From the NCBI GenBank assembly GCA_026387935.1, contig JAPLKU010000003.1, positions 186,001-250,000 on the forward strand: a DNA stretch of 64,000 nt. The letters run 5' to 3'. The DNA comes from Gemmatimonadota bacterium (lineage in GTDB: Bacteria; Gemmatimonadota; Gemmatimonadetes; Gemmatimonadales; Gemmatimonadaceae). Below the pieces are notes generated by a model that made no database searches, had not been told where the DNA came from, and saw nothing but the letters and a program-made list of their open reading frames with translations. The translations under genes and the position numbers were made by a program. Of this stretch, positions 1 to 64,000 are shown piece after piece (position 1 is the stretch's first letter; every line of letters starts with the position of its first letter).

Positions 1-1148
1 GTCCCGGACATGAGCGACATCTGGTCGTCATACTGCTGGCGCGTCACCTGGCGCCGTTTCAGGCGCTCCTTGAGGACGTCGCGCACGGCCGCGATGCCCT
101 TCCCCACCTGCGGGTGCGTCACGTCCTTGAAGCGCACCGGCACACCGGCCTGAACGGTGATCGCGGTGATCCCAGCGCCCATGAAGCCGGTGCCGAGCAC
201 GGCAACGCGCGGCACTTGAGTCGGGTCAGGCGCCACCGCGGCCACACCAGAATCTTTCTTGAGCGCCGTTGTCGCGAAGAAAAGCGAGATGAGCTGGCGC
301 GACACTGGCGTCATCGCCATCTCGCCGAACAACTTCGCCTCAACCGCAAAGCCCGCCTCGGGCGACGCGTAGCCCGCGGCAATCGCGGTGATCGCCGCCG
401 GCAAAGCCGGATAGTTCCCTCGCGTCTTCGCTGCAGTCATCGTCCGCGCCTGACGAAACACAATCGCGCGTCCAAGCGGATTGCCCTCGAGCAGCTTCGC
501 CACAATCCCGCGCGTCCTCGGTGGTACGGTCACGCGGCCCTCGCCAAGCTCGCGCGCCCGCTGCACCGCCGTCTGCCGCAGGATTGCGGGATGCACCATT
601 TCTTCGACGAGCCCCGAATGCAGCGCCTTCTTGGCGCGAATGCTCTTGCCCGTGAGGATCATGTCGAGCGCCATCTGCAGGCCGACCTGCCGCGGCAACC
701 GCTGCGTGCCGCCCAAACCGGGAATCAACCCGAGCTGCGTTTCGGGCAGCGCCAGAAGGGTTTTGGGATGGTCCGACGCAATTCGATGCCGGCACGAGAG
801 CGCAAGCTCGAGTCCACCGCCCATGCACGCGCCATGAATCGCCGCTACTACGGGCGCGCGGAACGTCTCGACACGCGCGAAACGCGCCTGCCCGTCCGCA
901 CTCGCGCCGCTCGCTCTCTCCGCGGTAGTAAACGTCAGGAACTCATCAATGTCCGCGCCGGCGATAAATCCGTCCGGCTTGCCGCTGATGACGACCACAC
1001 CCTTCACACTCGCGTCACGCTCAAGTGAATCAAACACGCGATCAAAATCTGCGATCACCGACTTCGAAATCTTGTTGACCGATTCGCCGTAGAGGTCGAA
1101 CACCACCACGGCCACATCTCCGTCACGCTCAATGCGAAACGCCGTCAT
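1..1148 (-). CDS. fadJ: Fatty acid oxidation complex alpha subunit, FadJ-like (partial, C-terminus beyond window)
   Basis: Bifunctional enoyl-CoA hydratase / 3-hydroxyacyl-CoA dehydrogenase of beta-oxidation. About 382 residues are visible, starting MTAFRIERDGDVAVVVFDLY. The crotonase half includes an oxyanion-hole segment (IAGADIDEF) and later PLGRAIVFRQARTMTA, typical of FadB/FadJ. The NAD-binding Rossmann motif GTGFMGAGI appears near residue 320, so the dehydrogenase half is only begun when the left edge cuts the gene. The ATG overlaps the stop of the upstream thiolase (ATGA), so the two are co-transcribed and form the usual alpha/beta multienzyme pair. FadJ rather than FadB is favoured by overall similarity of the start; this choice is an inference. 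Confidence 0.9.
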   Translation of the reverse strand, partial: MTAFRIERDGDVAVVVFDLYGESVNKISKSVIADFDRVFDSLERDASVKGVVVISGKPDGFIAGADIDEFLTFTTAERASGASADGQARFARVETFRAPVVAAIHGACMGGGLELALSCRHRIASDHPKTLLALPETQLGLIPGLGGTQRLPRQVGLQMALDMILTGKSIRAKKALHSGLVEEMVHPAILRQTAVQRARELGEGRVTVPPRTRGIVAKLLEGNPLGRAIVFRQARTMTAAKTRGNYPALPAAITAIAAGYASPEAGFAVEAKLFGEMAMTPVSRQLISLFFATTALKKDSGVAAVAPDPTQVPRVAVLGTGFMGAGITAITVQAGVPVRFKDVTHPQVGKGIAAVRDVLKERLKRRQVTRQQYDDQMSLMSG

Positions 1149-2440
1149 ACGCGCTCCACCACCATCGCAAACCCGAGCCCGCCGGCCGCGCACACCGTCA
1201 TCAGCCCAAACTGGCCGCCGCGGCGCGCGAGCTCATTCACCAGCGTCGTAGTAATGCGTGCGCCCGTCGCACCGAAAGGATGCCCAATCGCGATCGAGCC
1301 GCCAAGCACGTTGAGCTTCGATCGATCTACGGTGCCAACTGGCGAAGCGAATCCCGCGCGGCTCGCCCACTTCTGTGATTCAAAGCCACGCAGGTTCGAC
1401 AGCACCTGCGCCGCAAACGCCTCGTGCATATCCACGAGGTCCATGTCTTTCAGCGTAAGCCCCGCGCGCATCAGCGCGACAGGCGCGGCGAGCACGGGCG
1501 CCTGCAGCAGCTGCTCGCCGGGGTCGAGCGCGGCATACGCGTAGCTCTTGATGTACGCGATGGGCGTGTAGCCGAGCGCCTTCGCGCGCGCTTCGCTCAT
1601 GAGCAACACCGCCGCCGCGCCATCCGTGAGCGGCGACGCGTTGCCCGCCGTCACCGTTCCGTACTTGCGATCGAATACCGGCTTCAGCGCCGCCAGTTGC
1701 TCCAGCGATGAGTCGGCGCGAATCCCGTTGTCGCTCGTCACCGCCGTCTCATACTTCGGTGGCAGGTACACGGGAGCGATTTCTGCCGTCAGTCGGCCCG
1801 TCGCTGTCCCCGCCGCCGCGTTCCGGTGCGACGCGAGTGACAGCGCATCCTGCTCCGCGCGCGGAATCGCGTTGATCTTCGCCATCTTGTCCGCCGACTG
1901 GCCCATCGACTCGCCGGTCGTTGGCTCCGCAATCGCCGGCGTGATGGGGATCAGGTCGCGCAGCCGGATCTTTGAGAGCGCACCAAGGCGCGCCGCAAGT
2001 GTCTTCGCCTTTGCAGCGGCCACGAGCGCATCGGAAAATCCGCGCGAATGCAAGATGGGCACATTCGAGAGCGACTCCGCACCGCCGGCAATCGCGACGT
2101 CAGCATGACCGAGTGCGATCTGGTCGGCCGCATCGGTGATCGCCTGGTTCGCGGATGCACAGGCGCGCCCGACACTCCACGCTTGCACATTCTTCGGAAG
2201 CAGCGACATCAGCGCCACTTCGCGTGCGATGTTCGGCGCGAGCACCGACGGAATCACCGTCCCGAATGCGAGGAGCTCAACAGACGAGGGCTCGACGCCC
2301 GTCCGCTGGATCAACTCCCGCACGGCCATTTTGCCGAGCTCAATCGCACTGAAGTCCTTCAGGACGGTGCCCGCGCGCGCGAATGGCGTGCGAACCCCGC
2401 CAATGATGGCGACGCGGCGTGAACTCCCGAACGATGGCAT
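1145..2440 (-). CDS. fadI: Acetyl-CoA C-acyltransferase (thiolase), FadI-like
   Basis: Thiolase catalysing the last step of beta-oxidation, cleaving 3-ketoacyl-CoA to acetyl-CoA and a shortened acyl-CoA. The fold signature VAIIGGVRTPFARAGT is at the start; the nucleophile Cys is in SVGRACASANQAI, the His in GGSIAIGHPFGATGAR and the second catalytic Cys in VCAAGGLGFAM near the C-terminus, so all active-site elements are present. The chosen ATG (MPSFGSSRR) puts the protein at about 431 residues, a normal thiolase length; an in-frame start 45 bases upstream would add residues that look non-homologous. It is followed by fadJ with a 4-base overlap and is divergent from the glycerol-3-phosphate dehydrogenase gene. 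Confidence 0.92.
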   Translation of the reverse strand: MPSFGSSRRVAIIGGVRTPFARAGTVLKDFSAIELGKMAVRELIQRTGVEPSSVELLAFGTVIPSVLAPNIAREVALMSLLPKNVQAWSVGRACASANQAITDAADQIALGHADVAIAGGAESLSNVPILHSRGFSDALVAAAKAKTLAARLGALSKIRLRDLIPITPAIAEPTTGESMGQSADKMAKINAIPRAEQDALSLASHRNAAAGTATGRLTAEIAPVYLPPKYETAVTSDNGIRADSSLEQLAALKPVFDRKYGTVTAGNASPLTDGAAAVLLMSEARAKALGYTPIAYIKSYAYAALDPGEQLLQAPVLAAPVALMRAGLTLKDMDLVDMHEAFAAQVLSNLRGFESQKWASRAGFASPVGTVDRSKLNVLGGSIAIGHPFGATGARITTTLVNELARRGGQFGLMTVCAAGGLGFAMVVERV

Positions 2441-2449
2441 TGCCGGAAT

Positions 2450-4108
2450 TTGCCCCCAGTCACGGGCACCCGCCATGACGCGCAAGAGGGATTTTCGTTG
2501 CCCCGGCCGCGCCCCGCCGCCGATATTCGATGGGTCCCCGCACCGCCCCAGCGGACATTCGTCAGGAGTCCTGCCATCGCGTCGAACGGCACCCCGGCCA
2601 TCCAGTGGCGCGAGCAGGCGCGAAGCCAGCTCGCCGGTGGCACGTTCGACCTCCTGATTGTCGGCGGAGGGATCACCGGGGCCGGCATCGCCCGCGACGC
2701 GACGCTCCGCGGATTTTCTGTCGCCTTAGTCGAGCGCGACGACTTTGCCGGTGGCACGTCGAGTCGGTCGTCGCGCCTCATCCACGGTGGCGTCCGCTAC
2801 CTCGAACACGGCTACCTGAAACTCGTGTTCGAGGCCAGCCGCGAGCGCCGCACACTCCTGCGCATTGCACCGCACCTCGTTCGGCCGCTCCAGTTCACGT
2901 GGCCGGTGTACAACGGTTCTCGCCTCCCGCGCTGGAAACTTCGCGCGGGACTCGCGCTCTACGATGCGCTCGCCACGTTCCGAAATGTCGGGCGCCATCG
3001 CGGCCTCTCGCGCGACGGCGTGATTGCCGCCGAGCCCGCGCTCAAGCGCGACGGCCTCAAAGGGGGCGCCACCTACTGGGACGCGGCAACCGACGACGCG
3101 GCGCTCACGCTCGCCAATATCATCGACGCCCGGAACGCGGGGGCCGTCGTCCTCAACCACGCCGGCTTGCAGTCGTTGATCTTCGAGCGCGAACGGGTGG
3201 TCGGCGCCTTGGTGCGCGATGAACTCGCCGGCGAGCTCGTTCGGGTTCGCGCGACCGTGGTGATCAATGCGACCGGCCCATGGACAGATGCCCTCCGCCG
3301 CATGGAGGACCCGTCCGCACCTGCGGCAGTGCTCGGCACCAAAGGCGTTCACATAGCGGTGCCGTCTGATCGAGTTGGGAATCGCGCCGCCGTCACCATG
3401 CTCTCGCCCGTCGATCAGCGGGTCATGTTCTGCCTCCCCGGCACCGACCAGACGATCATCGGCACGACCGATACCCACACCGACGCGCGGCCCAGCGAAA
3501 TCCGCGCCACCCGCGACGATGTGCAGTACCTCCTCGACTCGGCAAATGGATTCTTCCCCAGCGCCAAGCTCGGTCCGCGCGACGTGATAGCCGCCTGGGC
3601 CGGCATCCGTCCGCTCGTCTATAGCGGCAACACGGGCGATCCGGCATCGGCGTCACGTGAACATGCGATCACCACCGGGCCGCGCGGTGTGATTGCGATC
3701 TCGGGCGGGAAACTCACGACTTATCGCGAGATTGCGCAGCAGGTGGTGGACGCGGCCGCACTCCAGCTGGGCCGCAGCGGACATCCCTGCTCAACGGCGG
3801 AGGTGCCGCTCCAGGGCGCCGAACGCTCGCCGGTGTTCGGCCAGCTCTTCGAGCCGATCATCGAAGGCCGGCCCTGGACCCTCAGCGATGCCACGCATGC
3901 CGTCGAGCATGAATTCGCCTGCACACTCACCGACATCCTGGTGCGGCGCACCAAGGTCGCCTTCTCATCGCGCAACCATGGAATTCCCGCTGCGCCGCGT
4001 GTGGCCGCCGCGGTAGCTCGGCACGCGGGCTGGGACACTGCGGAGTGCGCGCGTCAGGTCGAGGCCTATCGCACGGAAGTCGCACGGCTCTTTACGGTCG
4101 ACGACTGA
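2450..4108 (+). CDS. glpD: Aerobic glycerol-3-phosphate dehydrogenase
   Basis: FAD-dependent membrane-associated enzyme oxidising sn-glycerol 3-phosphate to dihydroxyacetone phosphate and passing electrons to quinone. The dinucleotide-binding motif IVGGGITGAGIARDA and the GlpD signature GGTSSRSSRLIHGGVRYLE lie around residues 68-120; a second conserved segment TIIGTTDTHTDA and the FAD-contacting ISGGKLTTYREIA follow, then the C-terminal helical domain. The start is uncertain: only TTG codons (2450 or 2498) are available in frame before the FAD motif, and the first ~50 residues look poorly conserved. It is divergent from fadI, whose start lies only about 10 bases away, so the two promoters must overlap the coding starts. 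Confidence 0.88.
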   Translation: MPPVTGTRHDAQEGFSLPRPRPAADIRWVPAPPQRTFVRSPAIASNGTPAIQWREQARSQLAGGTFDLLIVGGGITGAGIARDATLRGFSVALVERDDFAGGTSSRSSRLIHGGVRYLEHGYLKLVFEASRERRTLLRIAPHLVRPLQFTWPVYNGSRLPRWKLRAGLALYDALATFRNVGRHRGLSRDGVIAAEPALKRDGLKGGATYWDAATDDAALTLANIIDARNAGAVVLNHAGLQSLIFERERVVGALVRDELAGELVRVRATVVINATGPWTDALRRMEDPSAPAAVLGTKGVHIAVPSDRVGNRAAVTMLSPVDQRVMFCLPGTDQTIIGTTDTHTDARPSEIRATRDDVQYLLDSANGFFPSAKLGPRDVIAAWAGIRPLVYSGNTGDPASASREHAITTGPRGVIAISGGKLTTYREIAQQVVDAAALQLGRSGHPCSTAEVPLQGAERSPVFGQLFEPIIEGRPWTLSDATHAVEHEFACTLTDILVRRTKVAFSSRNHGIPAAPRVAAAVARHAGWDTAECARQVEAYRTEVARLFTVDD

Positions 4109-4168
4109 CGACGCGGACTACGACTCGCGCGGCGACCCCTTCCTGAACTCGGTCCGGAACACCCGGTC

Positions 4169-4705
4169 TCAGTACCGCGTCGTTACACCGTAGTTCGTCT
4201 CGGGGAATGCGTGGTGCAGCCGGTGCTGCGACTGAAGGTGGCGGTACCACGCGAACTTGAGGTTGTAGTGGTGCAGGCAGTGATGCAGGTAGCTGTAGGT
4301 GATGAGCCCGGCGAACCAGCCGGCGAACCAGCCGGCGAAGAACGCCGACGCGCCGTGCACACCGAACCACCCCGCGATGAGCTGCTGCGGCGGCACGAAC
4401 AGGATCGGGCTGAAGAACCAAGGCACCGCCAGGTAACTCTTGGGGTTCTGGTGGTGCTTCTCGTGACCAGCGCGAGCCATCTCGAACCCGAGGTGGTAAA
4501 GCCACCGGTGAAACAGGTACTCCGAGAGCGTCCACGTGGCGGCGCCGGTGACGAACAGGACCGCAACGCTCGTCAGCGCCACGCTGAAGTGGACCACGTC
4601 CCAGGCGAGGAAGAACACCATCAGCCCGACGTCCATGACGTACGTCATCCAATAGTTGCTCTTCGACTCCGCAATGCGGAGAATCCAAGCCCTAGGCGTC
4701 ATCAT
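4169..4705 (-). CDS. Fatty acid hydroxylase superfamily membrane protein
   Basis: Integral membrane di-iron oxygenase-like protein of the fatty acid hydroxylase / sterol desaturase superfamily, 178 residues. Several hydrophobic segments are visible (VGLMVFFLAWDVVHFSVAL, VAVLFVTGAATW, and a small-residue stretch rich in FAGWFAGWFAG). The His clusters that bind iron are present in order: HRWLYH, HEKHH, HHCLHH and HRLHH. The size and pattern fit small bacterial fatty acid 2-hydroxylase or carotenoid-hydroxylase-like proteins; the substrate cannot be read from the sequence. It starts with two adjacent ATG codons and has no strong Shine-Dalgarno sequence. It lies between glpD (convergent) and greA and may be a single-gene unit. 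Confidence 0.8.
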   Translation of the reverse strand: MMTPRAWILRIAESKSNYWMTYVMDVGLMVFFLAWDVVHFSVALTSVAVLFVTGAATWTLSEYLFHRWLYHLGFEMARAGHEKHHQNPKSYLAVPWFFSPILFVPPQQLIAGWFGVHGASAFFAGWFAGWFAGLITYSYLHHCLHHYNLKFAWYRHLQSQHRLHHAFPETNYGVTTRY

Positions 4706-4781
4706 GGAAAGGTACGCCGCCAGACAGTCGGCGAGAAGTTGGAACGCGACTCCTCAACGCGTCTGACCAGGCCCAGTCGAC

Positions 4782-5258
4782 TTACGCGGGTTTTGCGTCG
4801 TGAATTGTGACGATCTCAACGACCTTCATCTTGCGCGTGCGCGCCGGAAGCCTGAGCAGCGCGAGTTCGCCCTTCTTTTTGCCCAGCAACGCCCGGCCGA
4901 TCGGCGACGACATGGTCACGTGGCCATCCTCCAGCTCGAGCGAATCGCCGAACACCATGTGGTAGGTCTCTTTTTCATTCGAGTCCTGGTCCACCACCAC
5001 GACCTTTGAACCGAGCCCAACCGCATCGCGCGCAATCTGTGCGATGTCGATGGACGCGAGCTTTGTGAGTCGCTCGCCGAGTTGCCCCAGCCGCGCCTGA
5101 ACCAGACGCTGCCGTTCGAGCGCCGCCTTGTATTCGGAATTTTCGCGCAGATCGCCCATCTCCACCGCACGCCGAATTTCCGACGGCAACGTCACCGTCA
5201 GCTCGTGGTGAAGCTTGGAGACTTCCTCGTTCAGCTTCTGTTTGAGGGCCTCGATCAT
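4782..5258 (-). CDS. greA: Transcription elongation factor GreA/GreB family
   Basis: Binds the RNA polymerase secondary channel and stimulates cleavage of backtracked RNA. The N-terminal coiled coil carries the family signature GDLRENSEYKAA (canonical GDLSENAEY), with the acidic tip residues D and E that coordinate the catalytic Mg. The C-terminal FKBP-like domain includes SPIGRALLGKKKGE. Length (about 158 residues) is normal. I chose the ATG (MIEALKQKL) over an upstream TTG that adds four residues. The leader contains a promoter-like sequence and an intrinsic-terminator-like hairpin (separate entries), suggesting transcript attenuation of greA. Nothing upstream shares its strand. Confidence 0.92.
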   Translation of the reverse strand: MIEALKQKLNEEVSKLHHELTVTLPSEIRRAVEMGDLRENSEYKAALERQRLVQARLGQLGERLTKLASIDIAQIARDAVGLGSKVVVVDQDSNEKETYHMVFGDSLELEDGHVTMSSPIGRALLGKKKGELALLRLPARTRKMKVVEIVTIHDAKPA

Positions 5259-5283
5259 GGTGCGACTCAAAACGGCGTTGGGG

Positions 5284-5324
5284 AAAAAATCGACGCCCGG
5301 CTCGATATGTTCAGGCCGGGCGTC
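5284..5324 (-). terminator. Intrinsic terminator-like hairpin in the greA leader
   Basis: Perfect 10-bp inverted repeat (GACGCCCGGC at 5292-5301 and its complement at 5315-5324, 13-nt loop). Read on the minus strand it is followed by GA and then six T residues, the layout of a Rho-independent terminator. No minus-strand gene lies upstream of it before the divergent gene at 5436, so the only transcript it can end is the greA leader itself. It stops about 26 nt before the greA ATG. Confidence 0.7.
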
Positions 5325-5338
5325 ACATGTATCGACTG

Positions 5339-5367
5339 AAGATATGGAATGGACGGCGGTGCTGCAA
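5339..5367 (-). promoter_or_regulatory. Candidate sigma-70-type promoter of greA
   Basis: On the minus strand TTGCAG (5367-5362) is separated by exactly 17 bp from TATCTT (5344-5339). This places a transcript start near 5332, just before the terminator-like hairpin at 5324-5284. Spacing and hexamers are good for a housekeeping promoter; the position is consistent with a short attenuated greA leader. Confidence 0.5.
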
Positions 5368-5435
5368 ACCGTTGCACCACTTGCACTTCCGCCACGACCC
5401 CCGGCTTGTCGAGCGCACCGGTCTAACTTTCAGTT

Positions 5436-6233
5436 GTGCTTGAGATCGCAACATACGGCGACGTGCAGCGGCTCCACTTCTCCACGCGGAGAAGTCGTGC
5501 GGCTGGGTACTCCGTGAGCTGCTACGCCGTCCGCGGCGTCGTGATTGACTCCGCGTTCGACGACGTTGGCGGCGAACTGCTCGCATGGATCGCCGCGAAC
5601 CCGCCCCGTGGAGTCATCATCACGCACGCGCACGACGATCATGGCGGCAACGTCGAACGCCTCGCGCGGGCCGGTGTCCCGATGCAGATGCAGCCCGACA
5701 CGGCGAAGCTCCTCGGTACTCCACAAACGCGCGGATGGCATCGCCACTGGGCGTGGGGCGACATGCCCCGGTTCACCTCGCCCTGGACCTCGTTCGAATC
5801 TCCCGGACTCGAGACGATTGCGGCGCGTGGACATTCGCCCGATCACTACGTCGTCTGGGACGCGGAGCGCGAAACGCTCTTCGCGGCCGACCTCTACCTC
5901 AGTGTGAAGGTGAAGGTCGCACACCCGGTGTACCGCGAAGACGTTCGGCAGCAGATCGCGTCAATCCGCGGGGTACTAGCGCTCAAGCCGAAACGCGTGT
6001 TCGACGCACATCGTGGACTCCTCAAGGATGGCGCTGTCGTGCTTGCCGCCAAGGCCAATTGGATTGAAGAGACTTGCGGCCGTATCGATGCGCTGATCGC
6101 ACGCGGATGGAGTGACCGCGCCATCGCGCGCGAAGTACTCGGCCGCGAGACGATGTTCACCTATGCCACGTTCTTTGACTGGTCGCGCCGAAACTTCGTG
6201 GCGAGCGTGCGCCAGACCGGCCGTCAGCGGTAG
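5436..6233 (+). CDS. Metallo-beta-lactamase fold hydrolase
   Basis: MBL-fold metal-dependent hydrolase, 265 residues. The zinc-binding signature THAHDDHGGN sits near residue 64; further ligands are likely the His in ARGHSPDHYVVW and the Asp in LFAADLYL. The C-terminal ~70 residues form a helical segment ending with a winged-helix-like region (WSDRAIAREVLGRETMFTY), as in MBL proteins with an added DNA-binding-like or lactonase cap. The reaction is unknown; hydrolysis of a lactone, thioester or phosphodiester is possible. The start is GTG; TAACTT lies 6 nt upstream and no Shine-Dalgarno is seen, so the message may be leaderless. Convergent with the downstream gene. Confidence 0.85.
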   Translation: MLEIATYGDVQRLHFSTRRSRAAGYSVSCYAVRGVVIDSAFDDVGGELLAWIAANPPRGVIITHAHDDHGGNVERLARAGVPMQMQPDTAKLLGTPQTRGWHRHWAWGDMPRFTSPWTSFESPGLETIAARGHSPDHYVVWDAERETLFAADLYLSVKVKVAHPVYREDVRQQIASIRGVLALKPKRVFDAHRGLLKDGAVVLAAKANWIEETCGRIDALIARGWSDRAIAREVLGRETMFTYATFFDWSRRNFVASVRQTGRQR

Positions 6234-6254
6234 ACAGCCGGCCGCCAGGCGTGG

Positions 6255-7589
6255 TTAAGCGTTCGCTTTCCTGAACTCACGTTCGAGTTGCGCCATGAGC
6301 GCCGGGCGCTGGTCATACAACCGCTTGAGTGGACGCGGGCGGCGTTTCGCGAGCGCGTAACTCGTGAGCAGCGGCAGTGCGACTGTCGTGTCCATGTAGC
6401 ACACAACTGCGTCGGGCAGGCGATCGGGGTCGATCTTCCCCCAGCTCACCGCTTCGGCCGGCGTGGCGCCGGAGAGGCCACCGGTGTCGGGCCGAGCATC
6501 GGTGATCTGCAGGAAGTAGTCGTGACCCTTTTCATCGATGCCAAGCACTTCCTGAATCTGCGGCTCGGTCTGGAGCGCGAAATTCTTCGGGCTGCCGCCG
6601 CCCATGATGGCGATGGCGCTCTTGCCGGCGCGCGCCTTGGCCGACCCACGCTTGGCGCCGAGGACGATCGCGGCAGTTTCGTTCACATCCTTGTTCGGAT
6701 CAATGATGCACTTGCCGCCTTCGAGCGCAAGCGCGGCCACGTTCATGCCGATGCTCGAGTCGCCCGGCGAGGACGTGTAGATCGGCACACCGCAGCGATG
6801 CGCGGCAGACAGCAGTGACTTGCTCCCAATGCCAAGCAGCCGCTCGCGCTCTGCAACGTACTTACCGCACTGCCAGTGGAATTCCGCACTCGACATCGTG
6901 TGCTGGAACTCGGGACCGCGAATGATCTGGCGGAAGAATGCATCGGTGGAGAGCAGGACGTCGTAGTCGAAAAAGATGTCGTAGATGCGAACAATCCCTT
7001 CGGCTCGGAGCAGCACGTCGCTCTCCGTCGGGTTGCCACGATGCATCGACAGACCGAGCCCGAAGTGCGTGTCGTGGTAAAGATTCGCGCCGGTGGAAAT
7101 AATCCAGTCAACGAACCCTGCCTCGATGAGCGGAATCAGGCAGCTCATCCCCAGCCCGGCCGGGGTGAGCGCACCGGTCAGCGTCAGCCCGATCGTCACA
7201 TCATTGGCGAGCATCTTGTCCGTGAACAGATGCGCCGCTTCGCGCAGCCGCCCCGAGTTATAGGACAGAAACACGCCATCGATCAACTGCTCGACCGTCT
7301 CGCTGCCATCAATGCGGCGAGGTGCGATGCGCGCGCCCTGGAGGAACCGGCTCGCCGCGGCGGCAACATGCTTCGCGCCCGCCGCCTCGCGCTGCTCGGC
7401 GGCTTTCTTCTGGTCGGCCTTCGGCCCCGCGGCGCTCGCCTTGCCAGCCCCGTGCCGCGACGCTTTGAACCCACCACGATCGCGCGCGTCTGCCGCCGCG
7501 TGAGGTATCGGCTTGGGAGCCGATTTCACTGCCGCTTTCGGTTTCGCCTTCGCTTTGGCTTTCGGATTCGCTTTTTTCTTAGATGGCAT
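6255..7589 (-). CDS. Deoxyhypusine synthase-like protein with basic N-terminal tail
   Basis: Member of the deoxyhypusine/homospermidine synthase family, which transfers an aminobutyl group from spermidine with NAD. The ~350-residue core is complete: [16 protein letters not shown], the spermidine/NAD region [24 protein letters not shown], and a Lys in GGGSPKNF at the position of the catalytic lysine. Bacteria have no eIF5A, so deoxyhypusine formation is unlikely; homospermidine or another amine product is an inference. The first ~75 residues are low complexity, rich in Lys, Ala and Pro, absent from the family core and reminiscent of histone-H1-like tails. The upstream LOG gene is on the same strand, 97 bp away, with a palindrome between. 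Confidence 0.85.
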
Positions 7590-7616
7590 CGGTTGTTGTA
7601 GTTGCAGTGGCTGTTC

Positions 7617-7632
7617 TACCGCGTACGCGGTA
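7617..7632. promoter_or_regulatory. 16-bp perfect palindrome upstream of the deoxyhypusine-synthase-like gene
   Basis: TACCGCGTACGCGGTA is a perfect palindrome, followed at once by a second one (CGGTACCG, 7635-7642) and by GGGTACGCG. It lies 28 bp before the ATG at 7589 in the 97-bp gap between two same-strand genes. It could be an operator or part of a dispersed low-complexity repeat of TACGCG/GTACCG units; the sequence alone does not decide. Confidence 0.35.
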
Positions 7633-7686
7633 TGCGGTACCGGGTACGCGCCGTTGTCGTTGTCGTTACCCTCTACCCGCTACGCC

Positions 7687-8592
7687 CTACTCTTTCCTTG
7701 CCGCAGCCACCTGCGCCGCGTACGCTGCCGCGACCACCTCAACCGCCTCTTCCGGGTCGTCCGTCAGTGTCATTAGGTCAATATCGCCCGCCGAGATCTT
7801 CTTTTCTGCCACGACCCGCGTCTGCAGCCAGCGGAAGAGTCCCGCCCAGTAATGGCGTCCGAACAGCACTACGGGGACCTGCGAAATCTTCCCGGTCTGG
7901 ATGAGTGTGACTGCTTCGAACATTTCATCGAGCGTCCCGAATCCGCCCGGGAAGATGATGAACGCCGCGCTGTACTTGATGAACATCGTCTTCCGCACGA
8001 AAAAGTAGCGGAACTGAACGAGCGTATCGATGTAGGGATTTGATCCCTGTTCAAAGGGCAATTCAATGTTGCAGCCGATAGAGCGACCGCCCGCGAGCCT
8101 GGCGCCCTTGTTGGCGGCTTCCATGATGCCCGGGCCGGCGCCGGTGATCACAGCGAAATCACGCTTGGCGAGCAGCCCGCCAACTTCGACGGCGGCCTTG
8201 TACTGCGGATCTTCCGGCGCGGTGCGTGCCGACCCGAACACGGTGACGGCCTTTTCGAGGCCGGCAAGTTTGTCGAATCCTTCGATGAACTCGCCCATGA
8301 TCCGCAGCACGCGCCAGGGATCGCCACGCGTGAAGTCATCCGCCGGCGGCTGGCTCTGGAAGAGTTTGGCATCCTCGGTGTCCGCGGCGCGCACAACATC
8401 GCGAATCGAGTCATCCACCCGCGCAGGAATCGACGAGGCCAGCTTCGGCGCCGGTTTGGGCGGCGGTGCTTCGCGACCCGCCGCCCGGTGACCCTCGATC
8501 ACGCGCTCCTGGTACGCCGTGAGCGCCTGATGCTCCGCGGAACGGCGACGAACGGGGTCGGTGGCAGGCTTTGTTGATTTTCGTCTTGCCAT
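7687..8592 (-). CDS. LOG-family (TIGR00730-type) protein
   Basis: Rossmann-like 'lysine decarboxylase-like' family, related to the cytokinin-activating LOG phosphoribohydrolases that release free base from nucleoside 5'-monophosphates. The diagnostic motif PGGFGTLDEMFEA is present near residue 205, as is GAGPGIMEAANKGA (nucleotide-binding loop). At 301 residues it belongs to the longer bacterial subgroup with an extended N-terminus (first ~70 residues basic, low complexity). In bacteria the family acts on AMP or related nucleotides; the true substrate is not known here. ATG start MARRKSTKP. Confidence 0.88.
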   Translation of the reverse strand: MARRKSTKPATDPVRRRSAEHQALTAYQERVIEGHRAAGREAPPPKPAPKLASSIPARVDDSIRDVVRAADTEDAKLFQSQPPADDFTRGDPWRVLRIMGEFIEGFDKLAGLEKAVTVFGSARTAPEDPQYKAAVEVGGLLAKRDFAVITGAGPGIMEAANKGARLAGGRSIGCNIELPFEQGSNPYIDTLVQFRYFFVRKTMFIKYSAAFIIFPGGFGTLDEMFEAVTLIQTGKISQVPVVLFGRHYWAGLFRWLQTRVVAEKKISAGDIDLMTLTDDPEEAVEVVAAAYAAQVAAARKE

Positions 8593-8613
8593 CCACGGAG
8601 TTTACTTTCTCGC

Positions 8614-10038
8614 GTGGCCCCACGCGACCTCAAGAATCCGAGTGTCGTCATCCTCGTTGCCGATGGTGCGCGGCCCGATGTCCTTGCGGCCGCGATAGAT
8701 ACGGGTGCCCTCCCGACTCTCGCGAGGCTCCGCAGCGAGGGCGGACTGCACACGGTTTCGTCGGTATTCCCCTCGGTTACGGGGCCGGCCTACACGCCAT
8801 TCTTGATGGGCCGACATCCGGGCCCGATTGGGCTCGCCGGAATTCGATGGTTCGACCGAGCGCGCGCACGAACGCGATGGCCGTCGTGGTCAAGGAGCTA
8901 TGTCGGAATCGATATGCTCGAATTGGACCGCGACCTCGACCCTGCGGCGCCGACCCTCTTTGAACTCGCCTCCAGCCGCCTCGGGGCGTTGAGCGTGATC
9001 GAGCGGGGATTGCAGCGCCATGAAATCGTCGCGCGCGGGGCCGCATTCACGGCACGCGCCGCCCTTGCGCACTTTCGCGGAAACGTCGAAGGCTGGCTCG
9101 ACATCGATCGTCGAGTGGCGGGGACCTTTACGCGCCGTCTCGCTGCCGAACGTCCGCAATTTGGTTTTTGTGCGCTAACCGGCATCGACAAGACGTCGCA
9201 CTCGGCTGGCCACGCTGCGCCGGTCGTGCTGGACGCAATGAAAATCGTCGATCAAACCGCGGCGACCATTCGCGCCGATGCAGAGCGCGACGGAAGCTGG
9301 GACGCGATGCACATGTGGATCGTGAGTGATCACGGCCACTCGCCCGTGCATACCCACGACGACCTCGCCGATCTCCTGCGCGCGCACGGCGTTTCGGTGC
9401 GGACGCATCCGTGGACCGTCGGAATCGGTCAGCGCGCTGCCGTAATGGTGAGCGGCAATTCGATGGCGCACCTCTATCTCGACATCGACAAGCTCGCGCG
9501 ACCTTGGTGGTCCGCGCTCTCGAGCGAATGGGAGTGGCTCGCCGAGTTGCTGCTCGCGCGCGACTCCACGGACCTGCTCCTGTTGCCGCTGAACGAATCC
9601 GCCTGCGAAGTCCGCAGCCGCACGCGCGGAACGGCGCACGTCTCAACAGCGAGCGGACACCTCTCCTACCGTCCGCTCACGGGCGATCCGCTCGGCCTCG
9701 GCGAACTCAACGCGCTCGATCCCGATGCGGCGCACGACGCGACGGCCGCCAGTGATTATCCCGACGCGCTGGTCCAGATCGCCCTGCTCGCGGGCAGCGC
9801 ACGCGCCGGCGATCTCATCGTGAGCGCGGCGCGCGGCTGGGATTTTCGCGCGAAGTGGGAGCCCATTCCACATCGTTCTGCCCACGGTGCGCTCCACCGC
9901 GAACACATGGCGGTTCCGTTGCTGATCAACAGACCCGCGGCCCGACGTCCGCGCCGGACTGTCGATCTGTTCCCAAGCGCACTCGAAGCGCTCGGCATCG
10001 CCGCGCCACCCCTATGCGACGGCCGTAGCTGGCGGTAG
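8614..10038 (+). CDS. Alkaline phosphatase superfamily / type I phosphodiesterase-like protein
   Basis: 474-residue protein of the type I phosphodiesterase / nucleotide pyrophosphatase clan. The N-terminal metal site VVILVADGARPDVL and the nucleophile region SSVFPSVTGPAYTPFLMGRHP (Thr as candidate nucleophile) are visible; the second metal site is GIDKTSHSAGHA and WIVSDHGHSPVHTH, and a final His-containing HRSAHGALHREHMAVP closes the site. These are the Asp/His ligands expected for a two-metal phosphodiesterase. No signal peptide is seen, so it is probably cytoplasmic. The start codon is GTG, 21 bp from the divergent LOG gene. Substrate unknown. Confidence 0.82.
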   Translation: MAPRDLKNPSVVILVADGARPDVLAAAIDTGALPTLARLRSEGGLHTVSSVFPSVTGPAYTPFLMGRHPGPIGLAGIRWFDRARARTRWPSWSRSYVGIDMLELDRDLDPAAPTLFELASSRLGALSVIERGLQRHEIVARGAAFTARAALAHFRGNVEGWLDIDRRVAGTFTRRLAAERPQFGFCALTGIDKTSHSAGHAAPVVLDAMKIVDQTAATIRADAERDGSWDAMHMWIVSDHGHSPVHTHDDLADLLRAHGVSVRTHPWTVGIGQRAAVMVSGNSMAHLYLDIDKLARPWWSALSSEWEWLAELLLARDSTDLLLLPLNESACEVRSRTRGTAHVSTASGHLSYRPLTGDPLGLGELNALDPDAAHDATAASDYPDALVQIALLAGSARAGDLIVSAARGWDFRAKWEPIPHRSAHGALHREHMAVPLLINRPAARRPRRTVDLFPSALEALGIAAPPLCDGRSWR

Positions 10039-10065
10039 CTGGAAGTCGCGCGCCACCAGGGGCCG

Positions 10066-11382
10066 CTACGCCGAGCTGTCTCGCAACAGGTCCTTCATGC
10101 GCTGCGCGAGCGCATGCTGACGCTGGCGCAGTGCGGCGATCCGCTCCGGATATTTTCGCAGAATGAAGAACCGCCGAACGGCCTGCCAGACGAATTGCTG
10201 CGACTCGCCGACCCTGATCGCGAGAAACGCGAATGACGGCAACAGGATGAAGGTCGCGATCCCGGCCAGCCAGCCGAACGCCAGCCCGGTCGCCACCGCG
10301 AGCAGCAGGAACCAGACTCCAAAGACCACGAACCCGTACATCACGCGGAACGTAGGGACCGAATCGTCGCCTTCTTTCGTCGAGGCTGTTGTGCCGACCC
10401 GACCAGCGATCTCGCGCGGAATCCAGAACAACACCACACCAACCGCAGCAATCGGCATCATCACGAGCCAGGGAATCTGACTGGCCAGCCACGGCACAGC
10501 CTTCTTCGCTCCCGTCTGCACTCGCAACGCGTGGGCCGTCAACCCGATGCGACCGAGTACGCGGTCGTGGCTGCGTAGCTCGCGCGCCAACGCGCGCCAC
10601 CCATTGTCTTCGCCGAGGCGGAGTTTTGACAGCGCATCGGTTGTCACTTCGAGTCGCTCCATCTTGCCCTTGGTGCCGCCCTCGCCACCGAACTCCGCAC
10701 TCCACACATCTTCCGCAATTCGCACGAGCGATTCGTCGCGCCAGGTGTGGAGGTTGAGCGTCACCGTCCGCATGGACGCTTCGATGCGTCGGGTGAGCTC
10801 GCGAACCGCTTCGCGATCCTTGGGGCCGCGCGCGGCGAGATCATTCCACTTGCATGACTCGCCGACCACAACGCCGGCTTTGCTTCGAAACGTGCGCCGG
10901 TCGGCAAACACCATGCCAATCGGGATGATCGGGAACGAACGACCAAGCTCGGCCGCCGCGCCAAGCGCAATCCGCGCCGCGCCGGTTTTGAGCGGCTGGA
11001 GGTGCGACGCGCTGTGGCTGATGCCTTCAGGGAAGATGCCGACCGCATCGCCCTGGGCGATGGCGGCATACACGGCGCGAAACACATCAAGGTTCTGCGC
11101 CACCAGCTTCGGATCGTCCTGCGCCCGGTACACCGGCACCGAACCAACCCCCTTCACAAGCCAACCCAGTCCCGGATACGTGAAGAGCGGCGCCTTGGCC
11201 ATGAACCGCACTGGCCGCTGCGACGCCACGACGACAAATGCCGTGTCCAGCAGCGAGTTCGTGTGATTGGCCACAAACAACGCCGGGCCGACACTGGGCG
11301 GCATCGCACCGCCGACAGTGACCCGATAGTAGCCGCGCGACGCCACTCGGCTGATCCACGGCATGACGCGATTCATCCACAT
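10066..11382 (-). CDS. PlsC-type 1-acylglycerol-3-phosphate acyltransferase with C-terminal membrane domain
   Basis: Transfers an acyl chain to the sn-2 position of lysophosphatidate or a related lipid. The acyltransferase motif NHTNSLLD (H-x4-D) is near residue 43, followed by FMAKAPLFTYPGLGWLVK and FPEGISHS, the second family motif. After ~200 residues comes an extension with two or three hydrophobic helices (PWLVMMPIAAVGVVLFWIP, YGFVVFGVWFLLLAVATGL, WLAGIATFILLPSFAFLAI), typical of a large PlsC subgroup. The start is set at ATG (MWMNRVMPW); the frame is open for 130 further residues upstream but those are unlike the family and overlap the divergent gene. Confidence 0.87.
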   Translation of the reverse strand: MWMNRVMPWISRVASRGYYRVTVGGAMPPSVGPALFVANHTNSLLDTAFVVVASQRPVRFMAKAPLFTYPGLGWLVKGVGSVPVYRAQDDPKLVAQNLDVFRAVYAAIAQGDAVGIFPEGISHSASHLQPLKTGAARIALGAAAELGRSFPIIPIGMVFADRRTFRSKAGVVVGESCKWNDLAARGPKDREAVRELTRRIEASMRTVTLNLHTWRDESLVRIAEDVWSAEFGGEGGTKGKMERLEVTTDALSKLRLGEDNGWRALARELRSHDRVLGRIGLTAHALRVQTGAKKAVPWLASQIPWLVMMPIAAVGVVLFWIPREIAGRVGTTASTKEGDDSVPTFRVMYGFVVFGVWFLLLAVATGLAFGWLAGIATFILLPSFAFLAIRVGESQQFVWQAVRRFFILRKYPERIAALRQRQHALAQRMKDLLRDSSA

Positions 11383-11442
11383 CGGATGGAATGATACCGC
11401 GCTGCTTGCCGCTGGCGCAGCCGGATTCCACTCTGCCGTTGA

Positions 11443-11724
11443 ATGCACCCGTCGCGGATGCCACCTTACGTCAACATGACATGGACTGGTCTCGCTATTC
11501 GGCTCGCCATGCGGTGCATCGCGCACCCGACACTGGCGCTGGACCTCGTGCGCGTTGCGTGGCGCTTCCGTGCGCGCGACTGGTACCGCCAGTGGCCATT
11601 TTTGCCGGTCCCGGATCGCACCTACATGGATTGGCGAATGCACACGGCCTTTGGCGACCATCATGCGATTCCGTCCGCGGACGACGTGGCGCGGTACGCA
11701 CGGTGGGCGAGCCGGATTCCCTGA
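11443..11724 (+). CDS. Small conserved-looking protein of unknown function
   Basis: Up to 93 residues (the likely start may be the ATG at 11476, giving MTWTGLAIRLAMRC). The protein is rich in Trp, Tyr and Arg with DWYRQWPFLPVPDRTYMDWR in the centre and ends ARYARWASRIP. It ends 7 bp before the TTG start of queG, and GAGG within its stop region can serve as the queG ribosome binding site, so the two are probably co-translated. I do not recognise a family. Support comes from coding-like composition, operon position and filling the gap between plsC and queG exactly. Confidence 0.55.
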   Translation: MHPSRMPPYVNMTWTGLAIRLAMRCIAHPTLALDLVRVAWRFRARDWYRQWPFLPVPDRTYMDWRMHTAFGDHHAIPSADDVARYARWASRIP

Positions 11725-11731
11725 GGCCACG

Positions 11732-12775
11732 TTGACGCGCGCCACGACGCACGCGCTCGCCACGCAACTCAAGGCGCAGGCCTACGGACTGGGGTTCGAT
11801 CTCGCCGGTATCGCCACCCTCGGCCCGGCACAATCCGCCGCACACTACGACGAATGGGTCGGACGCGGGTACGCGGGCACGATGGAATACATGGAGCGCA
11901 ACGCCGAGGTTCGCCGCGACTCGCGACTCCCCGAGCCGGGCATGCAATCGGCGCTCGTGGTCGGACTCAACTACGGCGGCACACAACCCACCGGGAGCAT
12001 CGCCCGCTACGCGCGCGGCGACGACTATCACCGGCTGATGTGGGATCGCCTCGAGACGCTCGGCGCCTGGCTCGCCAATCAGACCGGCGGAAAGGCGCGC
12101 GCGTTCGTAGACACCGCGCCCGTGCTCGAGCGCGATCTCGCGCGGCGCGCGGGGCTTGGATGGTTTGGTAAAAACACTACGTTGATCAATCCGCGGCTTG
12201 GATCGTTCTTTTTTATCGGGGCGCTGTTCACGGACGTCGTGCTCGAGCCGGATGCGCCATTCGAGGACGATCGCTGCGGCACCTGCACACGCTGCATCGA
12301 CGCCTGCCCCACGGATGCCATCGTCGCACCCCGGGAACTCGACGCGACCCGCTGCATCTCGTACCTCACGATTGAGTTGCGTGACGCCATTCCCGAGCCG
12401 CTGCGCCCACACATCGGCGAGCTCGTCTACGGCTGCGATATCTGCCAGGACGTGTGCCCGTGGAATGTTCGCTTCTCGCGCGATCTCACCGAACTGGCCC
12501 TCGCGCCACGAGCCGCCATTGCGGGCAAAAGCGCTCGCACGATTGCACGGGATTTTCTCGTAATGGACGACGACACCTATCGCACGACGTTCCGCAATTC
12601 GGCAATGAAGCGCGCGAAACTCGGCGGACTGCAACGCAACGCGGCAGTCGTCCTCGGTAACGTCGGTGATTCCACGGACGTCGAACTGTTGAGCGCCGTA
12701 GCCGCACGCGCCGAACCGCTGGTGCAGGAGCATGCCGATTGGGCCATCAACCAGATTGGCGCACGTACACGATGA
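11732..12775 (+). CDS. queG: Epoxyqueuosine reductase
   Basis: Cobalamin- and [4Fe-4S]-dependent enzyme for the last step of tRNA queuosine synthesis, reducing epoxyqueuosine. The two cluster motifs are present: CGTCTRCIDACPTDA and YGCDICQDVCPWN. Upstream, ARFADTAPVLERDLA-type sequence (here AFVDTAPVLERDLARRAG) and GWFGKNTTLI match the conserved substrate and B12 region. A C-terminal HEAT-like repeat (RNAAVVLGNVGD) is normal for the family. The start is TTG at 11732 with GAGG just upstream, giving 347 residues; the frame is open further upstream but overlaps the preceding gene. The stop overlaps the next ATG (ATGA). Confidence 0.92.
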   Translation: MTRATTHALATQLKAQAYGLGFDLAGIATLGPAQSAAHYDEWVGRGYAGTMEYMERNAEVRRDSRLPEPGMQSALVVGLNYGGTQPTGSIARYARGDDYHRLMWDRLETLGAWLANQTGGKARAFVDTAPVLERDLARRAGLGWFGKNTTLINPRLGSFFFIGALFTDVVLEPDAPFEDDRCGTCTRCIDACPTDAIVAPRELDATRCISYLTIELRDAIPEPLRPHIGELVYGCDICQDVCPWNVRFSRDLTELALAPRAAIAGKSARTIARDFLVMDDDTYRTTFRNSAMKRAKLGGLQRNAAVVLGNVGDSTDVELLSAVAARAEPLVQEHADWAINQIGARTR

Positions 12776-13689
12776 TCGCCGCGCGCACGCGATACACCAG
12801 CTGGCGCAAGACACAGCCGCGGACCCCACGTCTCGTGCAACAGACGGTCCGCGCGCGCGGCCTGGAGTTCGCGGTCTTCACGACGCCGGAAGTCGCGGGC
12901 GCTCCACCGCTGATGTGTGTGAACGGCGGCATGATCTACAGTCATGCGCTGCTCTGGCCGGCGCTCTCGTCACTGGCGACGAGCCGGCAGATCATTCTGT
13001 ACGATCTGCGTGGCCGTGGCGCGTCAACGGCCGCACCGGGACCACGACAGTCGCGCATCGAGTTCGACGCGGGTGATCTCCCGGCGATTCGCGAAGCCCT
13101 CGGCATCGCACGATGGGACCTGCTCGGCCACTCGTGGGGCGGTGGCATCGCCATGCTCGCTGCGGCGCGGGACCCACTCGGCGTGCGGCGCCTCGTGCTC
13201 GCGGATGCCGTGGGATCAACGAGCGAATGGATTGCTGACCTGCACCCCGCTGCACTCGCACGCCTCGAGGGGCGGGAGCGCGCCATTCTCGATGCGCTTG
13301 ATCCGCGGCTGCTGCACGACGACAATCCCGAACTCCACGCCGAATACTCGCGCGCGATCTATCCCGCCTGGTTCGTGGACCGTGAGCTCGGCGGTGCCTT
13401 CGCGCCACCGCGCGAAACCAGTGTGACCGGCTCGTCCGTGGCGGCACGACTCCGCCGTGAGGGGTATGACTGGCGTGCGGACATTCGTGCGATTGCGGCA
13501 ACAACACTCCTGGTGCATGGCGACGGCGATTTGCTCTCCGTCGCGCTGGCGCAGGCCACGGCCTCTGTGATTCCGCGCGCCGAGGTCGCGGTGGTCGCTG
13601 GCGCTGGCCACATGCCGTTCTGGGAACAGCCCGAAGCATTCTTCGGAACAGTGCAGACCTTTCTTGCCGCCAGAGACCGTGGCGCATGA
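12772..13689 (+). CDS. Alpha/beta hydrolase (proline iminopeptidase-like)
   Basis: 305-residue alpha/beta hydrolase. The nucleophile elbow GHSWGGGIA carries Ser near residue 116; the oxyanion segment VNGGMIYSH precedes it, DGDLLSVAL carries the likely acid Asp, and GAGHMPFWEQPEAF the catalytic His. The triad is therefore complete. No signal peptide is seen. It sits between queG and a matrixin-like protease with ATGA overlaps on both sides, so it is part of a tight operon. Substrate is unknown; similarity is of the broad peptidase/esterase type. Confidence 0.85.
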   Translation: MIAARTRYTSWRKTQPRTPRLVQQTVRARGLEFAVFTTPEVAGAPPLMCVNGGMIYSHALLWPALSSLATSRQIILYDLRGRGASTAAPGPRQSRIEFDAGDLPAIREALGIARWDLLGHSWGGGIAMLAAARDPLGVRRLVLADAVGSTSEWIADLHPAALARLEGRERAILDALDPRLLHDDNPELHAEYSRAIYPAWFVDRELGGAFAPPRETSVTGSSVAARLRREGYDWRADIRAIAATTLLVHGDGDLLSVALAQATASVIPRAEVAVVAGAGHMPFWEQPEAFFGTVQTFLAARDRGA

Positions 13690-14471
13690 CACGAACGGAG
13701 CGCCTCCTCGGCGCCGTCGTGCTGACCTTTGTCGGCTTCATCGCCTTTCAGGGCACGCGCACCTCTCGTGCGCGCGCCGCCAAGCCAACCGCCGGTGAAG
13801 ACACGAGCGCAACGGTCCTGACGACGGAAGAGGGTGACATGGTGCGGGTGCGGCGTTCCACGCTGGCGCCGCCACCGCCGCGCGATTTCGCGGCCATCAC
13901 GCAGCTCATCACGGACGGTCGCACGGTCACGTACCTGGACGACATCCTCGCCGCTCGCAACGGGCATGTCGCGCGATGGGTGGACCGGCGCGACGATCCA
14001 ATTCGCGTGTGGGTGCAGCCAAAGCCTGGCGTGGAAGACTTCTGGCCGGACTACCCGGCGCTTGCCAAGGATGCGTTTTACACTTGGTCAAACGCCGGAA
14101 TTCCGGTGCGGTTTCTTTTTGTGGACGATTCCGCCGGGGCAGAAGCGCGACTGCGATGGGTGGATCGCTTCAATGACACTGCCGCCGGAAAGACCTACTG
14201 GGCGCGCGATCCCAACTGGTGGATTTTGGGCGGAGACATCGAGGTGGCGCTCCACTCTGCCACCGGGGTCGCGTACGACCGAGACGCCGTCCACGCAATT
14301 GCGCTGCATGAAGTCGGGCACCTGATCGGCCTCGATCACTCAGCCGACCAGGAGAACATCATGGCGCCGCGGGTACACACCAAGCGGCTGTCACCAACGG
14401 ATCTCCGCACCGCGCACCTCGTCTACCAGCTGCCGCCGGGATCCGTGCGCGACACGACGATCCGGCCCTAG
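13686..14471 (+). CDS. Matrixin-family zinc metalloprotease
   Basis: 261-residue protein with an N-terminal hydrophobic signal or anchor (LLGAVVLTFVGFIAF). The zinc-binding motif HEVGHLIGLDHS (HExxHxxGxxH) and the Met-turn-like segment NIMAPRV follow at the C-terminal end, as in matrix-metalloprotease-like bacterial enzymes. The upstream region (VWVQPKPGVEDFWPDY, RFLFVDDSAGAEARLRW) matches the matrixin N-lobe. Likely secreted or periplasmic. ATGA overlap with the alpha/beta hydrolase gene; last gene of the queG unit and convergent with the PDZ gene. Confidence 0.87.
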   Translation: MTRTERLLGAVVLTFVGFIAFQGTRTSRARAAKPTAGEDTSATVLTTEEGDMVRVRRSTLAPPPPRDFAAITQLITDGRTVTYLDDILAARNGHVARWVDRRDDPIRVWVQPKPGVEDFWPDYPALAKDAFYTWSNAGIPVRFLFVDDSAGAEARLRWVDRFNDTAAGKTYWARDPNWWILGGDIEVALHSATGVAYDRDAVHAIALHEVGHLIGLDHSADQENIMAPRVHTKRLSPTDLRTAHLVYQLPPGSVRDTTIRP

Positions 14472-14496
14472 CCGCGCGGCAGCCTCCCCGTGGCAG

Positions 14497-15642
14497 TTAC
14501 TTCCCGTCGCGCGGCTTCAGGACGATGCTGACTTCCTTGCGGGCGCGGAGCAACTTGAGCGTCACGCCATCCTTGCCGGCGTCATTCACGGCGCGCCAGA
14601 GCGCGCCCGAAGAAGCCACCGGCGTGTCGCCAACGGCCAGCACGACATCGCCCTTGCGGAGTCCGGCGGTCTGCGCGGGGCTGCCCTGTGCAACCGCCAC
14701 TACGAGCAGGCCCTTGTCCGCGCCCACCAGCTCGCGCCACTCAGCGTCGAGGATGACGAACGTGGCGCCGGCAATGACGTTCGCGCCACCCATCGCGAAT
14801 GGCGTGACGGTGGAATAACTGAATCCGTCGCGCGGTTGTGGTGTGCGCTCTGGATTCGTCGAGCGCGGCACAAAGCCCTGCGAACCGACTTCAATGCGCT
14901 GCATGAACGACGTCTGCGGTGAAAAACGGAACCCACTGACCACATCGTCTACACCGGCGCACGGTGAACCGTATTCGCCTGGACGTTTGTCGACCTGAAC
15001 GCTGAACTCACGGGTCTTGCCATCGCGAAGCACCCTGAGCGACAGCTTGGCACCGGGCTTCAATAGTGCGCCGAGCGGAAACGGCTTCTTCGCATCATTG
15101 CCGGCAATCCACATGACTTCGTCAGACGCTTCAAGTCCTGCGCGCTGCGCAGGAGAGCCCGGCTCAACCGAAACGATCGTCGGGCGCTCGCCGAGGAAGT
15201 ACATCGCGGGGCTGCCGCGGCGCTGCATCACTTCGATGCCTTCGAAGTTGATGCCCATATAGCCCTCAGGCTGCGCATCCTGCGAGGCGCACTGCATCTT
15301 GATCGCTGACATGAGCCCGGCATTGCGCCGAATTGTGGATGCAAGTTGTGCTTCGAGTTCGCGCGCGTTGCGGCCGTCGCGCTCGGTGCGAAGCGCCATG
15401 CCGAGCCGCTCTTCCATGTGCCGCGAGGTCAACAACTCACCGACCATCCGGATGATGTCATCGCCCGAGACGTTCACCCCCACGCGAACGACGGTGTCGT
15501 GCCCGGTCGTGTCCACCATGCGGGTGCGCGGCATCACTCGCGCCGGCGTTGCCTGCGCCACGAGCGACGACGCGACCACCACGCCGCATACGGCAAGCCC
15601 CGCGACGAGCCGCATCTTTGCAACACCCATTCCGGTACGCAC
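14497..15642 (-). CDS. PDZ-domain exported protein
   Basis: 381 residues with a signal peptide (likely mature start after SSLVAQA). Two PDZ domains can be read: about residues 125-215 (GYMGINFEG ... VEPGSPAQRAGLEASDEVMWI) and 290-375 (VVAVAQGSPAQTAGLRKGDVVLAVGD). No protease domain is present, so it is a PDZ-only binding protein, perhaps sensing misfolded envelope proteins or binding C-termini. It directly follows the anti-sigma gene (GTG right after TAG; an ATG start at 15615 is an alternative and gives a cleaner signal peptide), forming a sigma / anti-sigma / PDZ operon. Confidence 0.82.
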   Translation of the reverse strand: MRTGMGVAKMRLVAGLAVCGVVVASSLVAQATPARVMPRTRMVDTTGHDTVVRVGVNVSGDDIIRMVGELLTSRHMEERLGMALRTERDGRNARELEAQLASTIRRNAGLMSAIKMQCASQDAQPEGYMGINFEGIEVMQRRGSPAMYFLGERPTIVSVEPGSPAQRAGLEASDEVMWIAGNDAKKPFPLGALLKPGAKLSLRVLRDGKTREFSVQVDKRPGEYGSPCAGVDDVVSGFRFSPQTSFMQRIEVGSQGFVPRSTNPERTPQPRDGFSYSTVTPFAMGGANVIAGATFVILDAEWRELVGADKGLLVVAVAQGSPAQTAGLRKGDVVLAVGDTPVASSGALWRAVNDAGKDGVTLKLLRARKEVSIVLKPRDGK

Positions 15643-16338
15643 CTAGTACCTCCCGAGGCGCTGCTTGGACGGCAGCGATACCTTGAGCTGCAGCAGCGTC
15701 TGCTCGCGCGCCGTCTGAAACGCGAGGTAGTACTGATTGAGCAACGGATCCTGCGGCGCGCGGTATAAGCCCGTGCGCGTTGCGACTGCCATCTCGTCGA
15801 GCGCGGCGAGCCGCGTACGATAGGCGTCCGTGTTCAGACCATTGAAGTGTTGGCTGGTGTCCTGAGCCGCCAGGAAGGCCGCGGCATTCTGGTACGCCTG
15901 CTGCGAACTCATCATGACCTGAATCGCTTCATCCTGCGATTTGAAGCCCGTGGTCTTGGTCGCCACGTTCGACAGGCCAGTGGGCGCAGTGCTCGTGCCA
16001 AGCGACAGGAGTGGTGCGCCAACGGTCATGCGGCCTGCCGCTGCACCGGCGACAATGAATCCGAGCGACGCCGCGATCCGGACCGCCCAGCGCATGTACG
16101 TCGCGCGACGGTCGGCGCCATCAATCATTCCCTCGGCGCGAAGTCGCGGCACCAGCGCGTCGAACTTCGAACTCGGCGGTCCGAAACTCGAACTCGCCGC
16201 GGCAGCGAGCCGGGAAAGTTTCCGTTGGGCCGCCAGCTCGGCGGTGCAGGCCGCACAGTTCGTCACGTGCGCCGATTCAATTGGCGTCAGCGTGTCGTCC
16301 ACCAGGGCCGCGAGACGTTCAGGAGTGAGATGCGACAT
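15643..16338 (-). CDS. Zinc-finger anti-sigma factor
   Basis: Membrane-anchored anti-sigma factor. The zinc-binding anti-sigma motif H-x3-C-x2-C is visible in SAHVTNCAACTAEL near the N-terminus, and a single transmembrane helix (IAASLGFIVAGAAAG) lies near residue 105. The rest, about 110 residues, would be periplasmic. The start ATG (MSHLTPERL) overlaps the end of the sigma factor gene by 20 bp, the classic arrangement for translational coupling. It should hold the ECF sigma factor inactive until an envelope signal is received. Confidence 0.87.
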   Translation of the reverse strand: MSHLTPERLAALVDDTLTPIESAHVTNCAACTAELAAQRKLSRLAAAASSSFGPPSSKFDALVPRLRAEGMIDGADRRATYMRWAVRIAASLGFIVAGAAAGRMTVGAPLLSLGTSTAPTGLSNVATKTTGFKSQDEAIQVMMSSQQAYQNAAAFLAAQDTSQHFNGLNTDAYRTRLAALDEMAVATRTGLYRAPQDPLLNQYYLAFQTAREQTLLQLKVSLPSKQRLGRY

Positions 16339-16897
16339 CGTCTTCCAGTTCCTTGTTCGATGGTACGTCAACCAGGTGCGCGAGCAACCGACGAAGCTTG
16401 GCCCGCGCCTTGAACAGTTGTGACTTCGACCCGCCGGAGGTGATGCCAAGTTCAGCAGCAATCTCCTCGTGTGTGTAGCCCTCAATGTCGTGCAGCACAA
16501 ACACGGCGCGAGCACCGGGAGAGAGCTTCTCTACTGCCTCGTCGATGGTGTGCATGAGCATGGTGCGATCCCCGTCATGCTCAACCATCACCGTGTGTTC
16601 TTCAATCTCGACTTCCGTCTTTCCGAGTCGCCTGAGCGACCGCAGCGCGTTCAAGGTCCGGTTGACCGCGATGCGGTGCGTCCAGGTCGAAAACTGGGAA
16701 TCTCCGCGGTAGCCGGGCAGCGCGCGGAAAATCTGAATCCAGACTTCCTGCGCCACGTCAGCTGCCAGATCCGGGTCTCCAACCAACCGGCGCACGACCG
16801 CATCGATGCGCGGCGCGTGCTGCGTCCAAATGGCGCGCAGCGCGTCCTCGTCGCCATTGATGGCTCGACGAATCGTGATTTGGTCGGTGGGTGACAT
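16319..16897 (-). CDS. RNA polymerase ECF sigma factor
   Basis: ECF (sigma-70 group 4) factor of about 192 residues. Region 2 includes LAADVAQEVWIQIFRALPGYRGDSQF-type sequence (split here as DVAQEVWIQIF and FSTWTHRIAVNRTLNALR) and region 4 has KLSPGARAVFVLHDIEGY followed by the helix-turn-helix IAAELGITSGGSKSQLFKAR. The start is set at MSPTDQITIRR; an upstream ATG adds 23 non-conserved residues. It leads the sigma / anti-sigma / PDZ operon and is divergent from a secreted serine hydrolase; the 198-bp gap between them must hold both promoters, but I found no clear ECF-type motif. Confidence 0.92.
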   Translation of the reverse strand: MSPTDQITIRRAINGDEDALRAIWTQHAPRIDAVVRRLVGDPDLAADVAQEVWIQIFRALPGYRGDSQFSTWTHRIAVNRTLNALRSLRRLGKTEVEIEEHTVMVEHDGDRTMLMHTIDEAVEKLSPGARAVFVLHDIEGYTHEEIAAELGITSGGSKSQLFKARAKLRRLLAHLVDVPSNKELEDDVASHS

Positions 16898-17094
16898 CGG
16901 ATCTGTAAACTTGGTCACGCGGGACTCGCGGAGGGTTTCCCCCGCCACCCCATATAGTTGCAGCACCCCGCGAGAGATCGTCTTGACTCGCAGGGGATTA
17001 ATCCGTAGTTCAGGTCGTTGGGCTTAACTGTAGAGTCGCCTGTGGTCCCGGGACTATCCCGGCCGGTGCAGTTTGTTCCTCCAAGTCAAAACCT

Positions 17095-18507
17095 TTGCTG
17101 CTCCGCGCGCTCGTCCTTTCGGCTGCCATTTCCCTCGTGCCCCATAGCGAGGGACTGCGGCTGCGCGCCCCAGCCGAAGTCGGGATGTCACCCGACCGGC
17201 TCGAGATCATCAACCGGATCATGCGCCGCGGCATCACCGTCGGTGGCTTTCCGGGTGCAGCTGTCGTCGTCGGCCGCCGCGGAGCCATCGTGTACGAGCA
17301 GGGGTTCGGCACGCTGTCGTATGCCAACTCGAGCGCGCCGGTTTCCGCTGACGAGTCCATCTACGACCTCGCCTCGCTGACGAAGGTCATTGGCACGACC
17401 ACGGCCGCCATGGTGCTGTTCGACCAGGGGAAGCTCAACCTCGACGCCAAGGTCTCCACCTACATCCCGCAGTTTGTCGGCGGCATGCGCGACCTCGTCA
17501 CGGTGCGCATGCTGCTCACGCACACGGCCGGCCTGCCACCGGGGCGCGACGTGTGGCGCAAGCACGTTTCGCCGGCGGAGGCGAAGGAGATGGTGCTCAC
17601 CACCAAACTCCAGTACAAGCCGGGATCAGGCACCACCTATTCCGACCTCGGTGCGGACATCCTTGGCTGGGTGGTCGAAGGTGCTGCCGCCGAACCGCTC
17701 GACACATTCCTCGCGAGCCATGTGTTCGGCCCACTCGGCATGCACAACACCGGATTCAAGCCGGCAGATTCGCTCCGCTATCGCATCGCGCCGACCGAAG
17801 TGTTTCCTCCGCGTGGCTATCCGCTCCGCGGCGAAGTACACGACGAAAATGCCTACGCACTCGGCGGCATCGTTGGCCACGCTGGGCTCTTCAGCACCGC
17901 TGGCGACCTCGCGATTTTCGCCCAGATGATGCTCAACCGCGGCGAATACAATGGCACGCGGATCATTGCGGACTCGACCGTGAAGCTCTTCACTGGTCGC
18001 GCGACGAAGACGCGCGCGCTCGGCTGGGAAGTTGCCGATGGTCAGCATGGTGCCGGCGACTACTTCGATGAGCACGCCTTTGGCCACACCGGCTACACCG
18101 GGACCTCCATCTGGATTGATCCCGATCGTGAGATGTTCGTCGTGCTGCTGACGAATCGCGTCCACGCCGCAAAAGTGCGCCGCCCATCATTGGTGATCGC
18201 CGACGTGCGAATGGATGTGGCCGACGCGGCGGCGCTCTCCGTCCTGGACGAGCCTTTTGCGATTTCGGTGATGCCGGAGTCGTTCAGATCCGACCGCGCG
18301 GAGAGCTGGAACAAGCCGTTTCGGGCCCGCGCGCGAAGCACCACGACTGGCATGAGCGCGGCCGCAAAGGAAGCAGCCGCAAAGACTTCCAAGACTTTGG
18401 CCAAGACGTCGGCCAAGGCGATGACCGGGTCCGCGCCCGCCAAGAAGGCCTCCACCGACGCCGCTCAGCGCAAATCAATCCCGACCAAATCGGTCGTAAA
18501 GCGCTAG
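17095..18507 (+). CDS. Beta-lactamase class C family serine hydrolase with Lys/Ala-rich tail
   Basis: 470-residue serine hydrolase of the penicillin-binding-protein-like / esterase EstB group. The nucleophile motif SLTK is at residues 94-97, the second motif YSD (in YSDLG) at 182-184, and HTGYTG stands where KTG/HxG is expected, so the active site looks complete. A signal peptide is predicted from LLRALVLSAAISLVP. The last ~50 residues are low complexity (AAKEAAAKTSKTLAKTSAK) and not part of the family, like the basic tail on the gene at 6255. Start is TTG. Convergent with nothing; followed 10 bp later by a SufT-like gene. Confidence 0.87.
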   Translation: MLLRALVLSAAISLVPHSEGLRLRAPAEVGMSPDRLEIINRIMRRGITVGGFPGAAVVVGRRGAIVYEQGFGTLSYANSSAPVSADESIYDLASLTKVIGTTTAAMVLFDQGKLNLDAKVSTYIPQFVGGMRDLVTVRMLLTHTAGLPPGRDVWRKHVSPAEAKEMVLTTKLQYKPGSGTTYSDLGADILGWVVEGAAAEPLDTFLASHVFGPLGMHNTGFKPADSLRYRIAPTEVFPPRGYPLRGEVHDENAYALGGIVGHAGLFSTAGDLAIFAQMMLNRGEYNGTRIIADSTVKLFTGRATKTRALGWEVADGQHGAGDYFDEHAFGHTGYTGTSIWIDPDREMFVVLLTNRVHAAKVRRPSLVIADVRMDVADAAALSVLDEPFAISVMPESFRSDRAESWNKPFRARARSTTTGMSAAAKEAAAKTSKTLAKTSAKAMTGSAPAKKASTDAAQRKSIPTKSVVKR

Positions 18508-18517
18508 TTTCGGTAGG

Positions 18518-18907
18518 ATGACGGAAGACGCGCTCACCGCCGAGCCAAACGGCGGAAATCAGGCCACAGAACCGGCAGCTGAATTAGCAACGATCGCGCC
18601 ATCGGGCGGTGGAATAACCGCCGACCTGGTGAAGCTTGCATTGCGCCGCGTAAAAGATCCCGACGTCAACCTGAACATCGTTGACATGGGATTGATCTAC
18701 GACGTTCGCATTGACGGCAACGATGTCGTGGTCGACATGAGCCTCACGACGCCGGCTTGCCCGTCAGGCCCCGAAATCATGAAGGACGCCGAGGATCAAC
18801 TGAAGACGCTCGACGGCGTTGGAAAAGTCGAGATTAATCTGGTCTGGTCGCCGCCCTGGGGACCGCAACGCATCGAACCCCGCGTACGCACGTACCTCGG
18901 CTTCTAG
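18518..18907 (+). CDS. MIP18/DUF59 family protein, SufT-like
   Basis: 129 residues. The DUF59 domain occupies the C-terminal ~95 residues (LALRRVKDPDVNLNIVDMGL, VVVDMSLTTPACPSGPEIM), with the conserved Cys in TPACPSG. The family helps insert iron-sulfur clusters into target proteins (SufT, PaaD, MIP18). The first ~30 residues are acidic and variable. It lies 25-35 kb from the suf operon in this window but may serve the same system. Its stop overlaps the convergent RNase D gene by 4 bases. Confidence 0.85.
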   Translation: MTEDALTAEPNGGNQATEPAAELATIAPSGGGITADLVKLALRRVKDPDVNLNIVDMGLIYDVRIDGNDVVVDMSLTTPACPSGPEIMKDAEDQLKTLDGVGKVEINLVWSPPWGPQRIEPRVRTYLGF

Positions 18908-20073
18908 CTGAGTCCGAGCTCGGCCGGCTCCGGAACGGGCTTGAACGATTTCAGCGCCTTCACGAACGCCTCGCCGACTTCGGCAATCTGCCAGCGGCGC
19001 ATGTCGTGCACTTCGCTGAGCTGATCGACGCTTGTGGGCACCATCCGCGCGACGATTTCCATCCGGTCGCGCGAGCAGAGCACGCCGGGGTCGAGTTCAA
19101 GACGCTTTGCCGCTTCGTCGCGCGCGCCCTTGAGATGCCCGACCTTCGTATCAAAATCGGGGTCGCGCGTCCAACGCTTTGATTTCGGAAAGCGCGGCAG
19201 GTCCGCCTCGGGCACGACGAGTCCGCGCTGCACGGCAGCGAGAAAATCATTTCCGTTTCGCTCGGCCACACCGCGCGGCATTCCCTTGATCTTGGCGAGC
19301 GTGTCGTGATCTGACGGCGCGAGGTGCGCGATCTCGAGCAGCACATCGTTGCCAACCACACGGAACGCGGCCTTGTCCACCTTGAGGGCGAGACCGTCGC
19401 GCAGCACAACGAGCTCGCGGAGCAGCGCAAGCTCACGGCGCGTGAGGTCGCGAGCGCCCTTCACCCGCATGAACGCGCTGCCAGGCTCCTCGGCGGCCCA
19501 CCGGGTGGATTCGAGCCGGAGGAATTCCTCCTCGGCCCACTTCCACCGCCCCTTCGCCTTGAGTTCCTCGGCGAGAATGTCTCGCAGCCCGAGCAGGTGC
19601 ACCGTGTCCTGCGCGGCGTATTCGAGCATGCCCGGCGTGAGCGGACGCATCGACCAGTCGGCACGCTGGTGCTTCTTGTCGAGCTTCACCCCGAAGTACT
19701 TCTCGAGGAGCGCCGCGAGACCGAATGACGTGATGCCGAGCAGTTGGGCGGAGACGCGGGTATCGAAAATCGAGCGCACCTGCCAGCCATAGTCCTGGTG
19801 CAGGAGGCGGAGGTCGTAGTCCGCGTCGTGAAAGACGACTTCGACCGCGGGATCCTCGAGCATTTGGCCAAGCGCCGGAGGCGACTTGATCGGCAGCGGA
19901 TCGATGATCGCGTGCCGGTCGGCCGTTGACAACTGGATCAGGTAGATCCGGTCGACAAACTTATGGAAGCTGGCGCCTTCGGTATCAACCGCGACCCGCG
20001 AAACGGGTCCAGTTCGACTGAAGAACGACGCGACAGCGGCGTCGGTATCGAGGTACTCGGGCTGGCCCGTCAC
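18904..20073 (-). CDS. rnd: Ribonuclease D
   Basis: 3'-5' exoribonuclease for tRNA 3'-end maturation. DEDDy residues are visible: AVDTEGASFHKF (Exo I, D and E), VFHDADYDLRLLH (Exo II, D) and LEYAAQDTVHLL (Exo III, Tyr and Asp). The C-terminal half holds an HRDC domain (TRRELALLRELVVLRDGLA onward) and a second helical HRDC-like part. 389 residues is the usual length. The start codon is GTG directly after the TAG of the ferredoxin gene, so the two are co-transcribed. Confidence 0.92.
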   Translation of the reverse strand: MTGQPEYLDTDAAVASFFSRTGPVSRVAVDTEGASFHKFVDRIYLIQLSTADRHAIIDPLPIKSPPALGQMLEDPAVEVVFHDADYDLRLLHQDYGWQVRSIFDTRVSAQLLGITSFGLAALLEKYFGVKLDKKHQRADWSMRPLTPGMLEYAAQDTVHLLGLRDILAEELKAKGRWKWAEEEFLRLESTRWAAEEPGSAFMRVKGARDLTRRELALLRELVVLRDGLALKVDKAAFRVVGNDVLLEIAHLAPSDHDTLAKIKGMPRGVAERNGNDFLAAVQRGLVVPEADLPRFPKSKRWTRDPDFDTKVGHLKGARDEAAKRLELDPGVLCSRDRMEIVARMVPTSVDQLSEVHDMRRWQIAEVGEAFVKALKSFKPVPEPAELGLS

Positions 20074-20337
20074 CTACCTCGTCGGCCGTCCAGGCGGAGT
20101 CGGAGATTTGAAGATCTCGCGATTGATCTGGATGTACGACTGCTGGGGCGTGGGCACGTCTTCTTCAGGAAAAATCGCCGTCACCGGGCACTCGGGTTCG
20201 CAGGCGCCACAGTCGATGCACTCATCGGGATGGATGTAGAGCATGTCCGGCCCTTCGTAGATGCAATCCACGGGGCAGACATCAACGCACGACTTGTCTT
20301 TGGTGCCTTTGCAGGCTTCGGTAATCACATACGGCAT
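20074..20337 (-). CDS. fdxA: 7Fe or 8Fe dicluster ferredoxin
   Basis: 87-residue ferredoxin. First cluster region: CKGTKDKSCVDVCPVDCIYEG-type spacing (C-x7-C-x3-C-x3-C), which usually means a [3Fe-4S] cluster, the final Cys of the first set being offset. Second: CIDCGACEPECPVTAI, a standard [4Fe-4S] motif. This is the FdxA type found in actinobacteria, Thermus and proteobacteria. The role is electron transfer; the partner is unknown, although the molybdenum hydroxylase genes lie just across the divergent gap. Immediately upstream of rnd on the same strand. Confidence 0.9.
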   Translation of the reverse strand: MPYVITEACKGTKDKSCVDVCPVDCIYEGPDMLYIHPDECIDCGACEPECPVTAIFPEEDVPTPQQSYIQINREIFKSPTPPGRPTR

Positions 20338-20444
20338 GCCGGCTTCCTCTCGTAGCTAAGCGCCTGGACAGGACCCTGAGGCGCGAACAAAAAGTTAATC
20401 CCCGCGCTGAGCCCCTGAAAGTGTGTTGTTCAGCGTTTTGACAG

Positions 20445-20477
20445 GTGCTTGCGTGGTGCTTGCGTGGTACTTGGGTG
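20445..20477. repeat. Three tandem 11-bp repeats upstream of the molybdenum hydroxylase genes
   Basis: GTGCTTGCGTG at 20445-20455 is repeated exactly at 20456-20466 and with two changes (GTACTTGGGTG) at 20467-20477; a weaker fourth unit follows. The 11-bp period is one helical turn. It lies 59-91 bp upstream of the ATG of the 2Fe-2S subunit gene, within the 198-bp gap between divergent genes, so it may be an operator array or simply a slippage product. Confidence 0.6.
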
Positions 20478-20535
20478 GTGTCGGGTGCTGGGCCTGAGCC
20501 GCCAACGGCGCGCCGTAAACCCCTATCTTTGCAAC

Positions 20536-21000
20536 ATGGAATTGACGGTCAACGGACGCAAACATCACATCAGCCCCGCCGCCGGCGACCGGTTGCTCAA
20601 TGTGCTCCGCGACGAGCTGCATTTGACAGGCGCGAAATACGGCTGTGGGCACGGCGAATGCGGCACCTGCACGGTGCTCGTGAACGGTGCATTGACCTAC
20701 AGCTGCATCACGCTGGTTGAGGGCTGCGAGGGCGCGACGATCACGACAGTCGAAGGCCTTGCCGACGGCGCCACCATGAGCGCCCTGCAGCAGGCCTTTG
20801 TGGCGCACGACGCGGCGCAGTGCGGCTACTGCACTCCTGGCCAGCTGGTTGCAGCGACGAAACTGCTTGAACAGAACCCGAAGCCCGACGACGCGGCGAT
20901 CAAGGCCGGCATGAGCGGAAACCTCTGCCGCTGCGGCACCTATCCGAAAATCATTTCGGCGATTCAGGCTGTAGCCCGAGGCGAATTCCGTGGCGCGTAA
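20536..21000 (+). CDS. Molybdenum hydroxylase 2Fe-2S subunit (xanthine dehydrogenase family)
   Basis: Small iron-sulfur subunit, 154 residues, carrying two [2Fe-2S] clusters that move electrons from the molybdopterin to FAD. Plant-ferredoxin-type motif YGCGHGECGTCTVLVNG with its downstream Cys (YSCITL), then the helical domain motif CGYCTPGQLVA and CRCGTYPKI. All eight Cys are present. The ATG MELTVNGRKH is preferred to an upstream GTG. The stop overlaps the GTG of the Mo subunit gene by 11 bases. The FAD subunit is not adjacent; the only candidate is at 27132. Confidence 0.92.
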   Translation: MELTVNGRKHHISPAAGDRLLNVLRDELHLTGAKYGCGHGECGTCTVLVNGALTYSCITLVEGCEGATITTVEGLADGATMSALQQAFVAHDAAQCGYCTPGQLVAATKLLEQNPKPDDAAIKAGMSGNLCRCGTYPKIISAIQAVARGEFRGA

Positions 21001-23323
21001 ACCCAAGGCGCCAGCCGCGCCGGCCAAGGCCTTCATCGAGACCACCGTCGTCGTCGAAGGACGGTCCGAGAAGCGCGTCGTCGAACTGCCGTCGTTCGAG
21101 CCGGCGGCGTGGACGGAAGCGGCCGAACTCTCCATTGTCGGCACGCGCACACCGCGTGTGGACGCGAACGAGAAAGTGACCGGCCGCGCGCGCTACACGG
21201 TGGATATCGCCCGCCCGGGCATGCTCATCGCGGTCGTGCTTCGTTCGCCGGTCGCGAAGGGCGCGATCACGTCGTTCGACGCGGCGGCCGCGCGCGCCGT
21301 TCCCGGCGTCTTCGGCGTACTCGCCCCGGGAGACGCGCCTGCGGCCACGCGTCTCTTCCCGACCAAAATCTCCTACGCGGGCCAGCCCGTCGCCGCCGTG
21401 TGCGCCGACTCATTCGGAGCAGCTGCTGCCGGCGCTCGCGCGATGGCCATGAAGTTTGAGGGCGCACCGTTCGCGGCAACCTTCGAAGCAGCCACGGCGC
21501 CGAACGCGCCCCTGGTTCGCTCGAAAGGCAACCTGATGGAGAACATGCCCATCGTCGCCTCGCGCGGTGACGTGGAAGCCGGCCTCAAAGCCGCCGATGT
21601 TACCGTCACGCGCGAGTACCGGACACCGGTGCAGCTCCATTCGGCGCTCGAACCACACGTCGCCGTCGCCGAGTGGGAAGGCGACCGCGTCACCATCTGG
21701 GAATCGACGCAGGGAATCTTTCGCGTACGCGAAGGCGTCGCCGAAGCGCTGGGGATTCCGCAGTCCAAGGTTCGCGTCATCAAGCAATACATGGGCGGTG
21801 GCTTCGGCGCGAAGAATGGCGCGGCAGCGCACACGTTCATTGCGGCGCTCTTCGCGCGCAGCACGGGGCGACCCGTGCAGTGCTTCAACACGCGAAAAGC
21901 CGAGCAGACCGACGCCGGCAATCGTCCGGCCACCACCCAGCGCGTGACCATCGGCGCGAAGAAGGACGGTACGCTCACCCTGATCACCATGAGCGCCGAC
22001 ATTCCACTCGGCGTCAGCGGATGGGAAGGTGGCCCGGGGCAGATGTATCACGAGTTGTACGCATGCCCCAACGTGCGCACCGACGAGACGTTCGCGTACG
22101 TGAACGCGAGCGGTATGCAGGCATTCCGGGCGCCAGGCTACGCCGAGGGTGCGTTCGGACTCGAGAGCGCCATAAACGAGCTCGCGACGAAACTCGGGAT
22201 GGATCCACTCGCGCTGCGCCGGAAGAATTTCGCGAAGGACGATCCGCGCTTGAAGCGGCCCTGGTCGGGCAATGCGCTGCGCGAGTGCTACGACGAGGCC
22301 GCGCGCCGGTTCGGGTGGGCGACACGTGATGACCGCCGCGCCACAGGCGCGCCAACCGCGCGCCAGCGGGAAGAGGGCGCGGCCCGGACGCGCCGCGGGT
22401 TCGGCATGGCAGCGCAGGTCTGGCCCACTGGTGGCGGCCCGCCGTCGTATGCGCATGTGCGCATCAACAGCGACGCCTCCATTGATGTGCTCGCCGGCAC
22501 GCAGGACCTCGGCACGGGCGCGCGTACCGTGCTCTCGCAGATCGCCGCCGAAGCGCTCGGCGCGAAACTCTCCGACGTCACCGCGGTCATCGGCGACACC
22601 GAGTCCCTCCCCTACACCGGCAACTCGTGGGGCTCAATGACCACGCCGTCGGTGGGGCCCGCGGCGCGCATGGCCGCCGAAGAGGCGCGGCGACTGTTGC
22701 TCGAAGCCGCCGCTCCAATGCTCGGCGTGGAGCCCAGTGATCTCGAAACGAAAGACTCTCGCGTGATGGTGCGCGATACCGATCGTTCGATGACCTTCGC
22801 CGAGATCACCGAACAGCTTGGCAACGTGATGATCATTGGTCGCGGCACACGCGGACCGAATCCCGCCGATGTGAGCATCGCAACGTTCGGCGCGCAATTC
22901 GCGGAAGTGGAAGTGGATCTTGACACCGGCATCGTGCGTGTGCTGCGAATTGTCGCAGCACATGACGCCGGGCGAATCATCAATCCGCTCCTCGCAGAGA
23001 GTCAGCTCGAGGGCGGAATCATTCAGGGACTCGGGTACGGCATGTTCGAAGAGCGCGTGATGGACCCGGCGCGCGGCGTCACGTTAAACCCGGACCTGCA
23101 CGATTATCGGATTCCGACGATCGCCGACATTCCGACGATCGAGGCGTTTTTCGTCGGCGAATCTGACGCCATCGCAAACCACACCGGCGCGCGCGGGCTC
23201 GCGGAGCCGCCGCTCATCCCAACGGCGCCGGCGATCGCGGCGGCGGTTGCGGATGCAATCGGCGGCTTTGTCACGCAGATTCCGTTGACCCCTTGGCGGG
23301 TGCTCGGGGCGATCGACCAATAG
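20990..23323 (+). CDS. Molybdenum hydroxylase molybdopterin-binding subunit (xanthine dehydrogenase family)
   Basis: 777-residue catalytic subunit. Family segments in order: TGRARYTVDIARPGML (start of domain), QPVAAVCADS, MGGGFGAKNGAAAHT (molybdopterin loop), MQAFRAPGYAEGAFGLES (Arg near the active site), GTQDLGTGARTVLSQIAAE, TGNSWGSMTTPS and the active-site Glu region GARGLAEPPLIPTAPAIAAA. All are compatible with an active enzyme hydroxylating an aldehyde or heteroaromatic ring using water; the substrate cannot be told. It starts with GTG overlapping the 2Fe-2S gene. The first ~40 residues are an Ala/Lys-rich extension. Confidence 0.92.
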   Translation: MARKPKAPAAPAKAFIETTVVVEGRSEKRVVELPSFEPAAWTEAAELSIVGTRTPRVDANEKVTGRARYTVDIARPGMLIAVVLRSPVAKGAITSFDAAAARAVPGVFGVLAPGDAPAATRLFPTKISYAGQPVAAVCADSFGAAAAGARAMAMKFEGAPFAATFEAATAPNAPLVRSKGNLMENMPIVASRGDVEAGLKAADVTVTREYRTPVQLHSALEPHVAVAEWEGDRVTIWESTQGIFRVREGVAEALGIPQSKVRVIKQYMGGGFGAKNGAAAHTFIAALFARSTGRPVQCFNTRKAEQTDAGNRPATTQRVTIGAKKDGTLTLITMSADIPLGVSGWEGGPGQMYHELYACPNVRTDETFAYVNASGMQAFRAPGYAEGAFGLESAINELATKLGMDPLALRRKNFAKDDPRLKRPWSGNALRECYDEAARRFGWATRDDRRATGAPTARQREEGAARTRRGFGMAAQVWPTGGGPPSYAHVRINSDASIDVLAGTQDLGTGARTVLSQIAAEALGAKLSDVTAVIGDTESLPYTGNSWGSMTTPSVGPAARMAAEEARRLLLEAAAPMLGVEPSDLETKDSRVMVRDTDRSMTFAEITEQLGNVMIIGRGTRGPNPADVSIATFGAQFAEVEVDLDTGIVRVLRIVAAHDAGRIINPLLAESQLEGGIIQGLGYGMFEERVMDPARGVTLNPDLHDYRIPTIADIPTIEAFFVGESDAIANHTGARGLAEPPLIPTAPAIAAAVADAIGGFVTQIPLTPWRVLGAIDQ

Positions 23324-23361
23324 CCGTCCGCTGTAAACCGCTGGAACTCAGGAGAAGCTCA

Positions 23362-25047
23362 ATGACCGCGACTCGTACGCTTGTCTGGTCCGCCGCACTG
23401 CTTCTCGTTGCCGGCCAAACCGGCGGCGCCCAGCCCGGCGGCGCCCAGCGCGGCCGCGGTGGCGCCGATATGCCACTGTCGCTCGACGCGGCCGCCGATC
23501 GCGTATTCGCCCAGTTCAACTCGACGCATTCGCCCGGGTGCGCCGTCGGCGTGCGCCAGAGCGGACGCGATTTGCTCATGCGTGGCTACGGCATGGCCGA
23601 CCTCGAAACGAACGTGCCGATCTTGCCGTCCACGATTCTGGAGTCGGGCTCCGTCGCGAAGCAATTCACCTCGACGGCCATCGCACTCCTGATGAAGGAC
23701 GGGAAGATCAACATCGACGACCCGGTCAGGAAATACATCCCGGAGCTGCCGGAGTATCCGCGCCCGCTGCTCGTGCGCCATCTACTCTCGCACACGAGCG
23801 GACTCCGTGAATGGAGCAATCTGGTGGCCTTCGCCGGTTGGCCGCGCGGCACGCGCACGTACACTCAGGCGGATCTGCTCGAATTCGTCGTCGCACAGAA
23901 ATCGCTCAACTATCCGGTCGGCGATTTCTATTCCTACACCAATACGGGCTTTGCGCTCCTCGTGACGATCGTGGAGCGCACGAGCGGAATGTCGTTCGTG
24001 CAGTTCACCGACGAACGAATCTTCAAGCCACTCGGCATGACCAACACGCGCTGGCGCGACGACTTCACCACCGTCGTCCCCGGACGCGCGCAGGCCTACT
24101 CGCGCCGCGCCGATGCAACCAACCCTTGGGCGCTAGAGATGCCATTCGACAACGTGCATGGTCCGGGTGGACTGCTCACCACCGTGAGCGACTGGCTCAA
24201 GTGGAACGATCATCTCGACAAGAAGACCCTCGGCGCGAACGTGGTCGATTCGCTGACAAAGCAGGCCGTGCTCACGAGCGGGCGGACGATTTCGTACGCT
24301 CGCGGCCTGACGGTTGCGAGGTACCGCGGCATTGATGAAATCGCGCACTCGGGATCAACGGCCGGATACAGCACGCATCTCGCGCGCTATCCAGCCAACA
24401 ACCTCTCCGTTGCCGTGATGTGCAACGCCGCCGGCGCGAACGCGACGCTCTTTACGCACCAACTCGTCGACGTGATCGTCCCGAACCTCGCGCCTGTTGT
24501 TGCGCAGGACACCGTGGCCCCCGACATGAATGCAGCCGCGAAACTCGCGGGCGTTTATCGGAGCAGTCGCACACACGAACCGCTGGTGATTGGCGGCGCA
24601 GGTGGCCGCGGCGGCCGCGGCGGCCCCATCCGCGCGGTGCGCGGGGGCGGTTGGCTTATCGGCAACAACAGCGCGGTATTCGAGACGGCGCCTGATGGTT
24701 CGCCACGCGGCGTACGGGTCGTTGGCGCCGACAATGACACGACGGCATACACCTTCGTCGCCGCTGGACCGTGGACGCCGACACCTGAGCAACTCGCCAG
24801 CTTCGCCGGCCGCTATCGCTCGGACGAAGTGGGCACCACGTGGACGTTGAAGGTGGAGAACGGCAAGCTCGTCGCGTCGCTGCGCAGCGCGCTGAAAGCC
24901 GAGCTTGCGCCCGTCTATGCCGATGCGTTTGCCGGCGGCGGCATTCTTGGCACGGTCTGGTTCACTCGCGATGCCAAAGGCGCCGTGACCGCGATGCACT
25001 CCGGGTCAGCGCGCGTCTGGGACTTCACGTTCACGCGAGAGAAATAG
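23362..25047 (+). CDS. Beta-lactamase class C family serine hydrolase
   Basis: 561-residue exported serine hydrolase. A signal peptide (LVWSAALLLVAGQTGGA) is followed by a Gly/Ala-rich linker. SVAK (residues 97-100) carries the nucleophile and general base, YTN is at 192-194, and HSGSTAGYS is the third motif. After ~400 residues there is a C-terminal beta-rich region (LASFAGRYRSDEVGTTWTL), common in D-aminopeptidase-like or EstB-like members. The ATG has AGGAGA 6-12 nt upstream. It follows the Mo subunit gene by 38 bp on the same strand but has no clear functional link to it. Confidence 0.87.
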   Translation: MTATRTLVWSAALLLVAGQTGGAQPGGAQRGRGGADMPLSLDAAADRVFAQFNSTHSPGCAVGVRQSGRDLLMRGYGMADLETNVPILPSTILESGSVAKQFTSTAIALLMKDGKINIDDPVRKYIPELPEYPRPLLVRHLLSHTSGLREWSNLVAFAGWPRGTRTYTQADLLEFVVAQKSLNYPVGDFYSYTNTGFALLVTIVERTSGMSFVQFTDERIFKPLGMTNTRWRDDFTTVVPGRAQAYSRRADATNPWALEMPFDNVHGPGGLLTTVSDWLKWNDHLDKKTLGANVVDSLTKQAVLTSGRTISYARGLTVARYRGIDEIAHSGSTAGYSTHLARYPANNLSVAVMCNAAGANATLFTHQLVDVIVPNLAPVVAQDTVAPDMNAAAKLAGVYRSSRTHEPLVIGGAGGRGGRGGPIRAVRGGGWLIGNNSAVFETAPDGSPRGVRVVGADNDTTAYTFVAAGPWTPTPEQLASFAGRYRSDEVGTTWTLKVENGKLVASLRSALKAELAPVYADAFAGGGILGTVWFTRDAKGAVTAMHSGSARVWDFTFTREK

Positions 25048-25105
25048 CCGCCGCGCGAAACACGGGGGCGCGTGTGCATCACCTGCGACCCGCCCGCGAA
25101 CCGCT

Positions 25106-25411
25106 TTACCGCCAGGGCGGAACGCCGTGCTTGTGCTTGATCTCGGGGTTATGCCGATAGAACGTCGCCGTCCGCCCGATCACCTGAATCACTTCTGATC
25201 GCGTGGCCGTCGCGAGCTGGCGCGCCAGCTCCTTCGGATTCACCTCGACGTTCTTCGAGAGCGCGACTTTCACCAGCTCATGCGTGCGCAGCACGTCGTC
25301 GAGAGACTTCACGGCGCTGTCGTTCGCGCCCTGATGACCGACGTGGACGGTCGCGGACACGCGATTCGCTTCACCGCGCAATGCGGCGCGTTCCTTTCCG
25401 GTCATCGCCAT
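25106..25411 (-). CDS. yhbY: YhbY / CRM-domain RNA-binding protein
   Basis: 101-residue CRS1/YhbY domain protein that associates with pre-50S ribosomal particles. The domain runs the whole length: ERAALRGEANRVSATVHVGH, then LKVALSK-type core (here ELVKVALSKNVEVNPKELA) and IQVIGRTATFYRHNPEIK, matching the family's IQVIGxxxxLYR motif. The start is ATG in TGATG, overlapping the stop of the upstream M23 gene by one base, so the two are translationally coupled. An in-frame upstream extension exists but runs through the M23 gene and is not expected to be used. Confidence 0.9.
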   Translation of the reverse strand: MAMTGKERAALRGEANRVSATVHVGHQGANDSAVKSLDDVLRTHELVKVALSKNVEVNPKELARQLATATRSEVIQVIGRTATFYRHNPEIKHKHGVPPWR

Positions 25412-26055
25412 CAGTCGAGCCCCACACGCGAGAGTGCGGCGCTGCTCATGAGAAAGGGCAGCGGATTGAGTGGCGTGCCATTCCACCACTTTTTGGTGTC
25501 GGTGATTCGCATCAGCTGAAAATGAAGGTGTGGAACATCCGGCGGTGCATTCCCCGTCGTGCCAACGTAGCCAAGTACCGTGCCGCGCGTGATGGGGTCG
25601 CCCTGCTTGATGCCGCGTGCGTACCGGTCGAGGTGGGCGTAGTAGAGGACAAACCGCTGATCCGTGTCGTCCATCCAGACGACGTTGCCGCCCAATGCGT
25701 TCGTGCCGACACGAAGCACCGTCCCATCAATGGCGGCGAGAATCGGCGTCCCGCGCGGCGCGAGGATGTCGACCGCGTCATGTCGCCGGCCTCCGTCGCG
25801 TGGCGCGTCGAATGAATCCTCAATCTTGCTGAGTAGCGCGCCTTTCACTGGAACGAGCAGGCCAGTCGCGCGCAATCGTGCAATGTCGGCCTCGCCATAG
25901 ATGTCGAGTGGTTCGGCGACGCCAGATGGCGCCGGCGACTCCGCGGGCACCTCCGGGAGGGGAGACGCCAGTGCAGGCGGCGGAAGGATCGGGGCGCACG
26001 CCGCGAGCACCAGAAGGAACGTCGCGGCAATGCCCGCCGAGGCGAGGGGTCTCAC
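25411..26055 (-). CDS. M23-family peptidase lipoprotein
   Basis: 214 residues. Lipobox LVLAAC gives a lipidated Cys at residue 20. The LytM/M23 domain spans about residues 75-195: DAPRDGGRRHDAVDILAPRG carries the first His and Asp ligands, GGNVVWMDD the core strand, and VPHLHFQL the second HxH motif, so the zinc site of an active peptidoglycan endopeptidase is complete. Likely located at the outer or inner membrane facing the periplasm. First gene of a two-gene unit with yhbY. Confidence 0.87.
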   Translation of the reverse strand: MRPLASAGIAATFLLVLAACAPILPPPALASPLPEVPAESPAPSGVAEPLDIYGEADIARLRATGLLVPVKGALLSKIEDSFDAPRDGGRRHDAVDILAPRGTPILAAIDGTVLRVGTNALGGNVVWMDDTDQRFVLYYAHLDRYARGIKQGDPITRGTVLGYVGTTGNAPPDVPHLHFQLMRITDTKKWWNGTPLNPLPFLMSSAALSRVGLD

Positions 26056-26126
26056 ACCTGGTACACGACGGTACCGGGGCTCGGGTCACGGATTCACAAC
26101 TCGCCCTGCTCCTGCAACCGGTTCGA

Positions 26127-26942
26127 TCAGCGCGTGGCGGCGAGCGCCAGCATGGTGGCGGACACCCAAACCCGGTCACGTTTCCGGCCGGTCAGCTCAG
26201 TCGCGATCCCGAGAGACTCGAGCCGCTCGATTGCCGTACCGACGGTCGGCCGCGTGAGCCCGAGCGAGTCGCTGGCGTCTCGGATGGTGAACGAGAGATG
26301 TGATTGGAGCCAACCGAGCACGTCGGCGTCTGTTCCGCCGACGCGGTGATGCGAGCGCGCCTCCGCCCGTTCGGCCTCGATTTGCGTGGTGGCCGCGCGC
26401 AGGGCGCGCTCAGTACCCGCGGCTTCGCGTGCGAGGAGGTTGCACCACGATCGAATCCACTCTTCCCACGACGCGGAGCGATCAATCTGGACGGCTGCGC
26501 TCCGAGCCGCCGCGTCGAGTTGCCAGGGGGCGACCCACGGCTCAGGGAGCGTGCCGCCAGCGACGAGTGCGAGCGCGCCAACGAGCGCGGCCTGACGCTG
26601 CAGTTCCGGCGACGAAGGCGTGGTGGCGACCACAGTGCCGGCAATAATCGCGGCGCGCATGATGCTGGATGAGTGCGCAGTAGCCGGTGCAGCAGCGGCA
26701 AGTGTCTCCGTCGGTTCCAGTGTCGCCAATGCAGGCGTCGCACGCGCGAGGAGCAGCTCCGCGGCGAGATCTGTTGAGCCATCGTGCACGCGGACGGCGT
26801 GCCTGACGAGGAGGAAGTCAGACGCCGCGCCGCCGGCAGATTCGACGGTTGCGGCTAGCCGACCGCAGGCGAGGGATGCGACCTCGATTGCCTTGAGCTG
26901 GCCTGGACCTACTTGTTCTCGTTCCGTATCATCATGCGGCAT
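26127..26942 (-). CDS. Fic-derived winged-helix protein lacking the catalytic Fic motif
   Basis: 271 residues. The C-terminal ~110 residues match the winged-helix end of bacterial Fic proteins: WEEWIRSWCNLLAREAAG, then LGLTRPTVGTAIERLESLGI and the typical ending TGRKRDRVWVSA. The N-terminal ~170 residues sit where a Fic domain would be, but the HPFxxGNGR catalytic loop is absent and the region is Ala-rich, so AMPylation is not expected. A DNA-binding, probably regulatory, role is inferred. The start has no Shine-Dalgarno; a 23-bp AT-rich palindrome lies 7 bp upstream (separate entry). Divergent from the molybdenum hydroxylase FAD subunit gene. Confidence 0.65.
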   Translation of the reverse strand: MPHDDTEREQVGPGQLKAIEVASLACGRLAATVESAGGAASDFLLVRHAVRVHDGSTDLAAELLLARATPALATLEPTETLAAAAPATAHSSSIMRAAIIAGTVVATTPSSPELQRQAALVGALALVAGGTLPEPWVAPWQLDAAARSAAVQIDRSASWEEWIRSWCNLLAREAAGTERALRAATTQIEAERAEARSHHRVGGTDADVLGWLQSHLSFTIRDASDSLGLTRPTVGTAIERLESLGIATELTGRKRDRVWVSATMLALAATR

Positions 26943-26948
26943 AGATAA

Positions 26949-26971
26949 AATAAATAACAGTGTTATTTATT
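26949..26971. promoter_or_regulatory. Palindromic candidate operator (10-bp arms) in an AT-rich gap
   Basis: AATAAATAAC at 26949-26958 and its exact complement at 26962-26971 flank AGT. The palindrome begins 7 bp before the start of the winged-helix gene and about 35 bp before a promoter-like pair for the opposite strand. In a GC-rich genome a 23-bp AT-only palindrome is unlikely by chance; an operator used by the adjacent regulator is the simplest reading. Confidence 0.6.
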
Positions 26972-27003
26972 ATTTCAACTGCCCGTAGCGAACATGTCCT
27001 GAT

Positions 27004-27034
27004 TTGACCGCAAATCGACGAGATGGGTTATAAT
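27004..27034 (+). promoter_or_regulatory. Candidate sigma-70-type promoter for the FAD-subunit operon
   Basis: TTGACC (27004-27009) and a perfect TATAAT (27029-27034), 19 bp apart (slightly long). The pair lies in the AT-rich gap between the winged-helix gene and the FAD-subunit gene and would give a leader of about 90 nt. Confidence 0.45.
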
Positions 27035-27131
27035 AAGAAATAGACAGTATTTTGATTTAGCTGGCATTGTTTTCTGTTGAATTCCATGCTCTGGCGCAGC
27101 CGCCTGCGCGGCGTCACCTTCCCGGTCAGCC

Positions 27132-28094
27132 ATGCCAACCCAGTATCAGGGCGCCACCTCCGTCGAAGACGCCGTCGCCAAACTCAGCAAACCCGGCGTC
27201 AGAATCCTCGGTGGTGGTACCGATCTGCTCGTCGCTATGGAGTCTGGCCTCGATCCGGCCAGCACACTCGTCGACATCACGAAAGTCGCGGCACTCTCGA
27301 CAATTACAGAACTGCCCGGCGGCGGTGTGCGCCTCGGAGCCGCTGTTCACCTGGACGCCATCACAACGCACGCGGGAATTCTCGAGCGATTTCCGGCACT
27401 CGCGCTCGCCGCGTCTGAAGTGGCCACTCCCGCCATTCGTGCCATGGGCACCCTGGGCGGCAACCTCGGCCAGCGCCCGCGGTGCTGGTATCTCCGTCAG
27501 CGTATTCCCTGCCACAAGAACGGCGGCTCCGGCTGCCCCGCCATTGAGGGAGAAAACCAGTATCACGCCGTCCTCGGCGCCGGACCATGCCATGCCGCGC
27601 ACCCGTCGGACCTCGCGGTCGCGCTCCTGGCGCTCGACGCCGTTGTCGTTGTTCGCGGCAGCGCCGGCCCGCGCACACTCTCTATCGACGGACTGTTCGC
27701 CAATGCTGCATCCGATCCGCACAGCGAGGTCACGCTTGCCGCAGGGGAAATGATCGAAGCAGTCGAGCTGCCCGCTGCGAGCGCCGGCGGCACGCAACGA
27801 TTCACGAAGCTGATGCAGCGCGGTGTTTGGGATTTCGCACTCGTTTCGCTCGCGGCCATCAAGCGCGCCGACGGAAACGTGCGTATGGCACTCGGCGGAG
27901 TGGCGCCAACGCCATGGCTCGTGAATCCCTCGGTGGGAGAGGACGTCGCAAGCGGCGCGCTCGACGAAGACAGCGCGGATGCACTCGCCCTGCGCGCGCT
28001 ACACGACGCCAACCCGCTCGCCAACAACGGCTACAAAGTTCAGCAGGCGGCCGCGCTACTCAAGCGCGCCATGCTGGAACTCTCGCGCGCGTAG
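27132..28094 (+). CDS. Molybdenum hydroxylase FAD subunit with extra [4Fe-4S] loop
   Basis: 320-residue FAD-binding subunit of the xanthine dehydrogenase / CO dehydrogenase medium-chain type. FAD motifs: RILGGGTDLLVAM and IRAMGTLGGNLGQ, then AHPSDLAVALLALDA. Between them is a Cys-rich insert (CWYLRQRIPC, GSGCPAIEG and GAGPCHAAHP) with four Cys, as in 4-hydroxybenzoyl-CoA reductase and PaoB-type subunits that hold an additional [4Fe-4S] cluster. Its 2Fe-2S and Mo partners are about 4 kb upstream rather than adjacent. It is followed 7 bp later by a MobA/MocA-like gene. Confidence 0.9.
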   Translation: MPTQYQGATSVEDAVAKLSKPGVRILGGGTDLLVAMESGLDPASTLVDITKVAALSTITELPGGGVRLGAAVHLDAITTHAGILERFPALALAASEVATPAIRAMGTLGGNLGQRPRCWYLRQRIPCHKNGGSGCPAIEGENQYHAVLGAGPCHAAHPSDLAVALLALDAVVVVRGSAGPRTLSIDGLFANAASDPHSEVTLAAGEMIEAVELPAASAGGTQRFTKLMQRGVWDFALVSLAAIKRADGNVRMALGGVAPTPWLVNPSVGEDVASGALDEDSADALALRALHDANPLANNGYKVQQAAALLKRAMLELSRA

Positions 28095-28101
28095 CGAACC
28101 A

Positions 28102-28677
28102 ATGCACGCACGCGCGTTTGCCGTGGGCTGCGTTATTGTCGGCGCAGGCGCGGGCACGCGTTTCGGAGAACCCAAAGCTGGCGCGAGACTGCCCGATGGC
28201 CGTCGATTCGTGGACGCGGTTGCCGAAACGGCGAGAGACGCCGGACTCTCTCCGATCATCGCCGTGCTCCCGCCGGGAATTGCGGCGCCGGCCGGAACGA
28301 TCGGCGTGGTGAATGCCAAGCCGGAGGGGGAACAGGTGCTGAGCCTCCGACTTGGGCTGACCCAACTCGCAAACCATCCGGTCGTCGGCGCCTTCGCTTG
28401 GCCAGTGGACTTCCCGTTCGTCCAGCTCGAAAGCCTCCTCGCCGTGCTTGACGCTGCCCGACGGACCGGCGCGCCAATCGTGCGACCTGAAATTGGGACA
28501 GTACATGGCCATCCCGTCTTCTTTCATCGCGACACCTGGCGAGAACTGCTCACTGTGGCAGATGGCGGGGCACGAGCAGTTGTTCACTCGTACGGTGACC
28601 GGACGGTCCAGATCGCGGTGCGCGATCCGGGGGTACTTCGGGACATCGATCACCCGTCCGACCTCGCCGCCAGCTAA
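28102..28677 (+). CDS. MobA/MocA-like nucleotidyltransferase
   Basis: 191-residue NTP-transferase-fold protein. The nucleotide-binding start VIVGAGAGTRFGEPKAGA is a variant of GxGxSxRMGxxK, followed by PVDFPFVQLESL (metal-binding Asp) and GHPVFFHRDTWREL. Proteins of this type add CMP or GMP to molybdopterin for hydroxylase or oxidoreductase cofactors. The position directly after the FAD subunit suggests cofactor supply (MCD) for this molybdenum hydroxylase. ATG start, 7 bp after the previous stop; same operon. Confidence 0.82.
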   Translation: MHARAFAVGCVIVGAGAGTRFGEPKAGARLPDGRRFVDAVAETARDAGLSPIIAVLPPGIAAPAGTIGVVNAKPEGEQVLSLRLGLTQLANHPVVGAFAWPVDFPFVQLESLLAVLDAARRTGAPIVRPEIGTVHGHPVFFHRDTWRELLTVADGGARAVVHSYGDRTVQIAVRDPGVLRDIDHPSDLAAS

Positions 28678-28707
28678 CTGTCGCGTAACTGTCGTGTAGC
28701 TGTCGTG
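28675..28707 (+). promoter_or_regulatory. Pho-box-like array: three 11-bp tandem repeats upstream of the Pfa cluster
   Basis: TAACTGTCGCG (28675-28685), TAACTGTCGTG (28686-28696) and TAGCTGTCGTG (28697-28707) are contiguous, so CTGTCG recurs exactly every 11 bp, the core and spacing of PhoB-type binding sites. The array starts in the stop codon of the MobA-like gene and ends 115 bp before the pfaD start. A short palindrome (GCCGGT-TTT-ACCGGC, 28709-28723) follows at once. The remaining gap to 28822 holds an A8 tract and an AT-rich TATTTTTAT just before pfaD. Confidence 0.5.
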
Positions 28708-28822
28708 AGCCGGTTTTACCGGCGCCGGACTTCGGCATCGGGATCGAGGCGATCCGCAAGGGGAAAAAAAAGGCCGAATTGGCCGCTCGGAAAGGGCGTT
28801 CAGGCGGTATTTTTATGCTCCC

Positions 28823-30490
28823 ATGATCAGCAACGCAGCGACCCTCGCCCCGGTGTCGGTCGGCCGTCAGGCCGTCGGCCAGTTCATCCCCGCCATTGGG
28901 GAAGCCCCGGGCTTTGGTGATGCGGCCGTGCTCGAAGCACTCGAGCGCACCGATTCGCCTGTCTGGGTTGTCGGCGAAGAGACGCATGGTGGACGACGCA
29001 TGGGTGTCGCATTCGACGGCTCGCTCGACGGCAACGAGAGCAACATCGGATTCAGCGCATACGCGCTTCTCCCGGCGCTGCACGCTGAGTGGTTGGGCGA
29101 CCGCACGTTTGGCGAAGAGCATGGGTGCCGGTATCCGTACGTCACCGGCGCGATGGCCACGGGCATTGCCTCGATCGAACTCACCGTCGCCGCGGCGCGA
29201 GCCGGATTTCTCGCGTACTACGGCACGGGTGGCTTATCGTTCGCGCGCAGTGAAGAAGGCGTTGACGCGATCATGCAGGCGCTGGCTGACATGCCGGACG
29301 CCGCGTGGGGCGCCAATCTGATTCATTCGCCCGACGAACCGTCGCTCGAAGAGCGTCTCGTCGATCTCTATCTCGAGCGCGGCGTCACGCGCATCGAGGC
29401 GTCGGCCTTCATGCAGCTCTCGCCGGCCATCGTGCGCTACAGTGCGAGTGGCCTGCAGGTGGACGCCTGGGGACGGATTCATCGTCCGCACCGCGTGATG
29501 GCGAAGATCAGCCGGCCCGAAGTGGCGCGGCATTTCCTGCAACCACCGCCGGCGCAGCTGCTCGAGCAACTCGTGACGAGCGGAGCGCTCACGGCCGAAG
29601 AAGCTCGGCTCGCGGCGCTGCTTCCAATTGCCGACGATGTCACCTGCGAAGCGGATTCCGGCGGACACACGGATCGCCGCCCGCTATCGGTGTTGCTCCC
29701 GGTGATTCGCAGACTGCGCGACGACCTCACGCCGGCCGGTGGTTGGCCGCGCCCCGTGCGCATTGGCGCCGCGGGTGGACTTGGCGATCCTGAATCGGTA
29801 GCCGCGGCGTTCGCGCTCGGCGCGGACTACGTCGTCACCGGTTCAGTGAACCAGACAGCGTGCGAAAGCGGCACGTCCGACCTCGCGCGCGCGATGCTCG
29901 CGGAGGCGGGCTTGGCCGACGTGATCATGGCGCCGGCCGCCGACATGTTCGAACTCGGTGTTGAAGTGCAAGTGTTGCGCCGCAGCACGCTCTTTGCGCC
30001 GCGCGCGCGAAAGCTCTACGAGATTTACCGCCAGTACTCGAGCCTCGACGAGATTCCCGCGGAACTGCGCGAGCGGCTCGAGCGCGACATTTTCCGCGCG
30101 CCGCTCAATGACATCTGGACCGAATGTGTCCGCTTCTGGACGGCGCGCGACCCCGAACAGGTGGCGCGCGCCGAGCGTGATGCCCATCACCGCATGGCGC
30201 TGGTCTTTCGCTGGTATTTGGGCAGTTCCAATCGGTGGGCCCGCGAAGGCGTGGCTGACCGTCGCAATGACTATCAGATCTGGTGCGGCCCGGCCATCGG
30301 CGCGTTCAACGCGTGGACGGCCGGCACTCACCTCGCCGATCCCGCACGGCGCACGGTGCAGGAAATCGGCTTGAATCTTTTGGCCGGTGCCGTCCGCTGC
30401 ACGCGGGCGGCCCAGCTCCGTGCCGCCGGCGTCCCCGTGCCGGCCAACGCATTTCGTACTTCTCCACGACAGCTTGAGGCTTCGCGATGA
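28823..30490 (+). CDS. pfaD: PUFA synthase enoyl reductase (PfaD / Pfa1)
   Basis: FMN-dependent trans-acting enoyl reductase of polyunsaturated-fatty-acid synthases, 555 residues, within the usual 540-560. It has a nitronate-monooxygenase-like TIM barrel: GAMATGIASIELTVAAARAG (start of barrel), GVTRIEASAFMQLSPAIV, the flavin-binding and catalytic EADSGGHTDRRPLSVLLP, and GAAGGLGDPESVAAAFALGA with YVVTGSVNQ. The C-terminal PfaD-specific region contains FRWYLGSSNRWA and YQIWCGPAIGAFNAW. It is first of the pfa operon; its stop overlaps the next ATG (ATGA). No Shine-Dalgarno is seen; TATTTTTAT lies just upstream, so the message may be nearly leaderless. Confidence 0.93.
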   Translation: MISNAATLAPVSVGRQAVGQFIPAIGEAPGFGDAAVLEALERTDSPVWVVGEETHGGRRMGVAFDGSLDGNESNIGFSAYALLPALHAEWLGDRTFGEEHGCRYPYVTGAMATGIASIELTVAAARAGFLAYYGTGGLSFARSEEGVDAIMQALADMPDAAWGANLIHSPDEPSLEERLVDLYLERGVTRIEASAFMQLSPAIVRYSASGLQVDAWGRIHRPHRVMAKISRPEVARHFLQPPPAQLLEQLVTSGALTAEEARLAALLPIADDVTCEADSGGHTDRRPLSVLLPVIRRLRDDLTPAGGWPRPVRIGAAGGLGDPESVAAAFALGADYVVTGSVNQTACESGTSDLARAMLAEAGLADVIMAPAADMFELGVEVQVLRRSTLFAPRARKLYEIYRQYSSLDEIPAELRERLERDIFRAPLNDIWTECVRFWTARDPEQVARAERDAHHRMALVFRWYLGSSNRWAREGVADRRNDYQIWCGPAIGAFNAWTAGTHLADPARRTVQEIGLNLLAGAVRCTRAAQLRAAGVPVPANAFRTSPRQLEASR

Positions 30491-33400
30491 GCGGATCTCC
30501 AATCGCCGTTGTTGGCCTCTCGGCAATTCTCCCCGGCAGCGACGATATCGGCGCCTTCTGGGAGAACATCCGCGAGGCTCGCGACTGCTTCAGTGACGTT
30601 CCCGAATCGCATTGGCGAATCGAGGACTACTTCGACCCCACGCCACGCGCCAAGGACAAGACGTACGGCAAGCGCGGCGGGTTCATCAACGCGCAACCGT
30701 TCGATGCGCTCGGCTTTGGGCTGCCGCCCTCGTCGCTGCCCAGCACCGATGTCGCGCAGCTGCTCGCGTTGCTCGTCAGCCAGCGTTGCATTGCCGACGC
30801 CGACAATGGCAAGGCGTCCCGGTTCGATCGCAATCGCACCAGTGTGATTCTCGGCGGCGCTGCGACGACGGCGCTCGTCTCGCACATGTCGGGTCGCATG
30901 GCCCAACCGATGTGGCGTCAGGGCCTTCGCAATGCTGGATTTGACGAAGCCAGCGTCGAGCGCGCCTGCGTGGCAATCTCTGATCAGTTCGTGCCCTGGC
31001 AGGAGTCGACGTTCCCGGGCCTGCTCGGCAACGTCATCGCGGGGCGCATTGCAAATCGGTTCGACCTCGGGGGCACCAACTGTGTGCTCGATGCGGCCTG
31101 CGCGAGTTCGCTCGCGGCCGTCTCGATGGCGATGGATGAATTGCGCAGCGGAAAGTCCGACACGGTGATCACCGGTGGCGTGGACGCGCTGAACGACATC
31201 CTGATGTTCATGTGCTTTTCGCAGACGCCGGCGCTTTCGCTCAGCGGCGACTGCAAGCCGTTCAGCGATCAGGCCGATGGCACGATGCTCGGCGAAGGCG
31301 TCGCGATGCTGGCGCTGCGTCGGCTCGAAGACGCCGAACGCGATGGGCACAAGATTTACGCCACAATTCGCGGACTGGGATCGAGCAGTGACGGCCGCGC
31401 GAAGAGCGTGTACGCCCCGCGCCCTGAAGGGCAGGTGAAGGCGCTCGAGCGTGCGTACGTCGATGCCGGCTACAGCCAGGCCACCGTGGATCTCGTCGAA
31501 GCGCATGGTACGGGCACGACTGCCGGCGATGCCGCGGAAGTCTCCGCGCTGAAGAGTGTGTTCGGCGCGGTGGCGAACGGTCGCGAAGCGTGGTGCGCAC
31601 TCGGTTCCGTGAAGGCGCAGATCGGTCACACGAAGGCAGCTGCCGGTGCCGCAAGTCTCGTGAAGGCCGTGCTTGCGCTGCAGCACCAGACGCTTCCCCC
31701 GACAGCAAAGGTTAACAAGCCAAACCCGGCGCTCGGGCTCGAGGGCAGTCCGTTTTACCTGAGCGGCACGGCGCGTCCCTGGTTCAAGCGCGGCGATCAT
31801 CCGCGCCGCGCATCGGTGAGCAGCTTTGGCTTTGGTGGCAGCAATTTCCACGTCACGCTCGAGGAGTACACTGGGCCGAACGTCGCCGCGCGGCACCCGT
31901 ACGGTCCGGTGCAGCTCGTGCTCATTGGCGGGCCGGATGAGAATGCACTTCGTGCCGGACTCGCCGATTTGACCGCGCGCGTCAAGAACACGCCGCAGCT
32001 CGCGTCCTATGCACGCGAGTCGCACGCATCGTTCGATCACAAGGCGCCGATGCGCCTTGCGTTGCTTGTGAACGATTTCTCGGATCTTGTCGCCGCCGTC
32101 GCTGAGGGGCGCCAGGTGTGCGATAAGCCGGGTGATGTGCAGCGCACCCACCGCACAGTGCTGCGCCGTGGTACGCCGGCGCTTGCAGAGAGCGTGGCGT
32201 TCCTCTTCCCGGGTCAGGGCAGCCAGTACCTCGGCATGGGACGCGATCTCGCCTTGCATTTCTCAGAGGCGTTCGCGGTTTGGGAGCGCGCGGCACATCG
32301 CGTTGCCGACGCGGTCACCGATCTGGGCGACGTGGTGTTTCCGCGTCCAGCGTTTGAGCGCATCGAGCGCGAAGCGCATGAAGCACGGCTCCGCATGACC
32401 GCGTGGGCACAGCCGGCGCTTGCCGCCGCCAGCCTCGCGCAGCTCGCGTTGCTTGAGAAGATTCAGTTTGGTCCGAGTGCAGCGGCCGGGCACAGCTTTG
32501 GTGAACTCGTCGCATTGCATGCCGGTGGTGCGTATGACGCAGACACGCTGCTCGACCTCGCGCGTGCACGTGGTGAGGCAATGGCGTCCTGCGCCACGCC
32601 AACTGACGGCATCGCGATTGACGCGGGCAGCATGTTCGCGGTCGCGGGAGACGTCGTCACCGTGCAGGGATTGCTCGATCGGTTCGGCGACGGTCGCGTC
32701 GTCGTGGCCAATGACAATCATCCGCGCCAGACGGTGCTCAGTGGTCCGACGGACAGTCTCCGGGCATTCGGCGCCTCACTCACACAAGCCGGCCTTTCGC
32801 ATCAGGCCCTTCCGGTCGCGGCGGCGTTTCACTCGCCGCTCGTGGCGCCGGCCGCTGCGCAGTTTGCCGCCGAAGTGTCGGGAACCGAATTCGGTGGGCT
32901 GCACTTTCCGGTCGTGGCGAATGGCACGGCGCAGCCGTACGAGAACGATGTCGTCGCGGTTCGCGAACGACTCGCGCACCAGTTGGCGCATCCCGTGCGT
33001 TTCCGCGAGAGCGTCGATGCCCTCTACGAGCTTGGCTGCCGAGTGTTTGTCGAAGTCGGCGCCGGCAACGTCCTGTCTGGTCTTGTGAAGAAGTGTCTCG
33101 CCGACCGACCGCATGTGACGGTGGCGCTCGACACGCCGGGTGAACATGGCGTGCGCGCCTGGTGGATTGGCATGGCAGAGCTTGCGACGCTGGGGCTCGC
33201 GGTGAACCTCGCCGCGATTCAGCCGGGCGTGCCGGCATTCGACGCCGTGCCGGCGCCGCCGAGCGGCCCGGCCGTTGTCGCCGTCGGGGGTTCGAATCTC
33301 GGGAAGCCGTACCCACCGAAGCCCGGCGCGATGCCGGCATCGCCGGCGCCGACCGTGCAGCTGCCAGTCGCGCATCTGGCAGAGGCGGCGCCAGTCGACG

Positions 33401-34113
33401 CAAACGACATCACGTCTGAAGAATTTTTCGAAGAACCGATTGACATCACGGCGGAGCACGCGCTCTCGCCAGACTACGCCGAGTCCTATGACGGCGATAC
33501 CGAACTTGAGGTGTACGAGGACATGGACGATCAGAACTCATCGCTGCTGCTTGAAGCACAGCGACTGACACAACAGGCGATTCTCGACAGTTTCGCCATG
33601 ACGATGCGCGGCATCACTGGCAATGGCGATGCTCCGGCACCGACAATCGCGTCGCGCCCGGTGGTTCGCGTCGCGGCTCCCGCTCCCGTGCGCGCTCCCG
33701 TGCGCGCTCCAGCAGCGGCGCCCGTCGCCGCGCCGCCGGCGCCACACGCCGCCAAGGCGAACGGCGCGAGCCCGGCGGCGGCTCCGGCCCCGAAGCCTGC
33801 ACCGGTCGCCGCTCCAGTCGCTACTCCGGCTCCGGCCGCTGCATCGGCAGCTGACGGTGCGGCAATGGTGCTTGGTGTGATCGCCGAGAAGACCGGTTAT
33901 CCGGTTGACGCCCTCGCGCCGGAACTCGAGCTCGAAGCCGATCTCGGAATCGACTCGATCAAGCGCGTCGAAATTCTTGCGGCGCTGAGCGACAAGATGC
34001 CCGGGATGGACCCGAAGAGCATCGATCCGGCGAAGGTTCGTCGCGTGAGCGACCTCCTTGTGTTACTCGGGGAGGCGCCCCCCGTGGGCCCCAAGGGGCC
34101 GCTGGGCCGGTAG
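30487..34113 (+). CDS. pfaA: PUFA synthase PfaA/Pfa2, N-terminal part: KS-AT-ACP
   Basis: 1208 residues. Ketosynthase: Cys205 in DAACASS, His340 in EAHGTGT and His381 in GHTKAAAG, complete triad. Acyltransferase: FPGQGSQYLGMG near 573 and Ser670 in GHSFGE. Then an acidic linker, an Ala/Pro-rich linker, and one acyl carrier protein (residues ~1115-1195) with phosphopantetheine Ser1157 in DLGIDSIKRVEI. Known PfaA proteins continue ACPn-KR-DH; here the frame ends 13 residues after the ACP at TAG while the KR-DH part continues in the -1 frame (see 34086 and 34329). Only one ACP is present where most PUFA synthases have three to nine. ATGA overlap with pfaD. Confidence 0.93.
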   Translation: MSGSPIAVVGLSAILPGSDDIGAFWENIREARDCFSDVPESHWRIEDYFDPTPRAKDKTYGKRGGFINAQPFDALGFGLPPSSLPSTDVAQLLALLVSQRCIADADNGKASRFDRNRTSVILGGAATTALVSHMSGRMAQPMWRQGLRNAGFDEASVERACVAISDQFVPWQESTFPGLLGNVIAGRIANRFDLGGTNCVLDAACASSLAAVSMAMDELRSGKSDTVITGGVDALNDILMFMCFSQTPALSLSGDCKPFSDQADGTMLGEGVAMLALRRLEDAERDGHKIYATIRGLGSSSDGRAKSVYAPRPEGQVKALERAYVDAGYSQATVDLVEAHGTGTTAGDAAEVSALKSVFGAVANGREAWCALGSVKAQIGHTKAAAGAASLVKAVLALQHQTLPPTAKVNKPNPALGLEGSPFYLSGTARPWFKRGDHPRRASVSSFGFGGSNFHVTLEEYTGPNVAARHPYGPVQLVLIGGPDENALRAGLADLTARVKNTPQLASYARESHASFDHKAPMRLALLVNDFSDLVAAVAEGRQVCDKPGDVQRTHRTVLRRGTPALAESVAFLFPGQGSQYLGMGRDLALHFSEAFAVWERAAHRVADAVTDLGDVVFPRPAFERIEREAHEARLRMTAWAQPALAAASLAQLALLEKIQFGPSAAAGHSFGELVALHAGGAYDADTLLDLARARGEAMASCATPTDGIAIDAGSMFAVAGDVVTVQGLLDRFGDGRVVVANDNHPRQTVLSGPTDSLRAFGASLTQAGLSHQALPVAAAFHSPLVAPAAAQFAAEVSGTEFGGLHFPVVANGTAQPYENDVVAVRERLAHQLAHPVRFRESVDALYELGCRVFVEVGAGNVLSGLVKKCLADRPHVTVALDTPGEHGVRAWWIGMAELATLGLAVNLAAIQPGVPAFDAVPAPPSGPAVVAVGGSNLGKPYPPKPGAMPASPAPTVQLPVAHLAEAAPVDANDITSEEFFEEPIDITAEHALSPDYAESYDGDTELEVYEDMDDQNSSLLLEAQRLTQQAILDSFAMTMRGITGNGDAPAPTIASRPVVRVAAPAPVRAPVRAPAAAPVAAPPAPHAAKANGASPAAAPAPKPAPVAAPVATPAPAAASAADGAAMVLGVIAEKTGYPVDALAPELELEADLGIDSIKRVEILAALSDKMPGMDPKSIDPAKVRRVSDLLVLLGEAPPVGPKGPLGR

Positions 34114-34135
34114 CTGTTGCTACCCACCCAGCGGC
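34086..34135 (+). other. Candidate programmed -1 frameshift element between ACP and KR of PfaA
   Basis: Codons GGC CCC preceded by G form the heptamer G GGC CCC (34086-34092) in the zero frame, matching X XXY YYZ. Five nt later (34098) a stem-loop begins: GCCGCTGGG pairs with CCCAGCGGC (34098-34106 with 34127-34135), a 2x2 internal loop, then GGTAGC with GCTACC around a TGTT tetraloop. The zero-frame stop TAG (34111-34113) is in the stem. A -1 slip joins the ACP to the open KR-DH frame. A C6 run at 34078-34083 makes a sequencing error or real 1-base deletion the main alternative. Confidence 0.5.
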
Positions 34136-34328
34136 TGACCCTGTTGAGCGTCGTGTAGTCGAGTGGCTCCCCGTTGCAGCGCCGGGAAGCCCCGCGCGTC
34201 GCATCGGCGAATGCAGGAGCGTTGCGGTCGTTGGCGGCACGAGTGAGCTCGGCGAACGCCTTCGGCGGGCACTGAACGACCGCGGCATCGCGCTTACCCT
34301 CACTCCAGCGGCGAGCGCGGATGTCGTC

Positions 34329-36257
34329 GTGCTCGCCCACGCGCTCGGCACCGACGGTTCCGTTGACCGCGCATTCGCAACGCTGAGCGAGTTGGCCGGC
34401 CGCACCACGCCGCCGCGCGTGCTCGTCACGGCTGGAACACACTCGCGTGAAAGCGCGGGTCTCAACGGCCTCGTCAAGACGGCGGCGCGTGAGTGGAATG
34501 CCGAGTGGCTTTGTGTCTCAGTGGAAGACGCCGAGGCGTTTGCGTCGCCGCTCGCTGATGAGCTGGCCTACGGAGGCGGCGCACGCGAAGTCCGGATTGG
34601 TGCGCGCCGCGAAGAGCTCGTGCGTGTCGCCACGACGGCGTCAGGCCCGCTCCGCGTCGTCCCTGCTGGACCATGGCTGGTGTCGGGTGGCGCCCGCGGC
34701 GTTACGGCTACGTGCTGCATCGCACTGGCCAAGGCTGGTATGCGTCAAGTGGTGCTGCTCGGCCGCACCACTCTGCGCGATGAACCGGCGACCTGCGTGC
34801 ATGCTCGTACGGAAGCGGAACTCAAGCAGGCACTGATCGCGGCGGCAACAGGCAAGCCGAATCTCGCTGCCATTCAGCGCGAGGCGCGCGAGATTCTCGC
34901 GCTGCGCGAAGTGCGTCATACGATTACCCAGCTGAACGAGGCCGGCGCGCAGGTTCGCTACGACGCGGTGGACATCACGGACGCCGCCGCCGTCACCGCG
35001 CTTGCGGACGACGTGCGGCGTACATGGGGTCCGATTCGCGGCATCGTGCATGGAGCCGGTGTGCTCGCCGACAAGCGACTCGGCGAAAAGACGCCAGAGC
35101 AGTTCCACTCGGTGATGCACACGAAGATCGCCGGCGCGAACGCGCTGCTCACGGCATGCGCCAACGATCCACTCGAGATGATTTGCTTTTTCTCTTCAGT
35201 GGCGGCGCATAGCGGCAACGTCGGGCAGAGCGACTACGCTGCGGCGAACGCCATGCTCGACCAATGGGCCGGCACCGAAGCCGCGGCACGCGGCACCGAT
35301 TGCCGCGTCGTCAGCATCGCGTGGGGTCCGTGGGACGGCGGCATGGTGACTGCGGCGCTCGCGAAGCATTTCACCTCGCAGGGCATCGGCCTCATCCCGC
35401 TCGACGCGGGCGCGAACGCGTTCGTCCAGGAACTTCGCGCCGGATCGCATGTCCAGGTGCTGCTCGGTTGCGGCCTCGAGGGCGCGGAGCCGGTGCCGAA
35501 GACCGTCGTGCGTTTCGACTCGATGCGCGCGCCATACCTGCGCGACCATGCGATTGCCGGAACAATCGTCGTTCCGATGACGCTCGCACTCGACTGGCTG
35601 CTCGCTGCCGGCGCCCGCGAAGTGGGACCCAGCGTTGAACTTCGGGACATCACGCTGCTCAAGGGCGCGATTGCCACTGACGGCATGGCCGACCTGTTGC
35701 TCGCCGTGACGCCGGCAACCGAAGGCACCACTCGCACCGCAACACTCACACATCCCGACGGACGGCCGGCGTACCGCGCGTTCATAACGGCGGCGGCCGG
35801 CTCGACGCCGGCTCCGATTGCGATTCCGCAGCCATCGGGCGATCCGCTGCCTGACTGCTGCGTGGCGCCGTATGACGAAGCCCTCTTCCATGGTCCAGCG
35901 TTTCACACGATTCGCCAGGTGATCCGTTGCGACGCGCATGGCATCTCGGCGCGATTGACTACAGCCGGTGCAATGCGCTGGCCTGGCGGCTGGCAGCTCG
36001 ACCCGCTTGCCATGGACGGCGCGCTACAGCTGCTGCGGGTTTGGAGCTGGGCCGAGGATGGGCGCCCGAGTTTGCCAACGTCCATCGCGCGCTGCCGCGT
36101 CTGGAGCGAATGGCCAACGAACGGCGAAGTCGTCTGCGTACTGACGGCCAAACGCGAGAATGCCTTCCGCTTGCGCGGGGACGCGCAGTTTGTCGATCCG
36201 TCGACGGGACGCGCACTGGCGTCGCTCGCAGGAATCGTCATGCACGTGCAAGCCTAG
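34329..36257 (+). CDS. pfaA: PUFA synthase PfaA/Pfa2, C-terminal part: KR-DH (separate frame)
   Basis: Ketoreductase and dehydratase part of PfaA. From the GTG at 34329 there are 642 residues, but the same frame is open without ATG, GTG or TTG back past 34092 and encodes the KR structural subdomain (VAVVGGTSELGERLRRALN), so this is not a natural gene start. KR: NADPH motif VSGGARGVTATC near 118 and catalytic Ser290, Tyr303, Asn307. DH: His407 in DHAIAGTIVVP (HxxxGxxxxP) and Asp563 in LDPLAMDGALQ. All catalytic residues are intact, arguing that the protein is still made, most simply as a fusion with the upstream KS-AT-ACP by a -1 shift. The stop directly abuts the pfaC ATG. Confidence 0.88.
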   Translation: MLAHALGTDGSVDRAFATLSELAGRTTPPRVLVTAGTHSRESAGLNGLVKTAAREWNAEWLCVSVEDAEAFASPLADELAYGGGAREVRIGARREELVRVATTASGPLRVVPAGPWLVSGGARGVTATCCIALAKAGMRQVVLLGRTTLRDEPATCVHARTEAELKQALIAAATGKPNLAAIQREAREILALREVRHTITQLNEAGAQVRYDAVDITDAAAVTALADDVRRTWGPIRGIVHGAGVLADKRLGEKTPEQFHSVMHTKIAGANALLTACANDPLEMICFFSSVAAHSGNVGQSDYAAANAMLDQWAGTEAAARGTDCRVVSIAWGPWDGGMVTAALAKHFTSQGIGLIPLDAGANAFVQELRAGSHVQVLLGCGLEGAEPVPKTVVRFDSMRAPYLRDHAIAGTIVVPMTLALDWLLAAGAREVGPSVELRDITLLKGAIATDGMADLLLAVTPATEGTTRTATLTHPDGRPAYRAFITAAAGSTPAPIAIPQPSGDPLPDCCVAPYDEALFHGPAFHTIRQVIRCDAHGISARLTTAGAMRWPGGWQLDPLAMDGALQLLRVWSWAEDGRPSLPTSIARCRVWSEWPTNGEVVCVLTAKRENAFRLRGDAQFVDPSTGRALASLAGIVMHVQA

Positions 36258-39200
36258 ATGAGCGACTTCGCGCCGATCGCAATTGTCGGGCGCGGCTGCG
36301 TCGTGCCCGGGGCGAACGATCCGCGCACGCTCTGGGCGCGCGTGCTCTCCGGCGATGACCTCACGGGGCCGAGTTCCGCGGAGCGTTGGGGACTGGACCC
36401 GGGCCGCGTCTGCAACGATCCGCGCGAGCCGAGTGCGAGTGCGCGCGGCGGATACGTCACCGGTTTTGACGCGCTCTGGCGTCACGACACCTTTGCGCTG
36501 CCACCAGAAGCGCTAGTAGGAATACCGGAAGGCTGGCGCTGGCTCATGCACGCCTGTGCGCAAGCGCTCACCGAGGCCGGAGTCGGACTCGACGGTGGTG
36601 CGCGCGCAGGTCTCGTGTTGGGAAGCCTGGGATACGCAACGCGTGAGTTTGCGGATGCGGCAGCGGCACGATGGTGCGGCGCCGAGGGCGGACCGCATCC
36701 TGCACTCGAAGGGCAGACCGGCGCGCTGCGGTGGGCGAGCGACGCGTGTGGTGTGCACGGGCCGCGCGTCGCGCTCGATGCAGCATGCGCGTCTGGACTC
36801 TACGCACTGAAGACCGCCTGCGACCTGCTGCACGCGCGGCGCGCTGATGTGGTGCTTGCTGCCGGCCTCAACGCGGCCGACGATTTGTTCCTCCATATCG
36901 GCTTCACGGCGCTCGGCGCGCTGTCGCGGCGCGGCCGAAGCACGCCGCTCAGTACCGAAGCCGACGGACTCCTGCCTGCTGAGGGGGCGGCAGTCGTCGC
37001 GCTCAAGCGACTCGATGATGCCGTCGCCAATGGCGATCATATACTCGCGATTGTCCGTGGCGTCGGACTGAGCAATGACGGACGTGGCCCAGGGTTACTG
37101 GCTCCGACCACAGCCGGCCAGCAGCGCGCGATTCGCGCGGCATGGGCGGCCTCAGGACTCGACCCGGCCACGCTTGACTACCTCGAGTGCCACGCGACGG
37201 CGACACCCGTCGGCGATCGTGAGGAGATCCTCAGCGTGCGCGCGGTGTTCGGCGATGCGCACCGGCTGCGCCTGGGTTCGCTGAAGGCGCAGCTCGGCCA
37301 TCTGATCACCGCGAGTGGGGGAGCCGCGCTCATCAAGCTCTGCGGCGCGTTCGAGGCGGGAAGCCTGCCGCCGGCACCGAGCATCGCGTGCGAACTGCCG
37401 TTGCCCGAGATCGCCGAGAGCGAATTGGTCCTGGAGCGCACGGCCATTGGATGGCAGCCTGGTGAGCATGCGCGGCGCGCGGCGGTGGATGCGTTCGGCT
37501 TTGGCGGTTGCAACGCGCACGCGATTCTCGAAGGGCCTGAGGGCGTTGAGGCGCTCGTTGCGAAACGCCGCGGTCGTCCGAAACCGGTCGTCGCACCGGC
37601 CGTCGGCGACGATCTCGCCATTGTGGCATGTGAGCTCTCGGTTGGTGAGGCAGGCGATTCCGCCGCGATCCTGCGCGTCCTCATGGGGCGTGAAGCGCCA
37701 AGCCGCCGCGTGCGCGATTTGCAGCTCGCCGTTCGCGGCCTTGGCTTTCCTCCTGCCGATCTTCGCCACGCCCTGCCGCAGCAATTGCTCGTATTGCGTG
37801 CGGCGCAGCGACTCAAGCCCGCGATCGAAGGCCTCGACCGCTCGCGCGTCGGCGTGTTCATTGGTGCCGACGTTGATCCTGCCGGTGCCCGTCACGGCTG
37901 CCGGTGGCGGCTCGACCATTGGCTGCAGCATGCGGCCACAGCAGCCGAGCGCGATGCCGTCGTGCCAGCGCTCGAAGCGGCGGGGGTCCTCGGCACCATG
38001 CCGAACATGCCTGCCAATCGCATCAACAGCGCTCTCGACCTTGGCGGCGCGGGACTTGTCCTGAGCGAAGGCGAGAACTCCGGCGGCTGGGCGCTTTCGC
38101 TCGCAGCCGACGCTATCGCGCGCGGAGAACTCGACGCAGCCCTCGTTGGCGCCGTTGATGCATCCGGTGGCGCGTTCGGTGACGACCCGGAGCGCGCTGA
38201 TGCTGTTGTGCTGCTGCTCGTCGTTGCCGGCTCGAAGGTCGGTGATCGGGCCGTGCTCGCCCGCATTGCGCGAACTTCCGAAGTCGATACCGTACCCGAC
38301 GTACTCGCGCCGTGGATGGACACAGGCATTGCGCGCGAGCTGGTGGATATCGGCGTCGCTGCGTTGTGCTGTCATCATGCACTGCTGCCGGGCACGCCGG
38401 CCCTGCCATGGACTGGAGCGAATCGATCCTGTCAGTTGCATGGCTGGGACGTCTTCGCGACGGGGAATGCCGCCGGCGTCAGTGACGAGCCAGCAGCCGC
38501 GCTTACGCTTGCGCCGGATCGCGCCTCCATTGGGCAAAAGCGCATGGGAGAAGTCGCGTTCGTATTCACAGGCGCAGCCGCCGCGTACCCTGGCGCAGGC
38601 CGAACGCTCTGGCAGGGGATTCCCGAGCTCGCCGCCGAGTTACGCGCACGCGCACCGAATCTGACCAGCGCGCTCCCACGACTCGTCAGCGGCGCACCCC
38701 TGTCATTTCTCGACCAGCTCCAGCTCGCGACACTGCTGAGCCAGTCGCATGCGCGACTCCTTGCGCTCCTCGGCGTCAGGCCCGACGCGACGCTCGGATT
38801 GTCGAGTGGCGAGACGAACGCACTTCTCGCGAGTGGCGCATGGACCGACCCAGATGGCCTTTTCGCGGCCGTTTCAGAATCGGGGATGTATGACCTGCAC
38901 CTCGCCGGCGAGCATCGCACGCTGCGCGCCTCGTGGGGCGTGACTGCCGATTCCACGGTGAACTGGCGCTGCTACCGTGTGCTGCACTCTGTGGACGCTT
39001 TGAAAACGGCTATCGCCGCCACGACTGGCCAGGTGCCGCGCGAGGTGGTGCGACTACTGATCGTCCATCACGCCAACGACGTGGTCATCGGCGGAAGCGA
39101 CGAAGCCTGCCGCGCACTGATCGCGAAACTCGGCGCGCGTTCAACGCCGCTCGGCCATGACCTCCTGGTCCATTGCCCGGAGCTTGAGCCCTTTGCCGCT

Positions 39201-42200
39201 GAGTGGTATGCGGTGCACCACCGGCCGACGCAATCGATCACCACGCCGCGCCTCTACGCGAACGCAATCAATGCGCCGTTCGTTCCCACGCGCGAACGAT
39301 GCGCAGAGTTGCTGCTTGCCCAGGCGCGCGACACCGCCGTGTTCAGTGCGACGGTCGAGCGGGCCTACGCCGACGGCGTGCGTGTGTTCATCGAGATGGG
39401 ACCGCGCAGTGCCTGCACCGCATGGATTGGTGAGATTCTCGGCGCGCGTCCGCATTGCGCGGTGTCGCTGGATGGTTCACGTGGATCGCTACGCGATATC
39501 GCCGCTGCGTTAGCGCAGCTCATTGAATCCGGCGTGGCGGTGGACCGTGATCGGTGGAATTCGTGGATGTCGCAACTGCGCAGCATTGCCGATATCGCGG
39601 CTTCGGCGGACGGCATGCTCGCGCTTGCCGGTCATCGCTCGTTGCCCGAGTTCCACGCGCCGAATTGCACCACGCTTGCTGTACCTGCAGCGCCCAAGCT
39701 CGCGCCGGTGCTGCCCGACCTGTTGCACGTCGTACAGGCGCCGGCGCTGATCATTGCGCCTGAGCCGGTGAAGCGGCAGAAGATTGTGCACGCACAACCG
39801 ACGAGTCTGGCACTCGCCGCGTTGGCAGACACGCAGGCCGCGCTGCTCCGTGTGCACGACATCCTTGTGTCGCAGGCGAAGGACCGGTCGCTGCGCGTTT
39901 CTCGCAAGGGACAGGTCGCGCGCCCGACTCACGCCGTACCCGATGTCACTCCGCCAGTCGTCGCTGAAGCGCCAACGCCGCGCGTCTATCCCGGACCGCA
40001 GTTCGATCGCGCGCAACTCGAGCATCTCTCGCATCGACGGATCTCGGAAGTCTTTGGCCCGGCATTCGCCGGGCAAGATGACTATCCGCGCCAGGTGCGG
40101 ATGCCGATGCCTCCGCTCCTCCTCGCTGATCGTGTGCTCGGCATTGATGCGATTGCAGCTTCAATGAAGACGGGCACGATCTGGACGGAGACGGATGTTC
40201 GCGAGGACTCTTGGTATTTGCAGGATGGTCGCATGCCCGCCGGCATTCTGATTGAAAGCGGACAAGCCGATCTGCTGCTTATCAGTTGGCTTGGGATCGA
40301 CCTCACGAATCGCGGAGAGCGGATCTACCGGCTGCTCGGTTGCGAACTGACCTTCGCCGGCGGACTTCCATCCGTCGGCGAAACATTGCACTACTCGATT
40401 GCGATCGACTCACATGCACGGCATGGCGACGTCGGGCTCTTCTTCTTTCATTATGACTGCACGGTGGACGGCGCACTTCGCCTCCGAGTCAAGGAAGGTC
40501 AGGCGGGCTTCTTCACCGACGCCGAGCTGGCCGACAGCGCCGGCATTCTGTGGAATCCACTGGAAGACCTGCCGGATGCATCTGCGCCGATTGCAGGAGC
40601 AAAGCCGGGGATCGACGTGCGTTCCGCGTACGACGAAGCGGCGGTGAGTGCTTTTGCCGCCGGCAATATTCTTGAAGCGTTCGGCGATTCGTTCAAGCGA
40701 GGCGCCGGTCACACGCGCACGCCGCGGATTGCCGGCGGGCGGATGCAGTTGTTCGCCCGCGTGGACGAACTCGATGCAGACGGAGGACCGTGGAAACGCG
40801 GCTATCTGCGGGCGAGTCTGCCGATTACGCCCGACTCCTGGTTCTTCGCCGGCCACTTCCATAACGATCCGTGCATGCCCGGCACCCTGATGTTTGAGGG
40901 ATGCCTGCAGACGATGGCGTTTTACATGGCCGCGCTGGGCTACACGGTGGATCGCGACGGCGCCGTATTCGAGCCCGTGCCCGACCGCCCGTATCAGCTG
41001 CGGTGTCGCGGTCAGGTCACGCCAAAATCGAAGATGGTGACATACGAAGTGTTCGTCGCCGAGTTGCACGACGGACCGGTGCCGACGCTTGTTGCCGATT
41101 TACTCTGCACGGTGGACGGTCTCAAAGCGTTCCACTGCGGCCGAATGGCACTGCGCCTCACGCCCGACTTTCCACTCGGTGCCCGCGAACTCGCCGCGAT
41201 GGATGCGGATGTTGGAGAGGTCGCAGAGCAGAATGGTTTCCGGTACGGACAAGCGTCGCTGCTGGCGTGCGGCAGTGGCGATCCGGTCGCTGCGTTCGGC
41301 GAACTCTATTCGTCGCTTCCACCTGGCCGCCGAGTTCCGAGGCTTCCGGGCCCGCCCTATCATTTTATCAGTCGGGTTCGCTCGCTGAGCCATGCGCCTG
41401 GTGGCATGCAGGCCGGTGTGGTCGCCGAAACTGCGTACGACATCCCGCCCGATGCGTGGTACATCGACGCGCACCCAACCGGACAGATGCCCGCCTGCGT
41501 GCTTATCGAGGCAGCGCTGCAGCCCTGCGGTTGGCTGGCGTCGTACGTCGGTTGCGCCGTCGTTGAAGCAGACGAGGTGTACTTCCGGAATCTCGACGGC
41601 AAGGGTGTGCTGCACCGGCCCGTGCGCGCCGATGACGGAACGCTCGTCGTGAAAGCAAAATTAAAATCGCTGTCCCGCGCCGGTGGCATGACGCTCGTGT
41701 CGTTCGATGTGGCCTGCACCGTTGGCGACGAAGCGATCTACGACCTCACCACGACATTTGGATTTTTTCCCAAGGCCGCGCTCGAAGGCCAGGCCGGGCT
41801 CACGGCCACGGACGAGCAGCGCGCGTGGATGTCGCTGCCCGGAACGGTGGACCTGCTCGCAACACTCGACGCGGCGTCGCGCGAACTGCTGCCCGCGCCG
41901 ATGCTCCGCATGTGCGAGCGCGTCACGCACCGCAATGTGGCCGACGACGGCAGCGCGCAGCTCCGCGGCGAAAAGACTGTTCGTGCCGACGAGTGGTTCT
42001 TCAAGGCGCACTTCTTCCAGGATCCGGTGCAGCCGGGTTCGCTCGGCATTGAAGCGTTGGTGCAGCTGCTGCAGGCGCATCTCCTGCTCTCCGGTGCCAA
42101 GGCTGCGATTCCCGACGGCGCATTCGCCGACCTCTCGGCGACGACACCGGGCACGTGGCAGTTCCGCGGCCAGGTGCTGCCGCACGCCAAACAGGTGACG

Positions 42201-44405
42201 CTCACGCTCGACGCTGAGCCAATCGAGCGCACGCCGTCGGGTTGGCGCGCGCGTGCGGCGGGCTCCGTCTGGGTGGACGGGCTTCGCATTTATGGCGTGC
42301 AGGGACTGAGCGTGTCGTGGGAAGGAACGCCCACCGACGGCAACTCACTGCGCTTCGATGCCGCCACAGAACCGTGGTGGAACGATCATCGTCCCACCTA
42401 CACGGTTCCGGTGGTTCCAGCGATGGCACTCGCCAGTCGGGCACTGTCGCTGGTGGCAGATGGCCAGAAGGTCATCGGCATCGAAGGCATGACGTTCCGA
42501 CGCTGGCTCTCGCTCGAATCGGCACGAACGCTTTGTGTTGAACGAGCGGGCCAGAGCTTCACGCTGGTGGATACCGACCGCGGCGATATCGTCTGTGACG
42601 GCACGTTGATGGTTGGAACGGCGTACCACAGCGCCCCGGCGCCGGTCGCGCCCCTCGGCGCCGACGCGGTGCCGCTCGCCAACCTCTATGACAACGGCGC
42701 GCTGTTCCACGGTCCGGCGTATCAGCGCCTCCGCGGTGGCCGCCGGTCGGCACAGGGCGCCGACGTCACGATCGCGTTTGAGACTGCGCTCGACACGCGC
42801 GAGCGCGTGTCGCATTTCGTCCTCGACGCGGCGCTACACGCGGTACCGCACGACGCCATGCAGGAGTGGTTCCCTGACGTGGCCCCCGGACAGATCGCGT
42901 ATCCGGCGATGATCGAGCGCGTCGAACTCTTTGCCGATGCGCCGAGCGACGGCGAATGTGAAGTACGTGTGCGTCCTGCGGGTCTGCGTGAAGGGTCGGC
43001 GCGGTATCCGCGAATCCATGCGCAACTGCTGCTTAATGGATCGGTGTGGGCCGAGCTGACGCTGGTCGAGGTCTGCCTCCCGGCCACGCGCCTTGGCTCA
43101 CTGAGCGGCACCGCTCGGCGAGCGTTCCTGCGCGACGGCGAGTTCGTGGCCGGCGCGCGCCTGAGTGACGAAGCGTCCGGTGTAAGCACGCTCACCCCCC
43201 GCATCGTAACTCAGGCTGATTGGCTCGCAGGCACTGTGGATACTGTGTACGGACTACCCGCGAGCTCACCAGATCGCATCGCGACAATCGCGGCCACTGA
43301 GCATGCGGCACAGCGGATCGCGGTGCATCCCCGCGCGATTGCCATTGGCCAGAATGGAACGGTCTCGACGCCGGCGCTGCCGCTCCTCGAGTACCAGGTG
43401 GCGATCGAACGATCGGGCCGGTCAGTAACCGTGCGCGACGTGGCACCACCGGCCGTCGATATCGCACGAATTCTGAAGTGGTGGAACGACACCGATTGGC
43501 AAAGCGCGAGTCCCGATATCCGCGCGCTTTTCATGGCGGCCACCGCACAGTTCGTGAGCGGCGTGCGCCTGCTGGATCCGGCGTCGCGCGAGACGATCGC
43601 GACAGAGCCGATTCTGCTGCTCGCCAACCATCAGGTCGCCATCGAGTCCGCACTCGCGGGGATTGCGCTGGCACCGATACTCGGCCGACCGCTCCTCACC
43701 GTGGCGAAAGCGGAGCATCGCAGCACCTGGGTCGGCCGGCTTGCGCTTCAACTGAACGATGCGCGCCGTGGCGACGCGATCATTTTCGTTGACCGTACGC
43801 GCCAGGAAGAGATGCTCGGCCATCTGCAAACGATGGGACGCGTCGCGCATTCGGGCGCCCGCGCGCTGTTGGTCCACGCTGAAGGCACACGCTCGCTCGC
43901 CGGCAGCCAACCCGTGACAACGGTGAGCGCCGTATGGAGCGACCTCGCAGTGCAGGCGGGCCTCACCATCGTGCCGCTTCGTTTTGCGCGCGGCTTGCCG
44001 AGCGCAGGTGTGGATGTCCGCAAGGACTTCCCCGTTGGATATGGCGCGCAGGAACTCATCCTCGGCCGGCCGATTTCGGGAGCATCATTGGCGGCACTGC
44101 GCCTCGATCAGCGGCGCACGCGCGTGCTGGATGGATTCGCCGAACTCGACGCCTTCGATGGCGAGCCGCGCGGTGATGCAGCCCTTTCCGCGCAGGTCGA
44201 GGCCGCGTGTGCGAAGTGGTCGCTCGACGAAATGCGGGCCGTGTTTCTTGTTATGCAGGCGCGCGCGGCCGGCTGGGCGCTCGACGCGAACGGGCTGCCG
44301 ACCGACGCATACGCCGCTGCGGACGAACGGCATCCATTCTGGGCCTGGTTCCACGGCCCAGCGGCAAACGCGGTGCGTGTAGCGCAGCGCGACAGCGCGC
44401 AGTGA
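36258..44405 (+). CDS. pfaC: PUFA synthase PfaC/Pfa3: KS-CLF-AT-DH-DH-DH-acyltransferase
   Basis: 2715 residues. KS: Cys177 (DAACASG), His312 (ECHATATP, a variant of EAHGTGT) and His348 (QLGHLITASG). CLF-like degenerate KS ~450-690, with LGGAGLVLSEGENSGG at ~595 where the Cys would be. AT ~765-1090, Ser849 in GLSSGE. Two FabA-type double-hotdog DH units ~1240-1990: His1533 in GHFHNDPCMPG and His1918 in AHFFQDPVQPG. PKS-type DH ~2030-2300: His2044 in NDHRPTYTVP and VLDAALHAV. C-terminal PlsC-type acyltransferase from ~2440: NHQVAIE (His2458, x4 then Glu instead of Asp) and HAEGTRS (Glu2542). This order, including the terminal acyltransferase, is that reported for myxobacterial Pfa3. GTGA overlap with the next gene. 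Confidence 0.92.
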   Translation: MSDFAPIAIVGRGCVVPGANDPRTLWARVLSGDDLTGPSSAERWGLDPGRVCNDPREPSASARGGYVTGFDALWRHDTFALPPEALVGIPEGWRWLMHACAQALTEAGVGLDGGARAGLVLGSLGYATREFADAAAARWCGAEGGPHPALEGQTGALRWASDACGVHGPRVALDAACASGLYALKTACDLLHARRADVVLAAGLNAADDLFLHIGFTALGALSRRGRSTPLSTEADGLLPAEGAAVVALKRLDDAVANGDHILAIVRGVGLSNDGRGPGLLAPTTAGQQRAIRAAWAASGLDPATLDYLECHATATPVGDREEILSVRAVFGDAHRLRLGSLKAQLGHLITASGGAALIKLCGAFEAGSLPPAPSIACELPLPEIAESELVLERTAIGWQPGEHARRAAVDAFGFGGCNAHAILEGPEGVEALVAKRRGRPKPVVAPAVGDDLAIVACELSVGEAGDSAAILRVLMGREAPSRRVRDLQLAVRGLGFPPADLRHALPQQLLVLRAAQRLKPAIEGLDRSRVGVFIGADVDPAGARHGCRWRLDHWLQHAATAAERDAVVPALEAAGVLGTMPNMPANRINSALDLGGAGLVLSEGENSGGWALSLAADAIARGELDAALVGAVDASGGAFGDDPERADAVVLLLVVAGSKVGDRAVLARIARTSEVDTVPDVLAPWMDTGIARELVDIGVAALCCHHALLPGTPALPWTGANRSCQLHGWDVFATGNAAGVSDEPAAALTLAPDRASIGQKRMGEVAFVFTGAAAAYPGAGRTLWQGIPELAAELRARAPNLTSALPRLVSGAPLSFLDQLQLATLLSQSHARLLALLGVRPDATLGLSSGETNALLASGAWTDPDGLFAAVSESGMYDLHLAGEHRTLRASWGVTADSTVNWRCYRVLHSVDALKTAIAATTGQVPREVVRLLIVHHANDVVIGGSDEACRALIAKLGARSTPLGHDLLVHCPELEPFAAEWYAVHHRPTQSITTPRLYANAINAPFVPTRERCAELLLAQARDTAVFSATVERAYADGVRVFIEMGPRSACTAWIGEILGARPHCAVSLDGSRGSLRDIAAALAQLIESGVAVDRDRWNSWMSQLRSIADIAASADGMLALAGHRSLPEFHAPNCTTLAVPAAPKLAPVLPDLLHVVQAPALIIAPEPVKRQKIVHAQPTSLALAALADTQAALLRVHDILVSQAKDRSLRVSRKGQVARPTHAVPDVTPPVVAEAPTPRVYPGPQFDRAQLEHLSHRRISEVFGPAFAGQDDYPRQVRMPMPPLLLADRVLGIDAIAASMKTGTIWTETDVREDSWYLQDGRMPAGILIESGQADLLLISWLGIDLTNRGERIYRLLGCELTFAGGLPSVGETLHYSIAIDSHARHGDVGLFFFHYDCTVDGALRLRVKEGQAGFFTDAELADSAGILWNPLEDLPDASAPIAGAKPGIDVRSAYDEAAVSAFAAGNILEAFGDSFKRGAGHTRTPRIAGGRMQLFARVDELDADGGPWKRGYLRASLPITPDSWFFAGHFHNDPCMPGTLMFEGCLQTMAFYMAALGYTVDRDGAVFEPVPDRPYQLRCRGQVTPKSKMVTYEVFVAELHDGPVPTLVADLLCTVDGLKAFHCGRMALRLTPDFPLGARELAAMDADVGEVAEQNGFRYGQASLLACGSGDPVAAFGELYSSLPPGRRVPRLPGPPYHFISRVRSLSHAPGGMQAGVVAETAYDIPPDAWYIDAHPTGQMPACVLIEAALQPCGWLASYVGCAVVEADEVYFRNLDGKGVLHRPVRADDGTLVVKAKLKSLSRAGGMTLVSFDVACTVGDEAIYDLTTTFGFFPKAALEGQAGLTATDEQRAWMSLPGTVDLLATLDAASRELLPAPMLRMCERVTHRNVADDGSAQLRGEKTVRADEWFFKAHFFQDPVQPGSLGIEALVQLLQAHLLLSGAKAAIPDGAFADLSATTPGTWQFRGQVLPHAKQVTLTLDAEPIERTPSGWRARAAGSVWVDGLRIYGVQGLSVSWEGTPTDGNSLRFDAATEPWWNDHRPTYTVPVVPAMALASRALSLVADGQKVIGIEGMTFRRWLSLESARTLCVERAGQSFTLVDTDRGDIVCDGTLMVGTAYHSAPAPVAPLGADAVPLANLYDNGALFHGPAYQRLRGGRRSAQGADVTIAFETALDTRERVSHFVLDAALHAVPHDAMQEWFPDVAPGQIAYPAMIERVELFADAPSDGECEVRVRPAGLREGSARYPRIHAQLLLNGSVWAELTLVEVCLPATRLGSLSGTARRAFLRDGEFVAGARLSDEASGVSTLTPRIVTQADWLAGTVDTVYGLPASSPDRIATIAATEHAAQRIAVHPRAIAIGQNGTVSTPALPLLEYQVAIERSGRSVTVRDVAPPAVDIARILKWWNDTDWQSASPDIRALFMAATAQFVSGVRLLDPASRETIATEPILLLANHQVAIESALAGIALAPILGRPLLTVAKAEHRSTWVGRLALQLNDARRGDAIIFVDRTRQEEMLGHLQTMGRVAHSGARALLVHAEGTRSLAGSQPVTTVSAVWSDLAVQAGLTIVPLRFARGLPSAGVDVRKDFPVGYGAQELILGRPISGASLAALRLDQRRTRVLDGFAELDAFDGEPRGDAALSAQVEAACAKWSLDEMRAVFLVMQARAAGWALDANGLPTDAYAAADERHPFWAWFHGPAANAVRVAQRDSAQ

Positions 44406-45136
44406 ACGCGACACGGCCGGCGGGGCCGCTCAGCGTCCGCCTCGGAATGGACGCGCTTGCCTTGGTGGTGCGACCCACGCTGAACGTCCTGATGAATCGG
44501 ACATGGGAGGGTCTCGAACATCTCCCGCGCGGCGGATTCATCATGTGCCCGAACCATCTGACGGAAATCGATCCGTTCCTGATCGGCCATATGCTGTACA
44601 GCAACGGCATCATTCCGCACTTCCTTGCCAAGCATTCGCTATTCCAGATTCCCGTGCTCGGCGCGTGGTTGCGCTGGGCGGGACAGATTCCGGTTGATCG
44701 CCGCGGTGGAGCGACGGCACTTGAGTCGCTCGCCGTTGCGCGGCGCGTGCTCGATCGCGGTGGGGCCATCATCGTCTATCCTGAAGGGACTTTGACGCGC
44801 GATCCAGCCCTATGGCCGATGCGCGGCCGCACTGGAGCGGCACGACTCGCGTTTGACACGCAAGCGCCGGTGATCCCTGTCGCGCACTGGGGCGCACACG
44901 AGCTATTGCCCCAGTATGCGCGGCGCGTCAGACCCTTCCCCCGAAAGACTTCTCGCGCGTCGATCGGTCCGGCGGTTGATCTCGACGACCTGCGGGGGCG
45001 TGGCATCGATCGCGCCATGCTCGAGACCGCGACCGACCGTATCCAGGACGAGACGACGGCGCTCCTCGGCATACTTCGCGGCGCCACGCCACCGGCGGTT
45101 CGGTTCGAGATGGCCACCGCGCGTTCACTCTACTGA
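44402..45136 (+). CDS. PlsC-type 1-acylglycerol-3-phosphate acyltransferase
   Basis: 244-residue acyltransferase with the canonical motifs that the PfaC-fused domain lacks: NHLTEID (H-x4-D), FLAKHSLFQIPVLGAWLRW, PVDRRGG and YPEGTLTRD. It should esterify an acyl chain to lysophosphatidate. The GTG overlaps the pfaC stop (GTGA), placing it in the pfa operon, and it is the third acyltransferase-type gene or domain in the window. It may have specificity for the synthase product, moving it to the membrane lipid; that is inferred from position only. An internal ATG at 44447 is an alternative start. Confidence 0.88.
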   Translation: MNATRPAGPLSVRLGMDALALVVRPTLNVLMNRTWEGLEHLPRGGFIMCPNHLTEIDPFLIGHMLYSNGIIPHFLAKHSLFQIPVLGAWLRWAGQIPVDRRGGATALESLAVARRVLDRGGAIIVYPEGTLTRDPALWPMRGRTGAARLAFDTQAPVIPVAHWGAHELLPQYARRVRPFPRKTSRASIGPAVDLDDLRGRGIDRAMLETATDRIQDETTALLGILRGATPPAVRFEMATARSLY

Positions 45137-45152
45137 CGGTCACGCGAGTCTC

Positions 45153-45188
45153 GACCCCTTGATTCTCGTCCGGAGATTCAAGGGGGTC
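45153..45188 (+). terminator. Strong hairpin at the end of the pfa operon
   Basis: GACCCCTTGATTCTC pairs with GAGATTCAAGGGGGTC over ~14 base pairs with one T-T mismatch and one bulged G, loop GTCCG. It is 16 bp after the acyltransferase stop and is followed by AATTCTTTCC, a weak T tract. Likely transcription terminator for the operon, or a barrier between the convergent operon and the PPTase gene. The rest of the 270-bp gap (45137-45406) shows no gene. Confidence 0.55.
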
Positions 45189-45406
45189 AATTCTTTCCGC
45201 GGGGGACAAGCAGGTTTCGGGTCGTCGCGCACCGCATGGGCGGCATGCTGACCGCCACGTGGTTGTTGCGGCACGATCCCTGAACACTCCGCTGAGTTGC
45301 CCTGCCCTCGTGGCCTGCGCTGTGGCGCCGACGAGGCGAGTGCCGAACGCCGAACACCTCGAAATTATTCAGCGCGGCGCGGGGCTCGACGCCACACTGC
45401 GCTTCA

Positions 45407-46150
45407 TCACGAGCTGACGAGCGCGCCAGTCCAGCGGAGGCAATGCACGCTGGAGATTCCGCCGCGCACCGCTATCGCGCCGGCCATTGAAGGTGCGGTC
45501 GCGAGAGGACGTGTTGTCCAGTCGCCGACGGTTCCGTACGACGGCGGTACGCGTCGCAATTTCGGCGCAGCACGGCCATCAATGCGAAACTCGACCTCCG
45601 AGAGCGGCACGGTGAGCCCGTCGCCGGCAGCCTTGAGCATCGCCTCTTTGTGCGCCCAGAGCGCGAAGAAGGCGGACTCCCCGAGCGATTCCACGCTGGC
45701 ACTCTCTGCTTCCGTGAAGAAGCGACGTGCGATGGCTATGCGATCAACCGTTCGCGCTTCGTTCTCGACGTCGACGCCAACGTCGCCAGCGCGGGTCACC
45801 GCTACGGCGAGCACCGATCCCGAGTGCGCCACGCTCACGGAGAGTGGCGGCGCCTCACCGGATTGGTCAATCACCGGCTTCCCTTTTTCGAGGAGTCGAA
45901 CGGCCACTCGGGCCGCCGGAATATCGAGATACATCCCGACGAGCAGTCGGAGGGCCGATCGCCCGCGCACGAACGCGTCGCGGCGGCCCGGCGCCAGCAT
46001 ACGAGTCGCCTGCGCACGCTCCTCGCTCGACAGCACATCGGCCGGCGGCCACGGCGATGCGGCTGACAGATCCTCACACCAGACGTGCACTTCTCCGGCG
46101 CCGAGCGGCGGAACGACCGATACGGCTCGCCACGAATCGTCAAACGTCAT
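45407..46150 (-). CDS. pfaE: Sfp-type 4'-phosphopantetheinyl transferase (PfaE-like)
   Basis: 247 residues. Core motifs of Sfp/PfaE-type PPTases: RSALRLLVG near 64, LSVSVAHSGSVLAVAV, the Mg-binding GVDVE at 125-129 and WAHKEAMLK at 165-173. It transfers phosphopantetheine from CoA to the ACP serine, needed for any PUFA synthase. It is convergent with the pfa operon and separated by 270 bp, as PfaE often is in or near pfa clusters. The function for this ACP is inferred from proximity; it could also serve other carrier proteins. Confidence 0.88.
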   Translation of the reverse strand: MTFDDSWRAVSVVPPLGAGEVHVWCEDLSAASPWPPADVLSSEERAQATRMLAPGRRDAFVRGRSALRLLVGMYLDIPAARVAVRLLEKGKPVIDQSGEAPPLSVSVAHSGSVLAVAVTRAGDVGVDVENEARTVDRIAIARRFFTEAESASVESLGESAFFALWAHKEAMLKAAGDGLTVPLSEVEFRIDGRAAPKLRRVPPSYGTVGDWTTRPLATAPSMAGAIAVRGGISSVHCLRWTGALVSS

Positions 46151-46165
46151 TCAACCGGCCGCCGA

Positions 46166-48016
46166 CTACGGAACAACGGTGAGAATCTCGACGCGTGATG
46201 CCGAGTCCTTCGCGCGGAAAACACGATGGGTCTGCGCCTTGAAATCGGAGTCCTTGGCCTCAAAGATGTTCGCCACCCAGGTCTGCGGGTTCCGGTCGAT
46301 GATCGGGAACCAGCTGCTCTGCACCTGCACCATGATCCTGTGGCCCTTGAGGAAGCGGTAGCTCTGCGTGTGCAGGTCAATCGTTACTGGCGTGACCTTT
46401 CCCGGCACCATCGGCTCCGGTTTCTCGCGGTTGTTTCGAAATCGCGCGCGCATGACGTCGTTCGAGACCATCAGCTCCCAGCCACTGAGCTTGAAATCAG
46501 GCTCATGACTCTCGGGATAGACGTCAATGAGCTTCACGACGAAATCGGCATCCTGCCCGGTGGTACTGACGAACAGTTTCGCGGTCACATCGCCGGCGAG
46601 GACAACCGCCTCAGTGAGTACTGTGGTCTGGTAGGTAAGCACGTCGGCGCGATCGTTCACGAAGCGCTGGTCTTCGAGCAACCAGGTACCCCAGCCGGAA
46701 CCCTTCGGATAGTACGTCGGCTCGATGGGCCGGCGGCGGTACGGGACGGGATGCGCCGGGTCGCTCACGTACGAGTCGGCAGCTGACAGTTGGCTGTTGG
46801 CAGCAGGTGCTTCGAACGACAGCGTCCCGTTCGCGCCGAAGTAGAGCGACTTCGTCTTCGCCTCTTTCGGGGGCCATGCGGTGAACGTCCGCCACTTTCC
46901 GCCGCCACCGGCGCTCTCGAAGACCGTTGCTTCCGGCTGTGCGAGCGAGCCTTTGTCCTTGAGATAGTACGCGAAGAACGGCGCCTCGATGTTCTTTCGG
47001 AAATATTCACCGGTCGCCGAACCGAAACTGATGTTGCCGAGTTTGTCGCCCGGGCCGCCACGCCAACCGCCGTGCCGCCATGGACCCACAACCACAAAGT
47101 TCTTCGACTGCGCGTCGTGCTTCTCAAGCTCGCGATAGATCATCATGGGGCCATAGAAATCTTCCTGGTCCCACCAACCCGCGACGTTGAGCGTCGGCAC
47201 GTTGACGCGGGTGAGGTACGATTTCATGGCCTGCTGCTGCCAAAACCCGTCGTAGTTCGGGTGCGCCTGGAAGTCGTCCCAGGTGGGGAGATGTTTGTCT
47301 TTCAGGTATTTCTTCTGGATGTTGCTCAGCGCACCGAGCTTGAGGTACCAATCGTAGGTGTCGTACGTCTCGAACTCGAACTGCGAGCCGCCCTTCGCGT
47401 TTTCCACCATGTAGGCGTACTCAAAGCCGTAGCTCAAGCGAAAGGCGCCGTTGTGGTGGAAATCGTCGCCAATCCACATGTCGCTGGGACTGGCCTGTGG
47501 ACTCACGGCCTTGAGCGCCGGATGCGGGTCGAGCATGCCCATGGCAGCAGTCCAGCCGGGGTACGACACGCCCATCATCCCGACGCGACCATTGTTATTC
47601 GGCACGCTCTTCGTGAGCCAGTCAATGGAGTCGTAGGCGTCGGTGCTTTCATCGATCGAACCCCGTGGGCCGTCCACCGGACGCGGCGCACGCTGCATGA
47701 CGAACTGCCCCTCGCTTTCGTATTTCCCGCGAATGTCCTGCATCGCGAAGATGTAGCCGTCGGCGTGGAGTTCGGCGTACGCGCGCGTCGGCGAATAGTT
47801 GGGCCCCGGCACGCCGTACGGTGTGCGCACGAAGAGAATCGGAAGCGGACCCGTGGCGCGTTTGGGAACGAAAAAGACGGTATTGAGCTTCACCCCGTCG
47901 CGCGCGGCGACCATCACACGTGTGAAGGTGTAGTTCGTGTCCGGTGCCGCCGGCGCCTGCGCGACGGTAGCGGCGGGAAAGGCGATGATCGAAAGCGCGA
48001 GGGCAGCGAACCGCAT
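46166..48016 (-). CDS. CocE/NonD-family X-Pro dipeptidyl-peptidase-like hydrolase
   Basis: 616 residues with a signal peptide (FAALALSIIAFPAATVAQA). The alpha/beta hydrolase core holds FVRTPYG, AMQDIRGKYESEG and the nucleophile elbow MMGVSYPGWTAA (GxSYxG). The acid and His lie in the usual insertion (VVVGPWRHGGW is the likely His region). The C-terminal beta-sandwich (VTAKLFVSTTGQDADFVVKL, then GHRIMVQVQSSWFPIIDRN) is characteristic of CocE-type peptidases and esterases. Probably periplasmic or secreted, acting on acylated or proline-containing substrates. The ATG MRFAALAL is preferred to an upstream GTG/ATG adding ten residues. Same strand as the PPTase, 15 bp away. Confidence 0.88.
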   Translation of the reverse strand: MRFAALALSIIAFPAATVAQAPAAPDTNYTFTRVMVAARDGVKLNTVFFVPKRATGPLPILFVRTPYGVPGPNYSPTRAYAELHADGYIFAMQDIRGKYESEGQFVMQRAPRPVDGPRGSIDESTDAYDSIDWLTKSVPNNNGRVGMMGVSYPGWTAAMGMLDPHPALKAVSPQASPSDMWIGDDFHHNGAFRLSYGFEYAYMVENAKGGSQFEFETYDTYDWYLKLGALSNIQKKYLKDKHLPTWDDFQAHPNYDGFWQQQAMKSYLTRVNVPTLNVAGWWDQEDFYGPMMIYRELEKHDAQSKNFVVVGPWRHGGWRGGPGDKLGNISFGSATGEYFRKNIEAPFFAYYLKDKGSLAQPEATVFESAGGGGKWRTFTAWPPKEAKTKSLYFGANGTLSFEAPAANSQLSAADSYVSDPAHPVPYRRRPIEPTYYPKGSGWGTWLLEDQRFVNDRADVLTYQTTVLTEAVVLAGDVTAKLFVSTTGQDADFVVKLIDVYPESHEPDFKLSGWELMVSNDVMRARFRNNREKPEPMVPGKVTPVTIDLHTQSYRFLKGHRIMVQVQSSWFPIIDRNPQTWVANIFEAKDSDFKAQTHRVFRAKDSASRVEILTVVP

Positions 48017-48101
48017 CGTTCCGTCTCGGGGGTGAGGAATCCCCAAAAGCTACGCGCTTTCACCATGCGCCGCGAAATTGTCGCTTCATAGAATTAAAAA
48101 A

Positions 48102-48145
48102 CAAACGCGGCTGCACCCCCCGATGCACGCCGCGTTTGCCTTTTT
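48102..48145. terminator. Bidirectional intrinsic terminator
   Basis: CAAACGCGGC at 48102-48111 pairs perfectly with 48129-48138; inside the loop a TGCA pair extends the structure. Plus-strand side ends in TTTTT (48141-48145); minus-strand side is followed by T6 (from the A6 at 48096-48101). Both flanking genes are on the minus strand, so it mainly ends the Spy-like gene. A second small hairpin (GCCTCG/CGAGGC, 48156-48176) lies just before it. Confidence 0.75.
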
Positions 48146-48183
48146 ACTTCTTACGGCCTCGCTCTGTCGACGAGGCTGAAGAA

Positions 48184-48618
48184 CTACTCGCCAGCGCCGG
48201 GTCGGCGCGGACCACGCAACCCAGCGTTCGGGCGGTGCTCGCGACGCCACTCCTGCAGCTTCTGACGTCCCTGCTCCTGCGTGATGCTTCCATTACGTAA
48301 CGCGTTTCCGATGCGTTGACGCTCGGCACGAAATGCTTCGCGCGTCGCCACGAGCCGCTGGCGCTGCGCTGGCGTCATGTTCCGAATTCGCTCTCGCATC
48401 ATGGAGTGGCGTACGGTTACCCGCTCCCGAGCGAAGGCATTTTCGCGAACCACGGCGCGTTCAATGACCCGCTGCCGAACCGCCTGCCGAACCGCCTGCC
48501 GACCGGCAACGCGCTGGTGCGCCGGGAGCGGCGGGAGCGGTCGACCCTGCGCCTCAACCGGCGCGGCGGCTACGACCAGAAAGCTGAGGACTGCAAACCG
48601 ACGAACGATGCTGCCCAT
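48184..48618 (-). CDS. Small periplasmic Spy/CpxP-like protein
   Basis: 144 residues. A signal peptide (VLSFLVVAAAPVEAQ) is followed by a strongly basic helical region with repeated ARQAVRQAVRQR-type sequence and the LTxxQ-like motif MTPAQRQRLVATREAF, as in Spy/CpxP-type envelope chaperones. The Arg content is unusually high. Function as a periplasmic chaperone or metal-binding protein is tentative. The start ATG (MGSIVRRFAVL) is chosen over upstream GTG codons. Ended by the terminator at 48102. Confidence 0.62.
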   Translation of the reverse strand: MGSIVRRFAVLSFLVVAAAPVEAQGRPLPPLPAHQRVAGRQAVRQAVRQRVIERAVVRENAFARERVTVRHSMMRERIRNMTPAQRQRLVATREAFRAERQRIGNALRNGSITQEQGRQKLQEWRREHRPNAGLRGPRRPGAGE

Positions 48619-48859
48619 GGTGACCTCCAAAGTGCTTCGCGCTCGGTTGGATTGCCCTGGGACGTCTGTTGAGCGCGTCACGATATCTGACCACCGAGGG
48701 TTGGCCGGCGTTAAGTGCGCCCAGTTGCAACTCTATGCTTATGGATGCGTTCCACCGGCCAAAAGTTTGCAACCCTCTGTGCCGCATTGATTTGACCGCT
48801 TTTCCGGGTGCTCAAGGGGCACACAAGTGTAATGGTGGCATTGAATTAGGCCTCATTCC

Positions 48860-48874
48860 GGAGTATTTTACTCC
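48860..48874. promoter_or_regulatory. Inverted repeat overlapping the -10 region just before sufB
   Basis: GGAGTA and TACTCC flank TTT, two bases before the sufB ATG. TATTTT within it sits 17 bp after TTGAAT (48841-48846), a promoter-like pair that would start transcription at or next to the ATG. The palindrome thus covers both the -10 box and the only purine-rich (GGAG) stretch. A repressor site is plausible; no SufR or IscR gene is in the window. Confidence 0.45.
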
Positions 48875-48876
48875 CC

Positions 48877-50310
48877 ATGGGTTCCTCCATCGAAACGCTG
48901 GTCAATAAAGAGTATCAGTACGGGTTCGTCACCGACGTCGATTCCGACACGCTGGCGCCCGGGCTGACTGAGGAAGTCGTCCGCCTGATCTCGTCCAAGA
49001 AGGCCGAGCCGGAGTGGCTGCTCGAGTGGCGCCTGAAGGCGTACCGGCGCTGGCTCACGATGACAGAGCCGCATTGGCCGAACGTGAAATATCCGCCAAT
49101 CGACTACCAGGCCGCCCGCTACTACTCGGCACCGAAGAGCGTGAAGCCGCTCCAGTCGCTCGATGAAGTGGATCCCGAGCTCCTGGCGACCTACAAGAAG
49201 CTTGGCATTTCGCTTACGGAGCAGAAAATGCTCGCGGGCGTGGCCGTGGACGCCATCTTCGATTCCGTATCGGTCGGCACGACGATGAAGGAAGAGCTCT
49301 CGAAGCACGGGGTCGTCTTCTGCTCGTTCAGTGAGGCCGTGCACAATCACCCCGAGCTCATCCAGAAGTATCTGGGCTCTGTTGTGCCCTACAGCGACAA
49401 CTTCTTCGCCGCGCTCAACTCTGCCGTCTTCAGCGACGGTTCGTTCTGCTACATCCCGAAGGGCGTGCGTTGCCCGATGGAACTCTCGACCTATTTCCGC
49501 ATCAATGCGGCTGAGACGGGCCAGTTCGAGCGAACGCTGATTGTCGCCGACGAGGGTGCGTACGTGAGCTACCTCGAAGGATGCACGGCGCCGAAGCGCT
49601 CGACGAATCAGCTGCATGCGGCCGTCGTCGAACTCGTGGCGCTGGACCGGAGCACCATCAAATACAGCACCGTGCAGAACTGGTACGCCGGCGACAAGGA
49701 AGGCGTGGGTGGCATCTACAACTTCGTGACCAAGCGCGGGAAGGCGCACGCGGACGCGAAGATCTCGTGGACACAGGTCGAGACGGGCTCGGCGATCACC
49801 TGGAAGTACCCCAGCGTGATCCTCCAGGGCGATAACTCGGTCGGCGAGTTCTACTCCGTGGCCGTGGTCAACAACAAGCAGCAGGCCGACACGGGCACGA
49901 AGATGATCCATGTCGGCAAGAACACGAAGTCGACGATCATCTCCAAGGGCATCAGTGCCGGCGAAGGCCAGAACTCCTATCGCGGGCGTGTGCAGGTGCT
50001 GCCGAAAGCCGAAGGTGCACGCAACTACACGCAGTGCGACTCGATGCTGATCGGCAACAAGTGCGGCGCGCACACTTTCCCGTACATCGAAGTGGCGAAC
50101 AACAGTTCGATGACGGAGCACGAGGCGAGCACATCGAAGATCGGCGAAGACCAGATTTTCTACTGCAAGGCACGCGGGCTCAGCACTGAGCATGCGATTT
50201 CGCTGATCGTCAGCGGATTCTGCCGCGAAGTATTCAAGGAACTGCCGATGGAATTCGCGCTCGAGGCGCAGCAACTGCTGGGCATCACGCTCGAGGGTTC
50301 GGTCGGATAA
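48877..50310 (+). CDS. sufB: Fe-S cluster assembly protein SufB
   Basis: 477 residues, full-length SufB. Conserved segments: [74 protein letters not shown], and the C-terminal [22 protein letters not shown]. The Cys in [10 protein letters not shown] is the Cys used by SufB for sulfur or cluster handling. SufB with SufC and SufD is the scaffold complex in which clusters are built. First gene of the suf operon here, separated from sufC by an inverted-repeat element. The region upstream (48619-48876) carries no gene. Confidence 0.95.
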
Positions 50311-50321
50311 ATCGCGTTTGT

Positions 50322-50489
50322 TGGAACCGCGGAGATCCGCTGAGAAAAGGGCGAAGATCCACTGAGAAAGCATTTGCAGGGGGTGCGCGCAGACAGTTCG
50401 TCGCGCACTGTGAGTACCCCCAGAAGTTGCAGTTTTCGTTGTAGTCTCCGCGGATCTCCGCAATAACTCCGCGAATCTCCGCGGTTCCA
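50322..50489. repeat. Inverted-repeat-bounded element between sufB and sufC
   Basis: GGAACCGCGGAGATCCGC at 50323-50340 has an inverse copy, with one mismatch, at 50471-50488 (19-bp arms including the flanking T/A). Inside, shorter variants recur: GAAGATCCACTGAGAAA (50353 on) next to ATCCGCTGAGAAAA, and CTCCGCGGATCTCCGC near 50445-50460. About 168 bp. No coding sequence. It looks like a small palindromic intergenic repeat (MITE- or REP-like) inserted in the suf operon, possibly forming a structured RNA. Confidence 0.55.
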
Positions 50490-50521
50490 CCGTTCTGAAT
50501 AACCAACCAAGTAATCAAGCA

Positions 50522-51268
50522 ATGCTGAAGATCGACAACATCCACGCCAGGGCCGGCGAAAAAGAAATCCTGAAGGGGATCTCGCTCACCGTGAACGCCG
50601 GTGAAGTGCATGCCATCATGGGCCCCAACGGCTCAGGCAAGTCCACGCTGGCGCAGGTGATCGCGGGCCATCCCGGGTTCGAGGTGACCAGCGGCTCCAT
50701 CACCTACGGCGGCGACGACCTGCTCGACATGGACCCCGAAGTACGCGCCCAAAAAGGGGTGTTCCTCGCCTTCCAGTATCCGGTGGAGATTCCCGGCGTC
50801 ACGAACGCCTACTTCCTCCGCTCGGCGTACAACGAAATCCGCAAGGCGAATGGCCAGGAAGATATTGATCCGATGGACTTCCTCGACCTGATGGAAAAGA
50901 AGATCAAGCTCGTGGATATGGACCCCGCGATGCTGCATCGCTCCGTGAACGCTGGGTTCTCGGGTGGCGAAAAGAAGCGGAATGAGATTCTCCAGATGGC
51001 CGTGCTCGAGCCGAAGCTCGCCATTCTCGACGAGACAGACTCCGGACTCGACATCGACGCGCTTCGCGTAGTCTCCGGCGGAGTGAACGCGCTCAAACGG
51101 GCTGACAACGCCACGATTGTCGTGACGCACTATCAGCGGCTGCTCAACTACATCGTCCCTGATTTCGTGCACGTGCTCGCGGGCGGCAAGATCGTGAAGT
51201 CGGGCGGCAAGGAACTTGCGCTCGAGCTCGAAGCCAAGGGTTACGACTGGCTGGTGGACGCCGCGTGA
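50522..51268 (+). CDS. sufC: Fe-S cluster assembly ATPase SufC
   Basis: 248-residue ABC-type ATPase of the SufBCD complex. Walker A GPNGSGKST, the SufC-specific signature FSGGEKKRNEILQMA, Walker B LAILDETDSGLD and the H-loop VVTHYQRLL are all present. MDPAMLHRSVNAGFSG precedes the signature as in other SufC. Length is normal (about 250). ATG start, 211 bp after sufB because of the repeat element; the sufD GTG overlaps its stop (GTGA). Confidence 0.95.
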   Translation: MLKIDNIHARAGEKEILKGISLTVNAGEVHAIMGPNGSGKSTLAQVIAGHPGFEVTSGSITYGGDDLLDMDPEVRAQKGVFLAFQYPVEIPGVTNAYFLRSAYNEIRKANGQEDIDPMDFLDLMEKKIKLVDMDPAMLHRSVNAGFSGGEKKRNEILQMAVLEPKLAILDETDSGLDIDALRVVSGGVNALKRADNATIVVTHYQRLLNYIVPDFVHVLAGGKIVKSGGKELALELEAKGYDWLVDAA

Positions 51269-52572
51269 CCGCGCCAGTCGCCAAGTACGCCGACGCATTC
51301 GCGGCGCTCGACACGACCGGCGCACCCGGTTGGCTCGCTGACCTCCGGAGCGCCGCACTGGCCGAGTTCAACGCCGTTGGTTTTCCGACGACGCGGAACG
51401 AAGACTGGCATTTCACGAGCGTGACGCCGATCGCCGAACGGAGTTTTCGTTCGGCCAAACCGTCCGCCGCGCCAACATTAGCCGATGTGCTCGCCGCCAC
51501 CGTTGGCGATCCGTCGTGGCCGCGGGCGGTTTTCGTCAACGGACGCTTCGAGGCATCGCTCTCGTCGTTGAAGACACTCGGCGCCGGCGTTCGCGTCGGC
51601 ACGTTGGCTGACACACTGAAGGACTCACCAGACTTCGTCGCGGCGCATCTCGGCAAGCTCGCCACCTTCGACAAGCAGGCGTTCACCGCCTTCAACACCG
51701 CGTTCGCGCAGGATGGGCTCGTCGTACGGATCGCGCATGGGGTGAAGGCCGATGCGCCGTTGCATGTCATCCATATTGCGGATGCACAGGCGGCGGGCTG
51801 CATGCTGCATCCTCGACTGCTTGTCGTGGCCGAACCGCTCTCCGAGTTCGGCATTGTCGAAAGTTTCGTGTCGCTCAAGGCATCCGAGTATTTCACCAAC
51901 GCCGTCGCCGAAATCACGATCGGCAACGGCGCACGCGTGCACCACTACAAGGTGCAACGCGAGAGCGAGCAGGCGTTCCACGTCGGCACGGTGCAAGTCG
52001 CGCAGGGCCGCGACTCGGCGTTTCATTCGTTCTCGTACGCTGCGGGCGCCGCGCTTTCGCGCACGAATATCTATTCGCGCCTTGGTGGCGAAGCCGCCGA
52101 GGTACGCCTGAACGGCCTCTACATGGTAGACGGCTCGCAGCATGCCGACCACCAGACGTTCGTCGAGCACATCGCACCACACTGCGCGAGCCGTGAACTC
52201 TACAAGGGCATTCTCGACGGGCACGCGCACGGCGTGTTCAACGGAAAGGTGTACGTCGACCCCGAAGCCCAGAAGACCGATGGCAAGCAGTCAAACCATG
52301 CACTGCTGCTTTCAGGTACCGCGCGCGTTGACAGCAAACCGCAGCTCGAGATTTTCGCCGACGACGTGAAGTGCACGCATGGGTCGACGGTCGGACGCCT
52401 CGACGACATCGCCCTCTTCTATATGAAGAGCCGTGGCATCGGCGCCGAAAGCGCACGGGCGCTCCTGACGTATGCATTCGCCGCCGAAGTGCTCGAAACG
52501 GTGGAGCTCGATGCACTGCGCGAAGGGCTCGAGAAGATCGCTTTCGAACGGTTCACGCAGACCGAGCAGTAG
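51265..52572 (+). CDS. sufD: Fe-S cluster assembly protein SufD
   Basis: 435 residues. N-terminal helical region (GAPGWLADLRSAALAEFNAVGFP, RNEDWHFTSV), then the right-handed beta-helix: VQVAQGRDSAFHSFS, TNIYSRLGGEAAEVRLNGL and GSQHADHQTFVEH. The His in VEHIAPHCASRELYKGIL, at the SufB-SufD interface, is present. The C-terminal segment (KCTHGSTVGRLDD, FYMKSRGI) matches the family. SufD is required for iron acquisition by the SufBCD scaffold. Starts with GTG in the sufC stop. Confidence 0.94.
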   Translation: MTAPVAKYADAFAALDTTGAPGWLADLRSAALAEFNAVGFPTTRNEDWHFTSVTPIAERSFRSAKPSAAPTLADVLAATVGDPSWPRAVFVNGRFEASLSSLKTLGAGVRVGTLADTLKDSPDFVAAHLGKLATFDKQAFTAFNTAFAQDGLVVRIAHGVKADAPLHVIHIADAQAAGCMLHPRLLVVAEPLSEFGIVESFVSLKASEYFTNAVAEITIGNGARVHHYKVQRESEQAFHVGTVQVAQGRDSAFHSFSYAAGAALSRTNIYSRLGGEAAEVRLNGLYMVDGSQHADHQTFVEHIAPHCASRELYKGILDGHAHGVFNGKVYVDPEAQKTDGKQSNHALLLSGTARVDSKPQLEIFADDVKCTHGSTVGRLDDIALFYMKSRGIGAESARALLTYAFAAEVLETVELDALREGLEKIAFERFTQTEQ

Positions 52573-52586
52573 TCGCCGGTACATCG

Positions 52587-53066
52587 ATGTCCGCCGAACT
52601 CGACGAGCTCTACCAAAGCATCATCCTCGACCACAATCGGCGGCCGAAAAACTTCCGCGAAATGGAAGATGCCACGACGAAAGCCGATGGCATGAATCCG
52701 CTTTGCGGCGATCAGCTCACCGTCTGGCTGAAGCTTGACGGCGAACAGATCACCGATGTGTCGTTCCGTGGGCAGGGCTGCGCCATCAGCAAAGCCAGCG
52801 CGTCCATGATGACGCAGATCCTCAAGGGGAAGTCGCGCGCCGAAACCGACAAGATGTTCGATGATGTGCATGCGCTCGTGACCGGGCATCCCACTGGCGC
52901 AGACGTCGGTCCGCTCAAGGCACTCGGCGGCGTGTCGCGGTTTCCGCTGCGGGTGAAGTGTGCGTCGCTCGCCTGGCACGCCATGAAGTCAGCACTAAAC
53001 GCCGTGGACGGCGCGGCCACGCCGGTCAGCACTGAAGGCGAAGGCCCGGGCGGAGAAGGCGCATGA
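52587..53066 (+). CDS. sufU: SufU-type zinc-dependent sulfur transfer protein
   Basis: 159 residues of the U-type scaffold fold. Metal/sulfur ligands Cys40 and Asp42 (NPLCGDQ), Cys65 (GQGCAISKASASMM) and Cys125 (RVKCASLAW) are in place. The SufU-specific insertion region, compared with IscU, is present between Cys65 and Cys125 (GHPTGADVGPLKAL), so it acts as sulfur acceptor for SufS rather than as an IscU scaffold. ATG MSAELDELYQ; its stop overlaps the ATG of sufS (ATGA). C-terminal ~20 residues are variable and acidic. Confidence 0.93.
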   Translation: MSAELDELYQSIILDHNRRPKNFREMEDATTKADGMNPLCGDQLTVWLKLDGEQITDVSFRGQGCAISKASASMMTQILKGKSRAETDKMFDDVHALVTGHPTGADVGPLKALGGVSRFPLRVKCASLAWHAMKSALNAVDGAATPVSTEGEGPGGEGA

Positions 53067-54361
53067 CGGCGCCCATACGTCCCACGGTCGTCACGGCCCG
53101 AGACGGCCGCACTGCCGTAATCAACATCGGCGGGCTCGACGCCGAGCAGAGTGCGCTCGCGCGTCGTTCGGATTTTCCCCTGCTCGCCGCGAATCCGCGA
53201 CTGCATTATCTCGACTCCGCGGCCACCACGCAGAAGCCTGCCGCTGTCCTCGAAGCGATCCAGCGCTACTACGAAACCAGCAACGCGAATCCACACCGCG
53301 GCGCATACGCACTCTCGGCGGCGGCCACTGAGGCGTACCACGACTCGCGCACGCGCATCGCGCGATTCCTTGGGGTGGCCGATGCGGACACTGTGATCTT
53401 CGCTCGTGGCACGACCGAGGCGCTTAATCTCGTTACGAGCAGCTGGGGTCGGACGAACGTGAAGGCCGGCGACCGGATTGTGGTCACGCGACTCGAACAC
53501 CACGCGAACTTCGTTCCCTGGCAGGTGCTCGCGCATGAGGCCGGCGCGGAGTTCGTGATTGCCGAACTGAACGCGGACGGCACGCTCGACATGAACGGCC
53601 TCGCGTCGCTGATCAATGCGAAAACGAAAGTTGTGGCGTTCGGGCACGTGTCCAACGCGCTGGGCTCGATCAACGCCGTGGCGGAGATCGTGGCGCTCGC
53701 ACGGAAGGTTGGCGCGCTCACGGTCTGCGACGGAGCGCAGGGCGCACCCCATATCAACGTCAGCGTCGACTCACTCGGCGTAGACGCCTACGCCTTCAGC
53801 GGCCACAAGATGCTCGGTCCGATGGGCATCGGCGGCTTGGTAATGCGCCGCGAGTTGCTCGAGGCAATGCCGCCCTACCAGATGGGTGGCGACATGATCT
53901 CACACGTCGGCGATCAGCACACGACGTGGAATGTGTTGCCGCACAAGTTCGAGGCCGGCACGCCGAATGTTGAAGGTCCTGTCGGGCTCGCGGCCGCCTG
54001 TGAATACCTCACGTCACTCGGCATGGACCGCGTGATCGAACACGAACGCCTGTTGGCGGCGCGCGCGATGGAGAAACTCTCGGCCATCCCCGGCGTTGCC
54101 GTGCTTGGCCCGGCAATCGACAAGCGTGGCGGCGTGGTGAGCTTCACGCTCGACAACGTGCATCCGCATGACCTTTCGCAGATGCTCGACGCGGACGGAG
54201 TTTGCGTACGTGCAGGGCATCACTGTGCCCAGCCACTCATGCGAGCGCTCGACGTGCATGCGACCACGCGCGCCAGCTTCTACGTGTACAACGATGCGGC
54301 GGATGTTGATGCGCTCGTTGAATCTGTGGACGCAGCGCGGAAGCGATTCGCCGGCGCGTAA
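53063..54361 (+). CDS. sufS: Cysteine desulfurase SufS
   Basis: 432-residue PLP enzyme (group II cysteine desulfurase). PLP-binding Lys249 in SGHKMLGP, substrate/cofactor region YLDSAATTQKP, EHHANFVPWQ, DGAQGAPHI (Asp) and the persulfide Cys388 in RAGHHCAQPL. About 40 N-terminal residues precede the core, as in some SufS. With the adjacent SufU it forms the sulfur donor pair of the operon; no SufE is seen. Last gene of the operon and convergent with the next gene at an 8-bp gap. Confidence 0.95.
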   Translation: MTAPIRPTVVTARDGRTAVINIGGLDAEQSALARRSDFPLLAANPRLHYLDSAATTQKPAAVLEAIQRYYETSNANPHRGAYALSAAATEAYHDSRTRIARFLGVADADTVIFARGTTEALNLVTSSWGRTNVKAGDRIVVTRLEHHANFVPWQVLAHEAGAEFVIAELNADGTLDMNGLASLINAKTKVVAFGHVSNALGSINAVAEIVALARKVGALTVCDGAQGAPHINVSVDSLGVDAYAFSGHKMLGPMGIGGLVMRRELLEAMPPYQMGGDMISHVGDQHTTWNVLPHKFEAGTPNVEGPVGLAAACEYLTSLGMDRVIEHERLLAARAMEKLSAIPGVAVLGPAIDKRGGVVSFTLDNVHPHDLSQMLDADGVCVRAGHHCAQPLMRALDVHATTRASFYVYNDAADVDALVESVDAARKRFAGA

Positions 54362-54368
54362 TACGGCG

Positions 54369-54899
54369 TCAGCGCCAGGCGTAGCCGACGGAGACTCGAG
54401 CGGTTGGATATTTGCCGATGAAGTCGATCGATGTATCCGAGTGGTTGATGAAGAGGGCTTTGGCGCCCGCTCCGAGCGCGAACGTCCACTCCTTCTTCGG
54501 ACCGAGCAGCCACTGGTACTCGAGGAGCACCCCGAACGTCGGACCGCCGATGGTGCTCGCACTCGAGTAGCTGTTACCGTTGCCGCTGACAGAGGTGTAG
54601 CCCACCGCACCGCCGACTGAAAAACCGTTCAGCGCGACGCCGTTTGGATAGGCGCGAAGCTTGAACTCAGCCGACGTATAGCGCGATCCGCCGCCGCTAA
54701 AACCGGATCCCCAGTAGGTGGCACCAATACCCCACGTGACCGATGTTCCCGCTGCGCGTTCGTATTCGCCGGAGAACACCCCAAACACCGCACTCAGCGG
54801 TTGGACCGAAAGCACCTGCTTCGGCATTTCGGATTGTGCAACCAACACACTGACCGGTAGCACAAGCACAGCAAGGGCGACCGCGAAAGCTTTTCGCAT
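54369..54899 (-). CDS. Small outer-membrane beta-barrel-like protein
   Basis: 176 residues. Signal peptide (AVALAVLVLPVSVLVAQ), then alternating polar/hydrophobic Gly- and Ser-rich strands (SVTWGIGATYWGSGFSGG, GGAVGYTSVSGNG, WTFALGAGAKALF) ending in an aromatic residue (VGYAWR), as in porin-like or OmpW/OmpX-size barrels. No conserved family identified. Location in the outer membrane is an inference from this pattern. It is downstream of an ABC ATPase fragment on the same strand. Confidence 0.65.
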   Translation of the reverse strand: MRKAFAVALAVLVLPVSVLVAQSEMPKQVLSVQPLSAVFGVFSGEYERAAGTSVTWGIGATYWGSGFSGGGSRYTSAEFKLRAYPNGVALNGFSVGGAVGYTSVSGNGNSYSSASTIGGPTFGVLLEYQWLLGPKKEWTFALGAGAKALFINHSDTSIDFIGKYPTARVSVGYAWR

Positions 54900-54969
54900 T
54901 GCATTCCTCCATGAGGCGGCGCAGACTATCCGTGATAGTTTACATGGATCGACGCGCTCCCGCTGATCG

Positions 54970-55089
54970 TCAGACCGGCCAGCAGTCCTTCGGATTGATG
55001 ATCCGGTTCCCGCACTTCGCGTCCTTTTCCGAGTGCGTCACCTGGATGATCGTGACGCCGGCCTTGCTCAGCGTCGCGAATAATTCCAT
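54970..55089 (-). pseudogene. Truncated C-terminal fragment of an ABC transporter ATPase
   Basis: On the minus strand, 39 codons from an internal ATG at 55089 to the stop at 54970 read as the end of an ABC ATPase: MELFATLSKAGVTIIQVTHS, containing the H-loop VTHSE, then NRIINPKDCWPV where the LolD/MacB ending has a glycine-rich turn. In the same frame a TAG lies three codons before the ATG; nothing of the Walker A, signature or Walker B regions precedes it. The intact paralogue starts 44 bp away (55133). Most likely a decayed gene remnant. Confidence 0.65.
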
Positions 55090-55132
55090 GATCTCGCGCG
55101 CCTAGGACGAGTGCAGGCCCACGCCATCGAAG

Positions 55133-55840
<708 letters not shown>

Positions 55841-55905
55841 TGCCCTCTCCACGTGAAGTTCGGTGTGATGTATTCGGTTATTGCTTGCTGCCTACTGCCA
55901 ACCGC

Positions 55906-57174
55906 CTACTTGATCCTCACCCGCTCCGTATTGTCCCACTGCGTCATGTCGGAGAGAATCACCTTGTCGCCGGGCTTGAGGCCCGCAAGAATCTGTACGG
56001 CATTCACCGAGTTGACGCCGAGCCGCACCTGGATGCGTGTCGCCCCCTTCCCATCCGGATCCAGCTTGAACATGCCAATGGTTGCCCCGTCCTGTCCGTA
56101 CGCGGGACGTCCGGTGAAAATCACGTTTATGAGTTTCTGAATTTGAACCGTGCCATCAACGTTCAGGTCGGGGCGTGCGCCATTCGGCAGCGCCCCGTCG
56201 AGCGACACGTCGACGGTCACGGTTCCGCCCGACGAGGCCGGATCGATGCGCGCGACATGACCCTTCACGATGCCGTTGCGCGTGTCCACCGTCGCCGGCT
56301 GTCCAATGGCCAGGTCTTTCGCCTGCGTTTCCGGAATCCGGATGACGGCCTTGAGCTTACCCGGCTGCACGATCTTTGCGAGTGCCATGCCGGCGTTCAC
56401 ATACTGACCGGGCTCGAGCAGGGCGCCGCCGGCACCGGCCGACAATTCCTGAAGCGTTCCAGAATCGCCGGCGCGGAAGATGAGCGACGCCTTGAGCCCT
56501 TCACGAAAGGCCGCAATCTGCTTGAGGCGTTCCACGTTCTGTGTTTGCACCGCAATCTGCGAATCAATCGTCGAGCGCAGCAGATCATATTCCTGCTGCG
56601 CCACTTTGTAGCGGGTCTCCGCTTCTTCGGCCGCGCTCTTGCGCGTGTTGTACTCGGAGCGCGAGATGAGTTGCTTGGCCAGCATGTTGTCGGCTTCGGC
56701 CATGTTCTGGCTCGCCGTAATGTTCACGGTTTTCGCGCCGGCGACGACGTTCTGTTGCTGCAGGATGCCGCGCTGCAGGCTCACCTTGAGCGTGGCCAGC
56801 GTCGAGCGCGCATCGCCATAGGTCTGCTGCGCCTGCATGGCGGCAATGTCGACGTCGGGATTCGACATCTCGAGCAGCACCGTTTCCGGCGTCACCTGCT
56901 GCCCAACCTGCGCCACAATGCGGTCAATGCGCGCGCTGATGAGTGGTACGACACGACGGATGTGCTCCGGAACGAGCGTCCCCGGTCCGCGCACGTCGCG
57001 GATCATGTCGCCCTGGCGCACGGAATCGATTGAGATAATGCTGCGCTCGACGGTCGGCGCCGCCGGCTTCAGCTTGGCGAGAACGACCGTGAGAATGATG
57101 AGCGCCACCGCACCGACGCCGTACAAGACGTACTTGCCGGTCTTCGGTTTTGGCGCTCGGGCGATATCGACCAT
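55906..57174 (-). CDS. Membrane fusion protein (MacA/HlyD-type)
   Basis: 422 residues. One N-terminal transmembrane helix (VLYGVGAVALIILTVVLA), a lipoyl/barrel domain (VVPLISARIDRIVAQVGQ, VLLEMSNPD), a helical hairpin with coiled-coil character (roughly 105-210; YGDARSTLATLKVSL, AAEEAETRYKVAQQEYDLL) and C-terminal beta-barrel and membrane-proximal domains (IPETQAKDLAIGQPATV, ILAGLKPGDKVIL). It couples an ABC or RND-type inner-membrane pump to an outer-membrane channel; partner here is the adjacent LolD-type ATPase. 65 bp separate the two genes. Confidence 0.85.
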   Translation of the reverse strand: MVDIARAPKPKTGKYVLYGVGAVALIILTVVLAKLKPAAPTVERSIISIDSVRQGDMIRDVRGPGTLVPEHIRRVVPLISARIDRIVAQVGQQVTPETVLLEMSNPDVDIAAMQAQQTYGDARSTLATLKVSLQRGILQQQNVVAGAKTVNITASQNMAEADNMLAKQLISRSEYNTRKSAAEEAETRYKVAQQEYDLLRSTIDSQIAVQTQNVERLKQIAAFREGLKASLIFRAGDSGTLQELSAGAGGALLEPGQYVNAGMALAKIVQPGKLKAVIRIPETQAKDLAIGQPATVDTRNGIVKGHVARIDPASSGGTVTVDVSLDGALPNGARPDLNVDGTVQIQKLINVIFTGRPAYGQDGATIGMFKLDPDGKGATRIQVRLGVNSVNAVQILAGLKPGDKVILSDMTQWDNTERVRIK

Positions 57175-57471
57175 TTAATGAAACGTGGTGGTGGGGAGTG
57201 TCATGTCGATAAACGTAGGCCAACCGGGAATGGTTTCGAATTCTATGACTGCGGGCGCATTGTTGCCACGTAAACCCATCCCCCGATTGAAGTTCGACAC
57301 CCGGAGACATGGGATGGTTTGGTGCCGTTTTACCCCCTTTGCGGACAATTCCAGACCGCATCGGGCCATCCGGTGACATGGCTGGGATCGGCGAGTATTG
57401 CTCAGGGCGGGTGGCGGTTTTTTTGTTTGTCGCCCTGCCATACCGAAGGCACTTCCCACACTGGAGCTTAC
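57175..57471. other. 297-bp divergent intergenic region with an inverted repeat and T8 tract
   Basis: Largest gap in the window, between the membrane fusion protein gene (minus) and the cytochrome gene (plus). CAGGGCG (57403-57409) and CGCCCTG (57431-57437) flank GGTGGCGG followed by a T8 run. No recognisable riboswitch core, tRNA or coding segment was found. It should contain both divergent promoters. The cytochrome start has CTGGAG 6-8 nt before the ATG. Confidence 0.4.
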
Positions 57472-57936
57472 ATGACCGGCCGAACCCGTCTATGCAGCAT
57501 TGAGACCGTGGCAGCCGCCACCTTTCTGGCCGCCTGTAGCCGCGGATCGACCTCCGGGGCCGTGGGCACTCCGAGCGCCGTAATGGCCGCGGCCGCAACA
57601 CCCGCGGCGCTGGTCATGCCTGCTGGCGTCACCCCGGCCATGATCACACGGGGAGATTCGCTGTTCAATGCGAACGCCTGCTCTCGTTGCCACGGCAAGG
57701 CCGGGGCCGGCGGGCAGAATGGACCTGTCCTCGTGAAGAACGCAGAGAATCCGTGGCTGCACAGCACCGGCAAGTATGAGGAGATCGTCGCGACGATCAC
57801 GGCTGGCGTGCCGAAGGAGAAGCTCAAGGACCAGACCCGTCTTTTCCAGATGAACCCGCGCGGATCGAATCCGCCGCTCAACGACGACCAGATCAAAGCG
57901 GTCGCCGCATACATCTGGAAGCTGAACCACCCGTAG
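57472..57936 (+). CDS. Cytochrome c family lipoprotein
   Basis: 154 residues. Signal sequence with lipobox-like TFLAACS (lipidated Cys), a low-complexity Ala/Thr/Pro linker, then a single c-type heme site CSRCH. The sixth ligand is probably Met in LFQMNPRG. NPPLNDDQIKAVAAYIWKLN is the typical C-terminal helix of class I cytochromes. Small electron carrier on the periplasmic side; donor and acceptor are not in the neighbourhood. Confidence 0.87.
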   Translation: MTGRTRLCSIETVAAATFLAACSRGSTSGAVGTPSAVMAAAATPAALVMPAGVTPAMITRGDSLFNANACSRCHGKAGAGGQNGPVLVKNAENPWLHSTGKYEEIVATITAGVPKEKLKDQTRLFQMNPRGSNPPLNDDQIKAVAAYIWKLNHP

Positions 57937-58047
57937 CAGGGGCAAGCGCCCGAGGCGCCAGGCAGCGGGTTCCGGTCACGGGACGTACCGCCGCTCTGCG
58001 TTTGCCGCCAAATTGCGCGGGTTGTACTCCTTACATCGCCCGAGCTA

Positions 58048-60642
58048 TTGATGCCCCGCCTTGCCTGTCACAATTGCGTTATGGTTGTCGCCGCCATCAG
58101 CTCGATGATGATGGGAGGGGCGATAACCGTACAGGCGCAGCGCGGCCGAACTGACGGCAAGCCGGCAACACAGAGCGCTTCCGGCTCATCGACCATGGCC
58201 GCGCGCGCAACGGCGGCGGCACGCACGACCACCGCCGTGCGCACCACGCGTCCACCAACCATCGATGGCCGCGAAGACGACGAGACGTGGCGCGCGATTG
58301 CGCCGACCAGCGGGTTTCGCCAGTTCGAACCGGCAGAAGACGTGGCGCCGACGTTTCAGACAGAGTTTCGCGTTGCGTACGACGACCACAACCTGTACGT
58401 CCTCGTCCGGGCGTTCGATCCGCATCCCGACAGCATCGTGCGGCTCCTAAGCCGCCGCGACATCAAGACGAACTCTGACCAGATTGGACTCGTCATCGAT
58501 GGATTTCTCGACCGACGGAACGCCATCGAACTGATCGTCAATCCGGCCGGCGTGAAGCGCGATGGTGTGTTCTACAACGACGTCACCGAAGACATCTCGT
58601 GGGACGGCGTCTGGGACGTCGCAACGCGTATCGACGAAAAGGGATGGGTTGCCGAGTTTCGCGTACCGTTCAGCCAGCTCCGGTTTGCCGCACGGGACGT
58701 GAACGCGTTTGGATTCGGGGTATTTCGCGATGTGGCGCGGCTGAACCAGCGCGACGGCTGGCCGCTGTTCATCAAGTCCGAGCGGCGAACCGTGTCGCAG
58801 ATGGGAACGCTTGATGGACTCAATGGCGTGCCGGGCGCGCGCCGCGTCGAGTTGCTCCCGTACGCAGTCGCCAAGAGCGCGCCGGATCTCGTGGTTCGCT
58901 CGCGCGGGAATCAAACTAGCCTGACCGGCGGACTCGACGCCAAGGCTGGAATCGGCTCAAGCGTGACCGTGGACGCCACGGCCAATCCGGATTTCGGTCA
59001 GGTCGAGTCCGACCCGGCCATTCTCAATCTCACTGCATTCGAAACGAAGTTCGAGGAAAAACGACCATTCTTCCAGGAGGGGATCGGGCTCTTTCGCTGC
59101 GGACCTCCATGCGAAGGCCCCTTTTACACGCGGCGCATTGGTCGGGCGCCGCAGCTGCGCACCTCCGCCAATGATCCCGCGTTCACGTCAATCCTCGGCG
59201 CGGCAAAGATCACCGGGCGCTTCGGCAGCGGCTACACACTCGCCGTGCTTGACGCGGTCACGCGAGAAGAACATGGCACGTCCGGCGCAGTGATCGAACC
59301 GCAGACGAATTACATGGTGGTGCGGGCCGCAAGTGAATCGCGCGACGGCACGCGCCAGGCCGGCCTCATGATCACCGACGTTCGACGCCAGCTCGACAAG
59401 ACCACGGACCCCCTGCTTCGCCGCTCTGCCACGGCGGTGATTGCCCAGAGCACGACTCGTTTTGCGCAAAATCAGTATGAGTTATTGCTGTACGCCGGTC
59501 GCAGCTTCGTGACCGGGAGCACGGGTGCGATCGCACTCACTCAGCGCAGCAGCGTGCACTACTATCAGCGCGCGGACCATGAGGAGCACTACGACCCGAC
59601 GAGAACGTCAATCGAGGGTGGCGCGGTCGGTGCGAGCATCAAGAAGATCCGCGGCGCCGTCAAGTTTGAAACCTTCATCCGGCACAGCACACCCGGCCAG
59701 GAAATGAATGACATGGGGCTCGTCCCCAGCGTCAACGACATGAGCATCCGGCAAAGCCTGGACGTGCAGCAACTGTCGCCCAACAAGTTGTTTCGCTCGG
59801 CCTTTTCGTCGATCTCCGCTGAAACACACTGGACCACCGGTGGACTCCCGGCGTCCCGGTCCGCAGTGGTGCACACGAGCGCCACGCTGCTCAATAGCTG
59901 GGGCGGCGCACTCACGTATAGTGGAAATGACTTCGGTGGCGTGAACTGCGTTTCATGCGCCCGTGGCGGTCCGTCACTCCGGCGTTCGCCGAATCACAGC
60001 ATCCGGTTTGACCTGACTGGCGATCCACGCCTGAAGCTGTTGCCACGCGGGCAGGTGCACGCCAGCGTAGGTGACGAAGGCAAGACCTACGGCCAGGGCG
60101 GCGAACTCGGAATGGAAGTCCGCGTGGCCAGCCAGTTCTCGGCGACGATCGGTGCCGCGTACGACCGCGCGGTGAACGACCAGCAATGGGTAGGCAACTA
60201 CGGCGCGTTGCTCAGCGACACCACGCACTACACCTTCGCACGACTCGACCAGGAAACGATGGCGATTACGATGCGGATGAACTGGACGGCCACGCCCACA
60301 CTATCGTTCCAGTTTTACGGGCAGCCGTTCGTGAGCGCCGGTTCGTACTCGAGTTGGCGGCAACTGGGCGCGCCGCGCGCGCCGAACTACGCCGACCGTT
60401 TTCGGCCGTATGGCAATGGTGCACGTCCAGCTGGTTTCAACGTCAAGCAGTTCAACTCCAACGCAGTCTTGCGGTGGGAGTACCGGCCCTCGAGCGCGCT
60501 TTTTCTCGTCTGGCAGCAGGGCCGGAACCAGGACGACATCAACCGTGGCTTGTTCGACGGTCAGCGCGATGTGCACGACCTTTTCGCCACACCGCCACGA
60601 AACACTCTGCTGATGAAGCTGTCCTACTGGTTCAATCCGTAG
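58048..60642 (+). CDS. DUF5916-family protein with N-terminal carbohydrate-binding-like domain
   Basis: 864 residues. A hydrophobic N-terminus (VVAAISSMMMGGAITV) serves as signal. A CBM9-like domain follows (IDGREDDETWRAI, EFRVAYDDHNLYVLVRAFDP, RVPFSQLRFA) and then the DUF5916 region (VTVDATANPDFGQVESDPA, KRPFFQEGIGLF), continuing as a long beta-rich stretch with outer-membrane-barrel-like repeats to LMKLSYWFNP, an aromatic end as in outer-membrane proteins. Common in Gemmatimonadota and Bacteroidota; function unknown. The start may be the TTG at 58048 or the ATG at 58051. Confidence 0.85.
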   Translation: MMPRLACHNCVMVVAAISSMMMGGAITVQAQRGRTDGKPATQSASGSSTMAARATAAARTTTAVRTTRPPTIDGREDDETWRAIAPTSGFRQFEPAEDVAPTFQTEFRVAYDDHNLYVLVRAFDPHPDSIVRLLSRRDIKTNSDQIGLVIDGFLDRRNAIELIVNPAGVKRDGVFYNDVTEDISWDGVWDVATRIDEKGWVAEFRVPFSQLRFAARDVNAFGFGVFRDVARLNQRDGWPLFIKSERRTVSQMGTLDGLNGVPGARRVELLPYAVAKSAPDLVVRSRGNQTSLTGGLDAKAGIGSSVTVDATANPDFGQVESDPAILNLTAFETKFEEKRPFFQEGIGLFRCGPPCEGPFYTRRIGRAPQLRTSANDPAFTSILGAAKITGRFGSGYTLAVLDAVTREEHGTSGAVIEPQTNYMVVRAASESRDGTRQAGLMITDVRRQLDKTTDPLLRRSATAVIAQSTTRFAQNQYELLLYAGRSFVTGSTGAIALTQRSSVHYYQRADHEEHYDPTRTSIEGGAVGASIKKIRGAVKFETFIRHSTPGQEMNDMGLVPSVNDMSIRQSLDVQQLSPNKLFRSAFSSISAETHWTTGGLPASRSAVVHTSATLLNSWGGALTYSGNDFGGVNCVSCARGGPSLRRSPNHSIRFDLTGDPRLKLLPRGQVHASVGDEGKTYGQGGELGMEVRVASQFSATIGAAYDRAVNDQQWVGNYGALLSDTTHYTFARLDQETMAITMRMNWTATPTLSFQFYGQPFVSAGSYSSWRQLGAPRAPNYADRFRPYGNGARPAGFNVKQFNSNAVLRWEYRPSSALFLVWQQGRNQDDINRGLFDGQRDVHDLFATPPRNTLLMKLSYWFNP

Positions 60643-60656
60643 CCCGGGAGTCATCA

Positions 60657-62234
60657 ATGCGATCCATCGTTCGGCAACTAGCGGCACTCGCCACGCTGGC
60701 CACGGCAGTGTCTTCGGCGACCGCGCAGCAGTCGCGAGGCCCGTTCAACGTCGTCGAGGCGACCATCGGCGGTGTGCACGACGCCTTCAAGACGAAATCG
60801 CTCACCTGCCGCCAGCTCGTGCAGGCGTATTTCGACCGGATCGCGGCGTACGACAAACAGGGCCCCGCCCTCAACTCACTCATCGTCGTCAATCCGCGGG
60901 CGCTCACCATCGCGGATTCGCTCGACAAGCGATTCGCGAAGGAAGGACTTACCGGTCCGTTGCACTGCGTGCCGACCATCGTGAAGGACAATTACGAGAC
61001 CAACGACCTGCAGACGACGGCCGGTTCCGGCGCACTTGAAGGGTGGATTCCGAAACGCGACGCGACGATGGTCGCGCGCATAAAGGCCGCCGGCGCGATC
61101 ATCCTCGCCAAGAGCAGCATGGCGGAATGGGCGTTTTCGCCACTCGAAACCGTGAACTCGATTCTGCCCGGCTACACACACAATCCCTACGACATCAATC
61201 GCGTGACGGCCGGTTCGAGCGGCGGCACCGCAGCGGCCGTGGCGGCCAGCCTGGGGCTCGTTGGCCTCGGCACCGACACCGGGAACTCGATCCGCGGACC
61301 ATCGGCGCACCAGGCGCTCTTTGGCATTCGCTCTACGATGGGGCTTACCTCGCGCGCCGGCGTCGTGCCCCTCAACAATCGCGCCGATATCGCGGGGCCC
61401 ATGGCCCGCTCCGTTTCGGATGCGGTTCGCGTATTCAATGTGGTGGCCGGCGAAGATGCCGATGATGCCGTCACCGCCGGGGCCGATGCAAAACGCGAGA
61501 AGGACTACAACACGTTTGTGAAACCGGGCGCGCTGAAAGGCGCGCGCATCGGCGTGCTCCGTCAGGCGTACGAGCGTCCGGGCATCGACACGGAAGTCGT
61601 CCGTGTCTTCAATAACGCGCTCAAGGAGCTGCGTGCCGCTGGCGCAACCGTCATTGACACCGTGGTCGTCGACTCGCTCAACGCGCTCACGCGCGGCCAA
61701 GGGGGCGGATGCAATCCGTTCAAGTTCGACGTCGAGCGTTACTTCGCCGCGCGCGGCGAAGGCGCGCCGGTCAAAACGCTTCGCGAAGTGATCCGCACGC
61801 GCAAGTTCCATCCGAGCGTTGAAGCACGCCTCGTCTCGGCCGATTCGGCGACGGTTGCACCGGAAGATTTGCCCGGCTGCAAGTTCCGCGAAGAGGTGGT
61901 CAAGCCGCGGGTGCGCGCCGCCGTCACGGCGCTGATGGATTCGCTGAAGCTCGACGCCGTGGTCTACCCCACCTGGAGCAATCCGCCGCGCCTCATTGGC
62001 GATATGCAGACGCCGGCGGGAGACAATAGCCAGCTGTTCTCCCCGACCACCGGCTTCCCCGCCATGACGATTCCCATGGGCTACACGCGCGGCGACCGCC
62101 TGCCGGCCGGCATGACTTTCTTGGGTCGGGCATGGAGCGAAGGCAAACTGATTGCACTCGCGTTTGACTACGAGCGCACGGCACACCATCGGCGTCCGCC
62201 CACCAGCACTCCCGCGCTTCGGTTAGCGCGGTAA
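60657..62234 (+). CDS. Amidase-signature family hydrolase
   Basis: 525 residues with signal peptide (AALATLATAVSSATAQ). Amidase-signature triad: Lys in IVKDNYETNDLQT, the Gly/Ser-rich loop AGSSGGTAAAVA (cis-Ser), and the nucleophile Ser in TDTGNSIRGPSAHQALFG. Hydrolyses amides outside the cytoplasm; similar secreted amidases act on peptide or aryl amides. ATG with GGGAG upstream, 14 bp after the previous stop. Same-strand pair with the DUF5916 gene. Confidence 0.9.
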   Translation: MRSIVRQLAALATLATAVSSATAQQSRGPFNVVEATIGGVHDAFKTKSLTCRQLVQAYFDRIAAYDKQGPALNSLIVVNPRALTIADSLDKRFAKEGLTGPLHCVPTIVKDNYETNDLQTTAGSGALEGWIPKRDATMVARIKAAGAIILAKSSMAEWAFSPLETVNSILPGYTHNPYDINRVTAGSSGGTAAAVAASLGLVGLGTDTGNSIRGPSAHQALFGIRSTMGLTSRAGVVPLNNRADIAGPMARSVSDAVRVFNVVAGEDADDAVTAGADAKREKDYNTFVKPGALKGARIGVLRQAYERPGIDTEVVRVFNNALKELRAAGATVIDTVVVDSLNALTRGQGGGCNPFKFDVERYFAARGEGAPVKTLREVIRTRKFHPSVEARLVSADSATVAPEDLPGCKFREEVVKPRVRAAVTALMDSLKLDAVVYPTWSNPPRLIGDMQTPAGDNSQLFSPTTGFPAMTIPMGYTRGDRLPAGMTFLGRAWSEGKLIALAFDYERTAHHRRPPTSTPALRLAR

Positions 62235-62266
62235 CTGTCGCGCGGCAACACGCCTGCGGTCGCTCT

Positions 62267-63868
62267 CTATTTTGCGGCGGGAAACGCCTTTCCGATTTCC
62301 GCGGCGGACCGGAGCGACAGCGCGCAAAAGGTCAGCGTGCCGTTCGCGCAGCTTCCGCTCACAGAGGTTGGCGCGCCAACAACAAACAAATTCTCGTGAC
62401 CGAATGCGCGCCCATGGGAGTCCACCACGCCAGTGGACGCATCGGTGCCCATGCGACAGCCGCCAGCCGGATGATCCTGGAAATTGTCGACGTTCGTGCG
62501 GATGATCTTGCCGTTGCCGGCCTTGGCCAACTTGTCAAAGAGCACGCGAATTGAGTCTTCCGTGTAGCCACGGAGGTCGCGCGATACTTGATCATCCTTG
62601 AATGACAGGTGCGGCGCCGGATCGCCAAACGGCGTTTTCTTCGTGGCGTCGAGCGTCAGTTCACTGTCACGCGCCGGAACGATGTCGTAGTACGCCCGCA
62701 CGCGCGCCGTGCCAGACTTCGTTCGCGTGCGCCAATCGGCAAGCATCGCATCGCCAAGCAATACCTTCCCGGCTTCATCCTTGAGTCGAGGTTCGCGGCC
62801 AACGGACGATTCCCAGACGCGCAGGTCATGCCGCAGGTACTTCTCGCCAAGCGGCTTTCGCATAAACTGCTTCGTGACGAGTGAATGCTGTTCGTTGAGG
62901 CCCGGATAGAGCGTGAGTGGCAGGTCAATGAAGGCCTGCACGTTGCGGTGACCGGTGAGGTACTTCCCAACGAGCCCCGCGCGATTCGCCACGCCATTCG
63001 GATTCTGGGAGTCACGCGAGTTAAGCAAGAGGTGCGCGCTCCAGGCATAACCCGCGGCGACGACGAACGTCTTTGCGCGAAACTCAATCTCCTGTCCAGG
63101 CCGGTCTCGCTCGACGGCGATTGCCGACACCACGCGTCCCTGCGCGTCTGTAGTCAGACGACGGACCACCGTGCGCATGTGAAGGTCCACCTTCTTCTGC
63201 GTGCGAAGCGGATTCCACGTCTGGTCTGGCGAGTACTTGGCTCCGACCGGGCAAATCGGAAAGCAGGTGTCATTTCGGCAGCAGGCGCCGCGCCCCTTGT
63301 AGGGTTGCGAGTTCTTCGCTGACGGCTGGCTCCACATGGACACGCCGGCGTCGTTCACCCATTTCTTGAGGATGCCGAGGTTGTACGTAAGCGGCAGCGG
63401 CGGCATGGGGAATGGGTTCGCGCGTGGATCCATTTCACGCGGACCCTGTTCCCCGCTTACGCCCATGCGCACCTCGGCCTCGTAGTAGTGCGGCTCGAGC
63501 TCCTCATATGACAGCGGCCAATCGTAGCCGACGCCGCAGAGCGACTTCGTCTTGAAATCCTCAGGCGCAAACCGTGGAGTGACGCCGCCCCAGTGCATGG
63601 CGAGCCCGCCAACGCACATCGAGCGCGATTGAATGCCGTTCGCATCGAGCCCGTCCACGTGATCATTCGGCCAGGGCGTGGAACCATAGTCCATCCAACG
63701 CTGGCGATTGGCCGCCCAGTTTGGCAGGGTCGGTTGATCATCACCGGCTTCGATCACCACGATGCTTGCGCGCCGTTCGTCGGTCAGCTTTGCTGCAATC
63801 ATGGCCGCCGAGATGCCACTCCCGATGATGCAGATGTCGCTCTCGATCACTCTCCGCATGGAAGACAT
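62267..63868 (-). CDS. GMC-family oxidoreductase (gluconate 2-dehydrogenase large-subunit-like)
   Basis: 533 residues from ATG at 63868 (MSSMRRVIES). FAD motif IIGSGISAAMIAAKLT, GGLAMHWGGVTPRFAPEDF, NDAGVSMWSQPSAKNSQPY with a Cys-rich piece ACCRNDTCFPICPVGA, AAGYAWSAHLL, and the C-terminal PAGGCRMGTDASTGVVD / LFVVGAPTSVSGSCANGTLT typical of GMC enzymes. The C-P-C-x-rich segment is seen in gluconate/fructose dehydrogenase large subunits. Its ATG shares one base with the stop of the upstream small subunit gene (TGATG). Substrate probably a sugar or alcohol; electron acceptor unknown. Confidence 0.88.
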   Translation of the reverse strand: MSSMRRVIESDICIIGSGISAAMIAAKLTDERRASIVVIEAGDDQPTLPNWAANRQRWMDYGSTPWPNDHVDGLDANGIQSRSMCVGGLAMHWGGVTPRFAPEDFKTKSLCGVGYDWPLSYEELEPHYYEAEVRMGVSGEQGPREMDPRANPFPMPPLPLTYNLGILKKWVNDAGVSMWSQPSAKNSQPYKGRGACCRNDTCFPICPVGAKYSPDQTWNPLRTQKKVDLHMRTVVRRLTTDAQGRVVSAIAVERDRPGQEIEFRAKTFVVAAGYAWSAHLLLNSRDSQNPNGVANRAGLVGKYLTGHRNVQAFIDLPLTLYPGLNEQHSLVTKQFMRKPLGEKYLRHDLRVWESSVGREPRLKDEAGKVLLGDAMLADWRTRTKSGTARVRAYYDIVPARDSELTLDATKKTPFGDPAPHLSFKDDQVSRDLRGYTEDSIRVLFDKLAKAGNGKIIRTNVDNFQDHPAGGCRMGTDASTGVVDSHGRAFGHENLFVVGAPTSVSGSCANGTLTFCALSLRSAAEIGKAFPAAK

Positions 63869-64000
63869 CACGCGCGTCCTCCCCGCTGCAGCGCGACCGG
63901 CTCTTTCGGAGAGTTGGCGAGCGGCCGGCACTGTTTTGGATCAATGATCCTGTTGTAGGCCAGATTCGTGGCGTCGGGTGATTCGAGGAAGTGCGCGAGC
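63868..64000 (-). CDS. Gluconate 2-dehydrogenase subunit 3-like protein (partial, N-terminus beyond window)
   Basis: Only the last ~44 residues are seen (LAHFLESPDATNLAYNRIID then KQCRPLANSPKEPVALQR), ending at the TGA that overlaps the GMC gene start. Placement upstream of a gluconate-dehydrogenase-type flavoprotein, translational coupling and the short tail fit a small subunit 3 (DUF1348-free GMC partner) protein. The identity rests mainly on context, so it is tentative. Confidence 0.55.
   Translation of the reverse strand, partial: LAHFLESPDATNLAYNRIIDPKQCRPLANSPKEPVALQRGGRA

Follow-up and report, generated by a model that had tools for sequence, protein, structure and literature searches.

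The sequence of the PUFA synthase locus analysed here suggests that production of its subunit Pfa2 involves programmed -1 ribosomal frameshifting, giving KS-AT-ACP and KS-AT-ACP-KR-DH proteins, and we put the probability of this reading at roughly two in three. A broader proposal, probable to a slightly lesser degree, is that the subunit stoichiometry of the PUFA synthase is set by a -1 frameshift between ACP and KR, which would be conserved across two phyla and would have moved with the cluster. The locus lies in a 64,000-nucleotide stretch of a Gemmatimonadota genome (contig JAPLKU010000003.1), hereafter the window, and its features are collected in Table 1. Two relatives, the Acidobacteriota MAG SJ750 and the genome G410 of the same order, serve for comparison throughout.

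Table 1. Features of the pfa locus and of the ACP/KR junction, in window coordinates
Feature	Coordinates	Strand	Basis
Inserted segment, missing from three same-genus genomes	28596..46211		flanks close together in G003, G016, G006
pfaD / pfa1: enoyl reductase (FMN, NMO-like), 555 aa	28823..30490	+	TIGR02814 621.6 bits, PF21607
pfa2 zero frame: KS-AT-ACP, one ACP, 1208 aa, stop TAG 34111-34113	30487..34113	+	Pfam, NCBIfam, sequence
Shine-Dalgarno-like GGAGG, 10 nt before slippery heptamer	34071..34075	+	sequence; 9 nt before in both relatives
Proposed slippery heptamer G_GGC_CCC	34086..34092	+	in-frame X_XXZ_ZZN rare; C_CCY in all three genomes
Junction hairpin, 5 nt after heptamer, zero-frame TAG in inner stem	34098..34135	+	predicted folding, -32.0 kcal/mol
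pfa2 -1 frame: KR-DH, 715 codons, GTA 34110 to stop 36255-36257	34110..36257	+	PF08659, PF14765, PF21089
pfa3: KS-CLF-AT-DH-DH-DH(PKS-like)-AGPAT, 2715 aa	36258..44405	+	Pfam, NCBIfam
plsC-like acyltransferase, NHLTEID and PEGT motifs	44402..45136	+	PF01553 E 1.9e-26
Sfp-type 4'-phosphopantetheinyl transferase	45407..46150	-	PF01648 E 6.6e-14, NF042922

An earlier note on this DNA had described a complete Pfa-type locus with the myxobacterial pfa1(pfaD)-pfa2-pfa3 order and readable catalytic motifs. The Pfam and NCBIfam profiles recover all of the named Pfa domains at 28823-46150, and the catalytic motifs can be read in the ORF translations. The Pfa-type identity and the gene order are likewise borne out; as in Aetherobacter and Minicystis, the AT lies within Pfa3 and an AGPAT at its C terminus (PMC8436480, PMC4882568). 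PfaD scores well above the NCBIfam cut-off (621.6 against 449 bits for TIGR02814) and matches the solved PfaD 6lkc with an E value of 2.5e-145 in phmmer, and the KS-AT region gives 899 bits with PfaA, compared with 531 for the next-best family. Pfa3 is composed of a KS, a KS-like CLF, an AT, FabA-like DH stretches, a weak PKS-type DH and a C-terminal acyltransferase, and its homologues are 57-62% (G410) and 60% (SJ750) identical to it. As read from the sequence, pfaD and pfa2 overlap in an ATGA and pfa3 and plsC in a GTGA, and the ATG of pfa3 lies directly 3' of the KR-DH stop. In the window, as in G410 and SJ750, Pfa2 has a single ACP. PUFA synthases are described as carrying two to more than ten ACPs (PMC4882568); a single ACP is also found in many related loci, e.g. 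in Streptomyces, so that the ACP number is a variable rather than a strict feature.

The description of Pfa2 as KS-AT-ACP-KR-DH stands for the domains and falls for the single ORF, because KS-AT-ACP and KR-DH are encoded in different frames, and the locus can be called complete only if a -1 frame change connects ACP with KR. The KR-DH part is in the -1 frame relative to KS-AT-ACP, and this frame is open from 33909 to 36257. Correspondingly, the omega_3_PfaA profile (TIGR02813) is matched at one end by KS-AT and at the other by KR-DH (280 bits), in ORFs of different frames. Both SJ750 and G410 have the break at the identical position and in the identical direction, at CGGTAGC. The junction is carried by these three genomes only, of which SJ750 and G410 belong to the same order.

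The beginning of the KR frame behaves as coding sequence. In the 16-17 codons that follow the break, the differences at codon positions 1, 2 and 3 are 5, 3 and 11 between the window and SJ750, 4, 4 and 9 between the window and G410, and 2, 2 and 8 between SJ750 and G410. Judging from this codon pattern, purifying selection acts on the KR frame in the three genomes from the zero-frame stop on (from 34110 in the window), upstream of any usual start; the VERR at its beginning precedes every usual start in all three. In the window, the first ATG, GTG or TTG of this frame is at 34329, which is codon 74 counted from the GTA at 34110 and is located inside the KR domain. These three codons are absent up to +219 in the window, +60 in SJ750 and +51 in G410, and the window frame is also free of CTG, ATT, ATC and ATA up to +93.

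The junction itself has a similar layout in the three genomes: in SJ750 and G410, GGAGG is followed after 9 nt by G_GAC_CCT and after a further 5 nt by a hairpin, with the same six codons from the slip codon to the stop. GGAGG occurs about 0.3 times per kb in the loci. Using the motif rules for slippery sites from a study in E. coli (PMC4066793), we found in-frame X_XXZ_ZZN heptamers at 8 of 5185 codon pairs (0.15%) of the pfa ORFs in the window, and C_CCY at 0.35-1.1% of codon pairs. Judged by the E. coli rules, C_CCY is weak as a slip site; six tetramers, C_CCC and C_CCU among them, shift in this organism when a stimulator is given (PMC4066793). A perfect heptamer conserved in all three genomes is ruled out, since the G_GAC_CCT of SJ750 and G410 retains just the C_CCU tetramer.

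The spacer of 5 nt can be compared with the 5-9 nt that is usual between slip site and structure (PMC5009743). In 40-nt windows, the predicted hairpin has an energy of -32.0 kcal/mol (z -6.0) in the window, -25 to -26.5 kcal/mol (z -3.5) in SJ750 and about -32.5 kcal/mol (z -4.2) in G410; in longer 75-nt windows the junction hairpins are less exceptional, with z of -1.1 to -2.2. The window hairpin is the most stable of the 16,274 40-nt windows in the 16-kb locus, that of SJ750 is tied first in its contig, and that of G410 is second in its stretch. When stem strength is considered relative to each locus's own genes, the window, SJ750 and G410 rank 1, 4 and 3 among 56 loci. The outer stem GCCGCTG/CAGCGGC is common to the window and SJ750 despite a one-base offset of its 5' arm against the reading frame, which points to selection on the RNA rather than on the peptide. 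A repeated genomic hairpin element was also considered and rejected, since the sequence occurs once within the window. Transcriptional slippage was discarded likewise, there being no long A/T run.

From these data we tentatively outline the following course of translation. Some ribosomes would translate KS-AT-ACP and halt at the TAG at 34111, releasing the short form. Others, paused by the SD-like sequence and the strong hairpin, would slip back by one base on a proline codon, for which the G_GGC_CCC at 34086-34092 is the candidate, and would then read through KR-DH to give the fused KS-AT-ACP-KR-DH. The slip peptide predicted in the fused product is ...EAPPVGP-QGAAGPVAVATHP... Presumably, the short form would serve, for example, to raise the ACP:KR ratio in a synthase with one ACP. 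Two reports (PMC5067506, PMC4882568) describe a PUFA yield that rises with ACP number; given this and the single ACP of the clade, we speculate that extra KS-AT-ACP could supply ACPs.

That the KR frame is entered by frameshifting rather than by unusual initiation is an assignment made from sequence, and the main competitor is the production of two proteins by termination and reinitiation: ribosomes would stop at the TAG, restart on the overlapping GTA (GTAG) and make a separate KR-DH protein. We regard this as unlikely. It would account for a GTAG that is identical in the window, SJ750 and G410, and a weak SD-like sequence (AAGGGG/AGCAGG) lies about 8-10 nt upstream of the GTA. In two unrelated loci, moreover, pfa2 has been split independently at the ACP/KR boundary with ordinary overlaps, and GTG or TTG starts occupy the place of the GTA: a GTGA with a strong SD in a Myxococcales MAG (L064, 7645-9913) and a TTGA in Mycobacterium simiae (L085, 14588-17186). 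GTA, however, is not known as a start codon. The other operon junctions that we read use ATGA, GTGA or a plain ATG, and a hairpin of -32 kcal/mol over the codon would be expected to hinder initiation, not to help it. Ordinary translational coupling at the ACP/KR junction is ruled out because, unlike in L064, L085 and the other operon junctions, no usual start is present.

It is very improbable that KR-DH instead begins at an internal usual start, producing a truncated KR. GTG 34329 is indeed the first ATG, GTG or TTG of the KR frame in the window, but the first usual start differs among the three genomes, and the first part of the frame evolves as coding sequence. Moreover, 55 homologues conserve KR residues 14-73, which form ordered strands and a helix. 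In the AlphaFold2 model of the KR (pLDDT 93.5), which matches solved ketoreductases over the full length, order begins at residue 12-13, and a start at codon 74 would lose two strands and a helix and cut a third strand.

The least credible reading is that of faulty assembly or gene decay, with KR-DH not made or the true gene an ordinary fusion: the assemblies are drafts and ACP and KR are fused in 65 other surveyed loci, but the same -1 break with CGGTAGC is found at the same place and in the same direction in three separately assembled genomes of two phylum-level groups, which largely rules out an assembly error, the window and SJ750 being merely about 66-73% identical in DNA around the junction, the KR frame being under purifying selection, and long intact ORFs lying on either side. 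A further -1 break between ACP and KR was seen in a Polyangia MAG (contig L188, about 1100-1190), in which C_CCA_AAA ends the ACP ORF and the first start is an ATG at 1183. This break may be an error, as another contig of the same MAG (L042) is at about 1x coverage.

Programmed frameshifting, as proposed for Pfa2, has its closest parallel in the dnaX-type -1 frameshift, which shares with the window an SD-like sequence some 10 nt upstream of the slip site, a heptamer, and a simple hairpin 5 nt after it. The window differs from dnaX in its GC-rich slip site ending in a proline codon (CCC or CCU), in a shift that would give the longer product, in the zero-frame stop inside the hairpin, and in that the shift here is a prediction from sequence. 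The -1 frameshift of the carboxysome gene csoS2 (PMC5009743) is similar in concerning a bacterial cellular gene, in giving a long and a short protein, and in its 3' stem loop; it differs in that the shift yields the short form and in the protein family.

The region from pfaD to the PPTase gene is a single insertion of about 17.6 kb, since its flanks are adjacent in genomes of the same genus. In G003, window positions 27208-28595 and 46212-47988 are collinear and separated by 183 bp, the arrangement in G016 and G006 is similar, and the two flanking genes are 0.6-0.7 kb apart in three more genomes of the genus (G015, G013 and G008). On the right flank of the insertion, an S15 peptidase gene is followed by a SufB-SufC-SufD-aminotransferase (SufS-like) operon (48877-54361). 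In 17 other genomes of the genus and in the rest of the family sample no PfaD was detected; one genome (G032) gave a weak match below the cut-off.

The earlier note had regarded the locus as a notable occurrence should the host belong to the Gemmatimonadota, and its gene order as myxobacterial-like. The occurrence in this class is not unique: pfaD exceeds the protein family's cut-off in 22 of 394 genomes of the class, the window's included, and the others belong to other clades. As for kinship, the PfaD tree places the nearest relatives in the Acidobacteriota, not the myxobacteria. The closest PfaDs are those of SJ750 and G410, with 70-71% identity, and the three form a clade with an SH-aLRT support of 100. 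Group searches confirmed that the phylum of the window differs from that of G410. Searches for further clade members covered 162 genomes from the Acidobacteriota order, 396 from its phylum and 395 from the phylum of the window, and yielded G410 and SJ750 alone.

Pfa clusters are widespread (PMC3098273). Within the class of the window, genomes of another family carry different pfa clusters (e.g. L112, L114, L116 and L119), which likewise consist of pfaD, KS-AT, KR and KS-CLF-AT-DH genes, whereas their PfaDs are merely about 46-56% identical to that of the window and fall in other clades of the tree. The ACP/KR split is absent from every readable locus of this family. Given the different set of pfa clusters in this family, the class probably acquired Pfa synthases on more than one occasion. 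A five-ACP Pfa cluster was also encountered in a MAG labelled Klebsiella pneumoniae (L108), which is probably a mislabelled bin.

The characterised systems nearest in organisation are the myxobacterial Pfa1-Pfa2-Pfa3 synthases of Aetherobacter and Minicystis (Type L of Shulse and Allen), which have the same pfaD-first order with KS-AT-ACP-KR-DH next, and a Pfa3 of KS-CLF-AT-DH-DH-DH'-AGPAT with an internal AT as in the window. The window departs from them in the conserved -1 break in pfa2, the single ACP, the presence of the PPTase and plsC genes at the locus, and its Acidobacteriota kin. By analogy with such systems, the most likely product would be a long-chain PUFA, i.e. an EPA-, DHA- or ARA-like acyl chain, which the AGPAT and PlsC would transfer to phospholipid. 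A product other than membrane PUFA, such as a specialised lipid or hydrocarbon, seems rather unlikely. Specialised lipids are indeed products of Pfa-like synthases in other bacteria (PMC13291983), as is a C31:9 hydrocarbon in some marine bacteria (PMC4882568), but no PKS/NRPS partner genes were found adjacent to the cluster, the AGPAT and PlsC point to phospholipid, and Pfa3, with its FabA-like DHs and its AT, corresponds to the myxobacterial type that produces EPA/DHA.

In the literature searched, in which few subscription journals were covered, no programmed frameshift has been reported in a polyketide, fatty-acid or PUFA synthase. If the frameshifting proposed here holds, genome mining for such enzymes currently misreads the sequence at these points, and heterologous expression with a 'repaired' frame would fail or be mis-scaled. 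It would also represent a natural means of setting the ACP number per reducing unit.

Follow-up and report, generated by a model that had tools for sequence, protein, structure and literature searches.

Results

A pfaA gene distributed over two overlapping frames

We analysed a window of 64,000 nucleotides from a Gemmatimonadota bacterium (GenBank assembly GCA_026387935.1, contig JAPLKU010000003.1); the features described below lie on its forward strand and are numbered from its first letter. The pfaA gene is flanked by two intact genes. A PfaD-like enoyl reductase (28823-30490; TIGR02814, 621.6 bits for a cut-off of 449) overlaps its start, and a PfaC-like protein with KS, AT, three FabA-type DH and an acyltransferase domain is encoded directly 3' of it (36258-44405). 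A separate acyltransferase gene (44402-45136) follows that for the PfaC-like protein, which has a C-terminal acyltransferase of its own, and the region 36258-45136 has the appearance of a lipid synthase cluster of unusual make-up, with a PfaA that carries one ACP.

PfaA itself is encoded in two frames. The zero frame (30487-34113) comprises KS, AT and a single ACP and ends in DLLVLLGEAPPVGPKGPLGR, followed by the stop TAG at 34111-34113. The linker, psi-KR, KR and DH continue in the -1 frame (34092-36257), which is free of stops across 33909-36257 and in which the earliest ATG, GTG or TTG is a GTG at 34329, within psi-KR and 218 nt 3' of the zero-frame stop. An earlier note on this DNA had described the zero-frame end after the ACP, the shift of KR-DH to the -1 frame and the lack of a start codon before 34329, all of which held when followed base by base; the KR residues Ser290, Tyr303 and Asn307 and the DH residues His407 and Asp563 that it listed as intact (counted from GTG 34329) are likewise all present. 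Fused PfaA proteins show homology to the -1 frame as far upstream as approximately 34140, far 5' of this GTG. Against the PfaA profile TIGR02813, the zero-frame part scored 899.1 bits (best stretch residues 4-913) and the -1 part 280.3 bits (profile positions 1911-2555), so that the two parts match the beginning and the end of the profile, in that order. Each score is below the curated cut-off of 1010.1 and their sum exceeds it; the joined protein was not scanned. Translation of the zero frame alone is predicted to yield a short form of 1208 aa (126 kDa), and the zero frame joined to the -1 frame a full-length PfaA of 1923 aa (201 kDa).

Three putative frameshift elements at the ACP/KR junction

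Where the two frames meet, the zero frame reads GTG GGC CCC AAG and thereby contains the heptamer G_GGC_CCC (34086-34092), which meets the slippery pattern X_XXZ_ZZN; the ORFs of the window have 9 zero-frame heptamers of this pattern in 5,331 codons. After a spacer of 5 nt, a stem-loop of 9 bp, an internal loop, 6 bp and a TGTT loop (34098-34135) encloses the TAG and is a putative 3' stimulator. Heptamer, spacer and stem-loop were already part of the earlier note, with coordinates that proved correct throughout. Folded in isolation, the stem-loop can be extended to 34094-34142. The 48-nt stretch 34093-34140 has a minimum free energy of -33.2 kcal/mol (z = -4.9 versus dinucleotide shuffles; z = -5.1 over 55 nt), and a fold of -33 kcal/mol or lower was found in only 25 of 51,364 sampled 48-nt windows of the same genome. 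Among control linker windows, 0.8% reached even z = -4. A third element, absent from the earlier note, is the Shine-Dalgarno (SD)-like sequence GGGGAGG at 34069-34075, a putative 5' stimulator located 10 nt 5' of the heptamer. Its predicted duplex with the anti-SD has an energy of -11.0 kcal/mol, while -10.9 kcal/mol was reached by 0.8% of 1,904 control positions in the linkers of fused homologs. SD, heptamer and stem-loop are thus arranged in the order known from dnaX and with canonical spacing. In E. coli assays, G_GGC_CCC falls into a weaker class (CCN A-site codons, mixed X/Z) outside the most efficient motifs, and it is not among the three motifs that remained below threshold with the IS3 pseudoknot (PMC4066793).

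KR-DH is recurrently out of frame at the same junction in split relatives

We found no close relative of the window's pfaA in the same genus, order or phylum or among viral contigs; a similar gene was found in no relative from the genus, and from the order only in a weak one. Since a close relative is lacking, conservation of the window's own site cannot be assessed, and distant homologs were used for the family comparison instead. In 80 such homologs (about 32-42% identity), pfaA is normally a single frame. Where the frame is broken, the break lies at the ACP/KR border in seven cases (L018, L019, L027, L036, L042, L066, L074) and elsewhere in the approximately 6-kb gene in three. With the border taken as about 150 nt, we calculate the chance of such clustering at about 1e-9, which rules out random error as an overall explanation for the breaks but leaves fission possible.

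In total, about 23 other species have KR-DH out of frame at the ACP/KR junction, nearly always in -1. Five Paenibacillaceae species have kept A_AAA_AAG directly 5' of a TAG, with KR-DH in -1 and no start codon at the junction that is conserved among them. L066 and L160, which are 56% identical, have kept G_GGA_AAG followed by TGA or TAA, and L177 and L178 have kept A_AAA_AAG followed by TAA. Eight species around L027 share C_CCY, an upstream SD-like GGAGG or GAGG and a C/G-rich hairpin. The heptamer is G_GGA_AAA in L018, G_GGA_AAC with a 12-bp hairpin in L170, and C_CCT_TTC followed by TGA in L205. Named species with such split sites are Paenibacillus curdlanolyticus (A_AAA_AAG before TAG) and Actinomadura barringtoniae (G_GGA_AAA). 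In E. coli, A_AAA_AAG and G_GGA_AAG rank within the top three motifs by efficiency, and G_GGA_AAA and C_CCT_TTC belong to efficient classes (PMC4066793).

A zero-frame heptamer is present in 10 of 11 split groups versus 25 of 129 fused genes (Fisher 3e-6), and a strong heptamer in 8 of 11 versus 16 of 129 (Fisher 3e-5). The 11 groups include L019, which has a different frame offset and an A10 run and is not evidence for ribosomal slippage. In a FastTree phylogeny of KR-DH with 163 rows, the split state requires at least nine changes; deep branches of this tree, such as that joining the window and L074, are weak. L124, L210, L099 and L241 were not treated as frameshift sites but attributed to fission or local error. 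In L111/L112 (genome G566, Paenibacillaceae), the conserved junction shift is accompanied by a second frame break inside KR, which represents error or decay.

Several fused relatives with a mirror-image signal

The nearest fused sisters of L066 have kept its heptamer, such that a -1 slip would lead to a stop one codon later. The junction letters are GGGAAAATCTGA in L040 and L164, GGGAAAGCCTGA in L041 and L162, and GGGAAAGCATAA in L165, and these sisters differ from L066 and L160 by one base just 3' of the heptamer. A single indel can therefore flip the polarity, with both products persisting. Lujinxingia vulgaris is a named species with the fused GGGAAAATCTGA junction. L198 and L201, the sisters of L205, and also L206 have C_CCT_TTT_GA with an immediate -1 stop; CCCAAAAGCTGA is found in four actinobacterial fused genes (L119-L121, L123), and L246 has another such site. 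Overall, 16 of the 129 fused junctions combine a strong heptamer with a -1 stop no more than two codons away, for a codon-shuffle expectation of 0.95 on average and at most 5 in 500 runs; this combination is enriched 27-fold over the remainder of the same genes. As the 129 rows are related, the effective numbers are smaller, corresponding to about five lineages. SD-like sequences accompany the fused mirror sites as well, in most cases 9-10 nt upstream of them, and a strong stem-loop is present at several (-38 kcal/mol in L175). L193 and L194, fused sisters of the L027 group, carry nearly the same C/G-run hairpin after the ACP, with C_CCT_TTT upstream, as if this hairpin were older than the change of frame.

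The earlier note had named relatives with an uninterrupted frame and without the signal as a finding that would refute programmed frameshifting. This condition is fulfilled only in part. Most relatives are indeed fused in frame, but the split -1 state has recurred independently, several groups retain slip site and frame from one species to the next, and in several fused relatives the signal is present in mirror image. The note's reading of the junction as a -1 programmed frameshift site thus gains support from the recurrence of the split -1 state with slippery heptamers, and we regard programmed frameshifting in the pfaA family as almost certain.

Alternative explanations for the window's junction

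The main rival, as already held by the earlier note, remains a base lost by sequencing or assembly error in the C6 run, in GGGCCCC or in the hairpin, the true gene being fused in frame. The C6 run (34078-34083) is the longest homopolymer at the junction, and homopolymers and GC-rich hairpins are spots prone to base loss. The genome consists of 28 contigs and no reads were available for it; moreover, most homologs are fused, including those of the same class, and no strong heptamer was found in the linkers of the fused same-class relatives. To set against this, a joint two-strand coding scan over about 308 kb of sampled stretches of the window's genome, the window included, picked out six places at which the frame changes on the same strand with no usual start codon, among them the PfaA junction; in two of the others, the second frame opens only 3' of the stop. 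Apart from this junction, unexplained frame transitions thus number no more than a few per 308 kb, which makes a random error in the approximately 70-nt PfaA linker improbable without excluding it. The break furthermore sits among three putative stimulatory elements, where the family recurrently shows the -1 frame, and the neighbouring PfaD and PfaC genes are intact. We consider such an error unlikely, with roughly a one-in-eight standing that keeps it ahead of the other alternatives. Another of the six frame changes from the scan, at 118443 (G000 contig C1, L150), leads into an ORF that starts like glutamyl-tRNA synthetase (ITRFAPAPTGYLHLGHV) and has no ATG, GTG or TTG at its apparent start; it possibly uses a non-standard start codon.

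Fission into pfaA1 (KS-AT-ACP) and pfaA2 (KR-DH), the latter with its own start or translationally coupled, has precedents in the literature (PMC13291983): secondary lipid synthases of types D and H have split pfaA genes that were described as separate genes (Shulse and Allen 2011, PMC3098273), and in type D the break also lies between ACP and KR. The term "frameshift" does not appear in that paper. L241 is a clear case of fission with a GTGA overlap and a strong SD, and L099 and L124 are similar to it. Unlike types D and H, however, the window's KR-DH overlaps in the -1 frame and lacks a start codon at the junction; no ATG, GTG or TTG precedes 34329, and the SD of that GTG is weak (-3.6). The conserved split groups, too, keep slip site and frame rather than start codons at the junction. 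L066 alone has a GTG with a strong SD overlapping the stop, by which reinitiation is possible, whereas L160 does not. Fission is very improbable for the window. L099, which comes from the window's GTDB family, shows a PfaA-like gene in three pieces (595-3195), namely ACP, psi-KR with its own ATG, and KR-DH with a ATGTCTGA overlap, with an A8 run before the first stop.

Equally improbable is a recent real indel in a gene that is being lost or is rescued solely by background slippage. The scarcity of relatives in genus and order makes it conceivable that a foreign cluster is being lost, but the operon is otherwise intact, as are all checked active-site residues, and the stimulatory elements would have to be a coincidence. 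Transcriptional slippage at the window's junction was rejected because it needs an A/T run of about 8-9 or more and the longest run is C6; it is possible in L036, L074 and L019, which have A9/A10 runs.

Discussion

We interpret the window's junction as a dnaX-type programmed -1 ribosomal frameshift site, with a probability of roughly 0.8 in the absence of reads and expression data. Ribosomes would first translate KS-AT-ACP. At G_GGC_CCC, pairing with the SD 10 nt upstream and the stem-loop 5 nt downstream may promote slippage of the tRNAs onto GGG CCC. Slipped ribosomes would read on through KR-DH to full-length PfaA (1923 aa), while those that do not slip would stop at the TAG and release KS-AT-ACP (1208 aa). 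One message would hence give two proteins in a ratio set by slip efficiency. The sequences directly show the two frames, the three elements with their spacing, and recurrence and conservation within the family, whereas slippage itself, its efficiency and the use of both PfaA products are inferred.

Programmed frameshifting is rare in ordinary bacterial enzymes, and many of the known bacterial cases are found in mobile elements. The closest parallel to the pfaA junction is dnaX (tau/gamma), which shares the upstream SD, slippery heptamer and downstream stem-loop, and products with a common N-terminus. The upstream SD belongs to E. coli dnaX frameshifting, and dnaX exists, or is predicted to exist, in both polarities, i.e. 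a shift leading to a stop one codon later, or a zero-frame stop immediately following the site with the shift giving the long product (PMC5009743); both are also seen in the pfaA layouts. Yet the genes are unrelated, the window has G_GGC_CCC in place of A_AAA_AAG as its heptamer, the stop follows 18 nt after it inside the stem-loop, and pfaA has neither experimental proof nor a known need for a fixed ratio. Magnesium chelatase genes, according to the main text of the GeneTack survey (Antonov 2013, PMC3711429), use a -1 frameshift in some species and have fused homologs elsewhere; they are likewise a cellular bacterial enzyme with frameshifted and fused forms, but a different protein. That main text reports no frameshift in a PUFA or polyketide synthase, and one polyketide cyclase cluster is classed there as translational coupling.

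The earlier note knew of no recoding event in a PUFA synthase, and our search of the open literature likewise turned up no report of recoding for pfaA or for other PUFA synthase or polyketide genes. -1 programmed frameshifting is a known mechanism; pfaA is a new gene family for it, with similar signals at the same place in distant relatives across several bacterial groups and no description in the searchable papers.

From their sequences, the split and fused layouts predict one and the same pair of products, KS-AT-ACP and KS-AT-ACP-KR-DH. We lean, with clear reservation, towards the broader proposal that in several phyla a dnaX-type -1 frameshift between ACP and KR gives rise to two isoforms of PfaA-type synthases. 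Under this proposal the signal arose anew or was retained on many occasions, and single indels switched its polarity, because a set ratio of ACP-bearing short subunits (KS-AT-ACP) to complete ones matters for the synthase. That the two products serve to provide extra KS-AT-ACP subunits in a mixed complex is a guess, and the need for them has not been shown.

If true, this recurrent megasynthase case with two polarities would explain some of the split pfaA annotations and would predict that PUFA-like synthases contain a KS-AT-ACP subunit not recognised so far. Cloning the gene for heterologous expression, whether in the form of two ORFs or in one fused frame, would then alter the product ratio, and the subunit stoichiometry of lipid assembly lines would become directly testable.
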